In this document: positions 1-64,000 of the stretch, piece after piece
How positions within the stretch are numbered: position 1 is the first letter of the stretch
How the letters are laid out: each line of letters opens with the position of its first letter
Assembly (NCBI RefSeq): GCF_001428895.1
Contig: NZ_LMJA01000028.1
Location: 129,972 to 193,971, forward strand
Reading direction: 5' to 3'
Source: Mycobacterium sp. Root265
Lineage (GTDB): Bacteria; Actinomycetota; Actinomycetes; Mycobacteriales; Mycobacteriaceae
DNA: 64,000 bases
The notes under the pieces: model-generated
Seen by the model: the letters and a program-made list of their open reading frames with translations, nothing else
Database searches by the model: none
Told to the model about the DNA's origin: nothing
Translations under genes and position numbers: made by a program

Positions 1-63
1 ACGCCCGCCACGCCGGCCGCCAATCCGCCCGCCGCTGCACCCGAAAACCCCCTCCAGCAATAG
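1..63 (+). CDS. C-terminal end of a probable PspA / 35 kDa antigen (partial)
   Basis: The first 20 codons are open in one frame and end in TAG at 61-63. The visible tail is rich in Pro, Ala, Asn and Gln, as expected of a disordered C-terminus. It lies directly upstream of pspM on the same strand. In mycobacteria the gene before pspM is pspA (35 kDa antigen), a coiled-coil envelope-stress protein with a low-complexity C-terminal tail. The identity is inferred from position only; no PspA domain is inside the window. Confidence 0.55.
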   Translation, partial: TPATPAANPPAAAPENPLQQ

Positions 64-71
64 GTTTGGAC

Positions 72-896
72 ATGGCGACGAATCCGAGAGCAGGGCGCCC
101 GCGCGGCTGGCGAGCGCTGGCCGAGCGTGGCGTGCAGGGCGGTATCGACACCGCTGCCGAGTTCTCCGGTGTGCTCGCCCAGAAGCTCGCCGCCCTGGCC
201 GATCCGCGCGCCAAGTTGCTGCGCAAGCGCCGGTGGGCGCTGCGGCTGGCAGTGTTCTTCGGTGTCAGCAGCCTGTTCTGGATCCTGGTCACCGCGGTGC
301 TGGCGTCCTGGAGCACCCCGGTCTGGGCACTCATCGTCACCGGCGTGATCGCCGCCGGCGCCGCCTTTCCGGCGACGCTGCTGTTCCTGCGCTACCGCTG
401 GCTGCGCGCCGAACCACTGCCGGTCGGGCCGACGGCCCGCCGGATGCCGCCCTTCGGGTCGGCGGCCCGTAAACCGATGGCCGCCCTGGCGTCCTCGGAA
501 CGGGGCCTGTTCTCGCTGCTGGGTGTGCTCGAACGCGGCCGGCTGCTGCCCGCCGCGGAACTGCGCGAGATCGCGGACACGGCCGGGCAGACGGCCGCCA
601 CCATGGCGGTGACCGCCAACGAGGTGGTCGCGATGGAGCGGGCGGCCGCGGCGTCCCCGCAGTCGCGGGCCCATCTGACACCCACCATCCAGGCGTTCAC
701 CGTGCAGCTGCACCAGGGCGCCCGCCAGTACGACGAAATGGTCACCGCTGCAGCGCAGTTGGTGTCCTCGGTGAATGCGGGTGCGAACAATCCGCTGGCC
801 GGCCGGCGCTACCGCGACGAGCTCGTCAATGCGACCGATCGGCTGCAGGGCTGGGCGCAGGCCTACAGCGAGTTGGGACAGCTGCGCGGCGCCTAG
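72..896 (+). CDS. pspM: PspM-like envelope stress membrane protein
   Basis: A 274-aa protein with two adjacent hydrophobic segments at about residues 58-80 and 85-108, preceded by a basic stretch (RKRR) and followed by a helical, Ala-rich C-terminal region. Size, topology and position after the probable pspA tail match PspM (Rv2743c type), a membrane partner of PspA in the mycobacterial phage-shock system, which links envelope damage to the ClgR regulator. ATG at 72 is chosen over an in-frame TTG at 66, although neither has a strong ribosome site. The gene sits 8 bases after the upstream stop, so it is probably cotranscribed with it. Function is by homology and context. Confidence 0.75.
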   Translation: MATNPRAGRPRGWRALAERGVQGGIDTAAEFSGVLAQKLAALADPRAKLLRKRRWALRLAVFFGVSSLFWILVTAVLASWSTPVWALIVTGVIAAGAAFPATLLFLRYRWLRAEPLPVGPTARRMPPFGSAARKPMAALASSERGLFSLLGVLERGRLLPAAELREIADTAGQTAATMAVTANEVVAMERAAAASPQSRAHLTPTIQAFTVQLHQGARQYDEMVTAAAQLVSSVNAGANNPLAGRRYRDELVNATDRLQGWAQAYSELGQLRGA

Positions 897-899
897 ACG

Positions 900-1310
900 T
901 CAGATGTCGTGGGTGCCCAGCTCCGCGGAATCCGGGCGGGGCCCGAACCGATCGATATAGGACTGGTGCTTGGCGGCGTCGCGCTTGCGGGCCAGCGCGT
1001 CGACCAGCGACGGGTCCAGGCCGTGCACCCGCAACATGTGCCGGCGCCAGATCTTGTTCAGCGCATGCGAGAAGTAGACGAACGGGATCAGGATCGGCAC
1101 CGTCATGCTCAGGTGCACGTAGAGCGTCGTCGGGATCAGCCAGAACGGCGCGAGGATCAGCACCGCCGGGATCAGCACCCGCAGCATCAGCCGCCGGGTG
1201 GCTCCCGGCCCGGCCAGGTCGTTGCGCACCCAATCCAGCATCGAATCGGGCAGCCGCTTACCCAGGCAGTAGCCGACCAGCTGGAAGAAGCTGGGTTTGG
1301 TCCTGCTCAC
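900..1310 (-). CDS. DUF5313 membrane protein
   Basis: A 136-aa protein with two closely spaced hydrophobic helices in the middle (about residues 45-83, around LIPAVLILAPFWLIP and MTVPILIPFVYFSHALN), a basic region after them, and the family-like phrase LPDSMLDWVRNDLAGPGATRR before them. This pattern belongs to the mycobacterial DUF5313 family; its role is not known. The chosen start is GTG at 1310, whose GTGA overlaps the stop of the epoxide hydrolase gene, so the two are probably translationally coupled. The stop at 900 lies 3 bases beyond the convergent pspM stop. Confidence 0.7.
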   Translation of the reverse strand: MSRTKPSFFQLVGYCLGKRLPDSMLDWVRNDLAGPGATRRLMLRVLIPAVLILAPFWLIPTTLYVHLSMTVPILIPFVYFSHALNKIWRRHMLRVHGLDPSLVDALARKRDAAKHQSYIDRFGPRPDSAELGTHDI

Positions 1311-1750
1311 AGCGTGGGGCGCAGCGACGGGATGACCGCTCCCACCAGACCTCGCACGATCGCCTTGGCGAAGTCGAACTGGTCGAAGTAGTCGCGCCAC
1401 AGCGTGATGCGGCCGTCGTGCACCTCGAACACCCCGCACACCCAGAACTGCAGGCGGACCGGGCCGAACGCGAGCACGTCGGTGCGCTCATTGAGGACCA
1501 CGGCGCCGTCGGCGGCGGTGCGGTGGATCGCCACGTCGAAGGCGAAGCCCGGCCGGTCGAGCGACTTGAACACCTTGAGGGTGCGCTGCCTGCCCCGGAT
1601 GGTCGGGAATCCGACGTTCTGATAGACGAGGTTCTCGTCGATTAGTTCGCCGGCGGTATCCAGATCGGGTCCGCGCAGCGAGAACAGAAACTTCTCCACC
1701 GTCGCGATGTTGTCGGCTTCGGTGCTGGTGGGCGATACCTGGTCGGTCAT
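1307..1750 (-). CDS. ephG: Limonene-1,2-epoxide hydrolase family protein (EphG-like)
   Basis: A 147-aa protein of the small cone-fold epoxide hydrolase family, which adds water to an epoxide in one step without a covalent intermediate. The family's active-site elements are visible: a Tyr/Asn pair in YQNVG, an Arg/Asp pair in NERTDVL and a later Asp in WRDYFD. Length and position before the glycosyltransferase/DUF3046 genes match M. tuberculosis EphG (Rv2740), reported to act on lipid- or sterol-type epoxides. The substrate here is not known. It is divergent from the glycosyltransferase gene and overlaps the downstream DUF5313 gene by 4 bases. Confidence 0.78.
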   Translation of the reverse strand: MTDQVSPTSTEADNIATVEKFLFSLRGPDLDTAGELIDENLVYQNVGFPTIRGRQRTLKVFKSLDRPGFAFDVAIHRTAADGAVVLNERTDVLAFGPVRLQFWVCGVFEVHDGRITLWRDYFDQFDFAKAIVRGLVGAVIPSLRPTL

Positions 1751-1809
1751 ACCCCACAGGGTAGAGCGTTCGGGCTGTGGCAGGGTGAGCGCGTGCGGGT
1801 CGCCTTCTC

Positions 1810-2982
1810 ATGAAAATCGCGGTGGTCGCCGGGCCCGATCCCGGACATGCGTTCCCGGCGATCGCGCTGTGCCTGAAATTCCTGGCGGCCGGCGATACCG
1901 CGACGCTGCTGACCGGCCGGAAGTGGCTCGATACCGCCCGGGCGGCCGGCGTGGACGCGGTTCTGCTCGAGGGTCTCGACCTCGAGGTCGGCGATGACGA
2001 CGGCGATGCCGGGGCCAAGATCCATCAGCGGGCCGCCCGGATGGCGGTCCTGAACGTACCCGTGATCCAAGCGCTGGCAGTCGATCTCGTGTGCTCCGAT
2101 GTGATCACCGCCTGTGGCGGGATGACCGCCGAACTGCTCGGCCTGCCGTGGATCGAGGTCGTCCCGCACCCGCTGTACCTGCCGTCGAAGGGATTGCCCC
2201 CGCTGGGCAGCGGGCTGGCGCCGGGCGTCGGCCTGCGTGGCCGGGCCCGCGACGCGGTGATGCGGGCACTCACCGCACGTTCCATCCGGGCCGGAGACCG
2301 GGACCGGGCCGCGGCGCGCCTGAGCATCGGGTTGCCCGCGCGGGATCCGGGACCGCTGCGGCGGCTGATCGCGACTCTGCCCGCACTCGAGGTGCCCCGA
2401 CCGGACTGGCCGGCCGAGGCCGTCGTCGTCGGGCCGCTGCACTTCGAGCCCACCGAAGCGGTGCTGACACCCCCACCCGGGCCGGGGCCGCTGGTGGTGG
2501 TGGCGCCGTCGACGGCGAGCACCGGTACCACCGGCCTGGCCGAACTGGCGCTGACGGCGCTGGGGCCCGGGCGGGGATTGCCCGCCGGGTTGCGGGTGGC
2601 GGTGTCGCGGCTGGCCGGTGCGCACATGGAGGTGCCGCACTGGGCGGTCGTCGGCCTCGGGCGTCAGGACGAACTGCTGGACAAGGCGGATGTGCTGGTG
2701 TGCGGGGGAGGCCACGGCATCGTGGCCAAATCACTGCTGCACGGTGTGCCACTGGTGACGGTGCCCGGCGGGGGCGATCAATGGGAGATCGCCAATCGCG
2801 TTGTGCGGCAAGGAAGTGGAAGGCTGATCCGGCCGTTGACGGCCGAGGCGCTGACCGCCGCGGTGGGCGCGGTGCTGGCGGACCCGGCCTATCGCGCCGC
2901 CGCCGGCCGGGCCAGGGCCGGCGCGGGCGAGGTGGCCGATCCGGTACGGGTGTGCCATGACGCGCCGGCGGCGACTCGGTAG
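1810..2982 (+). CDS. GT-B fold glycosyltransferase (UGT-like)
   Basis: A 390-aa protein with the two-lobed layout of UDP-glycosyltransferases. The N-terminus has a beta-strand and a PGHAFPA loop; the C-terminal lobe carries GGGHGIVAKSLLHGVPLV followed by a GGGDQWEIANR stretch, the donor-binding signature region. It would transfer a sugar to a small or lipid acceptor; neither substrate can be read from the sequence. The M. tuberculosis positional counterpart is Rv2739c. The ATG at 1810 overlaps the stop of a six-codon GTG mini-ORF (1793-1813) that has an AGGGTGA ribosome site, so start choice or coupling deserves a check. DUF3046 follows 9 bases later on the same strand. Confidence 0.75.
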   Translation: MKIAVVAGPDPGHAFPAIALCLKFLAAGDTATLLTGRKWLDTARAAGVDAVLLEGLDLEVGDDDGDAGAKIHQRAARMAVLNVPVIQALAVDLVCSDVITACGGMTAELLGLPWIEVVPHPLYLPSKGLPPLGSGLAPGVGLRGRARDAVMRALTARSIRAGDRDRAAARLSIGLPARDPGPLRRLIATLPALEVPRPDWPAEAVVVGPLHFEPTEAVLTPPPGPGPLVVVAPSTASTGTTGLAELALTALGPGRGLPAGLRVAVSRLAGAHMEVPHWAVVGLGRQDELLDKADVLVCGGGHGIVAKSLLHGVPLVTVPGGGDQWEIANRVVRQGSGRLIRPLTAEALTAAVGAVLADPAYRAAAGRARAGAGEVADPVRVCHDAPAATR

Positions 2983-2991
2983 GTTGTCGGC

Positions 2992-3186
2992 GTGCGCATC
3001 ACCGAGTTCAACGAACGCGTCACCGGTCTGTTCGGTGCCGCCTACGGGGCGTCGGTGCTCGTCGATCACGTGCTGAGCGTGCTGGACGGGCGCACCGCCG
3101 CCCAGGCCATCGAGGCCGGGGTCGAGCCACGGACCGTGTGGCGGGCATTGTGTGCAGACTTCGATGTTCCGCGCGACGAGTGGTGA
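2992..3186 (+). CDS. DUF3046 small protein
   Basis: A 64-aa soluble acidic protein starting with GTG at 2992. The composition and the C-terminal WRALCADFDVP phrase match the actinobacterial DUF3046 family (Rv2738c type), usually encoded directly before recA. Function is not known. Here its normal partner recA is about 14 kb away because the hydrogenase locus lies between them on the opposite strand. Its stop is 1 base from the convergent DUF6390 stop. Confidence 0.8.
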   Translation: MRITEFNERVTGLFGAAYGASVLVDHVLSVLDGRTAAQAIEAGVEPRTVWRALCADFDVPRDEW

Positions 3187-3187
3187 G

Positions 3188-3925
3188 TCATCCGGACCCG
3201 ATGATCGTGTTCACCAGATCCAGCGTCGACTGCGTGGCCGCCGTCAGCGCCCGGCGGCCGGAGTCGTCGAGTGTGCCGCACACCCAGTCCCAATGGGCGG
3301 TGACGATGTCACCGGGCTCGGGTGCCCCCGATAGCGATGTACCGTCCCTCGTCCACCGCACCCGTTCGGGACGCGCGCTGTCCAGAGCCAGCCTGCCCGC
3401 ACCGTAACCGACGGGTCGTGAGCTGATCGTCACGTGCTCACCCGCGATGGATTCGACCGTTCCCCAGCGGATACGGCAGTTCTGCATGACGCGAAGGGGG
3501 ATCACCGGGTCACGGTCCAGGAACCGCACCCACGGGTAGACGGCGAAAACGTGAAAGCTGTGGTGCGCCAGCACACCGCGCTGATCGGTCAGGTCCGGCA
3601 GCAGCCCGGTGACCTGGCCACCGAAGGCGATGCGCAGTCGGCGCAACAGTCCGTCGGGATCGACCCGGAGCAGCAGGTCGCTTCCCACCCAGTAGCTGCG
3701 GACGACGTCCTCGTCGAGTGGGTCATCGCATCCCGCGGCGTCGGCGATGGCCCGCAGGTACGGCCAGACGCCATCGAAGCCCGTCGCGTGCGCGCTGATG
3801 GCGGCGGCGTCGTCGGCGCGCAGCAGCACCGCCGGATCTGTGGGGCCGCAGTAGCCGAGTTCGTTCGGTGGGTAGGCATACCGCGCGAACAACGCGTGTC
3901 CGGCCGGCACCTGAGTGGTGGTCAT
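3188..3925 (-). CDS. DUF6390 family protein, hydrogenase-locus associated
   Basis: A 245-aa protein with no signal peptide or membrane segment. The N-terminal LFARYAYPPNELGYCGP and the FHVFAVYPWVRFL stretch are the recognisable parts; I know the first as typical of DUF6390, a family found in actinobacterial hydrogenase clusters. No biochemical role is established. It follows hypE with no spacing (hypE stops at 3926, this gene starts at 3925), so it is the last gene of the hydrogenase operon and probably serves maturation or electron transfer rather than general metabolism. That role is inference from position. Confidence 0.72.
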   Translation of the reverse strand: MTTTQVPAGHALFARYAYPPNELGYCGPTDPAVLLRADDAAAISAHATGFDGVWPYLRAIADAAGCDDPLDEDVVRSYWVGSDLLLRVDPDGLLRRLRIAFGGQVTGLLPDLTDQRGVLAHHSFHVFAVYPWVRFLDRDPVIPLRVMQNCRIRWGTVESIAGEHVTISSRPVGYGAGRLALDSARPERVRWTRDGTSLSGAPEPGDIVTAHWDWVCGTLDDSGRRALTAATQSTLDLVNTIIGSG

Positions 3926-4987
3926 TCAGCAGATCCTGGGCAGTTGCTCACCGACCGGCAGGTCCACCACCCTGGTGCCGCCGAGCGCGGTCCGCGCGAC
4001 CACGATGCCCGGATGCTCGGGCACGCAGCGGCCTATCACCGCGGCACGTGCGCCGAGCGGATGGTCGCGCATTGCGGCCAGCACCCGATCGGCATCGCCG
4101 GGCGGCACGAACGCCAGCAACTTGCCCTCATTGGCCACCTGCAGCGGATCCAGGCCGAGCAACCCGCAGGCGTCGCGTACGTCAGCCGGGATCGGGAAGG
4201 TGCGCTCATCGAGTGCGACGCCCACCTGCGCGGCCTTCGCGATTTCGTTCAGCGTCGAGGCCACCCCGCCGCGTGTCGGATCACGCAGGACGTGCAGGTC
4301 CGCGCCGGTGTCCAGCATGGTCGCCACCAGACCGTGCAGGGGCGCGGTGTCGCTGGTCACGGTGGTCGCGAACGCCAGCCCTTCGCGGCAGCTCATCACC
4401 GCTATCCCGTGCACGCCGATATCGCCGCTGATGATCACCACGTCATCGGGCGCCGCGCGCTGCGGACGGATATCGGCGCGGTCGTCGACGATGCCGATCC
4501 CGGCAGTGTTGATGAACACGCCATCACCGTGGCCGGAGTCGACGACCTTGGTGTCACCGGTCACCAGTTTCACGCCGGCCGCCAGCGCGGCGGTACCGAG
4601 CGCGTGCGCCACGTGGGCGATGTCCTGCAGGGCGGTGCCCTCCTCCAGGATGAACGCCGTCGACAGGACCAGCGGGCGCGCGCCCGCCATGGCGAGATCG
4701 TTCACGGTCCCGTTGACCGCCAGGTCCCCGATGCTTCCACCGGGAAACGTCAGCGGCTTGACGACAAACGAGTCGGTGGAGAATGCCAGCCGGGTACCGC
4801 CGACCTCGATCACCGCCGCGTCACCCATCGCGGCGTCGGCGGCGGTTCCGAAGGCCGGCAGGAACAGGTGCTCGATCAACTCGGCCGACATCGCTCCGCC
4901 GCCACCGTGCCCCATGACGATGTTCGGTGCGTCGCGCAGCGGTGCCGGGCACACCCACGACTCGAGGTCGATGGACAGGTCAGGCAT
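3926..4987 (-). CDS. hypE: Hydrogenase maturation protein HypE
   Basis: HypE (353 aa) dehydrates the carbamoyl group that HypF places on its C-terminal Cys, giving the thiocyanate that becomes the CN ligands of the NiFe site. The invariant C-terminal PRIC is present, ending in the acceptor Cys. The N-terminal half has the PurM/AIRS-type fold: a GHGGGG motif near residue 27 and ATP-binding features such as GDTKVV and DPTRGG. Length is normal for the family. It overlaps the end of hypD by 8 bases and is followed at once by the DUF6390 gene. Confidence 0.95.
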
Positions 4988-6080
4988 GGGTCACCTCGAG
5001 TCGCCGGTACAGGTAGTACGCGGCACAGGCCCCTTCGGACGAGACCATCGTCGCGCCCAGGGGATTACGCGGGGTGCATTCGCGGCCGAAGGCTGCGCAC
5101 TCATGCGGTTTGATGAGGCCCTGTAACACCTTGCCGGACTGGCAGATCGCCGACTCGGCAGTGTGGATTCCGGTGACCGAGAACCGGTGCTCGGCATCGA
5201 AATCCCGGTAGGCGGGCGCCAGGCGCCAACCGCTGCGCGGAATCATGCCGATTCCGCGCCACGTGCGGTCGGTGACCTCGAAGACGTCTGCCAGCATTGC
5301 CTGGGCGGCGACATTGCCCTGGGACTGCACCGCGCGCGGATAGGCGTTCTCCAGTTCGTGGCGACCGGATTCCAGCTGGATCACCGTGCGCCGGATACCT
5401 TCCAGGATGTCCAGCGGCTCGAACCCGGTGACCACGATCGGGATCCGGTACTTCTCGGTGAGCGCCGGGTACTCGCCGGTGCCCATCACGCAGCAGACGT
5501 GCCCGGCCGCGAGAAACGCCTGCACCCTGCACGTCGGCGATTCCATGATGGCGGCGATGGCGGGGGGAACCAGCACATGTGACACCAGTAGCGAGAAGTT
5601 TCTGATGCCGAGCCGATCGGCCTGGTACACCGTCATGGCGTTGGCGGGTGCAGTGGTCTCGAATCCGATACCGAAGAACACCACCTGCCGATCGGGGTTC
5701 TCGCGGGCGACGGTCAGCGCGTCCAGCGGGGAGTACACCACCCGGACGTCACCGCCCTCGCTCTTCACTCGGAACAAATCCTTTGCGCTGCCCGGTACCC
5801 GCAGCATGTCGCCGAATGAGCAGAAGATCACCTCGGGCCGGGCGGCGATCTCCAGCGCCTTGTCGATCATCTCCAGCGGAGTCACGCACACCGGGCAGCC
5901 GGGGCCGTGGATCATCTCGATCTCGTCGGGAAGCAGCTGGTCGATACCGTGTCGAATGATCGAATGTGTCTGCCCGCCACAGACTTCCATGATCGACCAG
6001 CGTCGGCTGGTGGCGGTGCGGATCTGCTCGACGAGCTTACCGGCCAGCTCGGGGTTGCTGAATTCATCCAGGTACTTCAT
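4980..6080 (-). CDS. hypD: Hydrogenase maturation protein HypD
   Basis: HypD (366 aa) is the iron-sulfur scaffold that with HypC assembles the Fe(CN)2CO unit. The conserved motifs are visible: [11 protein letters not shown] near the N-terminus, [10 protein letters not shown], a middle [10 protein letters not shown], and the C-terminal Cys cluster region ending around [13 protein letters not shown] that supports the 4Fe-4S cluster. Length is typical. Its ATG overlaps the stop of the second hypC by 4 bases, and its 3' end overlaps hypE, an order (hypC-hypD-hypE) seen in many hyp operons. Confidence 0.95.
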
Positions 6081-6361
6081 GACGTCACTCCCGCCTGTCT
6101 TGCCGCGATCTCGAATCCGTCACCGAACTCCTCCTTGAGCACGCCGAGATGCTCGAATTCGGCCAGCGTCCTTTTCGCGGACTCCTCATCGAGGCGCTGG
6201 ATCGCAAATCCGACATGGACGACGACATACTCACCGACGGCCGCATCGGGGATGTACTGCAGGCACACGTCCTTCTGGATGCCGCCGAAATCGACAAGTG
6301 ACATCAGGGTGCCGTCCCGGTCGGCCAGACTCAGGATCTTTCCTGGAACCGCCAAACACAT
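6077..6361 (-). CDS. hypC: HypC/HybG-type maturation chaperone (copy next to hypD)
   Basis: A 94-aa protein beginning MCLAVPGKI. The essential Cys at position 2 binds the iron of the nascent cofactor and contacts the large subunit. The ATG at 6361 is set by this invariant N-terminus; upstream in-frame sequence is not part of the family. The protein is longer than the first HypC of the locus, with a C-terminal extension through residues 70-94 ([13 protein letters not shown]). Its direct coupling to hypD suggests it is the HypD partner, the other copy perhaps acting in delivery to the large subunit. That division of labour is inference. Confidence 0.92.
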
Positions 6362-6377
6362 GGGTGTCCTCCATCTC

Positions 6378-8660
6378 TCAAATCGAGTTCCCCACCAGCA
6401 GCTGACCGAGGGCGATACCGCCATCGTTCGGCGGCACGTGGCGATGCGTGATGGTGTCGAAACCTTTCGCGGCCAATGCATCCAGGGTGAGCCCCAGCAG
6501 GAGCGCGTTCTGGAACACACCTCCGGAGAGCGCGATGGTGGGTGAGGCGCCTGGTGTGCGCAGCGCCAGATCCACGATCAGGTCGGCGACCGACCGGTGG
6601 AACCGTGCGCCGATCATGCCGGCGGGGACACCGGCCCGGGTGTCGGCGACGACGGCGGCCAGCACCGGGGCCGGATCGATGACGACAGGGTGGCCTGCCG
6701 CGATCGAGAAGCGATAACTGGTTGTGTCGCAGTCGATACCGCGAGAAATTCCCTCGAGTTCGATCGCGGCCTGGGCCTCGTAGTCCACCACCTGGCGCAG
6801 CCCGACCAGGGCGGACACCGCATCGAACAGCCGGCCCATGCTGGAGGTCTGAACGCATCCGAGTCCGGTCTGCACCTGATGAGCGAGCACGTCGCGTTCG
6901 TCCTGCGGGCAGGCCCGCACCGGGGCCAGGTCGTGGTCCCAGGGCAGGCCTGCAGCCCACAGGTGCGTCATGGCCATCCGGTACGGGCGCAGCACGCTGA
7001 CATCACCGCCGGCCAGTGGCACGTATCGCAGCTGGGCCACCCGTCGGTAGCCCTTGTAATCGGCGAGGAGCACCTCGCCGCCCCAGATGGCGCCGTCTGG
7101 GCCGTAACCGGTTCCGTCGAAGGCGAATCCGAGTACCTGCGCGGTACCGTCCAGGCCGTGCTCGGCCATCACCGCCGCGATGTGGGCATGGTGGTGCTGA
7201 ACGGTCCGCACCGGCCGTCCCGCGGCGTGGCGGCGCGCCCACGCGGTCGACCGGTAGCCGGGATGCGCATCGGCCACCATGACTTCGGGAGTGACGCCGG
7301 TCAACGCCCGCAGATGGCGTTGCGCCGCATCGAATGCGTTCAGCGTCGCCAGATCGTCCATGTCGCCGATGTGCTGACTCAACCAGGCATATCTTCCCTC
7401 GGCGACGGCCAATGTGTTCTTCAGATCGGCCCCCACCGCCAGGGTCGGTGGAACGGAGACCGGCAGTGCCACCGGGAGTGGGGCGTAACCGCGGGAGCGG
7501 CGCAACGGTATCTGGAGCTCTCCCAGCACCCGGACCACCGAGTCGTCGCAGGGCACCAGGATCGACCGGTCGTGCGCCAGCCAGCCGTCGGCGAGCGGCG
7601 CGAGTCGGTTCACGGCATCGTCATCGGTGAAACAGATCGGCTCACCGCCCAGGTTTCCCGATGTCATCACCAGCACGGCGGGTCCCGGCTCGTCATCAGG
7701 CAGCCCGAACAACAGTGTATGCAGCGGTGTGTAGGCCAGCATCACGCCGAGGTCGGGGAGATATGGCGCCACGTTGTCGGCGACCGCGGCTGCGGGCCGG
7801 CGCGGCAGCAGCACTATCGGGCGTTGCGGACCGGTCAGTATCCGTTCGGCTGCAGTGTTTACGTCGACGATCGTGCGCCCGGCCGCCAGATCGGCGACCA
7901 TCACCGCGAACGGTTTGTCACCGCGGCGTTTTCGGGTACGCAGGTCGCCCACCGCCGAGCCGTTGGCCGCGTCGCAGGCGAGGTGATAGCCGCCGATACC
8001 CTTGACGGCGAGGATCCCGCCACGACGCAACAGCTTTCGCGCCTCCCGCAGACCCACCTCACCGTCTGCGCGATGACCGTCACCGTCGTGAAAGCTCAGC
8101 GTCGGTCCGCAGCCTGGGCAGCAGACCGGCTGGGCATGAAAACGACGGTCGCCGGGGTCGGCGTACTCTCGCGCGCATTCGGCACACATCGGGAACGCGG
8201 CCATGGTGGTCGCGGCGCGGTCGTAGGGCAGCGACGCGATGATGGTGAATCGCGGGCCGCAGTTGGTGCAGTTGACGAAGGCATGCCGGTACCGCCGGTC
8301 GGCGGGATCCCGTTGTTCGGCGGCGCAGTCGGTGCACATCGCCACATCGGGGGACACCAGGGTGCGGCCCCCGTCGGATCGGGACGTGTCCGCGATCGCG
8401 AAACCGGTACCCCCGCGCAGCGGAAGGTCCTGCGTCTGAAGCGTTTCGACGACGGCCAGCGGCGGCGGTCGGTCCCGCAGCCGGTCCAGGAACTCCCCGA
8501 TGTCGTCGGCGTCGCCTTCCACATCGATGACCGCCCCAGAACTGTCGTTGCACACCGATCCGGCCAGGCCCAGTGTGGCCGCGGTGGTGTAGACGAACGG
8601 CCGGAATCCGACGCCTTGGACCACGCCGTGCACGCAGACACGCAGCCGCCGGCGGGTCAT
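6378..8660 (-). CDS. hypF: Carbamoyltransferase HypF
   Basis: HypF (760 aa) makes carbamoyl-adenylate from carbamoyl phosphate and ATP and carbamoylates HypE, the first step of CN-ligand synthesis. All domains are in order: an N-terminal acylphosphatase domain (VVQGVGFRPFVY), two zinc-finger units with CxxC pairs (CTDC, CTNC, CAEC, CPGC) at about residues 108-185, a YrdC-like domain, and a Kae1-like C-terminal half with VQHHHAHIAAVM. Length is normal. Its start overlaps the stop of the upstream hypC by 4 bases; the second hypC follows 16 bases downstream. Confidence 0.96.
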   Translation of the reverse strand: MTRRRLRVCVHGVVQGVGFRPFVYTTAATLGLAGSVCNDSSGAVIDVEGDADDIGEFLDRLRDRPPPLAVVETLQTQDLPLRGGTGFAIADTSRSDGGRTLVSPDVAMCTDCAAEQRDPADRRYRHAFVNCTNCGPRFTIIASLPYDRAATTMAAFPMCAECAREYADPGDRRFHAQPVCCPGCGPTLSFHDGDGHRADGEVGLREARKLLRRGGILAVKGIGGYHLACDAANGSAVGDLRTRKRRGDKPFAVMVADLAAGRTIVDVNTAAERILTGPQRPIVLLPRRPAAAVADNVAPYLPDLGVMLAYTPLHTLLFGLPDDEPGPAVLVMTSGNLGGEPICFTDDDAVNRLAPLADGWLAHDRSILVPCDDSVVRVLGELQIPLRRSRGYAPLPVALPVSVPPTLAVGADLKNTLAVAEGRYAWLSQHIGDMDDLATLNAFDAAQRHLRALTGVTPEVMVADAHPGYRSTAWARRHAAGRPVRTVQHHHAHIAAVMAEHGLDGTAQVLGFAFDGTGYGPDGAIWGGEVLLADYKGYRRVAQLRYVPLAGGDVSVLRPYRMAMTHLWAAGLPWDHDLAPVRACPQDERDVLAHQVQTGLGCVQTSSMGRLFDAVSALVGLRQVVDYEAQAAIELEGISRGIDCDTTSYRFSIAAGHPVVIDPAPVLAAVVADTRAGVPAGMIGARFHRSVADLIVDLALRTPGASPTIALSGGVFQNALLLGLTLDALAAKGFDTITHRHVPPNDGGIALGQLLVGNSI

Positions 8661-8893
8661 TCGCCGCTGCCCATCAGTTTCAGGCCGTGCAGCGCCGCGG
8701 CAGCCCCTGCCGCGTCGGTCTTCTCGAGCACGAAGCCCATGTGGATGATCACCCAGTCGCCGGGACCGAAGGTTTCCCCGGGCAGCATGCCGATGTTCAC
8801 CTTGCGCGCCTCACCGGCCACGTCGACGAGTGCAAGCTGATCGCCGTAGCCGTCGAGCATCCCGATGACTCGACCCGGTATCCCCAGACACAT
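8657..8893 (-). CDS. hypC: HypC-type maturation chaperone (copy before hypF)
   Basis: A 78-aa protein starting MCLGIPGRVIG with the essential Cys2, followed by the usual small beta-barrel sequence and the GDWVIIHMGFVLEK strand. It lacks the C-terminal extension of the other HypC in this locus. It lies between the maturation protease (3-base gap) and hypF (4-base overlap). Two HypC paralogues in one operon suggest separate jobs, for example one with HypD and one with the large subunit, as reported for HypC/HybG pairs elsewhere. Which does which cannot be read here. Confidence 0.93.
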   Translation of the reverse strand: MCLGIPGRVIGMLDGYGDQLALVDVAGEARKVNIGMLPGETFGPGDWVIIHMGFVLEKTDAAGAAAALHGLKLMGSGE

Positions 8894-8896
8894 CGT

Positions 8897-9391
8897 TCAG
8901 CCCACCAACTCGGCGATGACGCGTTCGACGGCATCGACCGCGGTCGCAACGGCGGCGGCCACCGGTGGGGACAGACCGATACCGTCATCGGTGCTGCCGG
9001 CCTCGCAACCGACGACCACCGTGCGCGGTGCGGTGCCGCCGAGCGCAGTGAGGCTGGCGAACACCGTGGCGGGATCCATCGCATGTGCATCCAGACCCAC
9101 GGCTGCCGAAAGTGATTCGTGATCGGCCTCGAAGACATGCACGGTCCCCGGTGCGCCGCGATTGGGTAGTGCGTCGACAAGGACCACCGCGTCCCATCCG
9201 TCGAGCAGGTCATAGGCCAGGTGCATACCCCGGATGCCATAGTCGACCGGACGCACACCCGCGTGGTCGCAGCGGACATGGCGCAGCACCGCGGACCCGA
9301 ACCCGTCGTCACCGAGAAAGATGTTGCCGATCCCGGCCACCAGAATCTGTGGCGTGACGGCGCCTCCGTCACATCCGCCGTATGCGCACAT
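8897..9391 (-). CDS. HyaD/HycI-type hydrogenase maturation endopeptidase
   Basis: About 164 aa. The core begins ILVAGIGNIFLGDDGFG, the classic protease motif whose Asp (GDDGFG) binds nickel in the precursor; a second metal ligand region is DYGIRGMHLAYDLLDGWD. The enzyme clips the C-terminal peptide of HhyL after cofactor insertion. HhyL here ends with 22 residues beyond DPCLPCGVH, the expected substrate. The start is taken as ATG 9391, giving a 15-residue lead (MCAYGGCDGG) and a 23-base overlap with the small DUF6893 gene. The start is uncertain because no other start codon lies close to the conserved core. Confidence 0.88.
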   Translation of the reverse strand: MCAYGGCDGGAVTPQILVAGIGNIFLGDDGFGSAVLRHVRCDHAGVRPVDYGIRGMHLAYDLLDGWDAVVLVDALPNRGAPGTVHVFEADHESLSAAVGLDAHAMDPATVFASLTALGGTAPRTVVVGCEAGSTDDGIGLSPPVAAAVATAVDAVERVIAELVG

Positions 9392-9488
9392 AGCGTCGTG
9401 CATCCGGGATCGAACGAAGTCCGAGCACTGCTCCGGCAATCACCACCACCGCGGCGGCCGCCACGGCCACCCATCCCACTACTTCCAT
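9369..9488 (-). CDS. 39-aa single-pass membrane protein, DUF6893-like
   Basis: This frame, below usual gene-calling size, encodes 39 residues: one hydrophobic helix (about residues 3-24, Val/Ala-rich, start MEVVGWVAVAA) and a basic amphipathic tail ending RRYVRIRRM. The pattern and the C-terminal RYxRIRRM phrase match my memory of DUF6893, tiny actinobacterial proteins. Its ATG lies inside the last codons of the upstream 442-aa gene (10-base overlap) and its end overlaps the start of the protease gene, so translation is probably coupled. A likely role is to anchor a soluble component of the hydrogenase at the membrane; this is inference. Confidence 0.72.
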   Translation of the reverse strand: MEVVGWVAVAAAAVVVIAGAVLGLRSIPDARRYVRIRRM

Positions 9489-10807
9489 TTCGGGTTCCCT
9501 TCGATCAGCGGTTCGACTTCGTCGGGTGCGAAGTACAGATAGCGGCCGTACCAGTCGTGCAGGTCGGCGGCCGGGTCGTCCTCGAGCACGACTCCGATCT
9601 GCCGGTCACCGTCCACGGTCTCGTGCACCGAGGTGACGCGCGCGATCCGGTCGGCGAAGAAGATGTCCTGTGCGTCGGCGCGCCGCGACGGCCGCAGCCG
9701 GACCCGGCTGTCGCGGCTCAGCCGCACCCCGTTCACCAGTACCGCGTCGTTGCCGGGGTCGACGGCACTGTCCGCCAGGGGATCCCACCAATCCACTCCG
9801 TCGGGGACCTCCGGTATCAGACCCGGGGTTTCGGCATGCGGGTCACGGAGCACGCCGTGCAGGTTCAGCAGGGCCTCCGGTGACATCGCGTCGCATCGGT
9901 CGATGAGCTGTGCAGCCAGCGGATCGGTGGCTCGGGCCTGGGCCTTCTCGTCGTCGGTCATGGTCATCACCCGCAGTGTCAGGATCTCGTCGATCTCGGT
10001 CGAGTCGTAGAGGGCCCCGTGGCTCTGTTCGGCGATCTCGGGGTGGTCGTAGAGGATGATCGGCGACACCAGCACGACGGACGTATCGCCGGGCGGACCG
10101 GCCAGCACCGGGAAGCAGCGGTGTTGCCGGCAGCGGCCCACCGCATCGGCGGCCCAGGCCGGCGGCTCCAGTAGCGAGACGAACTCACCGCCGTGGGCCC
10201 GTGCGATCAGGTGGGTGCCGATCAGGGAGGTGGCGATGGCGTGTTGCTTGTTGGCCGGAGGCGCGCCGACATTGCGAACGGACAGCATGATTCGCCGCAG
10301 GCCGTCCGCCGGTTCGGTCCGCACCGTCAGTTCGGCGCGCAACTCCTCGCGGGTCCGGACCAACCGGCCGCCGGGAACCCGCTCGGTGTCACGGCCGCCG
10401 GCCACGACGAGCGGAACCGTCTGGGTGGCGGCGAGTGCGTCGAACGGTCCCGACGACACCTCGCACTCGACCGCCTCGTCCCAGGTGAGCCAGGTCCGGT
10501 CGGCCACGGTCAGCTCACCGACCGGCGTGAACCCGCCGTCCACCTCACGCTGGACCGCACGGTGCTGCAACTGCAGGAACCGCACCACGATGCTGAACGA
10601 CGCATCAGGCGCGGGCCGCATCAGCAGCTCGGTGGCGAGCGTGTCGTCCTCGCCGACGCCGCGGTCTGCGGCCTGCGGCGGGCCAACCACCCCGAACTGC
10701 CAGCGGGACTGGTTCTTTCCCGATGTCGCCCGATAGGGGTAGAGCAGGTAACCCTCGTAGAGCACCGCGTCGGCGATGGCCCTGACCCGGTCGCTGACGG
10801 CGTTCAT
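9479..10807 (-). CDS. Hydrogenase-locus protein of unknown function (442 aa)
   Basis: A 442-aa soluble protein, no signal peptide or membrane helix, with few cysteines and no recognisable metal-binding motif. The N-terminus has VLYEGYLLYPYR and SRWQFGVVGPP; the C-terminal third has a possible small beta domain around VRLRPSRRADAQDIFF and HDWYGRYLYFAPDEVEPL. I recall similar unnamed proteins beside group 1h hydrogenases of Streptomyces and mycobacteria but cannot assign a family. ATG 10807 overlaps the DUF6084 stop by 4 bases, and its 3' end overlaps the 39-aa membrane protein gene. Coupling to the structural genes argues for an assembly or electron-transfer role. Confidence 0.7.
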   Translation of the reverse strand: MNAVSDRVRAIADAVLYEGYLLYPYRATSGKNQSRWQFGVVGPPQAADRGVGEDDTLATELLMRPAPDASFSIVVRFLQLQHRAVQREVDGGFTPVGELTVADRTWLTWDEAVECEVSSGPFDALAATQTVPLVVAGGRDTERVPGGRLVRTREELRAELTVRTEPADGLRRIMLSVRNVGAPPANKQHAIATSLIGTHLIARAHGGEFVSLLEPPAWAADAVGRCRQHRCFPVLAGPPGDTSVVLVSPIILYDHPEIAEQSHGALYDSTEIDEILTLRVMTMTDDEKAQARATDPLAAQLIDRCDAMSPEALLNLHGVLRDPHAETPGLIPEVPDGVDWWDPLADSAVDPGNDAVLVNGVRLSRDSRVRLRPSRRADAQDIFFADRIARVTSVHETVDGDRQIGVVLEDDPAADLHDWYGRYLYFAPDEVEPLIEGNPKWK

Positions 10808-11442
10808 CGGTAGTCCTCGGCGGGGTCCAGCAGCGCGGTCACCGCGTCGTCCAATCCCAGCATGCCGTGCGCGGACTTGTAGGCGACGAGGGCATCGACG
10901 GTGTCATGGTTCAGCCGCACCCAGCCGGTGTTCGGGAAGTGAAGCTCGATGAGGTGACGCCATACCGAGACGGGCATGTCGTAGCGGTCCTCGCGGTCCC
11001 ACGGGATCTGCTGGACGGCGAAATTGTTGCGGCCCTTCGTGAAGACCGTCCCGCTGAACAGGAACTGCAGTGGGATGCTGCCGTCCCGCAGGGCGTGGAG
11101 ATACTTGGCCGCTGTGACCTCGAAATCGTAGGTGCAGACCAGCGGCAGCTCCACCTGCGTGGCGCCCACGAATCCGGGCACCATGGCGCTGGTGTGCTGC
11201 CACAGGAAGGTGTGCTGGGTCGTGCTCCACCGCTCCCTGCTGCCGAACAGGTCCAGCAGGGCGGCCGCCTCGTCGTCGGTATAGCCGCGGCGCAGCGGTT
11301 CGATACGCACCTGGCAGCGCAGCGCGATGGCGTGCACCGGCTCGTCACCGATGGCCGCGATCCCGAGCCGTGCCATCAGCAGCGGTGTGACCGCGTAGGG
11401 CTCGGGAGCCACCGCGAGCACCGCGAACGTCACGTCACTCAC
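10804..11442 (-). CDS. DUF6084 family protein, hydrogenase-locus associated
   Basis: A 212-aa soluble protein from a GTG start at 11442 that overlaps the DUF5947 stop (GTGA). Recognisable stretches are VHAIALRCQVRIEPLRRGY and FLFSGTVFT, which I associate with DUF6084, a family of hydrogenase clusters in Actinobacteria. It looks rich in beta-strand. An upstream in-frame ATG exists but would run deep into the DUF5947 gene and lacks family sequence. No enzymatic motif is visible. Strict co-occurrence with DUF5947 and the hybrid NifU/Rieske protein suggests one functional module. Confidence 0.75.
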   Translation of the reverse strand: MSDVTFAVLAVAPEPYAVTPLLMARLGIAAIGDEPVHAIALRCQVRIEPLRRGYTDDEAAALLDLFGSRERWSTTQHTFLWQHTSAMVPGFVGATQVELPLVCTYDFEVTAAKYLHALRDGSIPLQFLFSGTVFTKGRNNFAVQQIPWDREDRYDMPVSVWRHLIELHFPNTGWVRLNHDTVDALVAYKSAHGMLGLDDAVTALLDPAEDYR

Positions 11443-12071
11443 GGCACGACCACCTTGCTGCGGGTGCCGATGCGGTCGAAGAACTCGTCGAGAAATCGGC
11501 GCACCTGCTGGCCACCGTCGAATCCGTGCCACAGCAGCCGTAATCGGCCGACGAACTCATAGCAGGCGTCGACGGGCACCAGGAAACACTCGGGCGGTCC
11601 GTCGTGCTCGTCCGGCACCCGCATGATGAGCGCCTCGGTGTCGTCGCAGAGCAGGTCGACCCGCGGGTCCGCGGCGCGGATCTGCTCCCAGGAGGTCAGG
11701 TCCAGTTCGGATTCCGTGGCGCCGGCCGGACCGGGATAGAACGCCACAGTCCGGCCGAGAGCGGAGTTGCAGAAGAAGAACGCCAGCCCCACCGGGATCT
11801 GCAACAGGTCCCATTCGCGCCGGCCGAGCGCGAAGTCCGGGAAGGCGAGGTACCGGTCCGGCACCGCGCGGTAGCGCAGTGTGGCCCGGTCATCGGTGAA
11901 CAACAGGTAGCAGCCGCGGCACACACACATCAGTTGCCGGCCTTCGAGATTGACCACATGCTGATGTTCGTCGGCGATCTGTTCCGAGCACATCTCGCAG
12001 CGTTCGCCGGCCGCGGCGGGCTCCGAGCGGTTGGCGCGGATCCGCGCCAGCACATCGTAGGCGCCGGTCAT
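11439..12071 (-). CDS. DUF5947 family protein with cysteine cluster, hydrogenase-locus associated
   Basis: A 210-aa protein starting MTGAYDVLARI at ATG 12071, which overlaps the stop of the NifU/Rieske-like gene (ATGA). Near the N-terminus there is a cysteine cluster: CEMC, then about 25 residues later CVCRGC, able to bind zinc or an Fe-S centre. The phrase FFCNSALGRTVAFYPGPAGA is typical of DUF5947. No membrane segment is seen. An in-frame ATG far upstream is rejected because it lies wholly inside the preceding gene. A metal-binding accessory role for hydrogenase assembly or electron transfer is plausible but unproven. Confidence 0.78.
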   Translation of the reverse strand: MTGAYDVLARIRANRSEPAAAGERCEMCSEQIADEHQHVVNLEGRQLMCVCRGCYLLFTDDRATLRYRAVPDRYLAFPDFALGRREWDLLQIPVGLAFFFCNSALGRTVAFYPGPAGATESELDLTSWEQIRAADPRVDLLCDDTEALIMRVPDEHDGPPECFLVPVDACYEFVGRLRLLWHGFDGGQQVRRFLDEFFDRIGTRSKVVVP

Positions 12072-12988
12072 GGCACACCCGCGATGGACAGCACGCCGTC
12101 GCGTACCAGCAGCGGTACCGGCTCGAGATGCACTGCCGTGTCGATACCTGCCCCGGCATGAACGATGTCGAAGTGCGCATGGCAGAGGGGGCAGCGCAAC
12201 ACGGGGCCGGCGGAACCCAACCGGCGGTGCAGTGCGGCGCCCGCCAGCGAGTCGCCACAGTGCCCGCATCGGTCCCGGTAGGCGAACAACTCGTCACCGA
12301 CCCGGCAGACCAACAGGTTCGCGGTGCCGATCCGGAAGCCACCGACCTCACCCGGCATGAGGTCGGCGAGCCCGGGCGCCGGATGCCAGACGGTCGCTGG
12401 CTGGCCGTTGCGGTGGATGCGGCTCAGCAGTGACTCCGCCGGGATCACCCCGGCTGCCGGTGCGGCGTCGGCGGGCACCACGTCGATTCGGGTGACTTCC
12501 GGGGCTGCCGCGCCGATGGCGTCCTCGACGGTGAGTTCCAGTGTGATCGCCGAGGAGGGGCAACTTTTGCAGCTGCCCGCGAACTGTAACCGGACAGTCG
12601 CACCGTCGGGACCGTCGTCGATGCCGAGCAGGGTGACGTCGCCACCGTGGGAGCCGAGATAAGGCCGGACCCCGGCCAGGGCATCCTCGACGCGTCGGGT
12701 GATGTCATGTGGATGGAGCCCATGCACGAGCAGCAGGCTGGCGATCAGGTCGTCGGCGGCGAAATCCTCGGTGAGCGTGGGGTGCGCGGCGGTGGTCAAT
12801 GTCAGGATATGTTGCAGTGCAACACCGTACAGGTCGGTCACCTCACCGACCAACTGTTCCGCGCGGGTGCGTGCCGTGGTTCCGCCGGCCGCGCTGGCGT
12901 CGAGCAACGTCTGTATCCGGTCGCCCGCCGTGCGCCAATGCGCGTCGTCCTGGGTTACCTCGGGGTGTGACAATCCAGGCGGACCCAT
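12068..12988 (-). CDS. NifU C-terminal-like / Rieske-like hybrid protein
   Basis: A 306-aa protein in three parts: a helical N-terminal region (1-95), a NifU C-terminal-type domain with C140-K-S-C143 (about 96-172), and a Rieske-type fold (about 195-300). The Rieske part has C241-G-H243-C244 and C266-P-L-C269-H270. Aligned to a standard Rieske motif (CxH...CxxH), the last ligand position is Cys269 instead of His, while Cys244 makes a second CxxC. It could be a variant 2Fe-2S centre or a four-Cys rubredoxin/zinc-type site. It starts 4 bases after hhyL and is a likely electron acceptor or Fe-S carrier for the hydrogenase. Confidence 0.85.
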   Translation of the reverse strand: MGPPGLSHPEVTQDDAHWRTAGDRIQTLLDASAAGGTTARTRAEQLVGEVTDLYGVALQHILTLTTAAHPTLTEDFAADDLIASLLLVHGLHPHDITRRVEDALAGVRPYLGSHGGDVTLLGIDDGPDGATVRLQFAGSCKSCPSSAITLELTVEDAIGAAAPEVTRIDVVPADAAPAAGVIPAESLLSRIHRNGQPATVWHPAPGLADLMPGEVGGFRIGTANLLVCRVGDELFAYRDRCGHCGDSLAGAALHRRLGSAGPVLRCPLCHAHFDIVHAGAGIDTAVHLEPVPLLVRDGVLSIAGVP

Positions 12989-12991
12989 CGG

Positions 12992-14788
12992 TTAGTCCCC
13001 GGTGGCGGACTGGGTGGGGGAGTGCAACCGCTCCAAGGATTTTCCGTTGCCCAGGTACATGTGCACACCGCAGGGCAGGCACGGGTCGAAGCTTCGCACC
13101 GTGCGCATGATGTCGATGCCCTTGAAATGCTCCCGGTCGTTCTCCTCGAAGATGGGCTGACCCTGTACCGCGTCCTCGTAGGGGCCCGGGGTGCCGTAGC
13201 TGTCCCGGGGATTGGCGTTCCACGGTGTCGGTGGATACGGATGGTAGTTGGCGATCTTGCCGTCGCGGATCACCATGTGATGGCTCAGCACGCCGCGCAC
13301 GGCCTCGGTGAACCCGCAGCCGATGGCTTCATCGGGCACGTCGAACTTTTCCCAGGTCTTGGTGCGGCCTGCGCGGATCTCGACGAGGGCCTTCTCGGCG
13401 AAATGCAGTGCGGCGGCGGCCGCGTAGGCCTGGAAGTAGGTACGGGCACGGTTGCGTTCGATGGTGTTGCTGCCGTGCCGGGGGATCTTCCATTCCAGCT
13501 CGACCGGTCCCTTGAGGATGGTCTTGGGCAGGTTGATCTGCACGCTGTGCCCGGTCGACTTGACGTAGCCGATGTCGACCAGTCCGGCCAGCGCGGTCGA
13601 CCACAGCCTGGCCAGCGGACCGCCTCCGGTGTCCAGTGCGAGGTGGTCCTTGCCGTCGAACCAGCGCGGTGACATCACCCAGCTGTACTTGTCTTCCATG
13701 TCCCGCTTCTGCGGGTGCGGGTTGGTGTGCTGGTTCCATGGGTGCCGGCGGTCCACCGGGTTACCCAGCGGATCGTTGTGCACGAACGTCTCCTGGTCGG
13801 TCCAGTCGTCGTAATACGAACTGCCCAAGAGGATCCGGATTCCGAGATTGATGTCCACCAGCGAGTGGGTGACCAGCTTGCCGTCGACCACCACACCCGG
13901 GGTCACGAACATCGCGTCGCCCCAGCGCTCCATGTCCTTGTAGGCGAAGTTGCACACCTCGGGGTCCTGGAAGGAACCCCAGCAGCCGAGCAGCGTGCGG
14001 CGTAGCCCGACCTGCTCGTACCCGGGTAGTGCCTCATAGAAGAAGTCGAACAGGTCGTCGTGCATGGGGACGACCTTCTTCATGAACTCGACATAGCGCA
14101 TCAGCCGGGTCATGTAGTCGGTCATCAACTGGATGGTGGCGACGGTGCCGACACCGCCGGGGTACAGCGTGGACGGATGGACGTGCCGGCCTTCCATCAG
14201 GCAGAACATCTCTCGTGTCCAGCGGCTGACCTGCAGCGCCTCGCGGTAGAACTCTCCGGTGAACGGGTTGAGTGAGCGCATGATGTCGGCGATGGTCCGA
14301 TAGCCGTGTGCATCCGAGTTCGGCGCGCGCGTGTTCTCGGCCTTGGCCAGTACGCTCGGATTGGTCTCGGCGACCATCTTCTCGCAGTAGTCGACCCCGA
14401 CCAGATTCTCCTGAAAGATGTTGTGGTCGAACATGTATTCGGCCGCCTCGCCGAGGTTGACGATCCATTCACCGAGATGTGGCGGCTTCACGCCGTAGGC
14501 CATGTTCTGGCAGTAGCACGAACAGGTGGCGTGGTTGTCACCGCAGATCCCGCAGATGCGGCTGGTGATGAAGTGGGCGTCGCGCGGATCCTTGCCCTTC
14601 ATGAAGATCGAGTAGCCGCGGAAGATCGACGACGTGCTGTGGCATTCCACCACCTCACGGTTCTCGAAATCGATCTTGGTGTAGATGCCCAGGCTGCCGA
14701 CGATCCGGGTGATCGGGTCCCAGGCCATCTCCACCAGCTGGCCGGGTTCGCGCTTCACCTGTGACGGTTCCGGAATGGTCGTTGTCAT
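12992..14788 (-). CDS. hhyL: [NiFe]-hydrogenase large subunit, group 1h (HhyL)
   Basis: A 598-aa catalytic subunit. The L1 motif RICGICGDNHATCS gives C79 and C82; the L2 motif DPCLPCGVH gives C570, C573 and H576. These four Cys hold the NiFe centre. The 22 residues after H576 are the peptide removed by the maturation protease. The motif wording matches group 1h (formerly group 5) enzymes, which oxidise H2 at trace concentrations and feed the respiratory chain in persistence. It follows hhyS by 23 bases and precedes the NifU/Rieske hybrid by 3. No export signal is present, so it acts in the cytosol or on the inner face of the membrane. Confidence 0.96.
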   Translation of the reverse strand: MTTTIPEPSQVKREPGQLVEMAWDPITRIVGSLGIYTKIDFENREVVECHSTSSIFRGYSIFMKGKDPRDAHFITSRICGICGDNHATCSCYCQNMAYGVKPPHLGEWIVNLGEAAEYMFDHNIFQENLVGVDYCEKMVAETNPSVLAKAENTRAPNSDAHGYRTIADIMRSLNPFTGEFYREALQVSRWTREMFCLMEGRHVHPSTLYPGGVGTVATIQLMTDYMTRLMRYVEFMKKVVPMHDDLFDFFYEALPGYEQVGLRRTLLGCWGSFQDPEVCNFAYKDMERWGDAMFVTPGVVVDGKLVTHSLVDINLGIRILLGSSYYDDWTDQETFVHNDPLGNPVDRRHPWNQHTNPHPQKRDMEDKYSWVMSPRWFDGKDHLALDTGGGPLARLWSTALAGLVDIGYVKSTGHSVQINLPKTILKGPVELEWKIPRHGSNTIERNRARTYFQAYAAAAALHFAEKALVEIRAGRTKTWEKFDVPDEAIGCGFTEAVRGVLSHHMVIRDGKIANYHPYPPTPWNANPRDSYGTPGPYEDAVQGQPIFEENDREHFKGIDIMRTVRSFDPCLPCGVHMYLGNGKSLERLHSPTQSATGD

Positions 14789-14811
14789 GGACTTCGCTCC
14801 CTAGACGGCAC

Positions 14812-15867
14812 CTACCAGGTGCGGGTCGCTCCCGTTTCGAGCGTTGTGCCCCGGTGCCGCCAGCGTGGTTCCCGGTCCAGGGTGTGTTCGGTGATATGTC
14901 GCAGGCTGCGGACGACCGACCCGTACACGCCCGACGCCGCGGTGGAGACCTTGCCGCCCGGGGGCTCGTCCATGAACGGCATGAACTTGTCCGGGAACCC
15001 CGGCATGGTGCAGCCGATGCAGATTCCGCCGACGTTCGGGCAGCCGCCGATACCGTTGATCCAGCCTCGCTTCGGCACGTTGCATTTCACGACCGGGCCC
15101 CAACAGCCAAGTTTGACAATGCATTTGGGTGAACCGTATTCGTGGGCGAAGTCGCCCTGTTCGTAGTATCCGGCCCGATCACAGCCCTCGTGCACCGTGG
15201 CGCCGAACAGCCATTTGGGCCGCAGTGCCTCGTCGAGCGGAATCATCGGTGCCTGGTCGGTGGCCATGTACAGCAGATAGGTCAGCGTCTCCGACAGGTT
15301 GTCCGGCTGGATCGGGCAGCCCGGGACGCAGACGATGGGGATACCGGCCTTGCTCTTCCACTCCCAGCCGAGGTAGTCGGGTACTCCCATTGCCCCGGTG
15401 GGGTTACCGGCCATCGCATGGATACCCCCGTAGGTCGCGCAGGTGCCCACGGCGACCACTGCGGTCGCCTTGGGGGCCAACCGATCCAGCCATTCGCTGG
15501 TCGTCATCGGTTGTCCGGTTGCGGGGTCGTTGCCGAACCCGCACCAATAGCCGTCGGCATGCAGTTGTTCGTTGGGGATCGATCCCTCCACGACCAGCAC
15601 GAACGGCTCCAGTTCACCCCGGTCGGCGCGGAAGAACCATTCGAGGAAGTCGTCGGCGCCGCCGTTGGGTCCGCACTCGAAGTCGATCAGGGGCCAGTGC
15701 ACGGCGATCTTGGGCAGACCGGGAAGCGCGCCGAGCGCGATCTCCTCGATGCTGGGTTGGGTGGCGGCAGTCAACGCCACGGAATCGCCGTCGCAACTCA
15801 GGCCGGCGTTGATCCAGAGCACGTGAATCAGCGTCTCTTCTGCTTTGACTGCTGCCGAAGTGGGCAT
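14812..15867 (-). CDS. hhyS: [NiFe]-hydrogenase small subunit, group 1h (HhyS)
   Basis: A 351-aa electron-transfer subunit. The proximal cluster motif is CDGDS (C25, D28) instead of the usual CxxC, so Asp replaces one Cys; this is the 3Cys-1Asp ligation reported for the actinobacterial-type hydrogenase of Ralstonia eutropha and is diagnostic for group 1h. Further Cys ligands occur in GTCATYGG, VPGCPIQPDNL and the C-terminal cluster region (CNVPKRGWINGIGGCPNVGGIC is split across two clusters). There is no Tat signal, unlike periplasmic group 1 enzymes. A GGAAAG ribosome site lies about 9 bases before the ATG. It is the first gene after a 139-base leader with repeated elements. Confidence 0.95.
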   Translation of the reverse strand: MPTSAAVKAEETLIHVLWINAGLSCDGDSVALTAATQPSIEEIALGALPGLPKIAVHWPLIDFECGPNGGADDFLEWFFRADRGELEPFVLVVEGSIPNEQLHADGYWCGFGNDPATGQPMTTSEWLDRLAPKATAVVAVGTCATYGGIHAMAGNPTGAMGVPDYLGWEWKSKAGIPIVCVPGCPIQPDNLSETLTYLLYMATDQAPMIPLDEALRPKWLFGATVHEGCDRAGYYEQGDFAHEYGSPKCIVKLGCWGPVVKCNVPKRGWINGIGGCPNVGGICIGCTMPGFPDKFMPFMDEPPGGKVSTAASGVYGSVVRSLRHITEHTLDREPRWRHRGTTLETGATRTW

Positions 15868-15882
15868 GGCGCAGTTCTTTCC

Positions 15883-15936
15883 GGGACGGGCTGGGTCCCT
15901 GCGTCGAACTTCTGAGGGGATGAGCTGGGTCCCCTC
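15883..15936 (-). promoter_or_regulatory. Paired hairpin/operator-like repeats upstream of hhyS
   Basis: Two related inverted repeats precede hhyS. The proximal one, 15883-15899, has perfect 5-bp arms (GGGAC/GTCCC). The distal one, 15914-15936, has perfect 7-bp arms (GAGGGGA/TCCCCTC). Both contain the same 10-mer, GCTGGGTCCC on the plus strand at 15890 and 15924, 34 bases apart. They could be tandem binding sites for a hydrogenase regulator or hairpins in the hhyS leader RNA. The rest of the 15868-16006 gap shows no clear standard promoter to my eye. Confidence 0.5.
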
Positions 15937-16006
15937 CGCCGCAGGAGTCGACGTCCGGCCCGTTGTGCGGCGCTGTTATTCGGTCTACTCCGAGGGGTTT
16001 GCCTTG

Positions 16007-16795
16007 TCAATGGATCCGGTGACCCATTGGCAGCTGTGCGCTCAAGCTGTCCCGGGCCGAGTCGATCCACCCATACCAGGACGCCATACCCGCACCCGTG
16101 GCCGCCGACAGCAGCAGCACATCCACATCCGGGTTAACCGAGCGGACCGCGTGCTGAAACACATCCAGGTCGAAGTCCACATGGGGCAGTAGATCCAGCT
16201 TGTTGACGATGACCAGACCTGCAGCAGCGAACATGTGCGGATACTTCAGCGGCTTGTCCGCACCTTCGGTGACCGATATGACCACCACCATGGTGCGTTC
16301 GCCGAGGTCGAACAATGCCGGGCAGACCAGATTGCCCACATTCTCGATGAACAGCAGCGAATTCGGCTCGGGTTCCAGGGAATTCAGCGCATCATGGACC
16401 ATCTGCGCGTCGAGATGGCAGCCCGCCCCGGTGTTGATCTGCACCGCACGTGCGCCCGCGGCCCGAATGCGCTCGGCGTCGAGCAGGGTTTCCTGATCGC
16501 CTTCGATCACGGTGATCGCCCGGCCTGTGGTCAGCAGCTCACGGATGGTGCGCTCCAAGAGCGTCGTCTTGCCGGCACCCGGCGAACTGGTCACATTGAG
16601 TGCCACGATGCCGCGTTCGGCAAGCCGGCCCCGGTTCTGCCCGGCGAGCTGATCGTTCTTCGCCAGCACCTTCTGTTCGAGTGAGACGGTCTCGGTATGT
16701 GGATGGTCGTGCGGGTGGTCGTGGGGATGGGGGTGGCCGTGACCGGGCATCGTGATGGTGGCCGTGTCTTCGCCGCAGCCGCAGGTAGCGCACAT
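16007..16795 (-). CDS. hypB: Hydrogenase nickel incorporation GTPase HypB
   Basis: HypB (262 aa) is the GTPase that delivers nickel to the large subunit together with HypA. The N-terminal MCATCGCGED carries the CxxCGC high-affinity nickel site, followed by a His-rich stretch with eight His between residues 19 and 33 that can store nickel. The P-loop SSPGAGKTTLLE, the switch region EGDQET, the nickel-site Cys/His in GAGCHLD and the NKLDLLP guanine motif are all present. It starts 1 base after the hypA stop and ends 139 bases before hhyS. Confidence 0.96.
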   Translation of the reverse strand: MCATCGCGEDTATITMPGHGHPHPHDHPHDHPHTETVSLEQKVLAKNDQLAGQNRGRLAERGIVALNVTSSPGAGKTTLLERTIRELLTTGRAITVIEGDQETLLDAERIRAAGARAVQINTGAGCHLDAQMVHDALNSLEPEPNSLLFIENVGNLVCPALFDLGERTMVVVISVTEGADKPLKYPHMFAAAGLVIVNKLDLLPHVDFDLDVFQHAVRSVNPDVDVLLLSAATGAGMASWYGWIDSARDSLSAQLPMGHRIH

Positions 16796-16796
16796 A

Positions 16797-17126
16797 TCAG
16801 CTCACTTCCATCGAGAGGATCTTCAGTTCGCGTCCGGCCAGTACCTCGACATCGGCGCTGCCGCAGCGGCACAGCAGGATGGGATCGACCACCGCGAAGT
16901 GCGTGCCGCAGGCGCGGCAATGGGCTGCGCCGGGTGGGATGGCGAGATCCAGGCGGGCGCCATCGGCGACGGTGCCTTCGGTGGCCAGGTCGAAACAGAA
17001 CCGCATCGAGTCGGGCACCACCGCGCACAGCGCACCGATCTCGACCTTGACACTGAGCACCCGTCGGCCTGCGGCGTGTTCACACACCGCGTCGACGACG
17101 CTCTGGGTGATTGCCATCTCGTGCAT
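16797..17126 (-). CDS. hypA: Hydrogenase nickel metallochaperone HypA
   Basis: HypA (109 aa) starts MHEMAIT; His2 is the nickel ligand and fixes ATG 17126 as the start. The zinc site is unusual: the first pair is CRAC as expected, but the second is LCRCG, a CxC where the family normally has CxxC. A shifted Cys may still bind zinc. The C-terminal EVLAGRELKILSMEV is typical. It is the first gene of the minus-strand hydrogenase locus and is divergent from recA, with 201 bases between them that hold the recA control region. Confidence 0.93.
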   Translation of the reverse strand: MHEMAITQSVVDAVCEHAAGRRVLSVKVEIGALCAVVPDSMRFCFDLATEGTVADGARLDLAIPPGAAHCRACGTHFAVVDPILLCRCGSADVEVLAGRELKILSMEVS

Positions 17127-17202
17127 GTCTGCCCCGATTCGGGCCGGATGACCCCACGATATGCCCGCACCTGCCGGGATACAACGGCGTGTCTGCTTGC
17201 GT

Positions 17203-17218
17203 TCGAACACCTGTTCGC
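17203..17218 (+). promoter_or_regulatory. LexA SOS box of recA
   Basis: TCGAACACCTGTTCGC matches the mycobacterial SOS box TCGAAC-N4-GTTCGA except for the last base. It lies 110 bases upstream of the recA start, in the divergent hypA/recA gap. Confidence 0.85.
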
Positions 17219-17248
17219 TAATCTGGTGAGCGTTCGACCGAGAATTAC

Positions 17249-17271
17249 TTGTCGGTGGCTCGTCCTAACCT
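17249..17271 (+). promoter_or_regulatory. PafBC-type (LexA-independent) DNA-damage promoter of recA
   Basis: TTGTCGGTG at 17249-17257, eight bases, then TAACCT at 17266-17271 exactly fits the mycobacterial motif tTGTCRgtg-N8-TAnnnT of RecA-independent damage promoters, which depend on PafBC. It is downstream of the SOS box and 56 bases before the recA start. Confidence 0.85.
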
Positions 17272-17327
17272 GACAGCCAACCGACCGGAACCCCGGTCAA
17301 CCGCACGACTACCGGAGAGGTACTCCC

Positions 17328-18374
17328 ATGGCGCCACAGGCTCCTGATCGCGACAAAGCACTCGAACTGGCGATGGCCCAGATCGAAAAGAATTACGGCA
17401 AGGGTTCGGTGATGCGACTCGGCGACGAGGTGCGCCAGCCCATCGCGGTCATCCCGACCGGCTCCATTGCTCTCGACGTCGCGCTCGGCATCGGTGGGTT
17501 GCCGCGCGGCCGCGTCGTCGAGATCTACGGCCCGGAATCCTCGGGTAAGACCACCGTCGCACTGCACGCGGTGGCCAATGCCCAGGCCGCCGGCGGCATC
17601 GCCGCGTTCATCGACGCCGAGCATGCACTGGACCCGGACTACGCCAAGAAGCTCGGTGTGGATACCGATGCGCTGCTGGTCAGTCAGCCCGACACCGGTG
17701 AGCAGGCACTGGAGATCGCCGACATGCTGGTGCGGTCCGGCGCCATCGACCTCATCGTCATCGACTCGGTGGCCGCGCTGGTGCCCCGCGCCGAGATCGA
17801 GGGCGAGATGGGCGACAGCCACGTCGGCCTGCAGGCCCGCCTGATGAGCCAGGCGCTGCGCAAGATGACCGGTGCGCTGAGCAACTCGAACACCACCGCG
17901 ATCTTCATCAACCAGTTGCGCGAGAAGATCGGCGTGATGTTCGGCTCGCCCGAGACCACCACGGGCGGTAAGGCACTGAAGTTCTACGCCTCCGTGCGTC
18001 TGGACGTTCGGCGGATCGAGACCCTCAAGGACGGAACCGACGCCGTCGGTAACCGCACCCGCGTCAAGGTCGTCAAGAACAAGGTGTCGCCGCCGTTCAA
18101 GCAGGCCGAGTTCGACATCCTGTACGGCCACGGCATCAGCCGCGAGGGCTCGCTCATCGACATGGGCGTCGAGCACGGGTTCATCCGCAAGTCCGGCTCG
18201 TGGTTCACCTACGAGGGCGAGCAGCTCGGCCAGGGCAAGGAGAATGCCCGGAAGTTCTTGCTGGAGAACCCCGATGTGGGCAACGAGGTGGAGAAGAAGA
18301 TCAAGGAGAAGCTCGGCATCGGTGCCGTGCTGACTGCCGAAGATGACATTCTGCCCGCCCCCGTCGACTTCTGA
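17328..18374 (+). CDS. recA: Recombinase RecA
   Basis: A 348-aa DNA-dependent ATPase for homologous recombination and SOS co-protease activity. The Walker A motif is GPESSGKT (near residue 68), Walker B is in [10 protein letters not shown], and loop L2 surrounds [20 protein letters not shown]. The length is that of a mature RecA with no intein, unlike M. tuberculosis RecA. A GGAGAGG ribosome site precedes the ATG. Transcription is probably driven by both a LexA-controlled and a PafBC-type promoter. recX overlaps its 3' end. Confidence 0.98.
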
Positions 18375-18870
18375 GAAGCCGGCTGAGCCCAAACGGGAGG
18401 AGCAGGCGCGGGACGTGTGCCTTCGCCTGCTCACCGTTCGGGCGCGCACGCGTGCCGAGCTGGAAGCCCAGCTGACCAAGCGCGGTTTCCCCGACGACGT
18501 CAGTGCCCGGGTGCTCGACCGGCTCGTCGAGGTCGGGTTGCTCGATGACGCGGCGTTTGCCGAACAATGGGTGCACACCCGTCGCGCCAATGCTGGAAAA
18601 GGTAAGCGCGCGTTGGCTTCTGAGTTGCGGACCAAGGGGGTTGATCCCGAGCTCATCGCCGAAACGCTCGACAGCGTGGACGCCGGGGAGTGGCGGGTGC
18701 GGGCCGAGGAGTTGGTGGCCGCCAGGCTGCGCCGCGAGAAGCTCGATGACGAGGTGAAGGTGACCCGGCGGCTGGTGGGCATGCTGGCCCGGCGCGGATA
18801 CAACCAGGGGATGGCCTTCGACGTCGTCAGCACGCAACTCGCCCAGGAGCGCGAACGCCGTTCGGTCTAG
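18343..18870 (+). CDS. recX: RecA regulatory protein RecX
   Basis: A 175-aa helical protein of the RecX family, which binds RecA filaments and inhibits their ATPase and recombinase activity. The family pattern of three-helix repeats is visible, with phrases such as [30 protein letters not shown] and [14 protein letters not shown]. The ATG at 18343 lies within recA, overlapping it by 32 bases, an arrangement known for mycobacterial recA-recX that couples expression. It ends 15 bases before the convergent SDR gene. Confidence 0.95.
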
Positions 18871-18885
18871 GCCATCCCTGGGCTG

Positions 18886-19644
18886 TCAGATCAGGAAGCC
18901 ACCGTCGACGTTCAACGCGATGCCGGTGATGTAGCCGGAGTCCGGTGAGGCCAGGAACGCGACGGCGCTGGCGACGTCGCTGGTGTGGCCGTAGTGGCCG
19001 ACGGCCAGCAGCGGAGTCATCTGGTCGGCCAGTGGGCCTTCGGCGGGATTCATGTCGGTGGCGATCGGCCCCGGCTGAATGTTGTTCACGGTGATACCGC
19101 GCGGGCCCAGTTCACGGGCCAGGCCGCGGGTGAAGCCGGCGACGGCCGCCTTGGACAACGCGTACACCGAGAAGGCGGGCACCGGAACACGGTCGGCGTT
19201 CACGCTGCCGATGTTGATGATGCGGCCGCCCTTGCCCAGGTGCGGCACCGCGGCCTTGGTGGCGGCGAATACGCCGCGCACGTTGATGTTCACGATCCGG
19301 TCGAACTCTTCGAGTGCGAAGTCCTCGATCAGCGCGCCGGAGGCCACGCCCGCATTGTTGACCAGGATGTCGAGACCGCCCAGTTCGGCGACCGTGGTGT
19401 CGACGGCGGCCGCGGTGGCCGTTGCGTCGGCGCTGTCGGCCTGGATGGCCACCACCTTCGCGCCGGCGGCGGTCAGTTCGGCGGCCAGGGCTTCCGCGGG
19501 TGCCGGTGACGAGTTGTAGGTGAACGCCACGGCGGCGCCGTCGGCGGCCAGCCGGCGCACGATCTCGGCTCCGATACCGCGGGAGGCTCCGGTGACCAGG
19601 GCCCGGCGGCCGGCCAGTACTGGAGTGTGGGTGGTGTCGGTCAT
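18886..19644 (-). CDS. Short-chain dehydrogenase/reductase (FabG-like)
   Basis: A 252-aa classical SDR. It has the TGASRGIG cofactor loop, the NNAG motif, the catalytic Ser in INIGSVNADR and the Y-x-x-x-K pair in YALSKAA, with the C-terminal VDGGF that ends many such enzymes. It is expected to reduce or oxidise a carbonyl/alcohol with NAD(P)(H); substrate unknown. It is divergent from a TetR regulator and shares a 121-base gap with a perfect palindrome, so it is probably that regulator's target, as is usual for this SDR/TetR pairing. A GGAGGACG ribosome site precedes the ATG. Confidence 0.88.
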   Translation of the reverse strand: MTDTTHTPVLAGRRALVTGASRGIGAEIVRRLAADGAAVAFTYNSSPAPAEALAAELTAAGAKVVAIQADSADATATAAAVDTTVAELGGLDILVNNAGVASGALIEDFALEEFDRIVNINVRGVFAATKAAVPHLGKGGRIINIGSVNADRVPVPAFSVYALSKAAVAGFTRGLARELGPRGITVNNIQPGPIATDMNPAEGPLADQMTPLLAVGHYGHTSDVASAVAFLASPDSGYITGIALNVDGGFLI

Positions 19645-19676
19645 GGCGTCCTCCGAAGGCTGGGAAGGTTCTTTCG

Positions 19677-19688
19677 AACCGATCGGTT
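19677..19688. promoter_or_regulatory. Palindromic TetR-type operator
   Basis: AACCGATCGGTT is a perfect 12-bp palindrome in the gap between the SDR and TetR genes, 33 bases before the SDR start. Symmetry, position and the divergent TetR gene support an operator for that regulator. Confidence 0.65.
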
Positions 19689-19764
19689 ACATACTGTGTA
19701 CAGGTCAAGCGTCACGGCAGGAAGATCATTCCGCACTGTGGCCCGCATCACACAGGAGAGGTCA

Positions 19765-20316
19765 ATGGCGATCGGTCGGCCCAGGGGATTCGAACCGCAG
19801 CAGGTGCTCGACACCGCCACCCGGCTGTTCTGGGAGCACGGCTTCGATGGCGTCTCCATCAGTGACCTCACCGACGCCACCGGGATCAACCGGCGCAGCC
19901 TCTACGACACCTTCGGTTCCAAGGACGACCTGTTCCAGCGAGCGGTCGAGCATTACGTGGCGGGCCACGGCGGCTATGCCGCCGACGCGCTCGGCCTACC
20001 GACGGCCCGCGAGGTCGCCCACGCGATGGTGCACGGGGCGGCCGACGCAACCTCGACGCCGGGCCGTCCGTCGGGATGTCTGCTGGTGCAGGGGGGTTCC
20101 GATCTGGCCGAACTGCGCGATGCCGGGGTAACGGTGCTCGCCGAGCGGTTCGCCGCGGCGCAGTCGGCGGGCGAGATCGCCGGTGAGGACCCCGTTTCGC
20201 TGGCCCGTTGGATCGCCGCCACCTGTCAGGGCATCGCCGTGCAGGCCAGAAGCGGCGCCACCCGCGAGGAACTGCACGCCATCGCCGACCGGTCGTTGCG
20301 GGCCTGGCCCGACTAG
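19765..20316 (+). CDS. TetR/AcrR family transcriptional regulator
   Basis: A 183-aa repressor-type protein. The N-terminal helix-turn-helix is clear: VLDTATRLFWEHGFDGVSISDLTDATG then INRRSLYDTFGSKDDLF. Together these show the TetR pattern in which the second part is the recognition helix. The C-terminal ligand domain is of the YdeS/AcrR-like type with a GCLL phrase. The start is ATG 19765, preceded by an AGGAGAGG ribosome site; the longer open frame upstream is not family sequence. It likely controls the divergent SDR gene and itself. Its stop overlaps the convergent MarR stop by 4 bases. Confidence 0.88.
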   Translation: MAIGRPRGFEPQQVLDTATRLFWEHGFDGVSISDLTDATGINRRSLYDTFGSKDDLFQRAVEHYVAGHGGYAADALGLPTAREVAHAMVHGAADATSTPGRPSGCLLVQGGSDLAELRDAGVTVLAERFAAAQSAGEIAGEDPVSLARWIAATCQGIAVQARSGATREELHAIADRSLRAWPD

Positions 20317-20753
20317 TGCAGGCCGCGCTCCAGCGTGCCGAGAAGTTCGAGCGCGGCGGTGATGTCGTGATCGCCGGTGTCCGCGAGCGCATCGCGGAGC
20401 AGGCCGGACCAGATCGCCCTGATGTGCCTCAGGTTCTCGGCGGCCGGCTCGGTGGACCGCAACAGTGATTGACGGTTGTCGGAGGGGTCGGCGGCCCGCC
20501 GCACCAGGTGTTTGGCCTCCAGGTCGCGCAACGCCCGGCTCAGATTGCTGCGCTGCAGGCCGGTTCCGCTGGCGACCGCGCTGGGGCTGACGCCGGGGTG
20601 GTGGTCGATATAGCGCAGCACCGTCACCTCGGTGGTCGAGAGGTCGAGCACCGAAGGGTCTGCGGCGGTACGCAGTTTGATGGCGCGGGACACCGCCATG
20701 ACGACGTCGGCCAGGTCGGCGAGCTGCTCGGTGTGACGCGATCGCGCTTGCAT
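20313..20753 (-). CDS. MarR family transcriptional regulator
   Basis: A 146-aa winged helix-turn-helix protein. The DNA-binding part is VTVLRYIDHHPGVSPSAVAS, recognition helix around GLQRSNLSRALRDLEAKHL, then the wing with RRAADPSDNRQSLL. It is divergent from an MFS drug-type exporter gene, and a perfect palindrome lies in the 65-base gap, so it probably represses that exporter and itself. The inducing ligand is not known. Confidence 0.88.
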   Translation of the reverse strand: MQARSRHTEQLADLADVVMAVSRAIKLRTAADPSVLDLSTTEVTVLRYIDHHPGVSPSAVASGTGLQRSNLSRALRDLEAKHLVRRAADPSDNRQSLLRSTEPAAENLRHIRAIWSGLLRDALADTGDHDITAALELLGTLERGLH

Positions 20754-20767
20754 GCGGCCACCCTACC

Positions 20768-20793
20768 TGATAGTTATAGATATATAACTATCA
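20768..20793. promoter_or_regulatory. MarR operator, perfect 10-bp inverted repeat
   Basis: TGATAGTTAT and ATAACTATCA are exact inverted copies separated by AGATAT, in an AT-rich island between marR and the MFS gene. A further half-site-like TGATAACT starts at 20796. The site lies 15 bases before the MarR start and 25 bases before the MFS start, so binding could block both promoters. Confidence 0.8.
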
Positions 20794-20818
20794 AATGATA
20801 ACTACTTGGAGATGTTGA

Positions 20819-22048
20819 ATGCCGACGTCCGTCGACACCCCCGCGCGTACCGAGCGCGCGCCGCGCATCACCGCCGGCCTGCTGGTCACCCTCGCGCTGC
20901 TGTCCGCGGTGGCTCCCTTCGCCACCGACCTGTACCTGCCCGCCTTTCCCGAGATGGTCTCCGACCTGCACACCTCGCCCACGAATGTGCAGCTGACCCT
21001 GACCACCTTCCTCATCGGTCTTGCCCTGGGGCAGTTGATCTTCGGCCCGCTGTCCGACCGCTACGGGCGGGTCCGGCCACTGCTGATCGGCGCCGCCATC
21101 TGCGTAGCCGCCAGCGTGGTGGCGGTGCTGGCGCCGACCATCGAGGTGCTCATCGGCGCCCGGCTGGCCCAGGGCCTCACGGGTGCGGCAGGCATGGTGA
21201 TCGGCCGCGCGATCATCTCCGACCTGGCGACCGGTCGCGCCGCCGCCCGGGCGTTCAGCCTGATGATGATCGTGGGCGGCGTGGCCCCGATCGCCGCGCC
21301 GCTGGCCGGTGGTTTCCTGGTGGGTCCGCTGGGCTGGCGCGGCGCGCTGGCCGTCATCCTGGCGCTGGTCGTGCTGATGCTCATCGCCGCGCTGGTGGTG
21401 ATCCGCGAAACCCATACCGAGGAGCGGCGCACCGCGTTGCGCGACGAAAAGGCCACCACCGGTTCGCCTCTGCGCCAGCTTCTCGGCCGGCGATACGTCG
21501 GCAACGTCGTCGCCTTCGGCTTCGCGTTCGCCGTGATGATGGCCTACATCTCGGCCTCGCCGTTCATCTACCAGACGATGATGGGGCTGAGCGCGGCCCA
21601 GTACGGTGCGGTGTTCGGGGTGAATGCGTTCGGTCTGCTGCTGATGAGTGCGCTGAGCGCCCGGTTGTCCGCGCGCAGTGAACCGCACGTCCTGGCCGCC
21701 GTCGGCTTGGCGGTGATCACGGTGTCCAGCATCGCCGTGCTGGCGCTGTCCTGGTCGGGAGCCGCGGCCGGCTGGCTGGCGCTCCCGCTGTTCACCGCCG
21801 TCGCCGGGATGGGCCTCATCTTCGGCAACGCGACCGCCCTGGCGCTGTCGGCCGCCCCGGGTGCGGCAGGCACTGCCTCGGCCGCGTTGGGCGCCACCCA
21901 GTTCCTGCTGGCCGCCGCCGTCTCACCGCTGGTGAGTCTGGCCGGCGAGCGCACCGCGGGCCCGCTGGGCATCGTGATGGTCTGCGCGTCGGCGATCGCC
22001 TGTGCGGGTCTGGTGCTGGCCCGGAATCAGACCGCCGGACCGTCCTGA
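20819..22048 (+). CDS. Bcr/CflA-type MFS drug exporter
   Basis: A 409-aa membrane transporter with 12 predicted helices. The MFS signature between helices 2 and 3 reads GPLSDRYGRVRPL, and the N-terminal DLYLPAFPEM phrase is typical of the Bcr/CflA subfamily that expels drugs such as bicyclomycin or chloramphenicol by proton antiport. The ATG has a TTGGAGA ribosome site 7 bases upstream. The divergent MarR gene with a shared palindrome suggests inducible efflux. The 3' end overlaps the convergent gluD gene by 22 bases. Confidence 0.9.
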   Translation: MPTSVDTPARTERAPRITAGLLVTLALLSAVAPFATDLYLPAFPEMVSDLHTSPTNVQLTLTTFLIGLALGQLIFGPLSDRYGRVRPLLIGAAICVAASVVAVLAPTIEVLIGARLAQGLTGAAGMVIGRAIISDLATGRAAARAFSLMMIVGGVAPIAAPLAGGFLVGPLGWRGALAVILALVVLMLIAALVVIRETHTEERRTALRDEKATTGSPLRQLLGRRYVGNVVAFGFAFAVMMAYISASPFIYQTMMGLSAAQYGAVFGVNAFGLLLMSALSARLSARSEPHVLAAVGLAVITVSSIAVLALSWSGAAAGWLALPLFTAVAGMGLIFGNATALALSAAPGAAGTASAALGATQFLLAAAVSPLVSLAGERTAGPLGIVMVCASAIACAGLVLARNQTAGPS

Positions 22049-22899
22049 ACAACCGGCCTGGCCGCCAACGGTTCCGGCCCCTTCTTGGACCGGCGCAGCC
22101 GGGCCTCGAGTCGGTTGGCCGCCGATGACAGCGCGAAATTCAGCGCGATCATCAGCGCCGCGATGACGATGAGCGCGGGAATGTAGTTGCCGTAGGCCGA
22201 TCCGATGCTCTGGCCCTGCCGGACCATCTCCAGGAACGTGATCTGGTACCCGATCGCGGTGTCCTTGAGCACCACCACCATCTGGGACACCAGTACCGGA
22301 AGCATCGAGGTGATGGCCTGCGGCAGCTGGATGGAACCCATCGTCTGGCGCCAGGTCATGCCCAGCGCCGAGGCCGCCTCGGCCTGTCCGCGCGGTAGGG
22401 CGTGCACGCCGGTGCGCACGATCTCGGCGATCACCGCCGAGTTGTACAGGGTCAGACCGGTGATGACACCGGCCAGCGCCAGGTATTCCGACGGGAACAT
22501 GTCGTAGAACGCGAACAGTGCATACGAGAACAGCATCATGATGAGCACCGGGACCGCACGGAAGAACTCCACGAAGGTCGCACACGCCCAACTCACCGCC
22601 GATATCGGGGACAGCCGGCCGACACCGAGCAGGCAGCCGAGCACCAGCGCCAGCACGATGGACGCCGCCGCCGCGGTCAGCGTGCCCTTGATGCCGGGCA
22701 GCACGTAGGTGATCCACAGATCCCCGGTGAGGAAGGGCTCCCATTTGGCCGCGGTGAACTGATCCGCGGCGGCGAACTTCCAGATCACCCAACCGAACGC
22801 CGCGGCGAAGAGCACCACCGTCAGCACGGTGAAGATCCGGTTGCGGGCCCGGGCGCGGGGACCGGGTACGTCGTAGAGGACGGAGGCAGCAGCTTTCAC
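22027..22899 (-). CDS. gluD: Glutamate ABC transporter permease GluD
   Basis: A 290-aa polar amino acid permease of the His/Glu/Gln family with five or more membrane helices. The cytoplasmic EAA loop that docks on the ATPase reads QAEAASALGMTWRQTMGSIQLPQA. A basic C-terminal tail (LRRSKKGP) follows. The GTG start at 22899 overlaps the gluC stop (GTGA). It is the last gene of a gluABCD operon, the layout of the Corynebacterium glutamate uptake system. Confidence 0.9.
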   Translation of the reverse strand: MKAAASVLYDVPGPRARARNRIFTVLTVVLFAAAFGWVIWKFAAADQFTAAKWEPFLTGDLWITYVLPGIKGTLTAAAASIVLALVLGCLLGVGRLSPISAVSWACATFVEFFRAVPVLIMMLFSYALFAFYDMFPSEYLALAGVITGLTLYNSAVIAEIVRTGVHALPRGQAEAASALGMTWRQTMGSIQLPQAITSMLPVLVSQMVVVLKDTAIGYQITFLEMVRQGQSIGSAYGNYIPALIVIAALMIALNFALSSAANRLEARLRRSKKGPEPLAARPVVQDGPAV

Positions 22900-23576
22900 C
22901 TCAGCACCGCCAGCCGCTTGCCCAGCCAGCCGAACAGCAGCCCCATCGGCAGCGTCAGGATGACGAACCCGATGGCGAAGATGCCACCGACCACCAGCAG
23001 CGCCGAGGTGTTCTCCACCATCTCCTTCATCAACAACGCCGCCTCGGCCACCCCGATCGCCGAGGCGATGGTGGTGTTCTTGGTCAACGCGATCAGCACC
23101 GAACCGAGCGGAATGATCACCGCCCGAAACGCCTGCGGCAACATGATGATCCGCAGGTTCTGGGCGAAGGTCAGGCCGAGCGAACGTGCCGCCTCGGCCT
23201 GACCCACCGGCACCGTGTTGACGCCGGACCGGATCGCCTCACAGACGAAAGCCGCTGTGTAGACGGTCAATCCGAACACCGAGAGCCGGAAACCGCTGTC
23301 CACGATCGAGGTCGGTGAGTTGGGGTCGGTCAGCGTGATGTGCAGCGTGTTACCGAGACCCAGCGAGCAGAACACCAGGATCAGGGTCAACGGCGTGTTG
23401 CGCACCACGTTGACGTAGCTGGTGCCCAGCCCACGCATCACCGGAACCGGGGACAGTCGCATCCCGGCCAGGATGGTGCCCAGCACCAGCGCGCCGATGG
23501 CGGCGTACACCGTGAGCTGAATGGTGACCCAGAACGCCGCGTAGATCCGGTCCTGGTACTCGGTGAAGATCTCCAC
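22896..23576 (-). CDS. gluC: Glutamate ABC transporter permease GluC
   Basis: A 226-aa permease, partner of GluD in the heterodimeric channel. It shows the family EAA loop (QAEAARSLGLTFAQNLRIIMLPQA) and several hydrophobic helices. It follows gluB by 15 bases and overlaps gluD by 4, consistent with one transcript. Specificity for glutamate is inferred from operon layout and the receptor gene. Confidence 0.9.
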   Translation of the reverse strand: MEIFTEYQDRIYAAFWVTIQLTVYAAIGALVLGTILAGMRLSPVPVMRGLGTSYVNVVRNTPLTLILVFCSLGLGNTLHITLTDPNSPTSIVDSGFRLSVFGLTVYTAAFVCEAIRSGVNTVPVGQAEAARSLGLTFAQNLRIIMLPQAFRAVIIPLGSVLIALTKNTTIASAIGVAEAALLMKEMVENTSALLVVGGIFAIGFVILTLPMGLLFGWLGKRLAVLR

Positions 23577-23591
23577 GTGACCGCGCGCGGT

Positions 23592-24404
23592 TTACTTGTC
23601 GACGGTCGGCGGTGCGGGCGCGGTGATGCCTGCGGGGCCGAGGTTCTTGTCGAAGGCCTCTTTCCACGCGCCGTCGGCGATCATCTTGGTGATGGCATCG
23701 TTGATCTTGGTACGGAGTTCGGTGTCGTCCTTCTTCAGGCCGATGCCGTAACGCTCCTCGGAGAACGGTTCGCCGACGATCTTGAACGTTCCGGGGGACT
23801 GGGCGGCGTAGCCGGCCAGGATGACCTCATCGGTGGTCACCGCGTCGATCGCGCCGGTCTTGAGCGCCTCCACGCAGGCCGAGTAGGTGTCGTACTGCTG
23901 CAACTGCACGCCCGGGTACTTGTCCTTGATGCGCTGGGCCGGCGTGGAACCGGTCACCGAGCACAGCTTCTTGTTGTTCTCCAGCGACTCCGCACCGGTG
24001 ATGTCGCTGTTGTCGGCGCGCACCAGCAGGCTCTGCCCGGTGATCAGGTACGGCCCGGCGAAGCTCACCTTCTCCTTGCGGGCGTCGGTGATCGAGTACG
24101 TCGCGGCGATGAAGTCCACCTGCCCGTTCTGGATCAGCGTCTCGCGCTGCCCCGACGGGGATTCCTTCCACTCGATGTCCTCGGGCTTGTAGCCCAGCTG
24201 CTCGGCGACATAGGTCGCCACGTCGACGTCGAACCCGCTCATGGTGCCGTCGGGGTTCTTCAGACCCAGACCGGGCTGATCGATCTTGGTGCCGATGGTC
24301 ACCTTGTTGCTGTCGCCCTCACCGCCGCCGCACGCGGCGAGGGTCAACGGCAGCGCTGCGGCCAGAACGGCGGCGGCAGCCACCCGGAAACGCAGAGACG
24401 GCAT
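23592..24404 (-). CDS. gluB: Glutamate-binding lipoprotein GluB
   Basis: A 270-aa extracellular solute receptor. The N-terminus is a lipoprotein signal: basic start, hydrophobic stretch and a lipobox LTLAAC around residues 20-25, so it is lipid-anchored outside the membrane. The mature part has the SBP family 3 features GTKIDQPGLGL, GFDVDVATYVAEQLGY and QVDFIAATYSITDAR. ATG 24404 is chosen because it starts the signal peptide; the long open frame upstream is not part of the gene. It lies 26 bases after gluA. Confidence 0.92.
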   Translation of the reverse strand: MPSLRFRVAAAAVLAAALPLTLAACGGGEGDSNKVTIGTKIDQPGLGLKNPDGTMSGFDVDVATYVAEQLGYKPEDIEWKESPSGQRETLIQNGQVDFIAATYSITDARKEKVSFAGPYLITGQSLLVRADNSDITGAESLENNKKLCSVTGSTPAQRIKDKYPGVQLQQYDTYSACVEALKTGAIDAVTTDEVILAGYAAQSPGTFKIVGEPFSEERYGIGLKKDDTELRTKINDAITKMIADGAWKEAFDKNLGPAGITAPAPPTVDK

Positions 24405-24430
24405 GTCATGGTCCTTTCGGAGGTGGACGA

Positions 24431-25183
24431 TCAGTGGTTGAGAATTTTGCCGAGGAAATCCTTGGCACGGTCGGACTTGGGGTTGTTGAAGAACTCCTCG
24501 GGCTCGGCGTCCTCGACGATCGCACCGTCGGACATGAACACCACCCGATGTGACGCGCGCCGCGCGAAACCCATCTCGTGGGTGACGACCAGCATGGTCA
24601 TCCCGTCGGTGGCCAGCGAGGTCATCACCGCCAGCACCTCGTTGATCATCTCCGGATCGAGCGCACTGGTCGGCTCGTCGAACAGCATCACCTTCGGGCT
24701 CATCGCCAGTGACCGGGCGATCGCGACCCGTTGCTGCTGCCCGCCGGACAGCTGAGCCGGGTACTTGTCGGCCTGATTGGAGATGCCGACCCGGTCCAGC
24801 AGGGCCATCGCCTCGGTACGGGCCTTGTCCTTGGCCAGCTTTCGCACCTTGACCGGCGCCAGCATCACGTTCTCGACAATTGTCTTGTGCGCGAACAGGT
24901 TGAACGACTGGAACACCATGCCGACATCTGAGCGCAACTCGGCGAGTTTGCGGCCCTCCTCGGGCAGCACCGCACCGTCGATGGAGATGGTGCCGGTATC
25001 GATCGGCTCGAGCCGATTGATGGTGCGGCACAACGTTGATTTGCCCGAACCCGACGGGCCCAGCACCACCACGACCTGACCGCGCGGAACATCGAGATCG
25101 ATGTCCCGGAGCACGTGCAGATCGCCGAAGTGCTTGTTCACACCCTGTAGCGAGATCATCGGGACCGAAGCCGCGGTGGTCAT
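24431..25183 (-). CDS. gluA: Glutamate ABC transporter ATPase GluA
   Basis: A 250-aa ABC ATPase. Walker A is GPSGSGKST, the signature is [13 protein letters not shown], Walker B is [12 protein letters not shown] and the switch His is in VVTHEMGFA. This wording is typical of polar amino acid importers. ATG 25183 starts the family sequence ([15 protein letters not shown]); the frame continues far upstream across the divergent miaB gene and is ignored there. It is the first gene of gluABCD and probably carries the operon promoter in the 57-base gap with miaB. Confidence 0.92.
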
Positions 25184-25240
25184 GGACTGGAACCCTACCC
25201 AGGTAATGCTCAGGATGGGGCGTATCGACACCCCCGTAAC

Positions 25241-26779
25241 ATGAACGTCGTGACTTCCGTGTTGGCCTCGACTGTGGGGGCGGGTGCTGGCCGCCCGGCC
25301 CCCGTGCGCACCTATCAGGTGCGTACCTACGGCTGCCAGATGAACGTGCACGACTCCGAGCGGTTGTCCGGGCTGCTGGAGGCCGCCGGCTACGAGCGGG
25401 CCGCCGAGGGCACCGACGCCGATATCGTGGTGTTCAACACCTGCGCCGTGCGCGAGAACGCGGACAACAAGCTGTACGGCAATCTCAGCCATCTGGCCCC
25501 GCGCAAGAACGCCGAACCCGACATGCAGATCGCCGTCGGGGGCTGCCTGGCCCAGAAGGACCGCGACGCCGTCCTGAAGAAGGCGCCCTGGGTCGACGTG
25601 GTGTTCGGCACCCACAACATCGGCTCGCTGCCGGTGCTGCTGGAGCGGGCACGTCACCAGCGGGTCGCCCAGGTCGAGATCGCCGAGTCGCTGCAGGAGT
25701 TCCCGTCGGCGCTGCCCGCTGCCCGTGAATCCGCCTACGCCGCTTGGGTTTCCATCTCCGTGGGATGTAACAACACCTGCACGTTCTGCATCGTTCCCGC
25801 GCTGCGCGGCAAAGAGGTGGACCGTCGCCCCGGTGACGTGCTGGCCGAGGTGCAGACCCTGGTGGACCAGGGTGTGCTCGAGGTCACCCTGCTGGGGCAG
25901 AACGTGAACGCCTACGGGGTGTCCTTCGCCGACTCCGACACCCCGCGCAACCGCGGCGCCTTCGCCGACCTGCTGAGGGCCTGCGGGACCATCGACGGGC
26001 TGGAGCGCGTCCGGTTCACCTCCCCGCACCCCGCCGAGTTCACCGACGACGTCATCGAGGCCATGGCAGCCACGCCAAATGTGTGCCCGACGCTGCACAT
26101 GCCGCTGCAGTCGGGCTCGGATCGCGTGCTCAAGGCGATGCGGCGGTCCTACCGCGCCGAGCGATACCTGGGCATCATCGACCGGGTGCGCACCGCGATA
26201 CCGCACGCCGCCATCACCACCGACATCATCGTCGGCTTCCCGGGCGAGACCGAGCAGGATTTCCAGGCCACCCTGGATGTGGTGGCGCAGTCCCGCTTTG
26301 CGAACGCGTACACGTTCCAGTACTCGAAGCGCCCCGGCACCCCAGCCGCCACGCTCGCCGACCAACTGCCCAAAGAGGTTGTCAGCGAACGCTATCAGCG
26401 ACTCATCGAGCTACAGGAGCAGATTTCTTTGCAGGAGAACCAGGCTCAGGTCGGCGCGCACGTCGAACTGCTGGTGGCCGCGGGGGAGGGACGCAAGGAC
26501 GCCGCCACCGCGCGGATGTCCGGGCGCGCCCGCGACGGCCGGCTGGTGCACTTCGCCTCCGGCGGCGCCGACATCCGCCCCGGCGACATCGTCACCACGA
26601 CCGTGACGCGCGCCGCCCCGCACTTCCTGGTCGCCGACGGAGTCGTGTCCACGCACCGCCGCACCCGCGCCGGGGACGCGCACGCGGCGGGGCTTCGTCC
26701 GGTCACCGGGGTGGGCCTCGGTATGCCGGGTATCGGCGTTCCGCCCGCCGTCCCCGTCACCGGAGGATGCGCGCTGTGA
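25241..26779 (+). CDS. miaB: tRNA-2-methylthio-N6-isopentenyladenosine synthase MiaB
   Basis: A 512-aa radical-SAM methylthiotransferase that turns i6A37 of tRNA into ms2i6A37, acting after MiaA, whose gene is in the same region. The N-terminal domain holds the auxiliary cluster Cys at C32, C68 and C102; the radical SAM motif is C176-x3-C180-x2-C183 (CNNTCTFC). A TRAM-like C-terminal domain (VGAHVELLV onward) binds RNA. The C-terminus is extended by about 40 residues rich in Gly and Pro. The next gene overlaps it by 4 bases. Confidence 0.95.
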
Positions 26780-27357
26780 GCGGCCAGGACCCCAAGGACT
26801 TCGACGCGTTCAAGGGCGATATCGAAGCCGCCGAACGCCGGGTGGCCTCCGAGATCGACCCCGGTGCCCGCGCCCTGGTGGTGGCGATCCTGGTGTTCGT
26901 CGTGCTGGTGTCGTTGCTGCTCCCGCACACCGGATCCTCCCGCGGCATCGACGTGCTGATCGCCAGCGACACCGCGATCGCAGACGGCCTCTCGCTGCCG
27001 TCGCGGGTGTTCGTCTGGCTGGCGCTGGTCTTCAGCATCGGGTTCTCCGTCCTGGCGCTGCTGACCCGGCGCTGGACGCTGGCCTGGATCGCGCTGGCCG
27101 GCACCACCGTGGCCTGCCCGGCGGGCATGCTCGCGGTGTGGTCCCGCCAGACCGCCGGTGCGGGGCTGCCCGGCCCCGGATTCGGGCTCATCATCGGTTG
27201 GCTGGCCGTGCTGCTGCTGGCCTTCCACTGGGCGCGGGTGGTGTGGTCACGCACTGCGGTGCAGCTGGCCGCCGAGGCGGAGCGCCGTCAGGCCGTCGCC
27301 GAGCGTCAGCACAAGACGCTGCTCGACGATCTCGGTGACGATCCCGACAAGCCCTAA
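26776..27357 (+). CDS. Conserved membrane protein downstream of miaB (Rv2732c-like)
   Basis: A 193-aa protein with an acidic N-terminal cytoplasmic part and four hydrophobic segments at about residues 33-53, 75-95, 99-120 and 134-154, then a charged C-terminal helix. GTG 26776 (GTGA overlap with miaB) is chosen over ATG 26767 because the GGAGG ribosome site at 26762-26766 is correctly spaced only for the GTG. It corresponds by position to the uncharacterised Rv2732c. Its stop overlaps the convergent DUF349 gene stop by 3-4 bases. Confidence 0.8.
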
Positions 27358-28727
27358 CGCTTCTTGGTGACCGCTTCCGCAGCGGTCCCCGCCCACTCCC
27401 GCCACTGCGCGGCGCTGGCCCGGGCCGCCTCGGCATCCTTGGTCTTGCCTGCCGCCTCGGCCTTCTCCGCCTGGCGCTCGAACTGCTCGGCGCGCTCGCG
27501 GAACTGATCGGCCCGCGCCTGGGCCTCGGCATCGGGTTGGCTCGCGGTGGTCGCGTCGCGGACCTTCTTCTCCACCGCGCGCAGTCGGCGCTCCAGATCC
27601 GCCGACTTCTCCCGCGGCACCTTGCCGATGGCGTCCCACTTGTCGCCGATCGCACGCAGCGCGGCCTGGGCGGCCTTGGCGTCGGAGATGTCGATGCGTT
27701 CGGCCTCGGCCAGCAGCTTCTCCTTGGCGACCGCGTTCGCGCCGAACTCGGCATCTCGCTCGGCGTTGATGGCGTTGCGGGCCTCGAAGAAGGTGTCCTG
27801 GGCGGCCTTGAACCGCGCCCACAGCGCGTCGTCGACATCCTTGGCGGCGCGACCGGCGGCCTTCCACTGCGCGAGCAGATCCCGGAAGGTCGCCGCGGTG
27901 CCTGCCCAGTCGGTGGAATCGCTGAGCTTCTCCGCCTTCTCGCAGAGGGCTTCCTTGGCCTGCCGGGCCCCGACACGCTCGCGGTCCAGCTCGGCGAAGT
28001 GCGAACCCCGGCGCCGGTTGAAGGTCTCCCGGGCCGCCGAGTACCGCTTCCACAGCGCGTCGTCGGTCTTGCGGTCCAGGCCGGTGATGGTGCGCCACTC
28101 GTCGAGGATCGCGCGCAGCCGGTCGCCGGCGGACTTCCACTGGCCGGTGGCGTTGGCGATCTCCTCGGCCTCGGCGGCCAGCGCCTCCTTGCGGGCGGTC
28201 TGGGCGGCGCGGTGCTCATCGCGCCGGGCGCGTTCCTCGGCGGCGGCCCCGTCGGCGTGTTCGAGGATGGACTTGAGCCGCTGCTCGACGGCGTCGACAT
28301 CGCCGAGGACCGCGGCGGTCGACAGGGTTTCCAGCAGTGCGGAGGCCGCGGACTTGATCTTGCGGGCATCTCCGCTGCCGGAGGCCAGCCGGGCCTCCAG
28401 GAGGACGACCTCGGTGTGCAGATCGTCGTAGCGGCGGCCGAAATGTGCGAACGCGGCCTCGGTCTCACCGGCCTGCCAGGAGCCGATGACGCGTTCTCCC
28501 GCGGCGGTGATCAGGACGACGGTGCCGTCGTCCTCGACGCGACCGAATCGGTGGGGATCCACCGATGCCGGTGCCGAGACGACGGGCGCGGCTGCCACGG
28601 CCGCGGCCGGGCGGGGGTGCGGTGTCGGACGCGGTCCCGGCCTGGGCGTGGGTTTGGGAGTGGGCTTGGGGGCCGCAGCTGCCGATTCCCCGGTGGTCTC
28701 GCCGGAACCTGAGTCGTTGGTTGTCAT
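27354..28727 (-). CDS. DUF349 repeat protein (Rv2731-like)
   Basis: A 457-aa mostly helical protein. After a disordered Lys/Pro-rich lead (repeats of KPTP/RPGP, about residues 20-45), a short beta segment carries [13 protein letters not shown]. The rest consists of several DUF349 units with the phrase DDALWxRFxAAxxxF and long Glu/Ala/Arg coiled-coil stretches. DUF349 proteins are widespread but their role is unclear; DNA-repair or ribosome links have been suggested in other bacteria. ATG 28727 is preferred over ATG 28733 because the GAGGA ribosome site is better spaced. Confidence 0.82.
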
Positions 28728-28888
28728 ATCCATTCCTCGCACTCCGCGTGGTCTGACCCACGCACCTGCCGCGCGACGCGGCGCCCGATAGCTTCCGTCG
28801 CTATTCAAGCAGGTCGGGTCGAGCCGCGGTTGCGATCGGCATGTGTTTACCGGCACCCTCAGTGCCCTGACCTGTTGGGAGGCCTCCG

Positions 28889-29776
28889 TTGGACAAGGCG
28901 GATATCGCCGCACTGCTGGCACTCGGCGCTGCGCTGTTCATCGCCATCGGCGATGTCATCCACCAGCGTTCCGCGCACGAGGTGACCGATGAGCAGGTCA
29001 GTCATCTGCAACTGTTCCTGCGACTGCTCAAGGACCGCGCCTGGTGGATCGGCAGTCTCGTCTCGGCGGTCGGGTTCGGACTGCAGGCGGCGGCGCTGGG
29101 GCTGGGTTCGGTGCTGCTGGTGCAGGCCCTGCTGGTCACCTCGCTGCTGTTCGCGCTACCGCTGAACGCCCGCGCGAACCAGCACCGGGTGAGTCGGTTC
29201 GAGTGGACCTGGGCGGTGCTGCTGGCGGTGTCGGTGGTGGTGATCGTCACGGTCGGCAACCCGACGGCCGGCCATGAGCGGGCCGGCGCGGACACCTGGC
29301 TGGCCGTCGGTGCGGTGCTGGCACCGGCGATCGTGCTGTGTGTGCTGGGCGCGCGGGTCTGGTCCGGCCGCACGATCAGCGCGATCCTGCTGGCGTGCGT
29401 CTCCGGCGCGCTGTGGGGACTTTTCGCGATCCTCACCAAGGGCGTGGTCGACCGCATCGGCGACGGGGTGTGGGAGCTGCTGCGCACCCCGGAGCTCTAT
29501 GCCTGGGTGCTGGTGGCGGTGGCGGGCACCGCCTACCAGCAGGCCGCGTTCCGGGCCGGGTCGATCACGGCGTCGCTGCCGACGATGACGGTGACCGAGC
29601 CGATCGTCGCCTCGGTGCTGGGTGTGGTGGTGCTCGGGGAGACCCTGCGCCCCGGAGAGGCCGGCTGGATCACCCTGATCGCCGCGGTGGCGGTGATGAT
29701 GGTCGCCACCGCCGCCCTGGCCCGCGGGGAGGCCGGCTGGGCCGATCAGTCCGACACCGCCAAGGCGATAACGTGA
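28889..29776 (+). CDS. DMT-superfamily integral membrane protein (Rv2729c-like)
   Basis: A 295-aa protein with about nine or ten hydrophobic helices and two repeated halves, as in the drug/metabolite transporter fold (EamA-like). It begins with TTG at 28889, supported by a GGGAGG ribosome site 7 bases upstream. Charged loops are short. Position before the dioxygenase-like/miaA/dapF/hflX genes matches Rv2729c. Substrate is unknown. It probably heads a five-gene transcript ending with hflX, since spacing to the next gene is 4 bases. Confidence 0.8.
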
Positions 29777-29780
29777 TGGC

Positions 29781-30461
29781 GTGTTGGCGGCCATTGCTCT
29801 GATCCCCTCGGCGCCGGTCCTGGTGCCCGAACTCGCCGGTGCCGCGGCGGCCGAAGTGGCAGATCTGCGTACCGCGGTGCTGACGGCGGCCGCCGAACTG
29901 CCGCCGCGCTGGATCGCCATCGGCGCGGGTGGCGACGATCAGCTGATCGCGGCGTCCGCGGTGGGCACCTTCGCCGGGTACGGCGCCGACATCCGGGTCG
30001 CATTGTCGCCGGATGCCGACGACCCGGTGACCGAGCTGCCGCTGGCCGCGCTGATCGCCGGCTGGGTGCGCGGGCAGGTGAACGCCGGCCGCACCGCCGA
30101 GGTGCGGGTCTACGCCGACGCCGGCGAGGCGGCCGTGTACCGCGGTAGGACGCTGCGGACCGAGCTCGAGGAACTCCCGGAACCCGTCGGCGTGCTGGTG
30201 GTCGCCGACGGCGCGAACACGCTGACCCAGTCCGCGCCCGGGGGGTTCGACCCGGATTCGGTGGCCGCCCAGGCCGCGCTGGATGACGCGCTGGCCGCCG
30301 GCGATGTCGACGCCGTGATCAGGTGTGCCGGCGGCGCGGTCGGGCAGGGCGCCTATCAGGTGCTGGCCGGCCTGGTCGGCGCGCGGCCGGTGCAGGCCCG
30401 TGAGCTCTACCGCGGGGCACCATTCGGCGTCGGCTACTTCGCGGGCACCTGGCTCCCATGA
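29781..30461 (+). CDS. Class III extradiol dioxygenase-like protein (Rv2728c-like)
   Basis: A 226-aa Ala-rich soluble protein starting with GTG at 29781. The opening [18 protein letters not shown] and the later [19 protein letters not shown] recall the LigB/MEMO-type fold, but I do not see the usual active-site His pairs, so enzyme activity is doubtful. By position it is the Rv2728c counterpart. It overlaps miaA by 4 bases, which ties it to the tRNA-modification and lysine/peptidoglycan genes downstream. Confidence 0.7.
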
Positions 30462-31369
30462 GTAGCGAGATCCGTCCCGTCGCGGTCATCGGGCCGACCG
30501 GGACCGGAAAGTCCGCGCTCGGGCTGGCCCTGGCGGAGCGGCTCGGCGGCGAGATCGTGAACGCCGATGCCATGCAGTTCTACCGCGGCATGGACATCGG
30601 CACCGCCAAACTGCCCGTGGCGCAGCGTCGCGGCATCGTGCATCACCAACTCGACGTCCTCGACGTCACCGAGAACGCCTCGGTCGCGCGGTACCAGGAG
30701 AACGCGGCGGCCGATATCGAGGCGATCATGGCCCGCGGCGCGGTGCCGGTGATCGTCGGCGGATCCATGCTCTACATCCAGTCGCTGCTGGACCAGTGGT
30801 CGTTCCCGGCGACCGATCCGGCGGTGCGGGCCCGCTGGGAGGCCCGCCTCGCCGAGGTCGGGGTGGGCGCGCTGCACGCCGAACTGACCCGGGTCGACCC
30901 GGCGGCCGGTGCCGCCATCCTGGACACCGACGGCCGCCGCATCGTGCGCGCACTCGAGGTGGTCGAACTGACCGGCAAACCCTTCGCGGCGTCGGCGCCG
31001 CGCATCGGCACCCCGCGCTGGGGTACGGCGATCATCGGGCTGGATTGGGACACAAGCATTCTGGATGAACGGCTGCAGCAGCGCACCGACACGATGTTCG
31101 CCGAAGGTCTGGTCGCCGAGGTGTCCGGCCTGATCGAGCGTGGCCTGCGCGACGGGGTGACGGCATCGCGGGCCCTCGGTTACGCGCAGGTGCTCGCCGA
31201 CCTGGACGCCCTGGGCGACGGCTCCGCCGCGGCCGAGCCCACCTTCGTGGGCACCCGTCGCTATGTGCGCAGGCAGCGCTCCTGGTTCCGCCGCGATCAC
31301 CGGGTGAACTGGCTCGACGGTTCGGCGCCGGACCTGATGGACGCGGCGCTGCGTATCCTGGACAAATGA
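30458..31369 (+). CDS. miaA: tRNA dimethylallyltransferase MiaA
   Basis: A 303-aa enzyme that adds a dimethylallyl group to A37 of tRNAs reading UNN codons, giving i6A37, the substrate of MiaB. The P-loop [10 protein letters not shown] is near the N-terminus, with [15 protein letters not shown] as the substrate-binding region and the tRNA-contact phrase [14 protein letters not shown] near the C-terminus. Length is normal. Both junctions are ATGA overlaps, with the dioxygenase-like gene upstream and dapF downstream. Confidence 0.95.
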
Positions 31370-32214
31370 GGTTCGCCAAAGGTCACGGCACACAGAACGA
31401 CTTCGTCGTGCTGCCCGACCTCGACGCCGCGCTGGCGCTGACGCCCGACGCGGTGGCTGCGCTGTGCGACCGGCGCCGCGGACTGGGCGCCGACGGCGTG
31501 CTGCGGGTGACCACGGCCGGCGCCGCGGCTGCCGCCGGGGTCTTCGCGACGTTGCCCGAGGGGGTGTCGGCCCAGGACTGGTACATGGACTACCGCAACG
31601 CCGACGGTTCCATCGCGCAGATGTGCGGGAACGGGGTGCGGGTCTTCGCGCACTACCTGCGGGCCTCCGGACTGGAGACCCGTGACGAATTCGTGGTCGG
31701 TTCGCTGGCCGGGGCGCGACCGGTGGTGATCGAGCAGTTCAGCCCCACGCACGCCGAGGTCACCGTCGACATGGGCAAGGTCAACCGGCTGGGCGCCGGG
31801 TCGGCCGTGGTCGGCGGGCAGCGCTTCACCGGGCTGGGCGTCGATGTCGGCAACCCGCACCTGGCCTGCGTGACGGACCTGAGCGCGGCCGCGCTGGCCG
31901 CCCTCGACGTCGGTGCACCCGTGTCCTTCGACACCGCGCAATTCCCCGACGGGGTGAACGTGGAGATCCTGACGAGCCCGACCGACGGCTCGGTGAACAT
32001 GCGGGTCCACGAGCGCGGAGTGGGCGAAACCCGTTCCTGCGGAACAGGAACCGTGGCCGCGGCGCTGGCGGCGCTGAACCACCTGGGGGAGGAGACCGGC
32101 ACCCTGGTGGTCCGCGTCCCCGGCGGTGAGGTGAGCGTCACCATCACCGAGGCGACCAGCTACCTGCGTGGCCCGTCGGTGCTCGTTGCGCACGGCGAAT
32201 ATTCAGGTGCGTGA
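31366..32214 (+). CDS. dapF: Diaminopimelate epimerase DapF
   Basis: A 282-aa enzyme that converts LL- to meso-diaminopimelate for lysine and peptidoglycan synthesis. The two catalytic Cys are visible in [10 protein letters not shown] and [14 protein letters not shown], in the symmetric halves of the fold, and the N-terminal [13 protein letters not shown] is characteristic. The ATG overlaps the miaA stop. It is followed after 33 bases by hflX. Confidence 0.96.
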
Positions 32215-32247
32215 ACCCCGGCCACCGTGCCACCATCGAAAGAACAT

Positions 32248-33660
32248 ATGACTGAATCTGACTTCACGCGCAATCCCGTTCCGAGCACCGGCGAACTGGC
32301 CCTCGAGGACCGCGCGGCACTGCGCCGCGTGGCCGGGCTGTCGACCGAACTCACCGACATCTCCGAGGTCGAATACCGTCAGCTGCGCCTGGAGCGGGTG
32401 GTGCTCGTCGGGGTGTGGACCGAAGGCACCGCAGCCGACGTGGACGCCAGCATGGCCGAACTCGCCGCGCTGGCCGAGACGGCGGGCTCGGAGGTCCTCG
32501 AGGCTCTCGTGCAGCGCCGCGACAAACCCGATGCGTCGACCTATATCGGCTCCGGCAAGGCCATCGAACTGCGCGATATCGTCACCGCCACCGGCGCGGA
32601 CACCGTCATCTGCGACGGTGAGCTCAGTCCCGCCCAGCTGAACTCGCTGGAGAAGGTGGTCAAGGTCAAGGTCATCGACCGGACCGCGCTGATCCTGGAC
32701 ATCTTCGCCCAGCACGCCACGTCCGCCGAGGGCAAGGCGCAGGTGGCGTTCGCGCAGATGGAGTACATGCTGCCCCGGCTGCGCGGCTGGGGTGAGTCGA
32801 TGTCCCGGCAGGGCGGCGGCGCCGGCGGCAGCGGTGGCGGCGTGGGCACCCGCGGCCCCGGTGAGACCAAGATCGAGACCGACCGCCGCCGTATCCGCGA
32901 GCGGATGTCGAAGTTGCGCCGCGAGATCAAGGACATGAAGAAGATCCGCGACACCCAGCGTGGTAAGCGCCGGGCCGCCGATCTGCCCGCCGTCGCGATC
33001 GTCGGCTACACCAACGCCGGAAAGTCCAGTCTGCTCAACGCGTTGACCGGCGCCGGGGTGCTGGTCGAGAACGCGCTGTTCGCCACGCTGGAGCCGACCA
33101 CCCGCCGCGGCGAACTCGACGACGGCCGGCCCTTCGTGCTGACCGACACCGTCGGCTTCGTCCGGCACCTGCCCACCCAGTTGGTGGAGGCGTTCCGCTC
33201 CACCCTGGAGGAGGTTGTCGACGCCGATCTGCTGGTGCATGTGGTCGACGGCTCCGATGCCACCCCGCTGGCGCAGATCAACGCGGTCCGCCAGGTGGTG
33301 CGCGACGTCTACTCCGACCACGACGGCTCGCCGGCCCCGGAACTGTTGGTGGTCAACAAGATCGACGCGGCCGACGATCTCGCGCTGGCCCAGCTGCGCC
33401 GCGCCCTACCGGACGCGGTGTTCGTGTCCGCGCACACCGGCGAGGGGCTCGATCAGCTGCGTGCCCGGCTGGTGGAGCTGGTGGAACCGACCGACGCCTT
33501 CGTCGACGTGACGGTGCCCTATGACCGCGGCGACCTGGTGGCCCGGGTACACACCGAGGGCCGGATCGATACCACCGAACACACCGAATCGGGCACGAAA
33601 ATCACTGCGCGCGTCCCGGTTCCGCTCGCGGCCAGCCTGCGCGAGTTCAGCAACTGGTAG
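32248..33660 (+). CDS. hflX: Ribosome-associated GTPase HflX
   Basis: A 470-aa GTPase that binds ribosomes, splits stalled 70S particles and is linked to stress and hypoxia responses in mycobacteria. The N-terminal HflX domain precedes a Gly-rich linker (GGGAGGSGGGVGTRGPGE, about residues 190-210), then the G domain with GYTNAGKSSLLN, DTVGFVRHLP and NKID. ATG 32248 is chosen because it starts the family-like MTESDF sequence; a GTG at 32227 is in frame. It ends just before a hairpin terminator shared with the convergent hydrolase gene. Confidence 0.94.
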   Translation: MTESDFTRNPVPSTGELALEDRAALRRVAGLSTELTDISEVEYRQLRLERVVLVGVWTEGTAADVDASMAELAALAETAGSEVLEALVQRRDKPDASTYIGSGKAIELRDIVTATGADTVICDGELSPAQLNSLEKVVKVKVIDRTALILDIFAQHATSAEGKAQVAFAQMEYMLPRLRGWGESMSRQGGGAGGSGGGVGTRGPGETKIETDRRRIRERMSKLRREIKDMKKIRDTQRGKRRAADLPAVAIVGYTNAGKSSLLNALTGAGVLVENALFATLEPTTRRGELDDGRPFVLTDTVGFVRHLPTQLVEAFRSTLEEVVDADLLVHVVDGSDATPLAQINAVRQVVRDVYSDHDGSPAPELLVVNKIDAADDLALAQLRRALPDAVFVSAHTGEGLDQLRARLVELVEPTDAFVDVTVPYDRGDLVARVHTEGRIDTTEHTESGTKITARVPVPLAASLREFSNW

Positions 33661-33666
33661 TCGCAC

Positions 33667-33723
33667 GGGCAGGCACACCGTCCTGAGGGATCCCCCGGAT
33701 TCCAGGGGCCGGTGCGCCTGCCC
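33667..33723. terminator. Large hairpin between convergent hflX and PE-PPE hydrolase genes
   Basis: GGGCAGGCACACCG at 33667 and CGGTGCGCCTGCCC at 33710 pair over 14 positions with one mismatch around a 29-base loop that has an inner CCTG/CAGG pair. No T-run follows, which is common in mycobacteria. It lies exactly between two convergent genes and can serve both. Confidence 0.75.
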
Positions 33724-33730
33724 GCGCCGC

Positions 33731-35242
33731 TCAGGCCGCCTTGTCGGCGGTGTCGGCAGGTTCGCTCTGATCGCTCGAGGCGTCGTTGTCCTCAGCTGCC
33801 GCGTCGGTGTCTTTGTCGTTGTCTACGTCGTCGCTGTGGGCGTCGATGTCGTTGTCTGGCTTGTCCTGCGGGACGTCCTCGATGTCCTGCTCATCGGCGT
33901 CGTGTGCCGAGGTCAACGGTGCGTCGGCGGATCGCACGCCGGACAGGGCTCGCCGCGCGGCGCGCGGTGTGGTCCTGGCGTCGGTGAGCCGGGCACGCTC
34001 GACCTTCTCGTCTCCTGCGTCGGCCTCCACCGTGTCCGTGGGCGCTTCGGTGACAGCGGCCGGCACGGACTCGGGCGCAGCGGCCGCGGCCGTGCTCGCC
34101 GGCGCCGGCTTCTGCACCGCGGGCTTGGTCGTGGTGCCGCCGCCGAACACATCGTGGATGCCCTCGCCGAGCGCGTCGACGACATCGCGGGCCAGCACGA
34201 ACGGGTTGATCCGCGGGATGAGCCGGAAGGGCGCGGGCGCGCCGTAGCTCAGCGAGCGGTCGTAGCCGGCCTCGATCAGCACCTCCAGCACGGGGGTGAA
34301 CAGCGTGACGAGTGGCTTGATGATGAACCCGGTCCCGGTGAATCCGGCGAAGTCCAGGAACGGCCGCACGATCGGCAGGGTCTTGGTCGGGATGGTGATG
34401 TAGCGGGTGTCGCCGTGTTCGTCCCAGTTGTCCTCGTTGGCGAGTTGCTCGGCCAGTTCTTCCGGCGTGTACCCGTCGGGGAGTTCGCCGACATCACTGT
34501 CCGCATTGGGGGACAGGTAGGTGCCGTGGATGTACCAGAACCCGGCGATCGCGTTGAACACGGCCAGTGCGTTGAGCGGGTAGAGCGGGAAGTCGGCGAC
34601 ACCGTCGTAGCGGAACGCGATATCGGTGGCGCAGATGTGATCGCAGGTGTCGGTCGGCGCGGGCAGGCCGAACGTCGCGTCCAGGATGGGCACATGTCCC
34701 AGGAAGGCCAGCCGCTCGAACAGTCCGCCGTTGGGCCGGTTGGTGTTTCCGATCATCACGAAGGACAGGTAGGTCTGATCCTTGGGCAGCCCGGCCAGGT
34801 TGCGCTTCTCCCGGCTGACGATGTTGCCGCCCTGCGAGTAACCGAAGATGACGACAGGTGTGTTCGGCGGATCCTGGGCCAGGGTGTCCACCAGCGTGGA
34901 GTTCAGCTTGGACAGTCCCTCGCCGGTGGACACATCCCACTTGGCACCCTGCAGCCCGCCCCAGCCCGGTAGCGGGATCGGCCAGAACTGCGCGGGATAG
35001 TCGATGCCCTGCAGCGCGCAGTCGTCGTCCGCGGTGCATGCCGGGTTGAACGGTGAGATGTAGTAATCGCGGGCGTTCTCCAGGTAGTCGCCGACGATGT
35101 TGGCGTTCGGTGTCCCGGTGCCCGGCACGATGAGCGCCGTCGCAGCCAGTGCCACGGCCATCGTCAGGGTCGAGGCGACGGTGATGAGAACCGCAGTCAG
35201 CAACGTCAGCAGGGTTGTGAGCACGCGTCGTGCAGTAGGCAT
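33731..35242 (-). CDS. Secreted PE-PPE-domain serine hydrolase with acidic tail
   Basis: A 503-aa protein. The N-terminus is a hydrophobic leader (about residues 8-36) that is either a signal peptide or an anchor. The catalytic part is the PE-PPE alpha/beta-hydrolase domain with the nucleophile elbow GYSQGG near residue 140; related proteins are esterases acting on lipids at the cell surface. From about residue 370 the protein changes to an Ala/Thr/Pro stretch and ends in a very acidic Asp/Glu tail of about 70 residues. The extended tail is unusual for the family. It is transcribed toward hflX and is divergent from the thiolase operon. Confidence 0.82.
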   Translation of the reverse strand: MPTARRVLTTLLTLLTAVLITVASTLTMAVALAATALIVPGTGTPNANIVGDYLENARDYYISPFNPACTADDDCALQGIDYPAQFWPIPLPGWGGLQGAKWDVSTGEGLSKLNSTLVDTLAQDPPNTPVVIFGYSQGGNIVSREKRNLAGLPKDQTYLSFVMIGNTNRPNGGLFERLAFLGHVPILDATFGLPAPTDTCDHICATDIAFRYDGVADFPLYPLNALAVFNAIAGFWYIHGTYLSPNADSDVGELPDGYTPEELAEQLANEDNWDEHGDTRYITIPTKTLPIVRPFLDFAGFTGTGFIIKPLVTLFTPVLEVLIEAGYDRSLSYGAPAPFRLIPRINPFVLARDVVDALGEGIHDVFGGGTTTKPAVQKPAPASTAAAAAPESVPAAVTEAPTDTVEADAGDEKVERARLTDARTTPRAARRALSGVRSADAPLTSAHDADEQDIEDVPQDKPDNDIDAHSDDVDNDKDTDAAAEDNDASSDQSEPADTADKAA

Positions 35243-35330
35243 GTGGCACCCCCGGGTATGCGCTCTTCGGATCGTCGCACCCCGGGCGCCGTGACGTTGT
35301 CGTTACCGAAAACAGCCCCCGAATTGAAAG

Positions 35331-35345
35331 TAGAATCTCATTCTA
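35331..35345. promoter_or_regulatory. TetR-type operator in front of the thiolase operon
   Basis: TAGAATCTCATTCTA has perfect 6-bp arms with a 3-base centre and lies 36 bases before the thiolase start. It resembles operators of lipid-catabolism TetR regulators in mycobacteria. The TetR gene at the end of the operon (39245) is the natural candidate to bind it. Confidence 0.65.
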
Positions 35346-35380
35346 ATATCGTCGTTTCTGAATGATCGAAGGGAGATCAC

Positions 35381-36586
35381 ATGGGTTTGCGGGGCGACGC
35401 CGCGATCGTCGGGTTCCACGAGCTGCCCGCGACGCGCAAGCCGACCGGCGCGCCGGAGTTCATCCTGGAGCAGTGGGCACGGCTGGCCGCCGCCGCGGTC
35501 GCCGACGCCGGGCTGACGGTGGACCAGGTCGACGGGCTGGTGACCTGCGGGGTGATGGAATCCCAACTGTTCGTCCCGTCCACCGTCGCGGAATACCTGG
35601 GGCTGGCGGTCAACTACGCCGAGCTGGTCGACCTCGGCGGCGCGTCGGGCGCGGCCATGGTGTGGCGGGCCGCGGCGGCCATCGAACTGGGGATCTGCCA
35701 GGCGGTGCTGTGCGCCATCCCGGCCAACTACCTCACCCCGATGTCGCCACAGCGCCCGTATGACCCCGGCGATGCGCTGTACTACGGCGCCTCCAGCTAC
35801 CGTTACGGCTCGCCGCAGGCCGAGTTCGAGATCCCCTACGGCTACCTCGGCCAGAACGGGCCCTACGCCCAGGTCGCCCAGATGTACGCCGCCGCATACG
35901 GTTACGACGAGGCCGCGATGGCCAAGATCGTCGTCGACCAACGGGTCAACGCCAACCACACCCCGGGCGCGGTGTTCAAGGACAAACCGCTGAGCATCGC
36001 CGACGTGCTGGACAGCCCCATCATCGCCTCGCCGCTGCACATGCTGGAGATCGTGATGCCCTGTATGGGTGGTTCGGCGGTGCTGGTGACGAACGCCGAT
36101 CTGGCGCGTAGGAGCCGCAACCGGCCGGTGTGGATCAAGGGTTTCGGCGAACGCGTGCCCTACAAGTCGCCGGTGTACGCCGCCGATCCGCTGCAGACGC
36201 CGATGGTCAAGGTCGCCGAGTCCGCGTTCGGCATGGCCGGCGCGACGCCGGCCGACATGGACATGGTGTCGATCTATGACTGCTACACCATCACCGCGCT
36301 GCTCACCCTGGAAGATGCCGGGTTCTGCGAGAAGGGCAAGGGCATGCAGTTCGTCACCGACCATGACCTCACCTTCCGCGGCGACTTCCCGATGAACACC
36401 GCGGGCGGACAACTCGGCTACGGGCAGCCCGGCAACGCCGGGGGCATGCATCACGTCTGCGATGCCACCCGGCAGCTGATGGGCCGCGCCGAGGCGACCC
36501 AGATCGCCGACTGTGACCGCGCTTTCGTGTCCGGCAACGGCGGCGTGCTCAGTGAACAAGAAGCACTCGTGCTGGAGGGGGACTAG
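35381..36586 (+). CDS. Ltp/SCPx-like thiolase-fold protein
   Basis: A 401-aa thiolase-fold enzyme of the lipid-transfer-protein subclass. The family phrases SIYDCYTITALLTLEDAGFCEKG and the C-terminal NTAGGQLGYGQPGN are visible (each a known part of SCPx-type thiolases). Members of this group act as thiolases or, when partnered with a DUF35 protein, as retro-aldolases that cleave side chains from CoA thioesters, as known for Ltp2 in steroid breakdown. The DUF35 gene follows 2 bases after the stop. That suggests the two form a complex. Substrate is unknown. Confidence 0.82.
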   Translation: MGLRGDAAIVGFHELPATRKPTGAPEFILEQWARLAAAAVADAGLTVDQVDGLVTCGVMESQLFVPSTVAEYLGLAVNYAELVDLGGASGAAMVWRAAAAIELGICQAVLCAIPANYLTPMSPQRPYDPGDALYYGASSYRYGSPQAEFEIPYGYLGQNGPYAQVAQMYAAAYGYDEAAMAKIVVDQRVNANHTPGAVFKDKPLSIADVLDSPIIASPLHMLEIVMPCMGGSAVLVTNADLARRSRNRPVWIKGFGERVPYKSPVYAADPLQTPMVKVAESAFGMAGATPADMDMVSIYDCYTITALLTLEDAGFCEKGKGMQFVTDHDLTFRGDFPMNTAGGQLGYGQPGNAGGMHHVCDATRQLMGRAEATQIADCDRAFVSGNGGVLSEQEALVLEGD

Positions 36587-36588
36587 CC

Positions 36589-37005
36589 GTGAACGACGCA
36601 CTGGCGCGCCCGATGCCGCTGCCCACCCCGACGTCGGCCCCGTTCTGGGATGGCCTGCGCCGCCACGAGATATGGGTCCAGTTCTCGCCGTCGCTGGACG
36701 CCTACGTCTTCTACCCCCGCGTGCTCGCCCCCGGCACGCTCGCCGACGACCTGCAGTGGCGCCAGATCTCGGGCGCGGGAACACTCGTCAGCTTCGCCGT
36801 CGCGCAGCGGCCGGTCGCACCGCAGTTCGCCGACGCGGTGCCGCATCTGCTCGGCGTGGTGCAGTGGGACGAAGGCCCGCGGCTGGCCACCGAACTCGTC
36901 GACGTCGAGGCGGCACAGCTACGGGTCGGCATGGCAGTGTCCCCGGTGTTCGCCGATCGCCCCGAGGCCGACATCACCCTGCTGCATTACACCGCGGCGC
37001 GATAG
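36589..37005 (+). CDS. DUF35 OB-fold protein lacking zinc-ribbon cysteines
   Basis: A 138-aa protein of the DUF35 (ChsH2 C-terminal-like) class, normally a zinc ribbon followed by an OB fold. The OB-fold part (ISGAGTLVSFAVAQRPV onward) is clear, but the protein has no Cys at all: where the first CxxC should be it has FSPS, and the second pair is missing too (VFYPRVLAPG). So the zinc site is lost. GTG 36589 is the start. In characterised systems DUF35 partners activate Ltp-type aldolases, and its place between the thiolase and the acyl-CoA dehydrogenase fits that. Confidence 0.8.
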   Translation: MNDALARPMPLPTPTSAPFWDGLRRHEIWVQFSPSLDAYVFYPRVLAPGTLADDLQWRQISGAGTLVSFAVAQRPVAPQFADAVPHLLGVVQWDEGPRLATELVDVEAAQLRVGMAVSPVFADRPEADITLLHYTAAR

Positions 37006-37014
37006 GAGACTGGC

Positions 37015-39237
37015 GTGGTTGTCGCCCTGACCGATGAACAGATCCAGCTCACCGACTCGATGGCCGGCTTCGCGCAGCGCCACGGCGGACGGGAACTCAC
37101 CAGATCGCAGTTCGACGCGATCGCGGCGGGAACCCGGCCCGACTTCTGGGCGACCCTGGTCGCCCAGGGTCTGCACGCCGTGCACCTGCCCGAGGAGTTC
37201 GGCGGACAGGGCGGCACACTGGCCGAGGCCGCGTGTGTCATCGACGCCGCCGGTTACGGACTGCTGCCGGGACCGCTGTTGCCCACCGTCATCGCCGGTG
37301 CCGCGGTGGCCGCCGCCGATACCGACGGGCCCGCCGCCCGTGCGCTGCTGCAGGCCATCGCGGCCGGCGCCACGGCGGCGCTGCTGCTGCCCGGCGACGG
37401 CGAGATCCGGGCCACCGCCGGGGACGGGGGATGGCAGCTGGATGGCTCGGCCGGGCCGCAACTCGGGTCGAGTTCCGCCGAGCACCTCGTGGTCGGCGCC
37501 AGAACCGAAGCGGGCGAGACACTCTGGTTCGTCGTGGACGCCGGTGCGCCGGGCGTCACGGTGCAGGCGCACCCGCCGACCGACCTGACCCGCGATGTCG
37601 GCACCCTGCACTGCCATGGTGTGCGCGGCGGTGACGCCCTCACCGGGATGGACGAGCAGACCGCGCAGGGTATCGCCGTGGGCCTCATCGCCGCCGAAGC
37701 CGCGGGCATCGCGCGCTGGTGTGTGGACAATGTGGTCGCCTACCTGAAGGTGCGCGAGCAGTTCGGCCGCCCGATCGGCACCTTCCAGGCCCTGCAGCAC
37801 AAGGCGGCGACGCTGTTCATCAACAGCGAACTCGCCGCGGCCTCGGCCTGGGATGCGATTCGCGGCGCGGATCAGTCCGCGGTGCAGCATCGCATCGCCG
37901 CCGCCGGTGCCGCGGTCTGCGTCATCGGCCGGCTTCCGGAACTCGTGGTCGACGCGCTGACCATGTTCGGCGCGATCGGCTACACCTGGGAACACGACCT
38001 GCACCTGTACTGGAAGCGTGCCATCAGCCTGGCCGCCGCCGTCGGTCCGGTGACGGATTGGGCACGCGCCCTTGGTGATCCGGACCTGCCCGGACGTGAC
38101 TTCGCCATCGAGCTCACCGAGGTCGAGCCGGACTTCCGCGCCGGTGTGGCCGCCGCCCTCGACGCTGCGGCAGCGTTGCGCAACGAGAAGCCGGGCAGGC
38201 AGAACCCCGAATATGCGGAGTACTGGACCGGCCCGCAGCGCGCCGCGCTCGCCGATGCCGGTCTGGTTGCGCCGTACCTGCCCGCGCCCTGGGGGCTCGA
38301 TGCCTCACCGGCGCAGCAGCTCATCATCGACGAGGAGTACGACAAGCGGCCCTATCTGACCCGGCCGTCGCTGGGGATCGCGCAGTGGATCCTGCCGACG
38401 GTGCTCACCGCCGGCTCCGATGCGCAGCGTGACCGCTTCGCGGTGCCCACCATGCGTGGTCAGATCGGCTGGTGCCAGCTCTTTTCCGAACCCGGTGCCG
38501 GATCGGACCTGGCCGCGCTGTCGACCAGGGCGACCAAGGTGGACGGTGGCTGGCGGATCAACGGACAGAAGGTCTGGACCTCCTCGGCGCAACGTGCCGA
38601 CTGGGGCGCGCTGCTGGCCCGCACCGATCCGGATGTCAAGAAGCACAAGGGTATCGGGTACTTCCTGGTCGATATGACGTCCCCGGGCATCCGGGTCCGG
38701 CCGCTGCGCACGGCCAGCGGCGACGAGCATTTCAACGAGGTGTTCTTCGACGATGTGTTCGTGCCCGACGAGATGCTGGTGGGTGAGCCCACCGCCGGCT
38801 GGTCCCATGCGCTGGCCACCATGGCCAATGAGCGGGTGGCCATCGGCGCCTATGTGAAGCTGGACAAGGAAAGTGAGCTGCGCACCCTGGCCCGCCGGGC
38901 CGGCCCGCAGGATGGGGCGGTGCGCGGGGCGCTCGGTGAGGTTCGGGCGGCCACCAACGCGATCGGCGCACTCGCGGTGCGGGACACCCTGGGCAGGCTC
39001 GCCGGGCACGGTCCGGGCCCGGCGAGCAGCGTCGGCAAGGTCGGCACCGCACTGCTGGTGCGCCGGGTGACCGCGGACGCACTGGCCTTCAGCGGCCGCG
39101 CGGCCATGGTCGGCGGTGGCGAACAGCCTGCGGTGGGGCAGAGCCTGATGATGCCCGCCGAGGTCATCGGCGGCGGCACCATCGAGATCCAGCTGAACAT
39201 CATCGCCACGATGATCCTCGGGCTGCCGAGGAATTGA
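37015..39237 (+). CDS. Fused two-domain acyl-CoA dehydrogenase (FadE34-like layout)
   Basis: A 740-aa protein made of two acyl-CoA dehydrogenase units in tandem. The first (about 1-370) carries EEFGGQGGTLAEA and REQFGRPIGTFQALQHKAA; the second (about 385-740) has WCQLFSEPGAGSDLAALST, WRINGQKVWTSSAQ and a C-terminal IGGGTIEIQLNIIA. Mycobacterial steroid-pathway dehydrogenases are alpha2beta2 pairs, and FadE34 is a natural fusion of this kind; this protein looks similar. It would introduce a double bond in an acyl-CoA side chain. GTG 37015 follows a GGAG ribosome site and the DUF35 gene by 9 bases. Confidence 0.85.
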   Translation: MVVALTDEQIQLTDSMAGFAQRHGGRELTRSQFDAIAAGTRPDFWATLVAQGLHAVHLPEEFGGQGGTLAEAACVIDAAGYGLLPGPLLPTVIAGAAVAAADTDGPAARALLQAIAAGATAALLLPGDGEIRATAGDGGWQLDGSAGPQLGSSSAEHLVVGARTEAGETLWFVVDAGAPGVTVQAHPPTDLTRDVGTLHCHGVRGGDALTGMDEQTAQGIAVGLIAAEAAGIARWCVDNVVAYLKVREQFGRPIGTFQALQHKAATLFINSELAAASAWDAIRGADQSAVQHRIAAAGAAVCVIGRLPELVVDALTMFGAIGYTWEHDLHLYWKRAISLAAAVGPVTDWARALGDPDLPGRDFAIELTEVEPDFRAGVAAALDAAAALRNEKPGRQNPEYAEYWTGPQRAALADAGLVAPYLPAPWGLDASPAQQLIIDEEYDKRPYLTRPSLGIAQWILPTVLTAGSDAQRDRFAVPTMRGQIGWCQLFSEPGAGSDLAALSTRATKVDGGWRINGQKVWTSSAQRADWGALLARTDPDVKKHKGIGYFLVDMTSPGIRVRPLRTASGDEHFNEVFFDDVFVPDEMLVGEPTAGWSHALATMANERVAIGAYVKLDKESELRTLARRAGPQDGAVRGALGEVRAATNAIGALAVRDTLGRLAGHGPGPASSVGKVGTALLVRRVTADALAFSGRAAMVGGGEQPAVGQSLMMPAEVIGGGTIEIQLNIIATMILGLPRN

Positions 39238-39244
39238 GGCCGCC

Positions 39245-39823
39245 ATGACCGACATGCCGGGCTACAAGCAGGCCCGCCGGTCGCAGATCGTGGCGGCCGC
39301 GCAGGCACTGCTCAAGGCGCAGGAGTACGACCAGATCCAGATGCGTGATGTCGCCGACGCCGCGGATGTGGCGCTGGGCACGCTGTACCGCTACTTCAGC
39401 TCCAAGGAGCATGTGTACGCCGCGGTGCTGATGGATTGGGCGCAGCCGGTTTTCGCGCCCGCCGCCCCGGACACCCGACCGGCGGAGCGCCGGGTGCGGG
39501 AGAAGGTGCGCGGCATCATCGCCACCTTCGAGCGTCGTCCTGCCTTCTTCAAGGTCTGCATGCTGTTGCAGAACACCGCCGACGCCAACGCGGCGGCCCT
39601 GATGGAAGAGTTCGGCGCCGTCGCCCAGCAGACGCTGTCCGAGGATTTCGCCTCACTGGGGGCCCAGGAATCGGCCGACACCGCAATCATGGTGTGGGGC
39701 ATCATCAACACGATGCTGTCCGGTGCGCTGCTGCACGGCCATCCGATCGCCGACGCCTACCGGGTGGTCGATGCCTTCGTCGACCTGGTGGCGCCCCGGC
39801 TGCCCGCCGACCAGCGCGCCTAG
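39245..39823 (+). CDS. TetR family regulator of the thiolase operon
   Basis: A 192-aa TetR protein. The DNA-binding region is IVAAAQALLKAQEYDQIQ then VADAADVALGTLYRYFSSKEHVY, similar in wording to KstR-type lipid regulators. It is the last gene of the thiolase-DUF35-FadE operon, 7 bases after fadE, so it is likely an autoregulator that also controls the operon through the palindrome at 35331. The ligand would be a CoA thioester if it follows KstR. Its stop overlaps the convergent oxidoreductase stop by 4 bases. Confidence 0.87.
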   Translation: MTDMPGYKQARRSQIVAAAQALLKAQEYDQIQMRDVADAADVALGTLYRYFSSKEHVYAAVLMDWAQPVFAPAAPDTRPAERRVREKVRGIIATFERRPAFFKVCMLLQNTADANAAALMEEFGAVAQQTLSEDFASLGAQESADTAIMVWGIINTMLSGALLHGHPIADAYRVVDAFVDLVAPRLPADQRA

Positions 39824-42126
39824 CGGATCACCGGCGGCTCGTGGGCTCGCACCGGCGGCAGCTCGGCCGGACCCTCCCCGTCGCTGCGCTCGCCCCAGAC
39901 GAACTTCTCCAGCTGCACCAGCACATGGGCGCCGGTGCATCCGCGGGCCAGTGCCGAGGTGCCGACATCGTCGGTCAGCACATTCGGATTGCCGTGCACA
40001 CACAGTGAGTCCGGGTCGGCGGGATCGAGCGGGTCGAACCAGGCGCCTGTGGACAGCTGGACCACCTGGGGTCGCAGCCGGTCATCGATCACCACGCCGG
40101 CCAGGCAGGCGCCGCGGTCGTTGAACACCCGCACCACGTCGCCGTCGGCCAGGCCGCGGTCCGCGGCATCGGCGGGATGGATCCGGATCGGCTCGCGCCC
40201 GTGAACTTTGGACTTCTGACTGGTGGCACCGCCGTCGAGCTGGCTGTGCAGCCGGCTGGCCGGCTGGTTGGCGATGAGGTGCAGCGGGTAGGTCTGCGCG
40301 CGCTCACCGCCCAGCCATTCGGTGGGTTCGAACCAGGCGGGGTGTCCCGCACAATCGTCGTAACCGAAGCCGTCGATATCGGCGGAGAAGATCTCGATCC
40401 GCCCGCTCGGGGTGTTCAACCGGTTCGTGTACGGGTCGGCGCGGAAGTCGGCCAGCAGGGTCAGCCCGGGTTCGGTGGGCAACCGCAACTGCCCGTCGGC
40501 CCAGAACTGATCGAAGGACGGCGCGGCGAAATCCACACCGGCCGACCACGTGTCATACATGTGCACCAGCCACTCCCGGGCCGTGCGGCCCTCGGTGAAC
40601 GCTTCGGCCACCCCGAAGCGCTGCGCGAGTTCGGCGAAGGTCGTGTAGTCGTCCCGCGACTGGGCGTAGGGCTCGGTCAGCGCGGGCATCGCGGTCAGCA
40701 TCGGGTCGTTGCGCGAGCCCGAATAGTCCTCGCGTTCATAGGCGGTGGTCGATGGCACCACGATGTCGGCGTGCTTGGCCATCGCCGTCCAGTACGGATC
40801 GTGCACGACGATGGTGTCCGGACGGGCCAGTGCGCGGCGCAGCCGCGGGATGTTCTGGTGGTGGTGGAACGGATTCCCGCCGGCCCAGTAGACCAGCCGG
40901 ATATCGGGAAACGTCAGGCGCAGGCCGTTGTAGTCGTACTCACGGCCGGGGTGCAGCAGCATATCGCTGACGGCGGCCACCGGGATGAAGGTGGACACCG
41001 GGTTGTGGCCCTGTGGCAGCACCGGCAGCCGGAAGCGCAGCGGCGCCAGGCCCGGCTCGTTCATCGACCCGTAGCCGTGCCCGAAACCTCCTCCCGGCAG
41101 GCCGATCTGGCCGAGCATCGCGGCCAGTGTCAGGCCCATCCACGGGGCCTGCTCGCCGTGGCGGATCCGTTGCAGCGACCAGCTGACGGTGACCAGGGTG
41201 CGGCCCGCGGCCATCCGACGGGCCAGTGCGGTGAGATCCTCGGCCGCCAGCCCGCTGATGGCCGACGCCCACGCGGGGGATTTCGGCACTCCGTCGTCGG
41301 TGCCCAGCAGGTACCGCTCGAACCGCTCGTACCCGATGCAGTAGGTGTCCAGGAACTCGCGGTCGACGAGGCCCTCGGTGGCCAGCACGTGGGCCAGCGC
41401 CAGCATGACGGCCACATCGGTGCCGGGCACCGGTGCGTGCCACTCGTGATCGCCGTCGACATCGTCGCGCAGCGGCGAGAACGACACGATGCGACCGCCC
41501 CGCTCGCGGAACTGCTGCAGCGCCGCGCGCGCCGGGTGTGCGGTGGTGCCGCCGTGATTGATGCCGGTGTTCTTCAGCGCGATACCGCCGAACGCCACCA
41601 GCAGGTCGGTGTGCTCGACGATCACCTCCCACTGGGTGGAACGCTTGAACAGGTCGTCGTGCGTGCCGACCACCCGGGGCATGATCGCCCCGGTCGCCCC
41701 GAGGCTGTAGGAGTGCCGCGACGAGGTGTATCCGCCGATGAGTTTCAGGAACCGGTGCACCTGGCTCTGCGCATGGTGGAACCGGCCGGCGCTGGCCCAG
41801 CCGTAGGAGCCGCCGTAGATGGCCTCATTGCCGTGCGTGTCGATCACCCTGCGCAGTTCGCCGGCCAGCAGGTCGGTCAGCTCGTCCCAGGACACCGCCA
41901 CGAACTCGTCGTCGCCGCGGCGCTCGCTGGGTCCGGGGCCGTCGCGCAACCATCCGCGGCGTACCGCGGGGCCGGTGACCCGCGAGCGGTGCCGGATCGA
42001 CCCGGGCAGGTTGTGCAGCAGGGGAGAGGGATCGGCGTCACCGGTGCGCGGTGTCACCGCCGCGATATCGCCGTCGCTGACCTCGGCGGTGAAGGCACCC
42101 CAGTGGGCGAGGCTGGCTCGTGACAC
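39820..42126 (-). CDS. Molybdopterin oxidoreductase, BisC/DMSO-reductase type
   Basis: A 768-aa enzyme with the bis-molybdopterin fold. The N-terminal region YGGSYGWASAGRFHH leads to the molybdenum ligand Ser141 in SYSLGATG, as in biotin sulfoxide, TMAO and DMSO reductases. There is no N-terminal Cys cluster for an Fe-S centre and no Tat signal, so it is a single-subunit cytosolic BisC-like enzyme, probably reducing S- or N-oxides. The C-terminal part (residues about 620-740) has the second cofactor-binding barrel with LIANQPASRLHSQLD. No partner gene for electron supply is adjacent. It is divergent from the FadE20-like gene. Confidence 0.88.
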   Translation of the reverse strand: MSRASLAHWGAFTAEVSDGDIAAVTPRTGDADPSPLLHNLPGSIRHRSRVTGPAVRRGWLRDGPGPSERRGDDEFVAVSWDELTDLLAGELRRVIDTHGNEAIYGGSYGWASAGRFHHAQSQVHRFLKLIGGYTSSRHSYSLGATGAIMPRVVGTHDDLFKRSTQWEVIVEHTDLLVAFGGIALKNTGINHGGTTAHPARAALQQFRERGGRIVSFSPLRDDVDGDHEWHAPVPGTDVAVMLALAHVLATEGLVDREFLDTYCIGYERFERYLLGTDDGVPKSPAWASAISGLAAEDLTALARRMAAGRTLVTVSWSLQRIRHGEQAPWMGLTLAAMLGQIGLPGGGFGHGYGSMNEPGLAPLRFRLPVLPQGHNPVSTFIPVAAVSDMLLHPGREYDYNGLRLTFPDIRLVYWAGGNPFHHHQNIPRLRRALARPDTIVVHDPYWTAMAKHADIVVPSTTAYEREDYSGSRNDPMLTAMPALTEPYAQSRDDYTTFAELAQRFGVAEAFTEGRTAREWLVHMYDTWSAGVDFAAPSFDQFWADGQLRLPTEPGLTLLADFRADPYTNRLNTPSGRIEIFSADIDGFGYDDCAGHPAWFEPTEWLGGERAQTYPLHLIANQPASRLHSQLDGGATSQKSKVHGREPIRIHPADAADRGLADGDVVRVFNDRGACLAGVVIDDRLRPQVVQLSTGAWFDPLDPADPDSLCVHGNPNVLTDDVGTSALARGCTGAHVLVQLEKFVWGERSDGEGPAELPPVRAHEPPVIR

Positions 42127-42159
42127 GCACCAATCCTAGGGCGCTGGACTCACCGCTCG

Positions 42160-42177
42160 ACCAACCATCCGGTTGGT
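42160..42177. promoter_or_regulatory. Inverted repeat in front of the FadE20-like gene
   Basis: ACCAACC and GGTTGGT are exact inverted arms with a 4-base spacer (ATCC) in the 97-base gap between the oxidoreductase and acyl-CoA dehydrogenase genes, 46 bases before the latter. It looks like a TetR-type operator; no regulator gene is adjacent. Confidence 0.55.
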
Positions 42178-42223
42178 ATATGTTGGGCGCCACACACCCT
42201 GATACCAGTACCGGAGGTCACGC

Positions 42224-43381
42224 ATGGGCGCCGTCAAATTCGACCGCACGCTGTTCGAGCCGGAGCACGATCTGTTCCGCGAGTCCTACCGCGCCTTCCT
42301 GGAACGCCACGCCGCGCCGTTCCAGGAAGAGTGGGAGAAGGCCAAGATCGTCGACCGCCAGGTCTGGCGCGAGGCGGGCAAGCAGGGATTTCTGGGCATG
42401 GCCGTGCCCGAGGAGTACGGCGGCGGCGGCAACCCGGACTTCCGCTACAACGTCGTCATCACCGAGGAGACCAGTGCCGGCCGTCACAGCGGACTGGGCT
42501 TCACGCTGCAGAACGATGTCATCGCGCCGTACCTGATCGAACTGGGCACCGAGGAGCAGAAGCAGCGCTGGCTGCCCGGATTCTGCAGCGGCGAATTGAT
42601 CACGGCGATCGCAATGACCGAGCCCGGCACCGGCAGCGACCTGCAGGGCATCAAGGCCCGCGCGGTCCGCGACGGTGACCACTACATCCTCAACGGGTCG
42701 AAGACCTTCATCACCAACGGCATTCACGCCGACCTGGTGATCGTCGTCGCCTGCACCGACCCCGAGAAGGGCGCCCAGGGCTTCTCATTGCTGGTCGTCG
42801 AGCGTGGCATGGAGGGCTTCGAGCGCGGGCGCCACCTCGACAAGATCGGCCTCGATGCGCAGGACACCGCTGAACTGTCCTTCACCGACGTCAAGGTTCC
42901 GGTCGAGAACCTGCTCGGCCAGGAGGGCATGGGCTTCCTGTACCTGATGCAGAACCTGCCCCAGGAGCGCATCAGCATCGCCGTCATGGCCGCCGCGGCC
43001 ATGGAGTCCGCACTCGAGCAGACCCTGCAGTACACCAAGGAACGCAAGGCCTTCGGCAAGCCCATCGGCAGCTTCCAGAACAGCCGGTTCGTGCTCGCCG
43101 AACTGGCGACCGAGGCCACCGCGATCCGGATCATGGTCGACGAGTTCATCCGGCTGCACCTGGACCGCAAGCTCACTGTCGAGCAGGCGGCGATGGCGAA
43201 GTGGTACAGCACCGAGGCGCAGGTTCGGTTGGTGGATCGCTGCCTGCAACTGCACGGCGGCTACGGTTACATGCGGGAATACCCGATCGCGCGGGCGTTC
43301 CTGGACTCACGGATCCAGACGATCTACGGCGGTACGACGGAGATCATGAAGGAGATCATCGGTCGCGGCCTCGGGGTCTGA
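42224..43381 (+). CDS. fadE20: Acyl-CoA dehydrogenase, FadE20-like
   Basis: A 385-aa homotetrameric-type acyl-CoA dehydrogenase for the first step of beta-oxidation. Both family signatures are visible: AMTEPGTGSDLQGIKARA near residue 125 and the C-terminal QLHGGYGYMREYPIARAFLD; the catalytic base Glu is expected in the IYGGTTEIMKEII stretch near the end. The size and the gene context (before an LGFP-type protein and lexA) match M. tuberculosis fadE20 (Rv2724c). A GGAGG ribosome site precedes the ATG at 42224. It probably has its own promoter with the inverted repeat at 42160. Confidence 0.88.
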   Translation: MGAVKFDRTLFEPEHDLFRESYRAFLERHAAPFQEEWEKAKIVDRQVWREAGKQGFLGMAVPEEYGGGGNPDFRYNVVITEETSAGRHSGLGFTLQNDVIAPYLIELGTEEQKQRWLPGFCSGELITAIAMTEPGTGSDLQGIKARAVRDGDHYILNGSKTFITNGIHADLVIVVACTDPEKGAQGFSLLVVERGMEGFERGRHLDKIGLDAQDTAELSFTDVKVPVENLLGQEGMGFLYLMQNLPQERISIAVMAAAAMESALEQTLQYTKERKAFGKPIGSFQNSRFVLAELATEATAIRIMVDEFIRLHLDRKLTVEQAAMAKWYSTEAQVRLVDRCLQLHGGYGYMREYPIARAFLDSRIQTIYGGTTEIMKEIIGRGLGV

Positions 43382-43497
43382 GTGTCCCGACACGTTTCGG
43401 CGCAGGTGGCGATATCCCACGAGTTCTCGGTCAACTGACGCAAAGTTGACGAACGCGATACTTTCGTGTGGTTTTGCGCTACTTCGGGGAGGACCGA

Positions 43498-45543
43498 ATG
43501 ACCAGGCAGCGGACCCGGCTGGGCAGGCTTGCCGGCCGGGCAGCGACAGGGCTGGTGAGTGCCGCACTGATTGCGGGCATGGTGCTGCTGGCGCCACCGG
43601 CCGCGGCGACACCGGAAGGTGACGCCGATGCGGCGATCACCGCTGCCTGGGAGACCGGCGGCGGTGACGGGGGCCCACTGGGTCCCAAGGACGGTGGGGT
43701 CTACCCGGCCGGTGACGGCTTCGGGCAGAACTTCGCGTCGGGCAAGATCTTCTTCACCCCCGACACCGGTGCGCATATCGTCTCGGGCGCCATCCTGGAG
43801 AAGTACGAATCTCTCGGTGGCCCCGCGGACAGCGATCTGGGCTTCCCGACGATCGATGAGGGCGCGGGCCGGGCGGCCAACAGCCGTAACTCGACGTTCA
43901 GCGCGCCGGACAAGCCGGTCATCTTCTGGACGCCGGACACCGGCGCCCGGGTCGTTCGTGGCGCCGTCAACCAGGCGTGGGACGCCCTCGGCGGTTCGGC
44001 CGGGGTGCTCGGAGTGCCCAGCGAGGACGAGACCACAAACGGCGACACCGTCACCCAGAAGTTCACCGGCGGCGAGATCTCGTGGGACCGCAAGACCAAG
44101 GCCTTCACCACGGTGCCGCCCGAGTTGGCGGGTCAGCTCGGGGCCATCGAGGTCCCCTCGGACGCCACATCGGCGATTGCCGCCGCCCGCCGGGCGGCCG
44201 GCGGTGCGCTGGGTCCGCTGGGTGCCGAAGAGGGTGCGCAGTACGCGATCGGCGCCGACGGGGTCGGGCAGAACTACGCCGGGGGCAAGATCTTCTATAG
44301 CCCGGACACCGGCGCCAATGTGGTCACCGGCCAGGTCCTGGCCAAGTACGAAACCGTCGGCGGACCGACGGGGGATCTCGGATTCCCCACCACCAGTGAG
44401 GCCGACGGCGGTCTGACACCGCAGAGCCGCGTCGTCGCCTTCGCCGCCGCGGACAAACCGGTGATCTTCTGGACCCCCGACTTCGGTGCGGTGATCGTGC
44501 GCGGCGCGATGAACGCGGCCTGGGACAAGCTCGGCGGCGCGACCGGCGAGCTCGGCGCCCCGAAGGCCGATCAGACCGAGAATGGCACCGTCGTCAGCCA
44601 GCAGTTCAACGGCGGTTCGATCTCGTGGGACAAGGCGACAAACAAGTTCAGTACCGAACCTGCCGGCCTGCAGTCTCAACTCGCCGGCCTGGAGGTCCCC
44701 GGTGCGGACGCACCGCAGGCACCGGCCGATGCGCCGGCGGCCACCGGCGGCTCGGACAGCGGCGACAAGTGGTACTCCTCGCCGTGGTGGTGGCTGCTGG
44801 GCCTGATCCCGCTGGTGGGTGTGATCGCGCTGATCGCCATCGCCGTGCTGCGCAACCGGCGGCCCCGCGAGGACGACGAGTTCAGCGATGACCCCTACGA
44901 GCGCGGCTATGACGGCGGATACGAGGACCGTTACGAGTCCGGCTATCCCAGCCGTCCCGAACCGGCCGTCTACCCGCCGCAGAGCCCGTGGGCGTCGGGG
45001 ACCCCGGCCGAATCCGACTCCGCCGATGACGAAACCGGTGACGACGACTACGAGTACAACGAGGAACCCGGCGACTACGAGTCCGACGAGTACGGCTCCG
45101 ATGATCATGACGTCGAGGGCGATGAGCTCGAGGAATTGGGCGCCACCGAGGAGCCGTTGAGTTTCGATCACGATCCGGATGCGGTCGACACCGCGCCGAC
45201 GCGGATCGAAGCGCCGCCCGAGACCGGTGCGGAGGAGTTCGATCCACCGACCACGGTCGTGCCGCTGACCTCCGGTCTTGCGCAGCCCGAGTACGAACCG
45301 GATTTCCCCAGTGGCCGTCACGCCGCGATCCAGATCGAGGAACCCGAGGACGCCGGCTGGACTTCGATGCGTCTTGCCACCGGTGATCGCTACCGGGCCC
45401 CCGAGGGCTATCCGATCAAGGCTGACACGAAAACCGGGCTCTACTGGGCTCCGGGTAGCCCGGGATATCGCGACACCGAGGCTGAAATCTGGTTTGCCAG
45501 CGAGGAATTCGCCCGGACGAACGGATTCGTCCGGGCGGACTGA
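43498..45543 (+). CDS. Membrane-anchored LGFP-repeat surface protein
   Basis: A 681-aa protein. After a signal-like hydrophobic segment (about residues 14-34), residues 40-400 hold LGFP-type repeats, with phrases such as LGFPTIDEG and QKFTGGEISWD alternating with KPVIFWTPDTGA; LGFP repeats are thought to bind the cell wall. A transmembrane helix (about 430-450, WWWLLGLIPLVGV) follows, then a long acidic Asp/Glu/Tyr-rich region, and a C-terminal module with GLYWAPGSPGYRDTEAEIWF, a sunset-domain-like pattern. By position it is the Rv2721c counterpart. ATG 43498 has a GGGAGGA ribosome site. A hairpin lies inside the last codons. Confidence 0.83.
   Translation: MTRQRTRLGRLAGRAATGLVSAALIAGMVLLAPPAAATPEGDADAAITAAWETGGGDGGPLGPKDGGVYPAGDGFGQNFASGKIFFTPDTGAHIVSGAILEKYESLGGPADSDLGFPTIDEGAGRAANSRNSTFSAPDKPVIFWTPDTGARVVRGAVNQAWDALGGSAGVLGVPSEDETTNGDTVTQKFTGGEISWDRKTKAFTTVPPELAGQLGAIEVPSDATSAIAAARRAAGGALGPLGAEEGAQYAIGADGVGQNYAGGKIFYSPDTGANVVTGQVLAKYETVGGPTGDLGFPTTSEADGGLTPQSRVVAFAAADKPVIFWTPDFGAVIVRGAMNAAWDKLGGATGELGAPKADQTENGTVVSQQFNGGSISWDKATNKFSTEPAGLQSQLAGLEVPGADAPQAPADAPAATGGSDSGDKWYSSPWWWLLGLIPLVGVIALIAIAVLRNRRPREDDEFSDDPYERGYDGGYEDRYESGYPSRPEPAVYPPQSPWASGTPAESDSADDETGDDDYEYNEEPGDYESDEYGSDDHDVEGDELEELGATEEPLSFDHDPDAVDTAPTRIEAPPETGAEEFDPPTTVVPLTSGLAQPEYEPDFPSGRHAAIQIEEPEDAGWTSMRLATGDRYRAPEGYPIKADTKTGLYWAPGSPGYRDTEAEIWFASEEFARTNGFVRAD
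45510..45537. terminator. Perfect hairpin inside the 3' end of the LGFP gene
   Basis: CGCCCGGACGAA and TTCGTCCGGGCG form a perfect 12-bp stem around CGGA. It lies within the last ten codons of the LGFP protein gene and just ahead of the convergent lexA stop, with only 6 bases between the genes. It can act as a terminator for one or both. Confidence 0.7.
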
Positions 45544-45549
45544 GCGTCC

Positions 45550-46224
45550 TCAGATCTTGCGGATGACGGTGACGACCTTGCCGAGCACGACCGCGTCGTT
45601 ACCGTCGATGGGGTCGAACGCCGGGTTGTGCGGCATCAGCCACACCTGACCGCGGGTGCGCTTGAAGGTCTTGACGGTGGCTTCGCCGTCGATCATCGCC
45701 GCGACGATGTCACCGTTGTCGGCGACGTTCTGCTGGCGGATGACCACCCAGTCCCCGTCGCAGATGGCGGCGTCGATCATCGACTCGCCGACCACCTTCA
45801 GCAGGAACAGCGAACCCTCACCGACGAGCTCGCGGGGGAGCGGGAAGACCTCTTCGACAGCCTCCTCCGCGAGGATCGGCCCGCCCGCCGCGATCCGGCC
45901 GAGGACCGGGACGAAGGTGGGTTCGGGCAGTGCGTCCGAGCCCGCGACATCGGTGGCCACGATCGGGGTCACCATCTCGTCGGAGCCGCGGACGTCCACG
46001 GCGCGTGGGCGGTTGGGGTCCCTGCGCAGATAGCCCTTGCGCTCCAGGGTGCGCAGCTGATGGGCCACCGACGATGTCGACGTCAGACCGACGGCATCGC
46101 CGATCTCGCGGATGCTGGGCGGATAGCCGCGACTGGTCACGGAGGTGCGGATGACCTCCAGGATGGTGCGCTGACGCTCGGTCAGGCTGGAGCGTGCCTC
46201 AGGGGTTTCGGTGCTGTCGCTCAT
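45550..46224 (-). CDS. lexA: SOS repressor LexA
   Basis: A 224-aa repressor. The N-terminal winged helix ([12 protein letters not shown], then [20 protein letters not shown]) binds SOS boxes. The C-terminal peptidase has the Ala-Gly cleavage site in RIAAGGP, the catalytic Ser in VGESMIDA and the catalytic Lys in ATVKTFKR, so RecA-stimulated self-cleavage is intact. ATG 46224 begins the family sequence; the longer open frame upstream is not used. An SOS box lies 33 bases before the start, so lexA is probably autoregulated. Confidence 0.97.
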
Positions 46225-46256
46225 GGCGCCGAATGTAGTCGCCGTGGCACAGATAA

Positions 46257-46272
46257 TCAAACATGTGTTCGA
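46257..46272 (-). promoter_or_regulatory. LexA SOS box of lexA, overlapping the doxX stop
   Basis: On the minus strand TCGAACACATGTTTGA matches TCGAAC-N4-GTTCGA with one mismatch. It coincides with the last codons and the TGA stop of the upstream DoxX-family gene, so the operator is embedded in coding sequence. Confidence 0.82.
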
Positions 46273-46703
46273 GGCGTGTCGGATTTGGTGGCGCCGCGCG
46301 GGACCGCGGTCGACCACAGCGCCCATGCGATCAGTGCGGGCTGGAACAGCAGCCGGACGAACCTGCTGGTGTCGCTGTTGAGGCCGAAACCGTCGGCATG
46401 ATTGGCGAATTGAGCGATGTTGCCGGGAAAGATCAGCACGAAGAAGGCCGCGAGCAGCCGGCCGACCAGCACCCGGTCGCGCCGCAGCAGGGCCAGTCCG
46501 ACGCCGAGGGTGATCTCGACGCCGCCCGAGGCCATCACCACGCCGTCCGCGTCCATCGGCACCCATTTGGGGACCTGGGCCTGGAACTCCTCGCGAGCCC
46601 AGAACAGGTGACTGAACCCGGCGAAGATCATGGCGCCGGCGAGTGCCAGCCGTGCGATCGTGCGGGCCCGGGTGGTCGGCGGCGGGGCGGGAAGCTCACT
46701 CAT
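46257..46703 (-). CDS. DoxX family membrane protein
   Basis: A 148-aa protein with four hydrophobic helices and the DoxX-like phrases [16 protein letters not shown] and [14 protein letters not shown]. DoxX proteins are small inner-membrane proteins; one in M. tuberculosis is part of a membrane oxidoreductase complex with SodA. This one overlaps the upstream ohr gene by 8 bases, which suggests a shared oxidative-stress transcript. Its final codons contain the lexA SOS box. Confidence 0.85.
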
Positions 46704-47118
46704 CGGCCACCGTCAGGGTGACCTCGATGTTGCCGCGGGTGGCATTGGAGTACGGGCACACCTGGTGGGCGGCCTCGGCAAGCTGTTGCGCCGTCGCGTG
46801 ATCCACGTTCGGCAGGGTGATCTCGAGTTCGACGGCCAGGCCGAAGGCGCCGTCATCGCCGGATCCGAGTGTCACCCGGGCGCCGACCGCGGAATCGGAG
46901 ACGTCGGCCTTCTGCTGGCGCGCGACCAGGCGCAGTGCGGAATGGAAGCATGCGGCGTAGCCGACGGCGAACAGTTGCTCGGGGTTGGTGCCCGCGCCCG
47001 ACCCGCCCATCTCCTTCGGGATGCTCAGCGCCACATTGACTTTTCCGTCCGATGTGCGTCCGTGCCCGTCGCGTCCCTCGCCGGTGGCGAGCGCCTCCGC
47101 GGTGTAGAGCGTCTTCAT
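46696..47118 (-). CDS. ohr: Organic hydroperoxide resistance protein Ohr
   Basis: A 140-aa thiol peroxidase of the OsmC/Ohr family that reduces organic and fatty-acid hydroperoxides. Both active Cys are present: C57 in GYAACFHSAL (peroxidatic) and C121 in HQVCPYSNATRGN (resolving). The N-terminal KTLYTAEALATGEGRDG is typical of Ohr rather than OsmC. It lies 19 bases after the ohrR-type regulator gene and would be derepressed when that regulator is oxidised. Confidence 0.94.
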   Translation of the reverse strand: MKTLYTAEALATGEGRDGHGRTSDGKVNVALSIPKEMGGSGAGTNPEQLFAVGYAACFHSALRLVARQQKADVSDSAVGARVTLGSGDDGAFGLAVELEITLPNVDHATAQQLAEAAHQVCPYSNATRGNIEVTLTVADE

Positions 47119-47137
47119 ATCCGATCCTTTCGTGTCG

Positions 47138-47569
47138 TCACTGCGAGGAATTCAGGTGATGCACCAGTCCGCGTAGCACGTCTCGCAGCGCGGCGATGTC
47201 GGCCTCGGCGGCGTCCGTCGACGCCAACAGGCGTTCCGGCACACACGCCGCACGCGACTCCAGCGCCCGCCCGGCCGGCGTCAGCGACACCTCGACACGG
47301 CGTTCGTCGTCGGCGGCGCGCTGCCTGACCACCAGGCCACTGTTCTCGAGCCGCTTCAGCAGCGGCGACAGCGTCCCGGAATCGAGGTGCAGGCGGTGGC
47401 CCAGATGCCCGACCGAACAGTCCTGCTCCTCCCACAGCACCAGCAGCACGAGGTACTGCGGATAGGTGATACCGAGTTCGTCGAGGAGTGGGCGGTAGGC
47501 CGCGGTCATGGCCCGGGAGGCCGAGTACAGCGCAAAGCACAGCTGGTCATCGAGTCGGGCTGCGTGCAC
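47138..47569 (-). CDS. ohrR: OhrR-type MarR peroxide-sensing repressor
   Basis: About 143 aa from GTG 47569. The reactive Cys of OhrR regulators is present near the N-terminus in DDQLCFALYSAS (C11 from this start), followed by the conserved ITYPQYLVLLVLWE and the winged helix with LDSGTLSPLLKRLENSGLV. Oxidation of this Cys by organic peroxides releases DNA. A GTG at 47587 is also in frame but lies inside the operator. It precedes ohr and doxX on one strand. Confidence 0.87.
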   Translation of the reverse strand: MHAARLDDQLCFALYSASRAMTAAYRPLLDELGITYPQYLVLLVLWEEQDCSVGHLGHRLHLDSGTLSPLLKRLENSGLVVRQRAADDERRVEVSLTPAGRALESRAACVPERLLASTDAAEADIAALRDVLRGLVHHLNSSQ

Positions 47570-47583
47570 CGCACAACCATATT

Positions 47584-47600
47584 GCACAACTAAATTGTGC
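47584..47600. promoter_or_regulatory. OhrR operator-like inverted repeat
   Basis: GCACAA and TTGTGC form a 6-bp inverted repeat around CTAAA, and the right arm runs on into GCAATT. The site is AT-rich compared with its surroundings and lies directly upstream of the chosen ohrR start. It resembles OhrR operators in composition and position. Confidence 0.6.
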
Positions 47601-47643
47601 GCAATTGATGTACGGGCCGGAGGCGCGACCGACTCCCGCCTAC

Positions 47644-47666
47644 TTGTCGGTGGTCCCGTCTATCGT
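47644..47666 (+). promoter_or_regulatory. PafBC-type damage promoter upstream of the LysM gene
   Basis: TTGTCGGTG at 47644-47652, eight bases, then TATCGT at 47661-47666 fits tTGTCRgtg-N8-TAnnnT exactly. It points toward the LysM gene 98 bases downstream and has the same layout as the recA element at 17249. Confidence 0.8.
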
Positions 47667-47697
47667 TTCGCAACAGTTCGATCACATGTTCTATTCA

Positions 47698-47713
47698 TCG
47701 AACACATGATCGA
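47698..47713 (+). promoter_or_regulatory. LexA SOS box upstream of the LysM gene
   Basis: TCGAACACATGATCGA differs from TCGAAC-N4-GTTCGA at one base. It lies downstream of the PafBC-type element and 51 bases before the LysM gene, so LexA could block transcription from the upstream promoter. Confidence 0.78.
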
Positions 47714-47763
47714 CTAGCATTCGAACACAGAAGCGAACGCCACCTACTCGGAGAGGCAGTCAG

Positions 47764-48261
47764 ATGACAATTCTCGAAGCTCGCCCGGTCAGCCGGAACA
47801 GTGCATTTGCCCCGGCCCCCACGGCCCAGCCGTCGACGGCCGCCGAGGTGTGGCCGCTGCCCCGCGATGTGGTGGTGCGCCGCCGCCGCGTGCAGCCGAC
47901 CCGCCGTCCGGGTGGTGCGCCGCTGGGCCACCGCGGCACCGGGGTGCTGATGTCGCGTGCCTCGCACCGGCGCCGCCCGATCACCCCGGCCGCCACGGTG
48001 CTGATGGCCCTGCTGGCCGGTGGAATCACCTTGTGGCTCGGGCTGGTTGCGCAGCTGGGTGGCCCGACCGAGGAGCCCGTGCAGCTGCCCACCCGGTTGT
48101 CGGTGGTGTACGTGCAGGACGGCGAGACCCTGCAGCACATCGCGCACCGGGTGGCACCCGATGCGCCTACGGAGCCGGTGGTCGAACGCATCCGCGAGCT
48201 CAACAAGCTGAACTCCAGCACGGTGCAGGCCGGGCAGACCCTTATCGCGCCGATCGGCTGA
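47764..48261 (+). CDS. LysM-domain membrane protein (Rv2719c/ChiZ-like)
   Basis: A 165-aa protein with a basic, Pro/Arg-rich cytoplasmic N-terminus, one transmembrane helix at about residues 78-98, and an extracytoplasmic LysM domain (VYVQDGETLQHIAHRV through NSSTVQAGQTLIAP) that binds peptidoglycan. Position between lexA and nrdR matches Rv2719c (ChiZ), a DNA-damage-induced protein that interferes with cell division. Upstream it has both a PafBC-type promoter and an SOS box, which supports a damage-checkpoint role. A GGAGAGG ribosome site precedes the ATG. Confidence 0.87.
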   Translation: MTILEARPVSRNSAFAPAPTAQPSTAAEVWPLPRDVVVRRRRVQPTRRPGGAPLGHRGTGVLMSRASHRRRPITPAATVLMALLAGGITLWLGLVAQLGGPTEEPVQLPTRLSVVYVQDGETLQHIAHRVAPDAPTEPVVERIRELNKLNSSTVQAGQTLIAPIG

Positions 48262-48360
48262 GACGTGCTCGTCGGCGCGGGAGTGCGACTGCCACGCGTC
48301 ACCCAGGTAGGCTCGAAGACATTCGAACTGGTCGACCTGCGGTGCGGCAAAGGAGCGGTG

Positions 48361-48822
48361 ATGCACTGTCCTTTCTGTCGCCATCCTGATTCGCGTGTCG
48401 TCGACTCCCGGGAAACCGATGAGGGTCAGGCCATCCGGCGTCGCCGCTCCTGCCCGGAATGCGGGCGCCGATTCACCACTGTGGAAACCGCGGTACTCGC
48501 GGTCGTCAAACGCAGCGGTGTCACCGAACCGTTCAGCAGAGAGAAAGTCATCAAGGGTGTGCGCCGGGCGTGCCAGGGCCGCCAAGTCGATGACGATGCC
48601 CTCAACCTGCTGGCCCAACAGGTCGAAGATGCGGTGCGTGCCGCCGGATCGCCCGAGATCCCCAGCAACGAAGTGGGTTTGGCCATCCTCGGCCCGCTGC
48701 GCGATCTCGATGAGGTCGCCTACCTGAGGTTCGCCTCGGTGTACCGGTCATTCACCTCGGCCGCCGATTTCGAGCGCGAGATCGAGGCGCTGCGCGCCCA
48801 TCGCGTCTCCACCTCCGGCTGA
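48361..48822 (+). CDS. nrdR: Transcriptional repressor NrdR
   Basis: A 153-aa regulator that represses ribonucleotide reductase genes in response to ATP/dATP. The N-terminal zinc ribbon is complete: MHCPFC, then [12 protein letters not shown]. It is followed by the ATP-cone domain with [22 protein letters not shown] 48361 is set by the zinc-ribbon start; upstream open sequence is not family-like. The stop is 1 base from the convergent PhzF-like gene stop. Confidence 0.95.
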
Positions 48823-48823
48823 A

Positions 48824-49522
48824 TCAGTCCAGCCGGACGCCGGTGTCCTCGACGACCCGGCCGGCGATCTTCACCCAGCCCGCCGGATCCCACCACGAGC
48901 GGATCTCGGATCCCTTGCCCTGCGTGACGAGCAGATCCCGGCTCAGATAGTCGGTCATCCGGACCGCCGCCGAACCGGTCGCCTCGTCCTCGGCGATCCC
49001 CAGGTGGGGGGCGAACATCCGTGCGCGCAGCGCACCCTGTTCGCGGTCGGTCCATGCCCAGACATAGTGCTCGACGTCATCGCTGTAGTCGGCTGGGTCG
49101 GCGGCCAGCACATCGTCGGGCGTGTGCAGGTCGTAGATCGCCAGTTCCGGCGCCCAGTCCGAACGCGCGCTGATCGCGGTCCACTCGCCGTCGGGTTCTG
49201 ACAGGTAGTCCACCCGCACCAGGCCGGCCGGGACGTGCAACGTCCGGACGGGGGTGCCGCGGTTCTTGAGCCACCACGCGGTGCCCACCGTCGGGTGCCC
49301 GGCAAACGGCAGCTCGGTGACCGGTGTGAAAATCCGGATGTGCGCGCTCGCCGCACCGGACTCCGGGATGTCGACGAATACGGTCTCGCTGTAGCCCAAT
49401 TCGGCGGCGACGCGCTGGCGGTCGGACGGATCCACGGTCGACGCATCGATCACGCCGAGCGGATTGCCGAACTCGCCGTGTGCATCGGTGAACACCCGCA
49501 GGACAGTGACATCGACGGCCAT
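48824..49522 (-). CDS. PhzF-family isomerase-like protein
   Basis: A 232-aa protein related to PhzF/diaminopimelate-epimerase-fold isomerases. The family phrases GNPLGVIDA near the N-terminus, [22 protein letters not shown] and [12 protein letters not shown] are present; Glu in SETVFV is the usual catalytic base position. It is shorter than typical PhzF proteins (about 260-300 aa). The substrate is not known. ATG 49522 starts the family sequence. It belongs to the minus-strand run with the alpha/beta hydrolase gene and corresponds to Rv2716. Confidence 0.82.
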
Positions 49523-49535
49523 ACCCCGATGGTAG

Positions 49536-50558
49536 TCAGGTGGCGCTGCGCTCGTCGGCCCCCATTGCATCGAGCACGGCGACCCTCGTGCCCAGCGAAC
49601 CGGTGATGGCGCCTTCGCTGATGCCGGTGCGCAACAACCCGCGCAGCATCTCGTGGTCGTACTCGGCCGGAATCGTGGTGTCGATGAAGCGTTGCACCAC
49701 GTCGACGAATCGATCGGCATCGTCATGGAACGGGAAATGCCCGGAGCCCTCGAAGATCTCGAGTTCCGAGCCCGGCATCGCCGCGTGCGCGAGCCAGGCG
49801 TGGCTGACCGGGATGACCGAATCGTGGGAGCCCCAAACCAGTTGCACAGGAACCGATTCGGTCAAATAACAGCGGTCCAGCATGGTGACCACCTGGCCGC
49901 GCCAGTCGACCACCGCGCGCAGGGTGCGGGCGAACGCCGAGGACGCGGTGGGTTCGGGGAGGTCGGCGAGCACCCGCAGCGCGTCGGGCAGGTCGCGGCC
50001 CAGCCCGGTGGAACCGAGCATCGCCCCGCCGAAGCGTCCGGCGGCCTGCAGGGCAGGCAGCACCAGTGGCAACCGCAGCAGTGCCAGCGCCTCGGTGGCC
50101 ATCGGCAGCGCCGCCAGACGCAGCACCACGTTCACGTCCTTGCTGACACCGCCCGCGCCGACCAGTACGAGCCGGTCGACCAATTGCGGGAACTGATAGG
50201 CGAACTGCATCGCCACCCCGCCGCCGAGGGAGTGGCCGACGACCGTGACCCGGTCGATGTCCAGCACGCTGAGCAGATCACGCATGCCGTTGGCGTAGGC
50301 GGCCACCGAGTAGTCCGCACGCGGCTTGTCGGACTGGCCGTGGCCCAGCAGATCCGGTGCGATCACCGTATACCGCCGGGCCAGCATCGACTGCACGGTG
50401 TGCCAGGTCGTCGAGTTGTCACCGATACCGTGGATCAGCAGGATCGCCGGGCCCGAGCCGGCCACCCGGAACGCCCGCCGGTAGCCGTGGATGGTGCGGA
50501 ACTGCAAGGTGGGAGAGATCTCCCGCACGCTGCGCAGCTTGGGCTTGCGATCGGTCAT
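49536..50558 (-). CDS. Alpha/beta hydrolase (Rv2715-like)
   Basis: A 340-aa hydrolase. The oxyanion region is [13 protein letters not shown], the nucleophile elbow is [12 protein letters not shown], and the catalytic His is expected in [15 protein letters not shown], with an Asp in [10 protein letters not shown]. Substrate is unknown; relatives include esterases and C-C bond hydrolases. ATG 50558 is chosen for its GGAG ribosome site at good spacing. It lies in a run of minus-strand genes with the PAC2 gene 36 bases upstream. Confidence 0.87.
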
Positions 50559-50594
50559 CTCGGTCACTCCTCGCAATCCGGTAGCGGAGCTCGG

Positions 50595-51575
50595 TCAGGT
50601 GGTCTCGTCGCCGTCGGTGAAGCCTTCGCCGAACTTGCCGTCCGCCTGCTGAGCGAGGAAACGTTCGAACTCCGCACCCAGTTCGTCACCGCTGGGAAGC
50701 TCCTCGTCACGTGCCAGCAACGAGCGATTTTCCTGAGCGGCAACGAACGCATCGTACTGACGCTCCAGCTGAGTCACCACCTGAGCGACTTCGGCGCTGG
50801 CCTCGACCTGTTCGTTGATCTTGGTGTGCACCTCGGCGGCGGCCTCACCCAGTGCGTTCAGCGGGATCTGCAGCGAGCCGGCCCTCGCCGCCTCGGTGAG
50901 CAGGCTCTCGGCGGCCGGCGGGTACGCGGTCTGGGCCAGGTAGTGCGGCACATGCACGGTGAAACCGACGGCGTCGTGCCCGTGCTGGCTCATCCGGAAC
51001 TCCAGCAGGCTGGAGACGCTGGCAGGCACCTGCACCTCGCCCACCCACGGGGTGTACTCGGCGATGAGCTCGGTGTTCGCGGAGTGCGCGGTCAGCGTGA
51101 CCGGACGTGTGTGCGGCACCGCCATCGGGATGGTGCCCAGTCCGATGGTCTGACGCACGCCCAGGCGCTCGGCCAGCAGCCGGACGGCCGTCACGAAACG
51201 CTCCCAGCGCAGGTCGGGCTCCATGCCTGCCAGCAGCAGGAACGGGGTGCCGACGCTGTCGTGCAGCGCGTACAGGTTCAGTTCGGGCTGGTCGTAGCTG
51301 CTGAAGTGATCGGTCTTGAACGTCATCATCGGCCGCCGCGACCGGTAGTCCAGCAGCTCATCGATGGCGAAGGACGCGACCAACTCGGTGTCGAGGGTGT
51401 CCTTCAGATGTTGCGCCGCCAGCTTGATGGCGTGACCGGCATCGGAGAACCCCTCCAGCGCGTGGATCATCACGGGCCCGCGTCCGTCCGTGGTGGACAG
51501 TTGCGGGGCGGGGAACTCCAGCTCGTACATACCGTTCTGGTCGGGCTGGTAGTGCTGTTCCTGATTTTCGGCCAT
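50595..51575 (-). CDS. PAC2 family protein (Rv2714-like)
   Basis: A 326-aa protein of the PAC2 (proteasome assembly chaperone 2-like) family. The opening ALEGFSDAGHAIKLAAQHL and later MMTFKTDHFSSYD are typical of the actinobacterial branch. Its role is not established. The C-terminal third is helical and acidic, ending around FLAQQADGKFGEGF. ATG 51575 has a perfect AGGAGG ribosome site; the longer open frame upstream is not used. Confidence 0.85.
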   Translation of the reverse strand: MAENQEQHYQPDQNGMYELEFPAPQLSTTDGRGPVMIHALEGFSDAGHAIKLAAQHLKDTLDTELVASFAIDELLDYRSRRPMMTFKTDHFSSYDQPELNLYALHDSVGTPFLLLAGMEPDLRWERFVTAVRLLAERLGVRQTIGLGTIPMAVPHTRPVTLTAHSANTELIAEYTPWVGEVQVPASVSSLLEFRMSQHGHDAVGFTVHVPHYLAQTAYPPAAESLLTEAARAGSLQIPLNALGEAAAEVHTKINEQVEASAEVAQVVTQLERQYDAFVAAQENRSLLARDEELPSGDELGAEFERFLAQQADGKFGEGFTDGDETT

Positions 51576-51676
51576 GTGGTTCACCTCCTGTTCACTAGTG
51601 TCTCGCACTTTGCCGTCGTCGCAGTGTGCGACCCCGGACATCTGTGCCAACACGGGGGAGGCTGCCGGAAGTCCCG

Positions 51677-53083
51677 TCAGCGCCTGAACTGGCTCAGCGC
51701 CCGCAGTTTGTTCATCACATCGAGCGCGGCGACCTTATAGGCCTCGGAGAATGTCGGGTAGTTGAAAACCGCGTCCACCAGGTATTCCACCGTCCCACCG
51801 CACCCCATCACGGCCTGGCCGATGTGCACCATCTCGGTGGCGTTCGTCCCGAAGATGTGCACGCCCAGCAGCCGCAGATCCTCCGTCGAGACCAGCAGCT
51901 TGAGCATGCCGTACGAATCGCCGGCGATCTGCCCGCGGGCCAACTCCCGGTACCGGGACACCCCGACCTCATACGGCACCGAATCCTTGGTCAGGTCGAC
52001 CTCGGTGGCCCCGACGTAGGACACCTCGGGGATCGAATAGATACCGATGGGCTGGAGCTCGGTGATCGAGTGCGTCGGCTCACCGAATGCGTGATAGGCG
52101 GCCAGCCGGCCCTGCTCCATCGAGGTCGCGGCCAGGGCGGGAAAGCCGATGACATCGCCGACGGCATAGATGTGGTCGACCTTGGTCTGATAGTTGTCGT
52201 CGACGAAAATCCTCCCCCGGTTGTCGGCCTCCAGGCCGGCGCTGGGCAGGTCGAGGTGATCGGTCTGGCCCTGCCGCCCCGCCGAATACATCACCGTCTC
52301 GGCAGGGATCTGCTTGCCGCTGGCCAGCGTCGTCACGGTGCCTGCGGAGCCGACGTCGACGGCGGTCACCTCTTCGCCGAAGCGGAAGGTGACCGCCTGA
52401 TCGCGCAGGTGGAACTTCAGCGCCTCGATGATCTCCGGATCGCAGAACTCCAGCATGTTGGGGCGCTTCTCGACGACGGTGACCTTGGTGCCCAGGGCGG
52501 CGAACATCGACGCGTACTCGATGCCGATGACGCCGGCACCCACGACGACCATGGAGCTCGGGATGGACTTGAGGTCGAGGATGCCGTCGGAGTCGAGCAC
52601 CCGGTGCTCGTCGAATTCGACGCCGGCCGGGCGGGCCGGTTTGGTGCCGGTGGCGATCACGATATTGCGGCCGCTGACCGTCACCCGCTCGGCGCGGTTG
52701 GGGTCATCGACGTGCACGGTGTGCGCATCGAGGAAGCGGGCGTGCCCGACGTAGAGCTCGATGCGGTTGCGCATCAGCTGCGAGCGCACCACGTCGATCT
52801 CCTTGCCGATGACGTGCTGGGTGCGCGCCAGCAGATCAGCGGGGGTGATCTTCTCCTTGACCCGGTAACTGGCGCCGTACAGCTCGCGCTGGTTCATCCC
52901 GGTGAGATAGACGACCGCCTCGCGCAACGTCTTACTCGGGATGGTGCCGGTGTTGACGCAGACGCCGCCGAGCATCAGTCCCCGTTCGATCACCGCGACC
53001 GTCTTACCGAGCTTGGCGGCGGCGATCGCGGCCTTCTGGCCGCCGGGGCCGGAACCGATGACGACGAGGTCGTACTCCTGCAT
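51677..53083 (-). CDS. sthA: Soluble pyridine nucleotide transhydrogenase SthA
   Basis: A 468-aa flavoprotein that moves hydride between NADPH and NAD+. It has the FAD-binding [12 protein letters not shown] and the NAD-binding [19 protein letters not shown]. The redox motif of related disulfide reductases is changed to [13 protein letters not shown], so the second Cys is Thr and no disulfide can form, a hallmark of SthA. ATG 53083 ([10 protein letters not shown]) gives the usual length; ATG 53092 is in frame 9 bases upstream. Confidence 0.93.
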
Positions 53084-53257
53084 GGAACCCATGGCTGAAG
53101 TCCTACGCCGGTCACGGCCGAACCGTATGTCTGCGCGGCTAATTGCGTGTGAACAATTTCAGCACAGTCGGTTCGGGAACTTCGGCGCGGTGTCGTTCGT
53201 ATGTATCCATGTGAGACGCGCCAAGCGCAAACGCCGAAGACCCTGCCCCGGCACGCC

Positions 53258-54601
53258 ATGCTGACCGCCCTGGGAATCCTTGCCGGTATCGCGGTCGTGC
53301 TGGCGATCACCGCGCTGACCGGGTACTTCGTGGCCCAGGAATTCGCCTTCATGGCCGTGGACCGGTCCCGGCTGAAGGCGCGGGCCCAGGCCGGCGACGC
53401 CGCGGCCGCCCGCGCACTGGCGGTGACTCGGCGCACCTCGTTCATGTTGTCGGGCGCCCAACTCGGTATCACCGTGACCGGACTGCTGGTCGGCTATGTC
53501 GCCGAGCCGCTCATCGGTGCGGGCCTGGGTGAGCTGCTCGGTGATGTGGGTGTGCCCATCGCGGTCGGCGTCGCGATCGGCACGGTGCTCGCGGTGCTGT
53601 TCTCCACGGTGGTGCAGATGGTCTTCGGTGAGCTGTTCCCGAAGAACCTCGCCATCGCCCGGCCCGAAGCCGTGGCCGACAAGCTGGCACTGTCCACCAC
53701 CATCTATCTTGCGGTGTTCGGTTGGCTCATCAAGCTTTTCGACGCCTCGTCGAATCTGCTGCTGAAAGCACTGCGCATCGAACCGGTGCACGATGTCGAA
53801 CACTCGGCCACGCCGCGCGATCTGGAGCACATCGTCGCCGACTCGCGGCAGACCGGTGAACTTCCCGAGGATCTGTCCACCCTGCTGGATCGCATCCTCG
53901 ATTTCCCCACCCGCAGCACCGAACACGCGATGATCCCGCGCGCCCGCGTCGACGTGGTGCTCGCCGACGAGCCTGTGCGCGCGGTCCTGGACAAGATGGC
54001 CACCGGTCACACCCGCTACCCGGTCATCGGCGGATCCGCCGATGATCTGATCGGCGTCGTGCATCTGCACGACCTGCTCGGTGCCACTGATCCGGACGCC
54101 ACCGCAGCCTCGATGAGCCGGAAGGCGGTCATCCTGCCGACCACGCTGCCACTGCCCTCGGCGTTGCGCACCCTCAATGAGGCGCGTGACGAAATGGCCC
54201 TGGTGATCGACGAATACGGCGGTTTCGCCGGGGTGCTCACCATGGAGGATCTGGCCGAGGAACTCGTCGGTGAGATCGACGACGAGCACGACGGGGACGG
54301 GGCGGACGAGGATATCGTCGCGACGCCGCAGGGCTGGCTGGTCCGCGGGGATGTCGCGCTGGACGAGGTCAGCCGCGCCGTCGGCCACGATCTGCCCGAG
54401 GGCGACTATGAGACGCTGGCCGGTCTGATCATCGCCGAGTTCGGTGGTCTGCCCGCTGTCGGCGACAGCATCACCGTCGACCTCGGCGTCGAACCCGCCG
54501 ACCTGATCGCCGAGGAGCCGGCGGCCGCGCGGCAATTGCACGCCACCGTGCGCGGCGTCGACAAGCACGTTCCGGCAAGCGTTCTGGTGGAGGTGCGATG
54601 A
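53258..54601 (+). CDS. CNNM/CorC-type transporter protein (DUF21-CBS pair-CorC_HlyC)
   Basis: A 447-aa membrane protein with a DUF21 (CNNM) domain of three or four helices (about residues 1-175), a CBS-domain pair (around HAMIPRARVDVV to FAGVLTMEDLAEELVGEI) and a C-terminal CorC_HlyC domain. The family is linked to Mg2+ or Co2+ efflux or homeostasis. ATG 53258 is assumed as the start because the hydrophobic helix begins there; ATG 53201 would add 19 hydrophilic residues and neither has a clear ribosome site. It overlaps a shorter paralogue by 4 bases. Confidence 0.87.
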   Translation: MLTALGILAGIAVVLAITALTGYFVAQEFAFMAVDRSRLKARAQAGDAAAARALAVTRRTSFMLSGAQLGITVTGLLVGYVAEPLIGAGLGELLGDVGVPIAVGVAIGTVLAVLFSTVVQMVFGELFPKNLAIARPEAVADKLALSTTIYLAVFGWLIKLFDASSNLLLKALRIEPVHDVEHSATPRDLEHIVADSRQTGELPEDLSTLLDRILDFPTRSTEHAMIPRARVDVVLADEPVRAVLDKMATGHTRYPVIGGSADDLIGVVHLHDLLGATDPDATAASMSRKAVILPTTLPLPSALRTLNEARDEMALVIDEYGGFAGVLTMEDLAEELVGEIDDEHDGDGADEDIVATPQGWLVRGDVALDEVSRAVGHDLPEGDYETLAGLIIAEFGGLPAVGDSITVDLGVEPADLIAEEPAAARQLHATVRGVDKHVPASVLVEVR

Positions 54602-55599
54602 GCAGCCCATGGGGCGTCGCGTTGGTCACCGCCCTGCTGATCGCGGCGAGCGCCTTCTTCGTCGCGGTGGAATTCGCACTGATCGCCGCGCGGCGGCACC
54701 GGCTCGAGGACGCCGCCCCGCGCAGCCGGTCAGCGCGTGCGGCCCTGCGTTCGGCCTCGGAGCTCTCGGTGCTGCTGGCCGGATCCCAGCTCGGTATCAC
54801 CGTCTGCACGCTGGCTCTGGGTGCCATCACCAAACCCGCTGTGCACCACTGGATCACACCCGCGATCGCGGGCTGGGGCGCTCCGGCGTGGCTGGCCGAT
54901 GTGGGCGGCTTCGTGCTCGCGCTGATCATCGTCACCTTCCTGCACCTGGTGGTCGGTGAGATGGCCCCGAAGTCCTGGGCGATCGCGCATCCCGAGCGCT
55001 CGGCGACCCTGCTGGCACTGCCGATGCGTGCGTTCATGTGGGTGACCCGCCCGCTGATCGGCGCGCTGAACCGGCTGGCCAACTGGTGCCTGAAGAAGGT
55101 CGGTGTCGATCCGGTCGATCAGGTGGCCACCGGCCAGGACCCGGATGCGCTGCGCCACCTGGTCGAGCACTCGGCGACGGTCGGGACCCTCGATGAGCGC
55201 TATCACGGCCATCTGGTCAGCGCGCTGGAACTGCAGGCGCTGACGATCGGTGACATGGTCCGCGACGGCGCCCCGCCCAGCAGCGTGGCCCTCGACGCGA
55301 CGCCCGCCCAGATCCAGGCCGAGTCGCGGGTCACCGGCCATCTGCGGCTGCTGGTGGCGGGCGACGGCGTTGTGCACGTGCGCGACACGGTGAACGCGCC
55401 GGGCACGATCACCGCCGCCGATCTCATGCGGCCGGCGTTGAAACTGGCGGCCGACACCCCGGTGTACGCCGCACTGCGCATCATGCGGGAGACCCGCAAT
55501 CACCTGGTGGTGGTGGTCGACGACGGCCGGGTGCGCGGACTGATCACGCTGGCGGATGTCCTGGAAAGGCTGCTGCCGACCGCGGATTCGGTGACTTGA
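54598..55599 (+). CDS. Second CNNM/CorC-type transporter protein, lacking the C-terminal domain
   Basis: A 333-aa paralogue of the preceding protein. It has the DUF21 membrane domain with VVGEMAPKSWAIAHPER and a CBS pair near the end (ITAADLMRPALKL and RNHLVVVVDDGRVRGLITLADVLERLL), but no CorC_HlyC domain. The ATGA overlap with the first gene suggests they are made together and may form a heteromeric transporter. Such tandem pairs are frequent in actinobacteria. Confidence 0.87.
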   Translation: MSSPWGVALVTALLIAASAFFVAVEFALIAARRHRLEDAAPRSRSARAALRSASELSVLLAGSQLGITVCTLALGAITKPAVHHWITPAIAGWGAPAWLADVGGFVLALIIVTFLHLVVGEMAPKSWAIAHPERSATLLALPMRAFMWVTRPLIGALNRLANWCLKKVGVDPVDQVATGQDPDALRHLVEHSATVGTLDERYHGHLVSALELQALTIGDMVRDGAPPSSVALDATPAQIQAESRVTGHLRLLVAGDGVVHVRDTVNAPGTITAADLMRPALKLAADTPVYAALRIMRETRNHLVVVVDDGRVRGLITLADVLERLLPTADSVT

Positions 55600-55695
55600 T
55601 CGGGGTTGTCCACAGTCGCGGATTCGTCCACAGCCGGATGCCGCACGGCGGCAATGACCCATTTCCTGTGGGCGACTGCCGTCACCGTGGAACGC

Positions 55696-56736
55696 ATGAC
55701 AACGCAATCTCGTGGTTTCGATATCGGCCGGCCCGCCTCGCTGATCGCCGCTTTGCCCGCCGTGCTGGGCTTCGTTCCTGAGCACTCGCTGGTGGTGGTG
55801 ACCGTCGACGGTGCCGAACTGGGCTGTGTCATGCGGGTCGATCTGTCACCGGGACTGGCCGACAACACCGGCCAGCTGGCCGAGGTGGTCGGCGCGGCGG
55901 CCCCCGATCAGGCAATCGCGGTGATCGTCGATGAGTTCGGCGCCGACTGCGAGGCCTGCGGCACCGACCACGAGCAGCTGGCCGACGCGCTGTCGCGCTC
56001 GCTGGCCGACGAAGGGGTCGAGTTGCTCGCCGTGCTGGTGGTCGACCGGGTGGCCGCGGGCGGGCGCTGGTTCTGCGCCGACGGGTGCGGTGCGCACGGT
56101 GACGTCGACGACCCGGAGGCCTCACCGCTGGCGGCGGCTGCGGTGCTGGACGGCCGGCGGCTCTACCGGCGCCGCGCCGATCTGCAACAGGTCATCGCGG
56201 TCACTGACACCGATCGCTGCGAGCGTCTCGCTGAGGCCATTGCGAGCCACCGCGTGGTCAACCTGACCACCCGGACTGCGCGCGAGGCCGTGCACGCGGC
56301 GATGGCCACCGCGGCCCGGCTCGCGGACGGCACCGAACCCGCCGATGCGGAGCTGGTGGCGCTGGTCTGCGCGCTGGCCGATCCGCGGGTGCGCGACACC
56401 CTGTACGCGCTGGCGGTGGGGGATTGCGCCGCCGAGGCCGAGTCGTTGTGGGCGCTGATGGCCCGGGTACTGCCGCAGCGCCGGCGTCCGGACGCGTTGT
56501 CCCTGCTGGCCTTCTCGGCCTATGCGCGCGGGGACGGCCCATTGGCCGGTATCGCCTTGGAGGAGGCGGTGCGGATCGATCCGGCCCACCGGATGGCGGG
56601 CATGCTGGACAGCGCTCTGCAGTCGGGCATGCGTCCGGAACAGATCCGCGGGATGGCACTGTCGGGCTATCGCACTGCGGGCAAACTCGGTGTGCGGCTA
56701 CCGCCGCGGCTCGCATTCGGTCAGCGAGCCGGCTGA
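55696..56736 (+). CDS. DUF4192 family protein (Rv2712c-like)
   Basis: A 346-aa soluble protein starting MTTQSRGFDIGRPASL, followed by LIAALPAVLGFVPEHSLVVV, the hallmark of DUF4192. The C-terminal part is helical with a repeat-like SLLAFSAYARGDGPLAGIALEEA. No catalytic motif is known and the function is unclear. ATG 55696 is preferred to the longer frame from 55606 because the family sequence starts here. Between it and the previous gene (55600-55695) no clear signal is seen. It is convergent with ideR. Confidence 0.8.
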   Translation: MTTQSRGFDIGRPASLIAALPAVLGFVPEHSLVVVTVDGAELGCVMRVDLSPGLADNTGQLAEVVGAAAPDQAIAVIVDEFGADCEACGTDHEQLADALSRSLADEGVELLAVLVVDRVAAGGRWFCADGCGAHGDVDDPEASPLAAAAVLDGRRLYRRRADLQQVIAVTDTDRCERLAEAIASHRVVNLTTRTAREAVHAAMATAARLADGTEPADAELVALVCALADPRVRDTLYALAVGDCAAEAESLWALMARVLPQRRRPDALSLLAFSAYARGDGPLAGIALEEAVRIDPAHRMAGMLDSALQSGMRPEQIRGMALSGYRTAGKLGVRLPPRLAFGQRAG

Positions 56737-56749
56737 AAACAGGCCTCGC

Positions 56750-57454
56750 TCAGACCTTTTCGACCTTCACGGCGTGCGCCATGTGATGGGGCAGTTCGAC
56801 TTCCTGGTGCCCGGGGATCAGGATCAGGACACCGCCCTGCTCGGCGGGATCGTCGGTGACCTGCACCGTGACGCGCGCGTTAGGGACCACGCCGGCCTCC
56901 TTGAGGCGGCCGATCAGCTCGACGTCGCCCTGCACGTGCTCGGTGAGTTGGCGCACCACCACCGCGACCGGGGAACCGGCGGGCAGTTCGGTGAGGCGGA
57001 CCAGGCTGGCGTCCTCGCCGTTACCGGCGCCGCCGAAGCCGAGCTCGGACAGACCCGGGATCGGGTTGCCGAACGGCGAGGTGGTGGGATTGTCGAGCAC
57101 CTGGACCAGCCGGCGCTCCACGTCCTCGCTCATGACGTGCTCCCAGCGGCATGCCTCGGCGTGGACTTCCTCCCAGGGCAGGCCGATGACGTCGACCAGC
57201 AGCCGTTCGGCGAGGCGATGCTTGCGCATCACCGAGACCGCGAGATAGCGGCCCTTCTCGGTCAATTCGAGATGGCGGTCGCCGGCGACGTGCAGCAGCC
57301 CGTCACGCTCCATCCGGGACACGGTCTGGCTGACCGTCGGACCGCTCTGCTCGAGCCGTTCGGCGATCCGTGCACGCAGCGGAACCACGCCCTCTTCTTC
57401 GAGGTCGTAGATGGTCCGCAGGTACATCTCGGTGGTATCGATGAGATCGTTCAT
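56750..57454 (-). CDS. ideR: Iron-dependent regulator IdeR
   Basis: A 234-aa DtxR-family repressor/activator that, with Fe2+ bound, controls siderophore, iron-storage and related genes. Metal ligands match the family: M10, C102 and H106 in the primary site and H79, E83 and H98 in the ancillary site. A helix-turn-helix (ERLEQSGPTVSQTVSRMER) is followed by a C-terminal SH3-like domain ending KVEKV. Length is close to M. tuberculosis IdeR. The gene is downstream of sigB on the same strand with 157 bases between. Confidence 0.97.
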   Translation of the reverse strand: MNDLIDTTEMYLRTIYDLEEEGVVPLRARIAERLEQSGPTVSQTVSRMERDGLLHVAGDRHLELTEKGRYLAVSVMRKHRLAERLLVDVIGLPWEEVHAEACRWEHVMSEDVERRLVQVLDNPTTSPFGNPIPGLSELGFGGAGNGEDASLVRLTELPAGSPVAVVVRQLTEHVQGDVELIGRLKEAGVVPNARVTVQVTDDPAEQGGVLILIPGHQEVELPHHMAHAVKVEKV

Positions 57455-57540
57455 GCCCTACCTTCCAGGCCCTGCCATCAGCTTCTCAGTCTAGCCGTCC
57501 GGCTGCCTGAACAGGGGTGCAACATCCCCTACGACGATGT

Positions 57541-57569
57541 GATGCCCGCCGCGGATCGCGGCGGGCATC
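57541..57569 (-). terminator. Perfect hairpin after sigB
   Basis: GATGCCCGCCGCG and CGCGGCGGGCATC form a perfect 13-bp stem around GAT, starting 42 bases after the sigB stop. It has no T-run but is a strong GC hairpin, likely a terminator for sigB; it lies upstream of ideR, so it should separate the two genes. Confidence 0.8.
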
Positions 57570-57611
57570 ACTGTGGTGCACGTTTGCGCTGGTGGACCCA
57601 GCTCTACTCGA

Positions 57612-58571
57612 TCAGCTGGCGTAGGAACGCAGGCGCTCGGCCCGGTCCCCGTTGCGCAGCTTAGACATGACCTCACGCTCGATCTGGCGGACCCGCTCGC
57701 GGGACAGACCGAACAGCTTGCCGATCTGGTCCAGGGTGCGGGGCTGGCCGTCGTCGAGGCCGAAGCGCAACCGGATGACCTGCTGCTCACGCTCATCCAA
57801 GGTGGCCAGCACGTAGCGGATATCGGTGTGCAGCAGCTCGGAGATGACCGCGTTCTCCGCCGACATCGCGTTCTCGTCCTCGATGAAGTCGCCCAGCGGG
57901 GCTTCCTCGTCGCTGCCGACCGGCATGTCCAGGCTCACCGGATCGCGGCTGTGCTCCAGCAGGTCGGCGATCTTCTCGGCGGGGATGCCCGACTCTTCGG
58001 CCAGTTCCTCATCGGTGGCCTCCCGGCCGAGGTTCTGATGCATCTCGCGCTTGATCCTGGCCAGCTTGTTGACCTGCTCGACGAGGTGGACGGGCAGCCG
58101 GATGGTGCGGCTCTGATCAGCCATACCGCGGGTGATGGCCTGCCGGATCCACCAGGTGGCGTAGGTCGAGAATTTGAAACCCTTGGCGTAGTCGAACTTC
58201 TCCATCGCGCGGATGAGTCCGAGGTTGCCCTCCTGGATCAGGTCCAGCAGCGGCATGCCACGACCGGTGTACCGCTTGGCCAGCGACACCACGAGGCGCA
58301 GGTTGGCCTCCAGCAGGTGCCGGCGGGCCGCGTCACCGTCGCGGACGACGGCGGCCAGGTCGCGCTTGCGAGCGTCACCGAGACGCTTCTTGGTGTTCAG
58401 TACGTGCTGGGCGAACAGGCCGGCTTCGATGCGCTTGGCGAGCTCGACTTCGTCGGCGGCGGTCAGCAGCGCGGTCTTACCGATGCCGTTGAGATACACA
58501 CGGACAAGGTCGGCAGCTGGGCTCTGGGCGTCCAGATCGGAATCGAAGCGGCTTGCGGTGGCGATCGCCAT
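57612..58571 (-). CDS. sigB: Principal-like sigma factor SigB
   Basis: A 319-aa group 2 sigma factor. Region 1.2 is around [15 protein letters not shown], region 2 is [21 protein letters not shown] and [13 protein letters not shown], and region 4 ends with [15 protein letters not shown]. The long acidic region 1.1 of SigA is missing, which identifies SigB. It directs stress and stationary-phase transcription with SigA-like promoters. The ATG has an AGGAGG site. A SigE/SigH-type promoter lies upstream. Confidence 0.97.
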
Positions 58572-58606
58572 TTACGGCCTCCTGCTCGGTTGAACTGTCA
58601 TGACGT

Positions 58607-58635
58607 ACAACGCCCGAGGGTGCCTCAGAGTTCCC
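58607..58635 (-). promoter_or_regulatory. ECF (SigE/SigH)-type promoter of sigB
   Basis: On the minus strand GGGAAC (58635-58630), a 17-base spacer and CGTTGT (58612-58607) match the GGAAC / CGTT pattern of mycobacterial SigE/SigH promoters. It ends 36 bases before the sigB start. Control of sigB by SigE/SigH is established in mycobacteria. Confidence 0.75.
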
Positions 58636-58718
58636 GCCCGGTCTCAGTGGCGTACCACTTGACCTGCGGTTTTAAACCTCTGACCTGAGAATGTCCTGAG
58701 AAGTGGAAAAGATGCTGC

Positions 58719-59117
58719 TCAGCTGGGAACGCCGGGTTCGCCACCGGCGCTCGGGGTCGGCCGCACCGGTGGTTGCAGCGCCGGGCGTTCCGCCGTGGGG
58801 AACAACGGGGTGCGTTTGGGGCCGGCGTCCTGGTAGCGGCGCGGCTCGCTGGCGCTGCGCGGCGGACGGTCATTGGCGATCAGCACGGCGATCCAGGGCA
58901 GCGGGATCGAGACCACGATGATCGCCAGCGAGATCAGTCCGTTGTGCCAGATCCCGTAGGCCCCGGCGGCGAGGATCAGGCACGGGATACGGAAGGCCAT
59001 GATCGTCAGATACTTACGGACACGCTCGCGGTGCTGCTCGTCCTGGGGGAGTGCAGCGCGGGTGATGAGGACCGGGCGACCTTCGTCGTCGAAACTCAGC
59101 TCGGGGCCGTGTTTCAT
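58719..59117 (-). CDS. DUF3099 membrane protein (Rv2709-like)
   Basis: A 132-aa protein with an acidic N-terminal part (FDDEGRPVLITRA), two hydrophobic helices (about residues 36-57 and 60-80) and a Pro/Arg-rich C-terminal tail. This layout matches DUF3099. Function unknown. The start is taken as ATG 59117, where a GGAGGT lies almost touching the codon; an in-frame ATG at 59135 is possible. It lies upstream of sigB on the same strand. Confidence 0.72.
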   Translation of the reverse strand: MKHGPELSFDDEGRPVLITRAALPQDEQHRERVRKYLTIMAFRIPCLILAAGAYGIWHNGLISLAIIVVSIPLPWIAVLIANDRPPRSASEPRRYQDAGPKRTPLFPTAERPALQPPVRPTPSAGGEPGVPS

Positions 59118-59177
59118 ACCTCCACTGTTCCACATCTGCGGGCGCGTGGGGCGGCCGGTGTCGGGCACAATGGAGCA

Positions 59178-59414
59178 ATGCAGACCGAGACCATCGAGCG
59201 GCCGGATACCGACGAGCGCGTCGACGACGGGACCGACGACGACAGCCCCAAGTTCTTCCATTATGTGAAGAAGGAAAAGATCACCGAGAGTGCCGTCATG
59301 GGCACCCACGTCGTCGCGCTGTGCGGTGAGGTCTTCCCGGTGACGAAGTCGGCCAAGCCGGGTTCCCCGGTCTGCCCGGACTGCAAGCGGATCTACGAGC
59401 AGCTCAAGAAGTAG
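59178..59414 (+). CDS. DUF3039 small protein with CxxC (Rv2708c-like)
   Basis: A 78-aa acidic protein. The C-terminal half holds HVVALCGEVFPV and GSPVCPDCKRIYEQL; three Cys with a conserved His suggest a small metal-binding site. This matches DUF3039, widespread in Actinobacteria with unknown role. ATG 59178 starts the family-like MQTETIE sequence. Its 3' end overlaps the convergent YihY/BrkB gene by 11 bases. Confidence 0.82.
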   Translation: MQTETIERPDTDERVDDGTDDDSPKFFHYVKKEKITESAVMGTHVVALCGEVFPVTKSAKPGSPVCPDCKRIYEQLKK

Positions 59415-60333
59415 GACTCTTCTCGGCCTTCCCGGCGACCCAGGCGCGTAACCGACGCGCGTGGGTGTCCGGGGCGGGCCACTCCTCCTGGATCGCGGCG
59501 TTGAGTTCCGCGCCGATCATGACGGCGAAGCCGGCCAGGAACGCGAACAGCAGGAACGCGATCGGCGTCGCGAGCGCGCCGTAGGTATAGCCGGTCGCGG
59601 TGATCCAGCTCAGATAGAACCGCAGACTGAAGGTGGCGATCAGGAACACCGCCGTCGCGAGCACCGCACCGACCACCAGCCGATGGGTGGGCAACGGGCT
59701 GGGCAGCGACACCCGGTACAGCACGGTCACCACCAGGATCAGCGCGATCACCAGCACCGGGTAGTACCCGTTCTGCAGGACATGCGACCAGCTGTCCGGG
59801 ATGAACTCGGTGATCTTGCGCGGGCCCAACGCGACGAACGGCGCCGCCAGCACGGCGCTGACCAACATCACCACGTACAGCCCGAGGGCGAAGAACCGCT
59901 GCCGCACCGGGTGCCGCAAAGGTGTCTGGTCATGCGCCTCGACCACCGAGTCGACGAACGCCGACACCGCCGAAGATCCCGCCCACAGCGAGATCACGAA
60001 ACCCAACGACACCACTTCACCGCGGGCGGACCGCACGATGTCGTAGATGGTCGGCGCGATGATCTCGTTGACGACATTCTGCGAGAAGAAGCGCTCGGAG
60101 GTTCCGATGAGCTGGTTCTCGATGGTCGGCAGCGTATCGGGGCCGAACAGCGGCGCGAGATACGCCAGACTGCCGAGCATCCCCAGCAGCAGCGGTGGCA
60201 GCGACAGCGCACACCAGAAGGCGGCCTGAGCGGACTCGGAGAAAATCGAGTCATCCCAGGATTTGCTCAGGGTGCGTTTGGTGATGGGCCAGACGTGATG
60301 ACGTGATGGTTTCGCCGGGAGCTGATCGGTCAT
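59404..60333 (-). CDS. YihY/BrkB family membrane protein (Rv2707-like)
   Basis: A 309-aa inner-membrane protein with six or so helices and YihY/BrkB phrases such as FGFVISLWAGSSAVSAFVDSV-type sequence at about residues 120-140 and LSWITATGYTYGALATPIAF near the end. The name derives from a Bordetella resistance protein; the true function is unsettled. ATG 60333 is chosen; GTG 60336 is adjacent and in frame. By position it matches Rv2707. Confidence 0.83.
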   Translation of the reverse strand: MTDQLPAKPSRHHVWPITKRTLSKSWDDSIFSESAQAAFWCALSLPPLLLGMLGSLAYLAPLFGPDTLPTIENQLIGTSERFFSQNVVNEIIAPTIYDIVRSARGEVVSLGFVISLWAGSSAVSAFVDSVVEAHDQTPLRHPVRQRFFALGLYVVMLVSAVLAAPFVALGPRKITEFIPDSWSHVLQNGYYPVLVIALILVVTVLYRVSLPSPLPTHRLVVGAVLATAVFLIATFSLRFYLSWITATGYTYGALATPIAFLLFAFLAGFAVMIGAELNAAIQEEWPAPDTHARRLRAWVAGKAEKSPTS

Positions 60334-60394
60334 CACCAGACCAGCATTCCCGACGATGGACTCCGCCGCCCGGTATCACCGTACGGGCGGGTCG

Positions 60395-60586
60395 CTAAGC
60401 GTCGACTGCGCCGACCTCGATCACGGCAGCCAGCTCGATCAGCTTGGCTTCGTGTTCGTTGGCATGGTGTTGGCAGAACAACAGCTCGGCGCCTGACGGC
60501 AGCTTCGCGCGTACACGCGCGGCAGCACCACAGCGGTCGCAGCGATCGGCCCGGGTCAGTTCCGGACTTGTCAGAGTTGCGTTCAC
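60395..60586 (-). CDS. DUF7455 small zinc-ribbon-like protein
   Basis: A 63-aa protein with RCDRCGAAARVRAKL, a second metal-site region LLFCQHHANEHE, and a short C-terminal helix. CxxC followed by CxxH suggests zinc binding. This pattern is common in actinobacteria (DUF7455) and is found near sigma-factor genes; function unknown. Start is GTG 60586, with a CGGAGGAAG ribosome site. Confidence 0.8.
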   Translation of the reverse strand: MNATLTSPELTRADRCDRCGAAARVRAKLPSGAELLFCQHHANEHEAKLIELAAVIEVGAVDA

Positions 60587-60721
60587 GGCACTTCCTCCGT
60601 TCAGCTTTGGTGCGTATGTCTACTGTGTCAGACGTTTTCGGTTCTGGCCTTGTTCCCTCGGGGTTCACCGGTGTGTCGTGTCTCACTGCGTGTGCGTTAC
60701 CGGGGGAGCAAGCTGGAAATC

Positions 60722-61090
60722 ATGGGTACCCAGAACGCCGTCCTTGTGCACCTGTGCGCCGACCACGAATGGCAGCGCGCGCTGGAGAGCGGTGCGCATC
60801 GCCCCGCGTCCCTGGCCGAAGCCGGTTTCATTCATCTTTCGTCCCCTGAACAGGTCCATCTGCCGGCCAACCGCCTGTACGCGGGGCGCACTGATCTTGT
60901 GTTGCTGAACATCGATGCCACGCGGCTGTCCGATCCGGTTCGCTGGGAGCCGGGTGTGCCGACCGATCCCGAATCGATGCTGTTCCCACACCTGTACGGG
61001 CCGTTGCCCGCTGAGGCTGTGACAAGTGTCACGCGTTATCTGCCCGCCGCGGACGGCTCGTTCGCTGAGTTGCCGGCGACTCCCGAATAG
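60722..61090 (+). CDS. DUF952 family protein
   Basis: A 122-aa protein with the DUF952 phrases VHLCADHEWQRAL, EAGFIHLSSPEQV and FPHLYGPLPAEAV. The fold is related to small ADP-ribosyl-type or glutathione-like proteins, but no activity is established. ATG 60722 begins the family sequence; the preceding open frame is not family-like. It is followed 66 bases later by the broken SDR gene. Confidence 0.83.
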   Translation: MGTQNAVLVHLCADHEWQRALESGAHRPASLAEAGFIHLSSPEQVHLPANRLYAGRTDLVLLNIDATRLSDPVRWEPGVPTDPESMLFPHLYGPLPAEAVTSVTRYLPAADGSFAELPATPE

Positions 61091-61156
61091 ACCACGGCCG
61101 CCTCGAAATCCACGCCGCCATCGTAGACGCGAAAGCTGGGACGTTAGGTTGGGGGA

Positions 61157-61618
61157 GTGAGTGCATCCGGGCGCGTCGCGGTGGTGACCGGCGCCAGCCG
61201 CGGCGCCGGTCGGGGTATCGCGGTGGCACTCGGGGCCCACGGCTGGCGGGTCTATGTGACCGGTCGCTCCATCGCGGATTCCGGCACGGCCGAACTGGTC
61301 AGCGCGGCCGGCGGCGTCGGTGTGGCGGTGCCCGTCGACCATGCCGACGACGACGCGGTGGCGCGGTTGTTCGCCCGCGTGCGTGACGAGGACGGCGGGC
61401 TGGATCTGCTCGTCAACAACGCGGCCGTGATCCACGACGAGCTCACCGGTGCGAAACCGTTCTGGGAGAAGCCGGTCGAGCTGGGCGATGTGCTCGACGT
61501 CGGGCTGCGCTCGGCCTATGTGGCGTCCTGGCACGCGGCGCCGCTGCTGATCACCCGGCCCCGCGCACTGATCGCCTTCACCTCGTCACCGGGTTCGGTC
61601 TGCTACATGCATGGCCCG
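61157..61618 (+). pseudogene. SDR family oxidoreductase gene truncated by prophage insertion
   Basis: The first 154 codons encode an SDR: TGASRGAGRGIA cofactor loop, LLVNNAAV motif and FTSSPGS with the catalytic Ser. At about 61618 the sequence departs from any SDR, just before where the catalytic Tyr-x-x-x-Lys segment should be, and continues as phage DNA. The remainder is presumably at the right prophage end outside the window. The GTG start at 61157 has a GGGGGAG site. The fused open frame runs to 61738 but would make an inactive product. Confidence 0.8.
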
Positions 61619-61658
61619 CCGTGTATGTCTGTTTGCAGAATGGGTGTAAGCTCCTGCT
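61600..61658. other. Left prophage attachment junction (attL) region
   Basis: The bacterial SDR coding sequence ends near 61618 and the integrase gene begins at 61659, so the hybrid attL site must lie here. Serine integrases share only a 2-base core, so the exact crossover cannot be read without the empty site. Confidence 0.65.
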
Positions 61659-63152
61659 ATGCCCCGCCTTTCAGCACAAAAGCCCACGTCACAGCTTCGC
61701 GTACTCGGAAGGCTCAGGCTCTCAGTCTCTTCGGATGAGTCGACTTCGATCGACCGTCAGATGGAGATCATCACCAACTGGGCTGACGCGAACGACCACA
61801 AGGTCGTCGGTTGGGCCGAGGACGTGGACGTGTCTGGATCCATCGATCCGTTCGACACACCCCGCTTCGGAGACTGGCTGAACAACCGGGCGCCTGAGTT
61901 CGATGTCATCGCCACCTGGAAGCTCGATCGTCTGAGCCGCAACTCGATCAAGCTCAACAAGCTCTTCGGCTGGTGCATCGATCACGACAAGACTGTCGTC
62001 TCCTGCTCGGAGGCGATCGACCTCGGGACGCCGGTCGGCCGGCTCATCGCCAACGTCATCGCGTTCCTCGCCGAGGGTGAGCTGGAGGCTATGCGTGAGC
62101 GCCAGCTCTCGTCGCGACGGAAGCTCCGGGAGACAGCTCGCTGGCCAGGCGGCAAGCCACCGTACGGCTACAAGGTGGTCGAGGCAGCCGAGGGATACGG
62201 GAAGGTGCTCGCTATCGATCCGCTGGCTCACAAGGTGGTGCGGAGGATCGTGGACTCGGTGCTCGACGGTGAGTCGGTGGCGAAGGTCTGCAACGAGCTG
62301 AACGCCGACGGAGTCGTCTCTCCCGCTGACTACTACCGCGTCTGCGCGGGGCAAGAGGACACAGGGTCGCCGTGGCGCACCTGGCCGATGAAGCACATGC
62401 TCACCTCACCGACTCTGGTCGGGCACGTCCACCTCGGTGGCGTGACGGTGCGAGATGACAAGGGAGCCCCGGTGCTGATGTGCTCGGAGCCTCTGGTGAC
62501 CGACGAAGAGCGTGAGCTGATCATCGCCGAGCTGGCTCGGGCAGAAGGCGGTCCCCGCGAGCGCGGTGACGCTGGCGCCCTCGTCGGAGTCGCAGCGTGC
62601 TGGTTCTGTGAGACCCCGCTGACCACGACTCGTCAGACCAAGAAGCTGGCCACCGGCACGAAGGAATACGGCTACTACCGTTGCCCGAACAACTGCACTC
62701 CGCTGCTACCGCTGGAGTCGGCCGAGGAGTTCGCCGAGAAGACGTTGCTGGACGCCCTAGGCGATGAGGCTGTGTCCGAGCGAGTGTGGGTGCCCGGAGA
62801 CTCTTCAGAGAGCGAGCTGAGAGCCGCTGTGGCGGCGTTTGACGAACTGTCCCTGACTGCGGGGAGGATGACCTCGAAGACGGCGGCTGAGCGCTTGCAG
62901 CGCCAGCTAGCAGCTCTCGACGCGAAGATCGCAGAGCTGGAGACCTCACCTGTGCGGGAGGGTGGATACGCAGATCGACCTACCGGACAGACATACCGGG
63001 AAGCCTGGGAGGCTGCAGGCGACGCAGGGGCCAGGCGTGAGATGTTGCAGCGCATCGGGTTTGGACTTCGGATGGGAATCATCGACGGTAATCTCCACGC
63101 CCATCCCACGAAGCTGGGAGATCGCCTCAACGCAAAAATCCCCCCAAGCTGA
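61659..63152 (+). CDS. int: Large serine integrase
   Basis: A 497-aa large serine recombinase. The catalytic domain has Ser22 in RLRLSVSSDESTSIDRQ (the nucleophile), GSIDPFDTPRFGDWL and KLDRLSRNS; after it comes the recombinase domain with GKPPYGYKVV, then a zinc-ribbon region (CWFCETPLTTT and YRCPNNC), and a coiled-coil region of helical Glu/Ala repeats. Wording and length are close to mycobacteriophage integrases such as Bxb1. It would integrate the phage at the SDR gene. The 5' end is 40 bases from the junction and lacks a clear ribosome site, so a leaderless message is possible. Confidence 0.93.
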   Translation: MPRLSAQKPTSQLRVLGRLRLSVSSDESTSIDRQMEIITNWADANDHKVVGWAEDVDVSGSIDPFDTPRFGDWLNNRAPEFDVIATWKLDRLSRNSIKLNKLFGWCIDHDKTVVSCSEAIDLGTPVGRLIANVIAFLAEGELEAMRERQLSSRRKLRETARWPGGKPPYGYKVVEAAEGYGKVLAIDPLAHKVVRRIVDSVLDGESVAKVCNELNADGVVSPADYYRVCAGQEDTGSPWRTWPMKHMLTSPTLVGHVHLGGVTVRDDKGAPVLMCSEPLVTDEERELIIAELARAEGGPRERGDAGALVGVAACWFCETPLTTTRQTKKLATGTKEYGYYRCPNNCTPLLPLESAEEFAEKTLLDALGDEAVSERVWVPGDSSESELRAAVAAFDELSLTAGRMTSKTAAERLQRQLAALDAKIAELETSPVREGGYADRPTGQTYREAWEAAGDAGARREMLQRIGFGLRMGIIDGNLHAHPTKLGDRLNAKIPPS

Positions 63153-63172
63153 GTGATTCTCAGCAAGGGGGG
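63140..63172. terminator. Bidirectional hairpin between int and tail gene
   Basis: Six C, AA, GCTGAG, loop TGATT, CTCAGC, AA, six G: a 14-position stem with two A-A mismatches. On the leftward strand it is followed by GATTTTTG, a T-run that favours termination of tail-gene transcription; its left arm overlaps the int stop. Confidence 0.85.
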
Positions 63173-63177
63173 AGTTC

Positions 63178-64000
63178 TTACGGGTCGATAGGCTCTTCAG
63201 GCTCCTCGGGAAGAGGATCGTCCACGATGACGATGTCGCCTCCGCGCCAGATGTCGATAGCCGCTGAGCGGTAGACGCCGTTGTTCCAACTCGCAGCGGT
63301 GTGGCCGAATCCGATGCGGCGCCAGGCCGCGCCGACGCTCACGATGTTCGTGCTGTCGACCCACACTGCGTCAGTGAGGGGTTCACCGTTCCGGTAGACC
63401 GTGTAGGTGTTACCTACGGCCTCAAGCCGGTACTGGTCGGTCGGCAGAGCATCGAAGATCTCGGTGGAGATGGTCTGCTCAGTGGAGACCCCCGCCGTCA
63501 TCGAGCTGATCGTGACGAACGCGCTCTGGTTGTTGTTGCCGATCTGAGCGACACGAGCCGCACATCCGTTCAGGCCGTCCTGGCTCATGCGGACGAACAG
63601 GTTGATCGCCTGACCGAACTGCTGGTTAGACCAGGCGCCTCCGATAATTGCCTCGGAGTACATGTCGTTCGTTGCCATCGCCTGGATCGCGAACGCGTGC
63701 TTCCAGTAGTCGTGGGCGAACAACTGAGCGTTGCCGTCACAGACGAGATCGCCTCCGGTGATACGGAAGTTGGCGTTGCCTCGGTATGAGTACGCCGGGG
63801 ACACCCAGTTGGCCGTGTCGCTGTACGCGTCGAACGACGACAGGACAGAGATCGGTGTGATCGTCTCGGGGACAACCTGTCCGATCGAACCCCACATGCG
63901 GAACGAAGCATCGTGGGTCAGCGCCGACTGCAGGATCGTGCTGGGCATGGCTGTCTGCCCCGTCAGCAGCTCAGTGGCTGCCTGGGGGTAGATGACTACC
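63178..64000 (-). CDS. Phage tail-associated protein (partial at window edge)
   Basis: At least 274 codons are open to the window edge with no stop, so the true start is probably outside; an internal ATG at 63948 lacks a ribosome site. The sequence is low in Cys, rich in Asn, Ser and Thr, and predicted to be beta-rich with a concanavalin-like pattern, for example IDIWRGGDIVIV near the end. It finishes with an acidic Glu/Pro tail. By position next to the integrase and convergent to it, this is probably a minor tail or tail-tip protein of the phage. The assignment is by context; no exact family is recognised. Confidence 0.6.
   Translation of the reverse strand, partial: VVIYPQAATELLTGQTAMPSTILQSALTHDASFRMWGSIGQVVPETITPISVLSSFDAYSDTANWVSPAYSYRGNANFRITGGDLVCDGNAQLFAHDYWKHAFAIQAMATNDMYSEAIIGGAWSNQQFGQAINLFVRMSQDGLNGCAARVAQIGNNNQSAFVTISSMTAGVSTEQTISTEIFDALPTDQYRLEAVGNTYTVYRNGEPLTDAVWVDSTNIVSVGAAWRRIGFGHTAASWNNGVYRSAAIDIWRGGDIVIVDDPLPEEPEEPIDP

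Follow-up and report, generated by a model that had tools for sequence, protein, structure and literature searches.

Group 1h [NiFe]-hydrogenases of soil consume atmospheric H2; their assembly, anchoring and respiratory connection are the subject here, the electron transfer being described as unresolved in the accessible text of one report (PMC6883350). The locus studied here, in a window of 64,000 nucleotides (the whole stretch of DNA analysed), raises the question of what the uncharacterised genes beside the hydrogenase genes hhyS and hhyL contribute. The original prediction stitched DUF5947, DUF6084, an unnamed 442-aa protein (P442), a 39-aa membrane protein and DUF6390 to these structural genes through overlaps of 4 to 23 bases. 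Our analysis replaces this list of protein families by distinct claims that can each be tested and suggests, with a probability of about 0.57, one cluster for the biogenesis and attachment of a group 1h [NiFe]-hydrogenase rather than a five-protein enzyme complex. Linkage of these genes to hydrogenase has been published (passages in PMC6883350 and PMC4377017) and is known in outline; the role assignments made here were not found in print.

Gene organization of the locus

Reading frames and Pfam confirmed that all five genes exist where they had been placed, on the minus strand, which carries every gene described below. In the direction of transcription the cluster begins with hypA (16797..17126) and hypB (16007..16795), both recognised from the sequence and with our own HMMs. 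The small subunit gene hhyS (14812..15867) matched HofK of Cupriavidus necator (5aa5; phmmer, E 3.4e-163), and the group 1h large subunit gene hhyL (12992..14788), whose product contains L1 TSRICGICGDNH and L2 SFDPCLPCGVH, matched HofG of the same structure (E 0), the nearest solved relative of the pair. The 306-aa HhyE (12068..12988) has a NifU domain (Pfam, 3.9e-18) and a C-terminal Rieske-like/CxxC domain (Rieske, 9.7e-6) with three CxxC. It is followed by the 210-aa DUF5947 protein (11439..12071; PF19372, E 3.1e-71), the 212-aa DUF6084 protein with a GTG start (10804..11442; PF19562, E 8.3e-96) and P442 (9479..10807), unassigned in Pfam (best E 0.071). The 39-aa peptide (9369..9488), identified by hydropathy and its tail, does carry a Pfam name, DUF6893 (PF21833, 4e-11). 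A HycI-type maturation protease (8897..9391, start at 9391 or 9340; TIGR00072, 2.4e-34; Pfam HycI, 1.5e-13) adjoins the HypC paralogue hypC1 (8657..8893; Pfam, 8.3e-19); then come hypF (6378..8660), hypC2 (6077..6361; Pfam, 2.1e-25), hypD (4980..6080) and hypE (3926..4987), with hypF, hypD and hypE recognised as hypA was, and the 245-aa DUF6390 protein (3188..3925; PF19927, 6.1e-88). The original prediction was silent on the protease, the two hypC, hypF, hypD and hypE inside the same interval.

The predicted overlaps held for the chain from hhyE to the 39-aa gene, whereas they failed for hhyS-hhyL and for DUF6390. Overlaps in the window are 4 nt each at hhyE/DUF5947, DUF5947/DUF6084 and DUF6084/P442, and 10 nt between P442 and the 39-aa gene; the latter overlaps the protease gene by 23 nt when 9391 is taken as protease start and not at all with the model-chosen start 9340. 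Gaps of 23 nt and 3 nt separate hhyS from hhyL and hhyL from hhyE, and DUF6390 abuts hypE with zero overlap, outside the chain. With gene starts chosen by model and a sample dominated by Mycobacteriales, overlaps in relatives were counted at hhyE/DUF5947 in 72/101, DUF5947/DUF6084 in 67/102 and DUF6084/P442 in 95/107; they were rarer at P442/39-aa (36/82), 39-aa/protease (6/71), hhyL/hhyE (6/102) and hhyS/hhyL (0/104). High-GC operons often contain overlaps of four bases, and the strong evidence therefore lies in conserved order and co-occurrence.

Co-occurrence with group 1h hydrogenase

Two genome samples and 72,556 plasmids bore out the tie of DUF5947, DUF6084 and P442 (hereafter the trio) to the hydrogenase, the three being near-exclusive to group 1h and conserved in order. 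Among 296 actinomycete genomes, DUF5947 occurred in 26, DUF6084 in 27 and P442 in 28, and HhyL of at least 66% identity in 30 (six only in pieces). A genus sample (n = 98) had HhyL in 57 genomes, all 57 with DUF5947, and neither in 40; one additional DUF5947 without HhyL lay at a contig end. The identical 12 of the 72,556 plasmids bear HhyL, DUF5947 and P442, with DUF6084 in 10 of the 12; beyond Actinomycetota the data consist of plasmid records. Type-A loci fix the trio between structural genes and protease. DUF6084 is missing at four type-B loci (L004, L118, L119, L134) and DUF5947 at one locus (G042); a further genome (G290) has DUF6084 and P442, and the contig continues upstream for 0.9 kb without a match to DUF5947. 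According to the accessible part of PMC7174314, Methylacidiphilum fumariolicum, a subatmospheric H2 oxidiser, has no homologues of the hypothetical proteins encoded in the 1h operon of Pyrinomonas; if those proteins are these families, the families would not be universally required.

The closest comparison is the hofKG-PHG066-069 cluster of C. necator H16, which has the same order of small subunit, large subunit, NifU-family protein, DUF5947, DUF6084, P442 homologue and protease, together with a 33-aa peptide bearing the DUF6893 tail. However, its NifU-family protein is short and has no CxxC, unlike the window HhyE, its peptide gene follows rather than precedes the protease, a SIS-domain gene lies between hypC and hypD, and no DUF6390 was found in the 24.5 kb fetched or in a protein search of the plasmid. 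Identity between window and C. necator is 78% for HhyL and 68% for HhyS, 36%, 40% and 34% for DUF5947, DUF6084 and P442, and 42% for the protease, 44% for HypF, 52% for HypD and HypE and 62% for HypB; the trio diverges as fast as several maturation factors.

Conserved residues and profiles of the trio

After removal of cut and duplicate matches, 101 DUF5947, 103 DUF6084 and 102 P442 sequences were kept for conservation counts. Seven residues of metal-ligand type in DUF5947, five Cys and two His, are invariant in 101/101 sequences (C25-x2-C28-x7-H36-x-H38-x10-C49-x-C51-x2-C54), which makes this protein the conserved metal-site candidate of 1h loci. To our knowledge, their spacing corresponds to no recognised Fe-S signature. 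In some lineages the C-terminal part of P442 is a separate reading frame. Sequence searches returned no solved relative for any of the trio. Profile comparison of the trio with HoxO, HoxQ, HoxR, HybE, HoxV, HypA and HypC gave Prob <2% each (Hox profiles of 5-6 sequences), the control HoxL-HypC reaching 99.5%, and HhyE, protease and HhyS were not matched either; the best of the 16 comparisons, DUF5947 against the C-terminal CxxC region of HhyE, was not significant (Prob 3.2%, E 0.014). Since the trio has no profile similarity to these proteins, calling it a set of assembly factors is an argument from context. Two candidates for P442 were discarded: a hidden HypC domain in its C-terminal part (Prob 0.4%) and Phage_TAC_7, which we regarded as noise (a match in 21/55 members with E 0.0014 at best; the window protein scored 13.6 bits where the cut-off is 25).

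HhyE, the protease and HypC1

HhyE is the usual electron-relay candidate. Once cut hhyE and two loci that are not 1h (L094, L101) were left out, HhyE had no CxxC at all in 9/102 loci, among them those of C. necator, Methylocystis and several Streptomyces; the Fe-S ligand cysteines are not conserved across all members, and the iron-sulfur motifs of HhyE are not general to 1h. The HypC tree, built by FastTree without support values, contained one clade of 91/93 protease-adjacent, 0/94 hypD-adjacent and 2/9 other HypCs, and the window hypC1 belongs to this clade of protease-adjacent HypCs.

DUF6390 as a probable HypC-like factor

The supposed tie of DUF6390 to group 1h gave way, as 1h hydrogenase is missing from 10 of the 19 genomes that carry DUF6390, the frequent presence elsewhere that the original prediction had named as evidence against it; all 10 hold another [NiFe]-hydrogenase. 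The C-terminal domain (about 146-245) matched HypC with hhalign Prob 90% and E 1.7e-6, and the full-length profile with Prob 78% and score 37.5, where 100 full-length column shuffles reached at most 19.0. Cys150 and His211 are invariant (90/90). Global alignment sets Cys150 against HypC Cys2, and His211, aligned to residue 45 of 2z1c_A, corresponds to the conserved HypC His (His45; PMC11565642). Single-sequence and HMM matches were weaker: HypC chains made up two of three matches in a PDB search (E 0.49), Pfam HupF_HypC was listed for 5/25 members (best E 8.9e-4), the window protein not among them, and the HypC HMM found 13/91 DUF6390 (best E 0.019). The reciprocal DUF6390-C HMM, run on 39,134 reading frames with E up to 10, returned 91 DUF6390, 53/198 HypC (E 0.12 or worse), 12 unassigned and 4 SIS-labelled frames. 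The nearest same-strand upstream gene of the 91 DUF6390, counted among 16 families, was hypD in 31, hypE in 22, hypC in 22 and hypF in 6. Compared with HypC/HybG/HupF, DUF6390 thus shares the profile, the Cys and the His of its C-terminal domain, but is 245 aa long with an additional N-terminal domain (C26 and H122 in 90/90, H125 in 89/90), and the Cys aligned with the Fe(CN)2CO-binding residue 2 of HypC is internal. With this HypC-like profile, DUF6390 is probably a hyp-linked cofactor chaperone or assembly factor, seemingly used by several hydrogenase groups.

The DUF6893 membrane peptide

The 39-aa peptide combines one predicted membrane helix with the C-terminal tail DxxRYxxxxxM, which ends only 102 of 44,239 reading frames. 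Its predicted tie to 1h was upheld: 99 of these frames are on the module strand, at 98/114 1h loci including proteobacteria, and 98 of the 99 have a hydrophobic stretch before the tail (17-residue mean >=1.6, i.e. at least 1.6). Such a frame was not found in 13 loci around DUF6390 away from 1h (L092-L104). The DUF6893 HMM still matches at L116, L117 and L124, and Pfam DUF6893 exceeds its cut-off away from the 1h locus in a few genomes (G195, G214, G269). The idea of a soluble enzyme in C. necator, Methylocystis and S. fungicidicus, for want of the peptide, proved wrong, as all three have it, after the protease; the C. necator gene (L003:15214-15315) is absent from the gene listing. With a length of 32-39 aa, the peptide is found repeatedly at 1h loci in two phyla, and three annotated plasmids have no entry for it.

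Discussion

The proposal of "subunits, electron carriers or assembly factors" could be narrowed, DUF6390 being HypC-like and the trio diverging like several maturation factors, but it was not supported for DUF6390 as a 1h-specific protein. From gene order, co-occurrence, conserved residues, the HypC-like profile match and the helix with its tail, we infer every biochemical role in the following scheme. DUF5947, DUF6084 and P442 would be an assembly set dedicated to HhySL, perhaps filling in 1h a role like that of HupG/H/I/J/K in group 1d, to which they show no detectable sequence relation. Within the set, metal binding would fall to DUF5947, most likely to handle or protect the HhyS Fe-S clusters, with protease and HypC1 as putative dedicated partners for the Ni-Fe site. 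DUF6390 may be a hyp-linked factor common to other hydrogenases, whose C-terminal domain would work like HypC and, together with HypD/HypE, carry or accept the Fe(CN)2CO unit by means of Cys150 and His211, and the DUF6893 peptide would be a single-span anchor, its basic tail recruiting hydrogenase or assembly complex to the membrane.

Alternatively, DUF5947, with P442 and DUF6084, might be the physiological electron acceptor or relay from HhyS to the quinone pool, the trio then being part of the working enzyme, which we regard as rather unlikely. Its invariant Cys and His, set against the HhyE proteins that have no CxxC, speak for a relay, as does an earlier proposal, in the available text of PMC6883350, that C. 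necator PHG067, the DUF5947 gene by gene order, is an electron acceptor. However, 5aa5, the single close solved 1h structure, is reached only through its HofK and HofG chains, purified M. fumariolicum Hyd-1h is described in the accessible part of PMC7174314 as two bands, HhyS and HhyL, DUF5947 diverges at the pace of several maturation factors, and most of the weak matches that it gives in Pfam are to zinc-finger-like families (zf-HC3, 0.0018, 1/49; C1_1, 0.018, 2/49). A bolder version is more doubtful still: DUF5947 as the missing general electron-exit protein of 1h, taking HhyS electrons across lineages through its seven-ligand motif where HhyE Fe-S domains serve only some, with P442/DUF6084 as docking scaffold, the near-universal peptide as quinone-pool tether and DUF6390 as a second, internal-cysteine kind of HypC.

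The same zinc-finger-like cysteines could suit a trio that regulates the hydrogenase operon or acts as its sensor of redox or metal state, but regulator, sensor and DNA-binding families gave single-member matches only (E 0.035 or worse) among 155 members scanned, and the fixed place of the trio in type-A loci also argues against such a role, which is very improbable. Least probable of all are hitch-hiking neighbours with no role in H2 oxidation; fast divergence would fit them, but the trio accompanies HhyL on chromosomes as well as plasmids, in actinomycetes and in alpha- and betaproteobacteria, one genome (G324) has both HhyL and DUF5947 in duplicate, with the copies of both on one pair of contigs, and in another (G150), where hhyS is cut short, hhyL, DUF5947, DUF6084 and P442 were not found.

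For a cluster of assembly and attachment, the group 1d hup/hox operons (hoxMLOQRTV; hupDFGHIJK) offer a likeness in their dedicated protease and HypC-like protein, then accessory genes, after the structural genes, and a difference in that the trio has no profile similarity to HoxO, HoxQ, HoxR, HybE or HoxV. The genes tied to 1h could serve as markers and in heterologous production. A DUF6084 annotation is also given for kirHIII of the aurodox/kirromycin cluster (PMC9361827). A comparable position is occupied in Thermomicrobium roseum by hhaABC, which encode conserved hypothetical proteins within the hhyLS operon and, according to the accessible part of PMC6776052, are induced together with hhyLS.

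Gene order and co-occurrence with the group 1h hydrogenase

On the minus strand of the window, the genes run hypA, hypB, hhyS, hhyL, hhyE, DUF5947, DUF6084, P442 (an unnamed 442-aa protein), DUF6893 (a 39-aa membrane peptide), a HycI-type protease, hypC1, hypF, hypC2, hypD, hypE and DUF6390. The window HhyL carries the L1 and L2 motifs of group 1h [NiFe]-hydrogenases (1h), and C. necator HofK/HofG are the matches of HhyS/HhyL. The window's genome totals 6.67 Mb over 30 contigs. A single large subunit of a [NiFe]-hydrogenase was identified in it, matched in two stretches of one gene, together with one match each for DUF5947, DUF6084, DUF6390 and P442. It had been predicted originally that the uncharacterised genes are stitched to hhyS-hhyL by overlaps; this is borne out for the chain from hhyE to DUF6893, extending to the protease if its start is 9391, while hhyS-hhyL lies outside the chain and DUF6390 merely abuts hypE. 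In relatives, overlaps were found for hhyE/DUF5947 in 72 of 101 loci, DUF5947/DUF6084 in 67 of 102 and DUF6084/P442 in 95 of 107, for DUF6893/protease in 6 of 71, and for hhyS/hhyL in none of 104. Adjoining hypA on the opposite strand (17328-18870) are genes judged by eye to be recA and recX-like.

Among 296 actinomycete genomes, DUF5947 was detected in 26, DUF6084 in 27, P442 in 28 and DUF6390 in 19. With an identity of 66% or more, HhyL was present in 30 of these genomes among the matches listed, 24 with a single long copy and six with pieces only (G028, G107, G130, G184, G227 and G270). DUF5947 accompanies the long copy in 23 of the 24 genomes, P442 in 23 (in pieces only in G103 and G124) and DUF6084 in 22; the exceptions are G042, where hhyL-hhyE-DUF6084 occurs without DUF5947 and a contig end falls inside DUF6084, and G128 and G171, which have long HhyL without DUF6084. 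As for the genomes with pieces, all three families of the trio (DUF5947, DUF6084 and P442) are present in G028 and G270, a contig ends inside hhyL in G227, and the hhyL remnants of G107, G184 and G130 (L129, L131 and L132) have neither the trio nor any other of the DUF genes alongside. Members of the trio were found without 1h HhyL in three genomes, with contig edges close by: G189 has all three families and its contig ends at DUF5947; G216 and G290 have DUF6084 and P442, and their contigs begin 0.3 kb and 0.9 kb upstream of DUF6084, no DUF5947 match being found in that 0.9 kb of G290. Genomes having only HhyL relatives of 36-44% identity are without DUF5947 (e.g. G076, G081, G111, G141, G200, G236 and G289). 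Within the window's genus, HhyL occurs in 57 of 98 genomes and DUF5947 in 58; all 57 have both, with two copies of each in G324, and the extra DUF5947 genome (G350, 7% contamination) has the gene no more than 0.4 kb from where a contig stops. Among 72,556 plasmids, HhyL was identified in 12, DUF5947 and P442 in the identical 12, and DUF6084 in 10. A decayed 1h locus was observed in G150 (L105), where hhyS matches model residues 19-57 only and hhyL through P442 were not found, and the membrane peptide, protease and hyp genes are still there.

Architectures of the 1h loci

The P442 alignment was searched against species genomes and the best 80 of at least 555 relatives were taken (L008-L087), an uneven sample in which 79 of 80 are Mycobacteriales by title. 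hhyL lies inside 77 of these 80; the exceptions (L012, L052 and L087) begin at most 1.4 kb upstream of P442. The order hhyS-hhyL-hhyE-DUF5947-DUF6084-P442-protease is also found in betaproteobacteria and alphaproteobacteria (C. necator, L003; Methylocystis, L005), and a second architecture, P442-hhyS-hhyL-hhyE-DUF5947 without DUF6084, was identified in S. cattleyicolor (L004), G128, G171 and G376, the last being one genome from the window's own genus. P442 is split into two reading frames in five loci (L114, L116, L117, L124 and L125), the second corresponding to the C-terminal part, which may thus be a separable domain. In G182 (L106), P442 matched at model positions 3-247 only, with an internal stop, and no protease was found beside it.

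On NZ_CP012886.2 (L007, L145), a Mycobacterium intracellulare subsp. chimaera plasmid typed as mobilizable, the 1h module gives way within ~0.7 kb to a run of complex I (nuo) genes, and some 40-50 kb from the module lie DUF6390 and hyp genes along with CbbX and form I RuBisCO; judged by gene content, this looks like an H2/CO2 autotrophy island. On Streptomyces fungicidicus plasmid p1 (L006), a large NRPS/PKS gene lies ~2.5 kb beyond the end of the 1h and hyp genes. A DUF6084 protein is annotated in the aurodox/kirromycin cluster too (PMC9361827), and full-text searches with DUF5947, DUF6084, DUF6390 and DUF6893 as names found nothing beyond the aurodox work. PHG066-069 have been described as proteins of unknown function adjoining hofKG in C. 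necator H16 (PMC4377017), MSMEG_2717 has been related to PHG067 (PMC6883350), by gene order the DUF5947 gene, and hhaABC have been reported as conserved hypothetical proteins in the T. roseum operon (PMC6776052).

Role of the trio

An electron-relay function has been put forward for HhyE, maturation being the alternative (PMC6883350). Among 102 loci, 92 encode a long HhyE with two or three CxxC motifs and 10 a short form, in which one CxxC is found in one case and none in nine (C. necator, Methylocystis, S. fungicidicus, S. cattleyicolor, G023, G128, G140, G171 and G376), with 1-4 Cys still present in the short forms. The absence of CxxC in these lineages argues against a general relay role of HhyE through those motifs. 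In DUF5947, C25, C28, H36, H38, C49, C51 and C54 are invariant in 101 sequences, and C170 is conserved in 98. By a fixed-spacing pattern, the DUF5947 residues are kept in loci with CxxC-free HhyE; the pattern failed for G140, whose DUF5947 (L112) is among the printed representatives of the alignment in which the seven columns are invariant. The persistence of these residues where HhyE is without CxxC makes DUF5947 the general metal-site candidate, putatively an assembly factor or a carrier.

We propose that the trio are assembly factors, with a probability of about 57%: their divergence resembles that of several maturation factors, the gene chain runs on to the protease and HypC1, purified enzymes are two-subunit, and sequence searches against solved structures found nothing related to the trio, which we also count for assembly. 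That the trio would instead be subunits or electron-transfer partners seems rather unlikely to us, even if the strict co-occurrence with HhyL, the invariant metal-ligand set and an earlier proposal made for PHG067 all speak for it.

DUF6390 and HypC

DUF6390 occurs without 1h in 10 of 19 genomes, and PF00374 is above cut-off in all ten. At 91 DUF6390 loci, mostly drawn from the surroundings of 1h, the closest upstream gene on the same strand, scored within 16 families, is hypD in 31, hypE in 22, hypC in 22, hypF in 6 and other or none in 10, and in Sulfobacillus DUF6390 is flanked by hyp genes on one side and a cytochrome-b-linked hydrogenase on the other. The C-terminal half of DUF6390 matched HypC in hhalign (at full length, probability 78%; with the domain alone, 90% and E 1.7e-6); none of 100 column-shuffled HypC profiles scored above 19.0, versus 37.5 for the real one, and the best of eleven other families gave the domain an E of 0.0026 (HoxL, itself HypC-like). 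HupF_HypC was found by Pfam scan in 5 of 25 members, and two of three PDB profile matches are HypC, though weak; HMM searches were also weak (DUF6390 to HypC, best E 0.12; HypC to 13 of 91 DUF6390, best 0.019). Cys150 and His211, invariant in 90 of 90 DUF6390 sequences, align with HypC Cys2 and the conserved HypC His; Cys2 plus a HypD Cys are the proposed ligands of Fe(CN)2CO (PMC8692609; PMC11565642), and His45 has been counted among the conserved HypC residues (PMC11565642). The profile match and these aligned residues indicate that DUF6390 is HypC-like and not a canonical HypC. No statement of this likeness was found in the full-text literature searched by DUF family names.

The window has HypC paralogues at 8657-8893 (hypC1, protease-adjacent) and 6077-6361 (hypC2), and protease-adjacent HypCs form their own clade (91/93) in the HypC tree, which suggests a HypC dedicated to 1h. 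Reading frames that our own HMM labels SIS (L043:14518-15342 and similar) also match HypC C-terminally (50 with an E of 10 or less, the best 2.4e-5) and may represent a further HypC fusion of mycobacterial hyp operons.

The membrane peptide

DUF6893 was above the Pfam cut-off in 25 of 296 genomes, and by coordinate comparison it is located in the module in 21 of 28 P442 genomes, that of G152 being next to the protease on a second contig. The peptide gene comes between P442 and the protease in the window and other Mycobacteriales, and after the protease in many other lineages. A [SA]xPDxxRYxxxRxM tail is present in 82 of the 83 peptides (36-42 aa, mostly Mycobacteriales) used for the peptide HMM. 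Among the 44,239 reading frames in all fetched loci, 102 carry a frame-terminal DxxRYxxxxxM tail: 99 lie on the module strand, spread over 98 of the 114 1h loci, one is in the decayed locus L105, one on the opposite strand in L111 and one on a different contig of G189. The 16 loci at which the pattern was not found are L004, L055, L106, L110, L114, L116-L122, L124, L125, L130 and L134; the peptide HMM matches L055, L116, L117 and L124, and L134 weakly, and a contig edge is reached in L110, L114, L122 and L130. Tail peptides of 33 aa in C. necator (L003:15214-15315), 32 aa in Methylocystis (L005:14995-15093) and 38 aa in S. fungicidicus (L006:15171-15287) have the DUF6893-type helix and tail, with no gene listed there in the PLSDB gene table, which is incomplete. 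The membrane peptide thus occurs in more than one lineage, and a membrane anchor or docking tail would be the natural reading of its helix and tail. Two copies flank the protease in G140 (L112). G195 (L128) has no match to 1h HhyL; its DUF6893 match at ~7780-7920 is next to a protease and hyp run, possibly another locus after loss of the structural genes.
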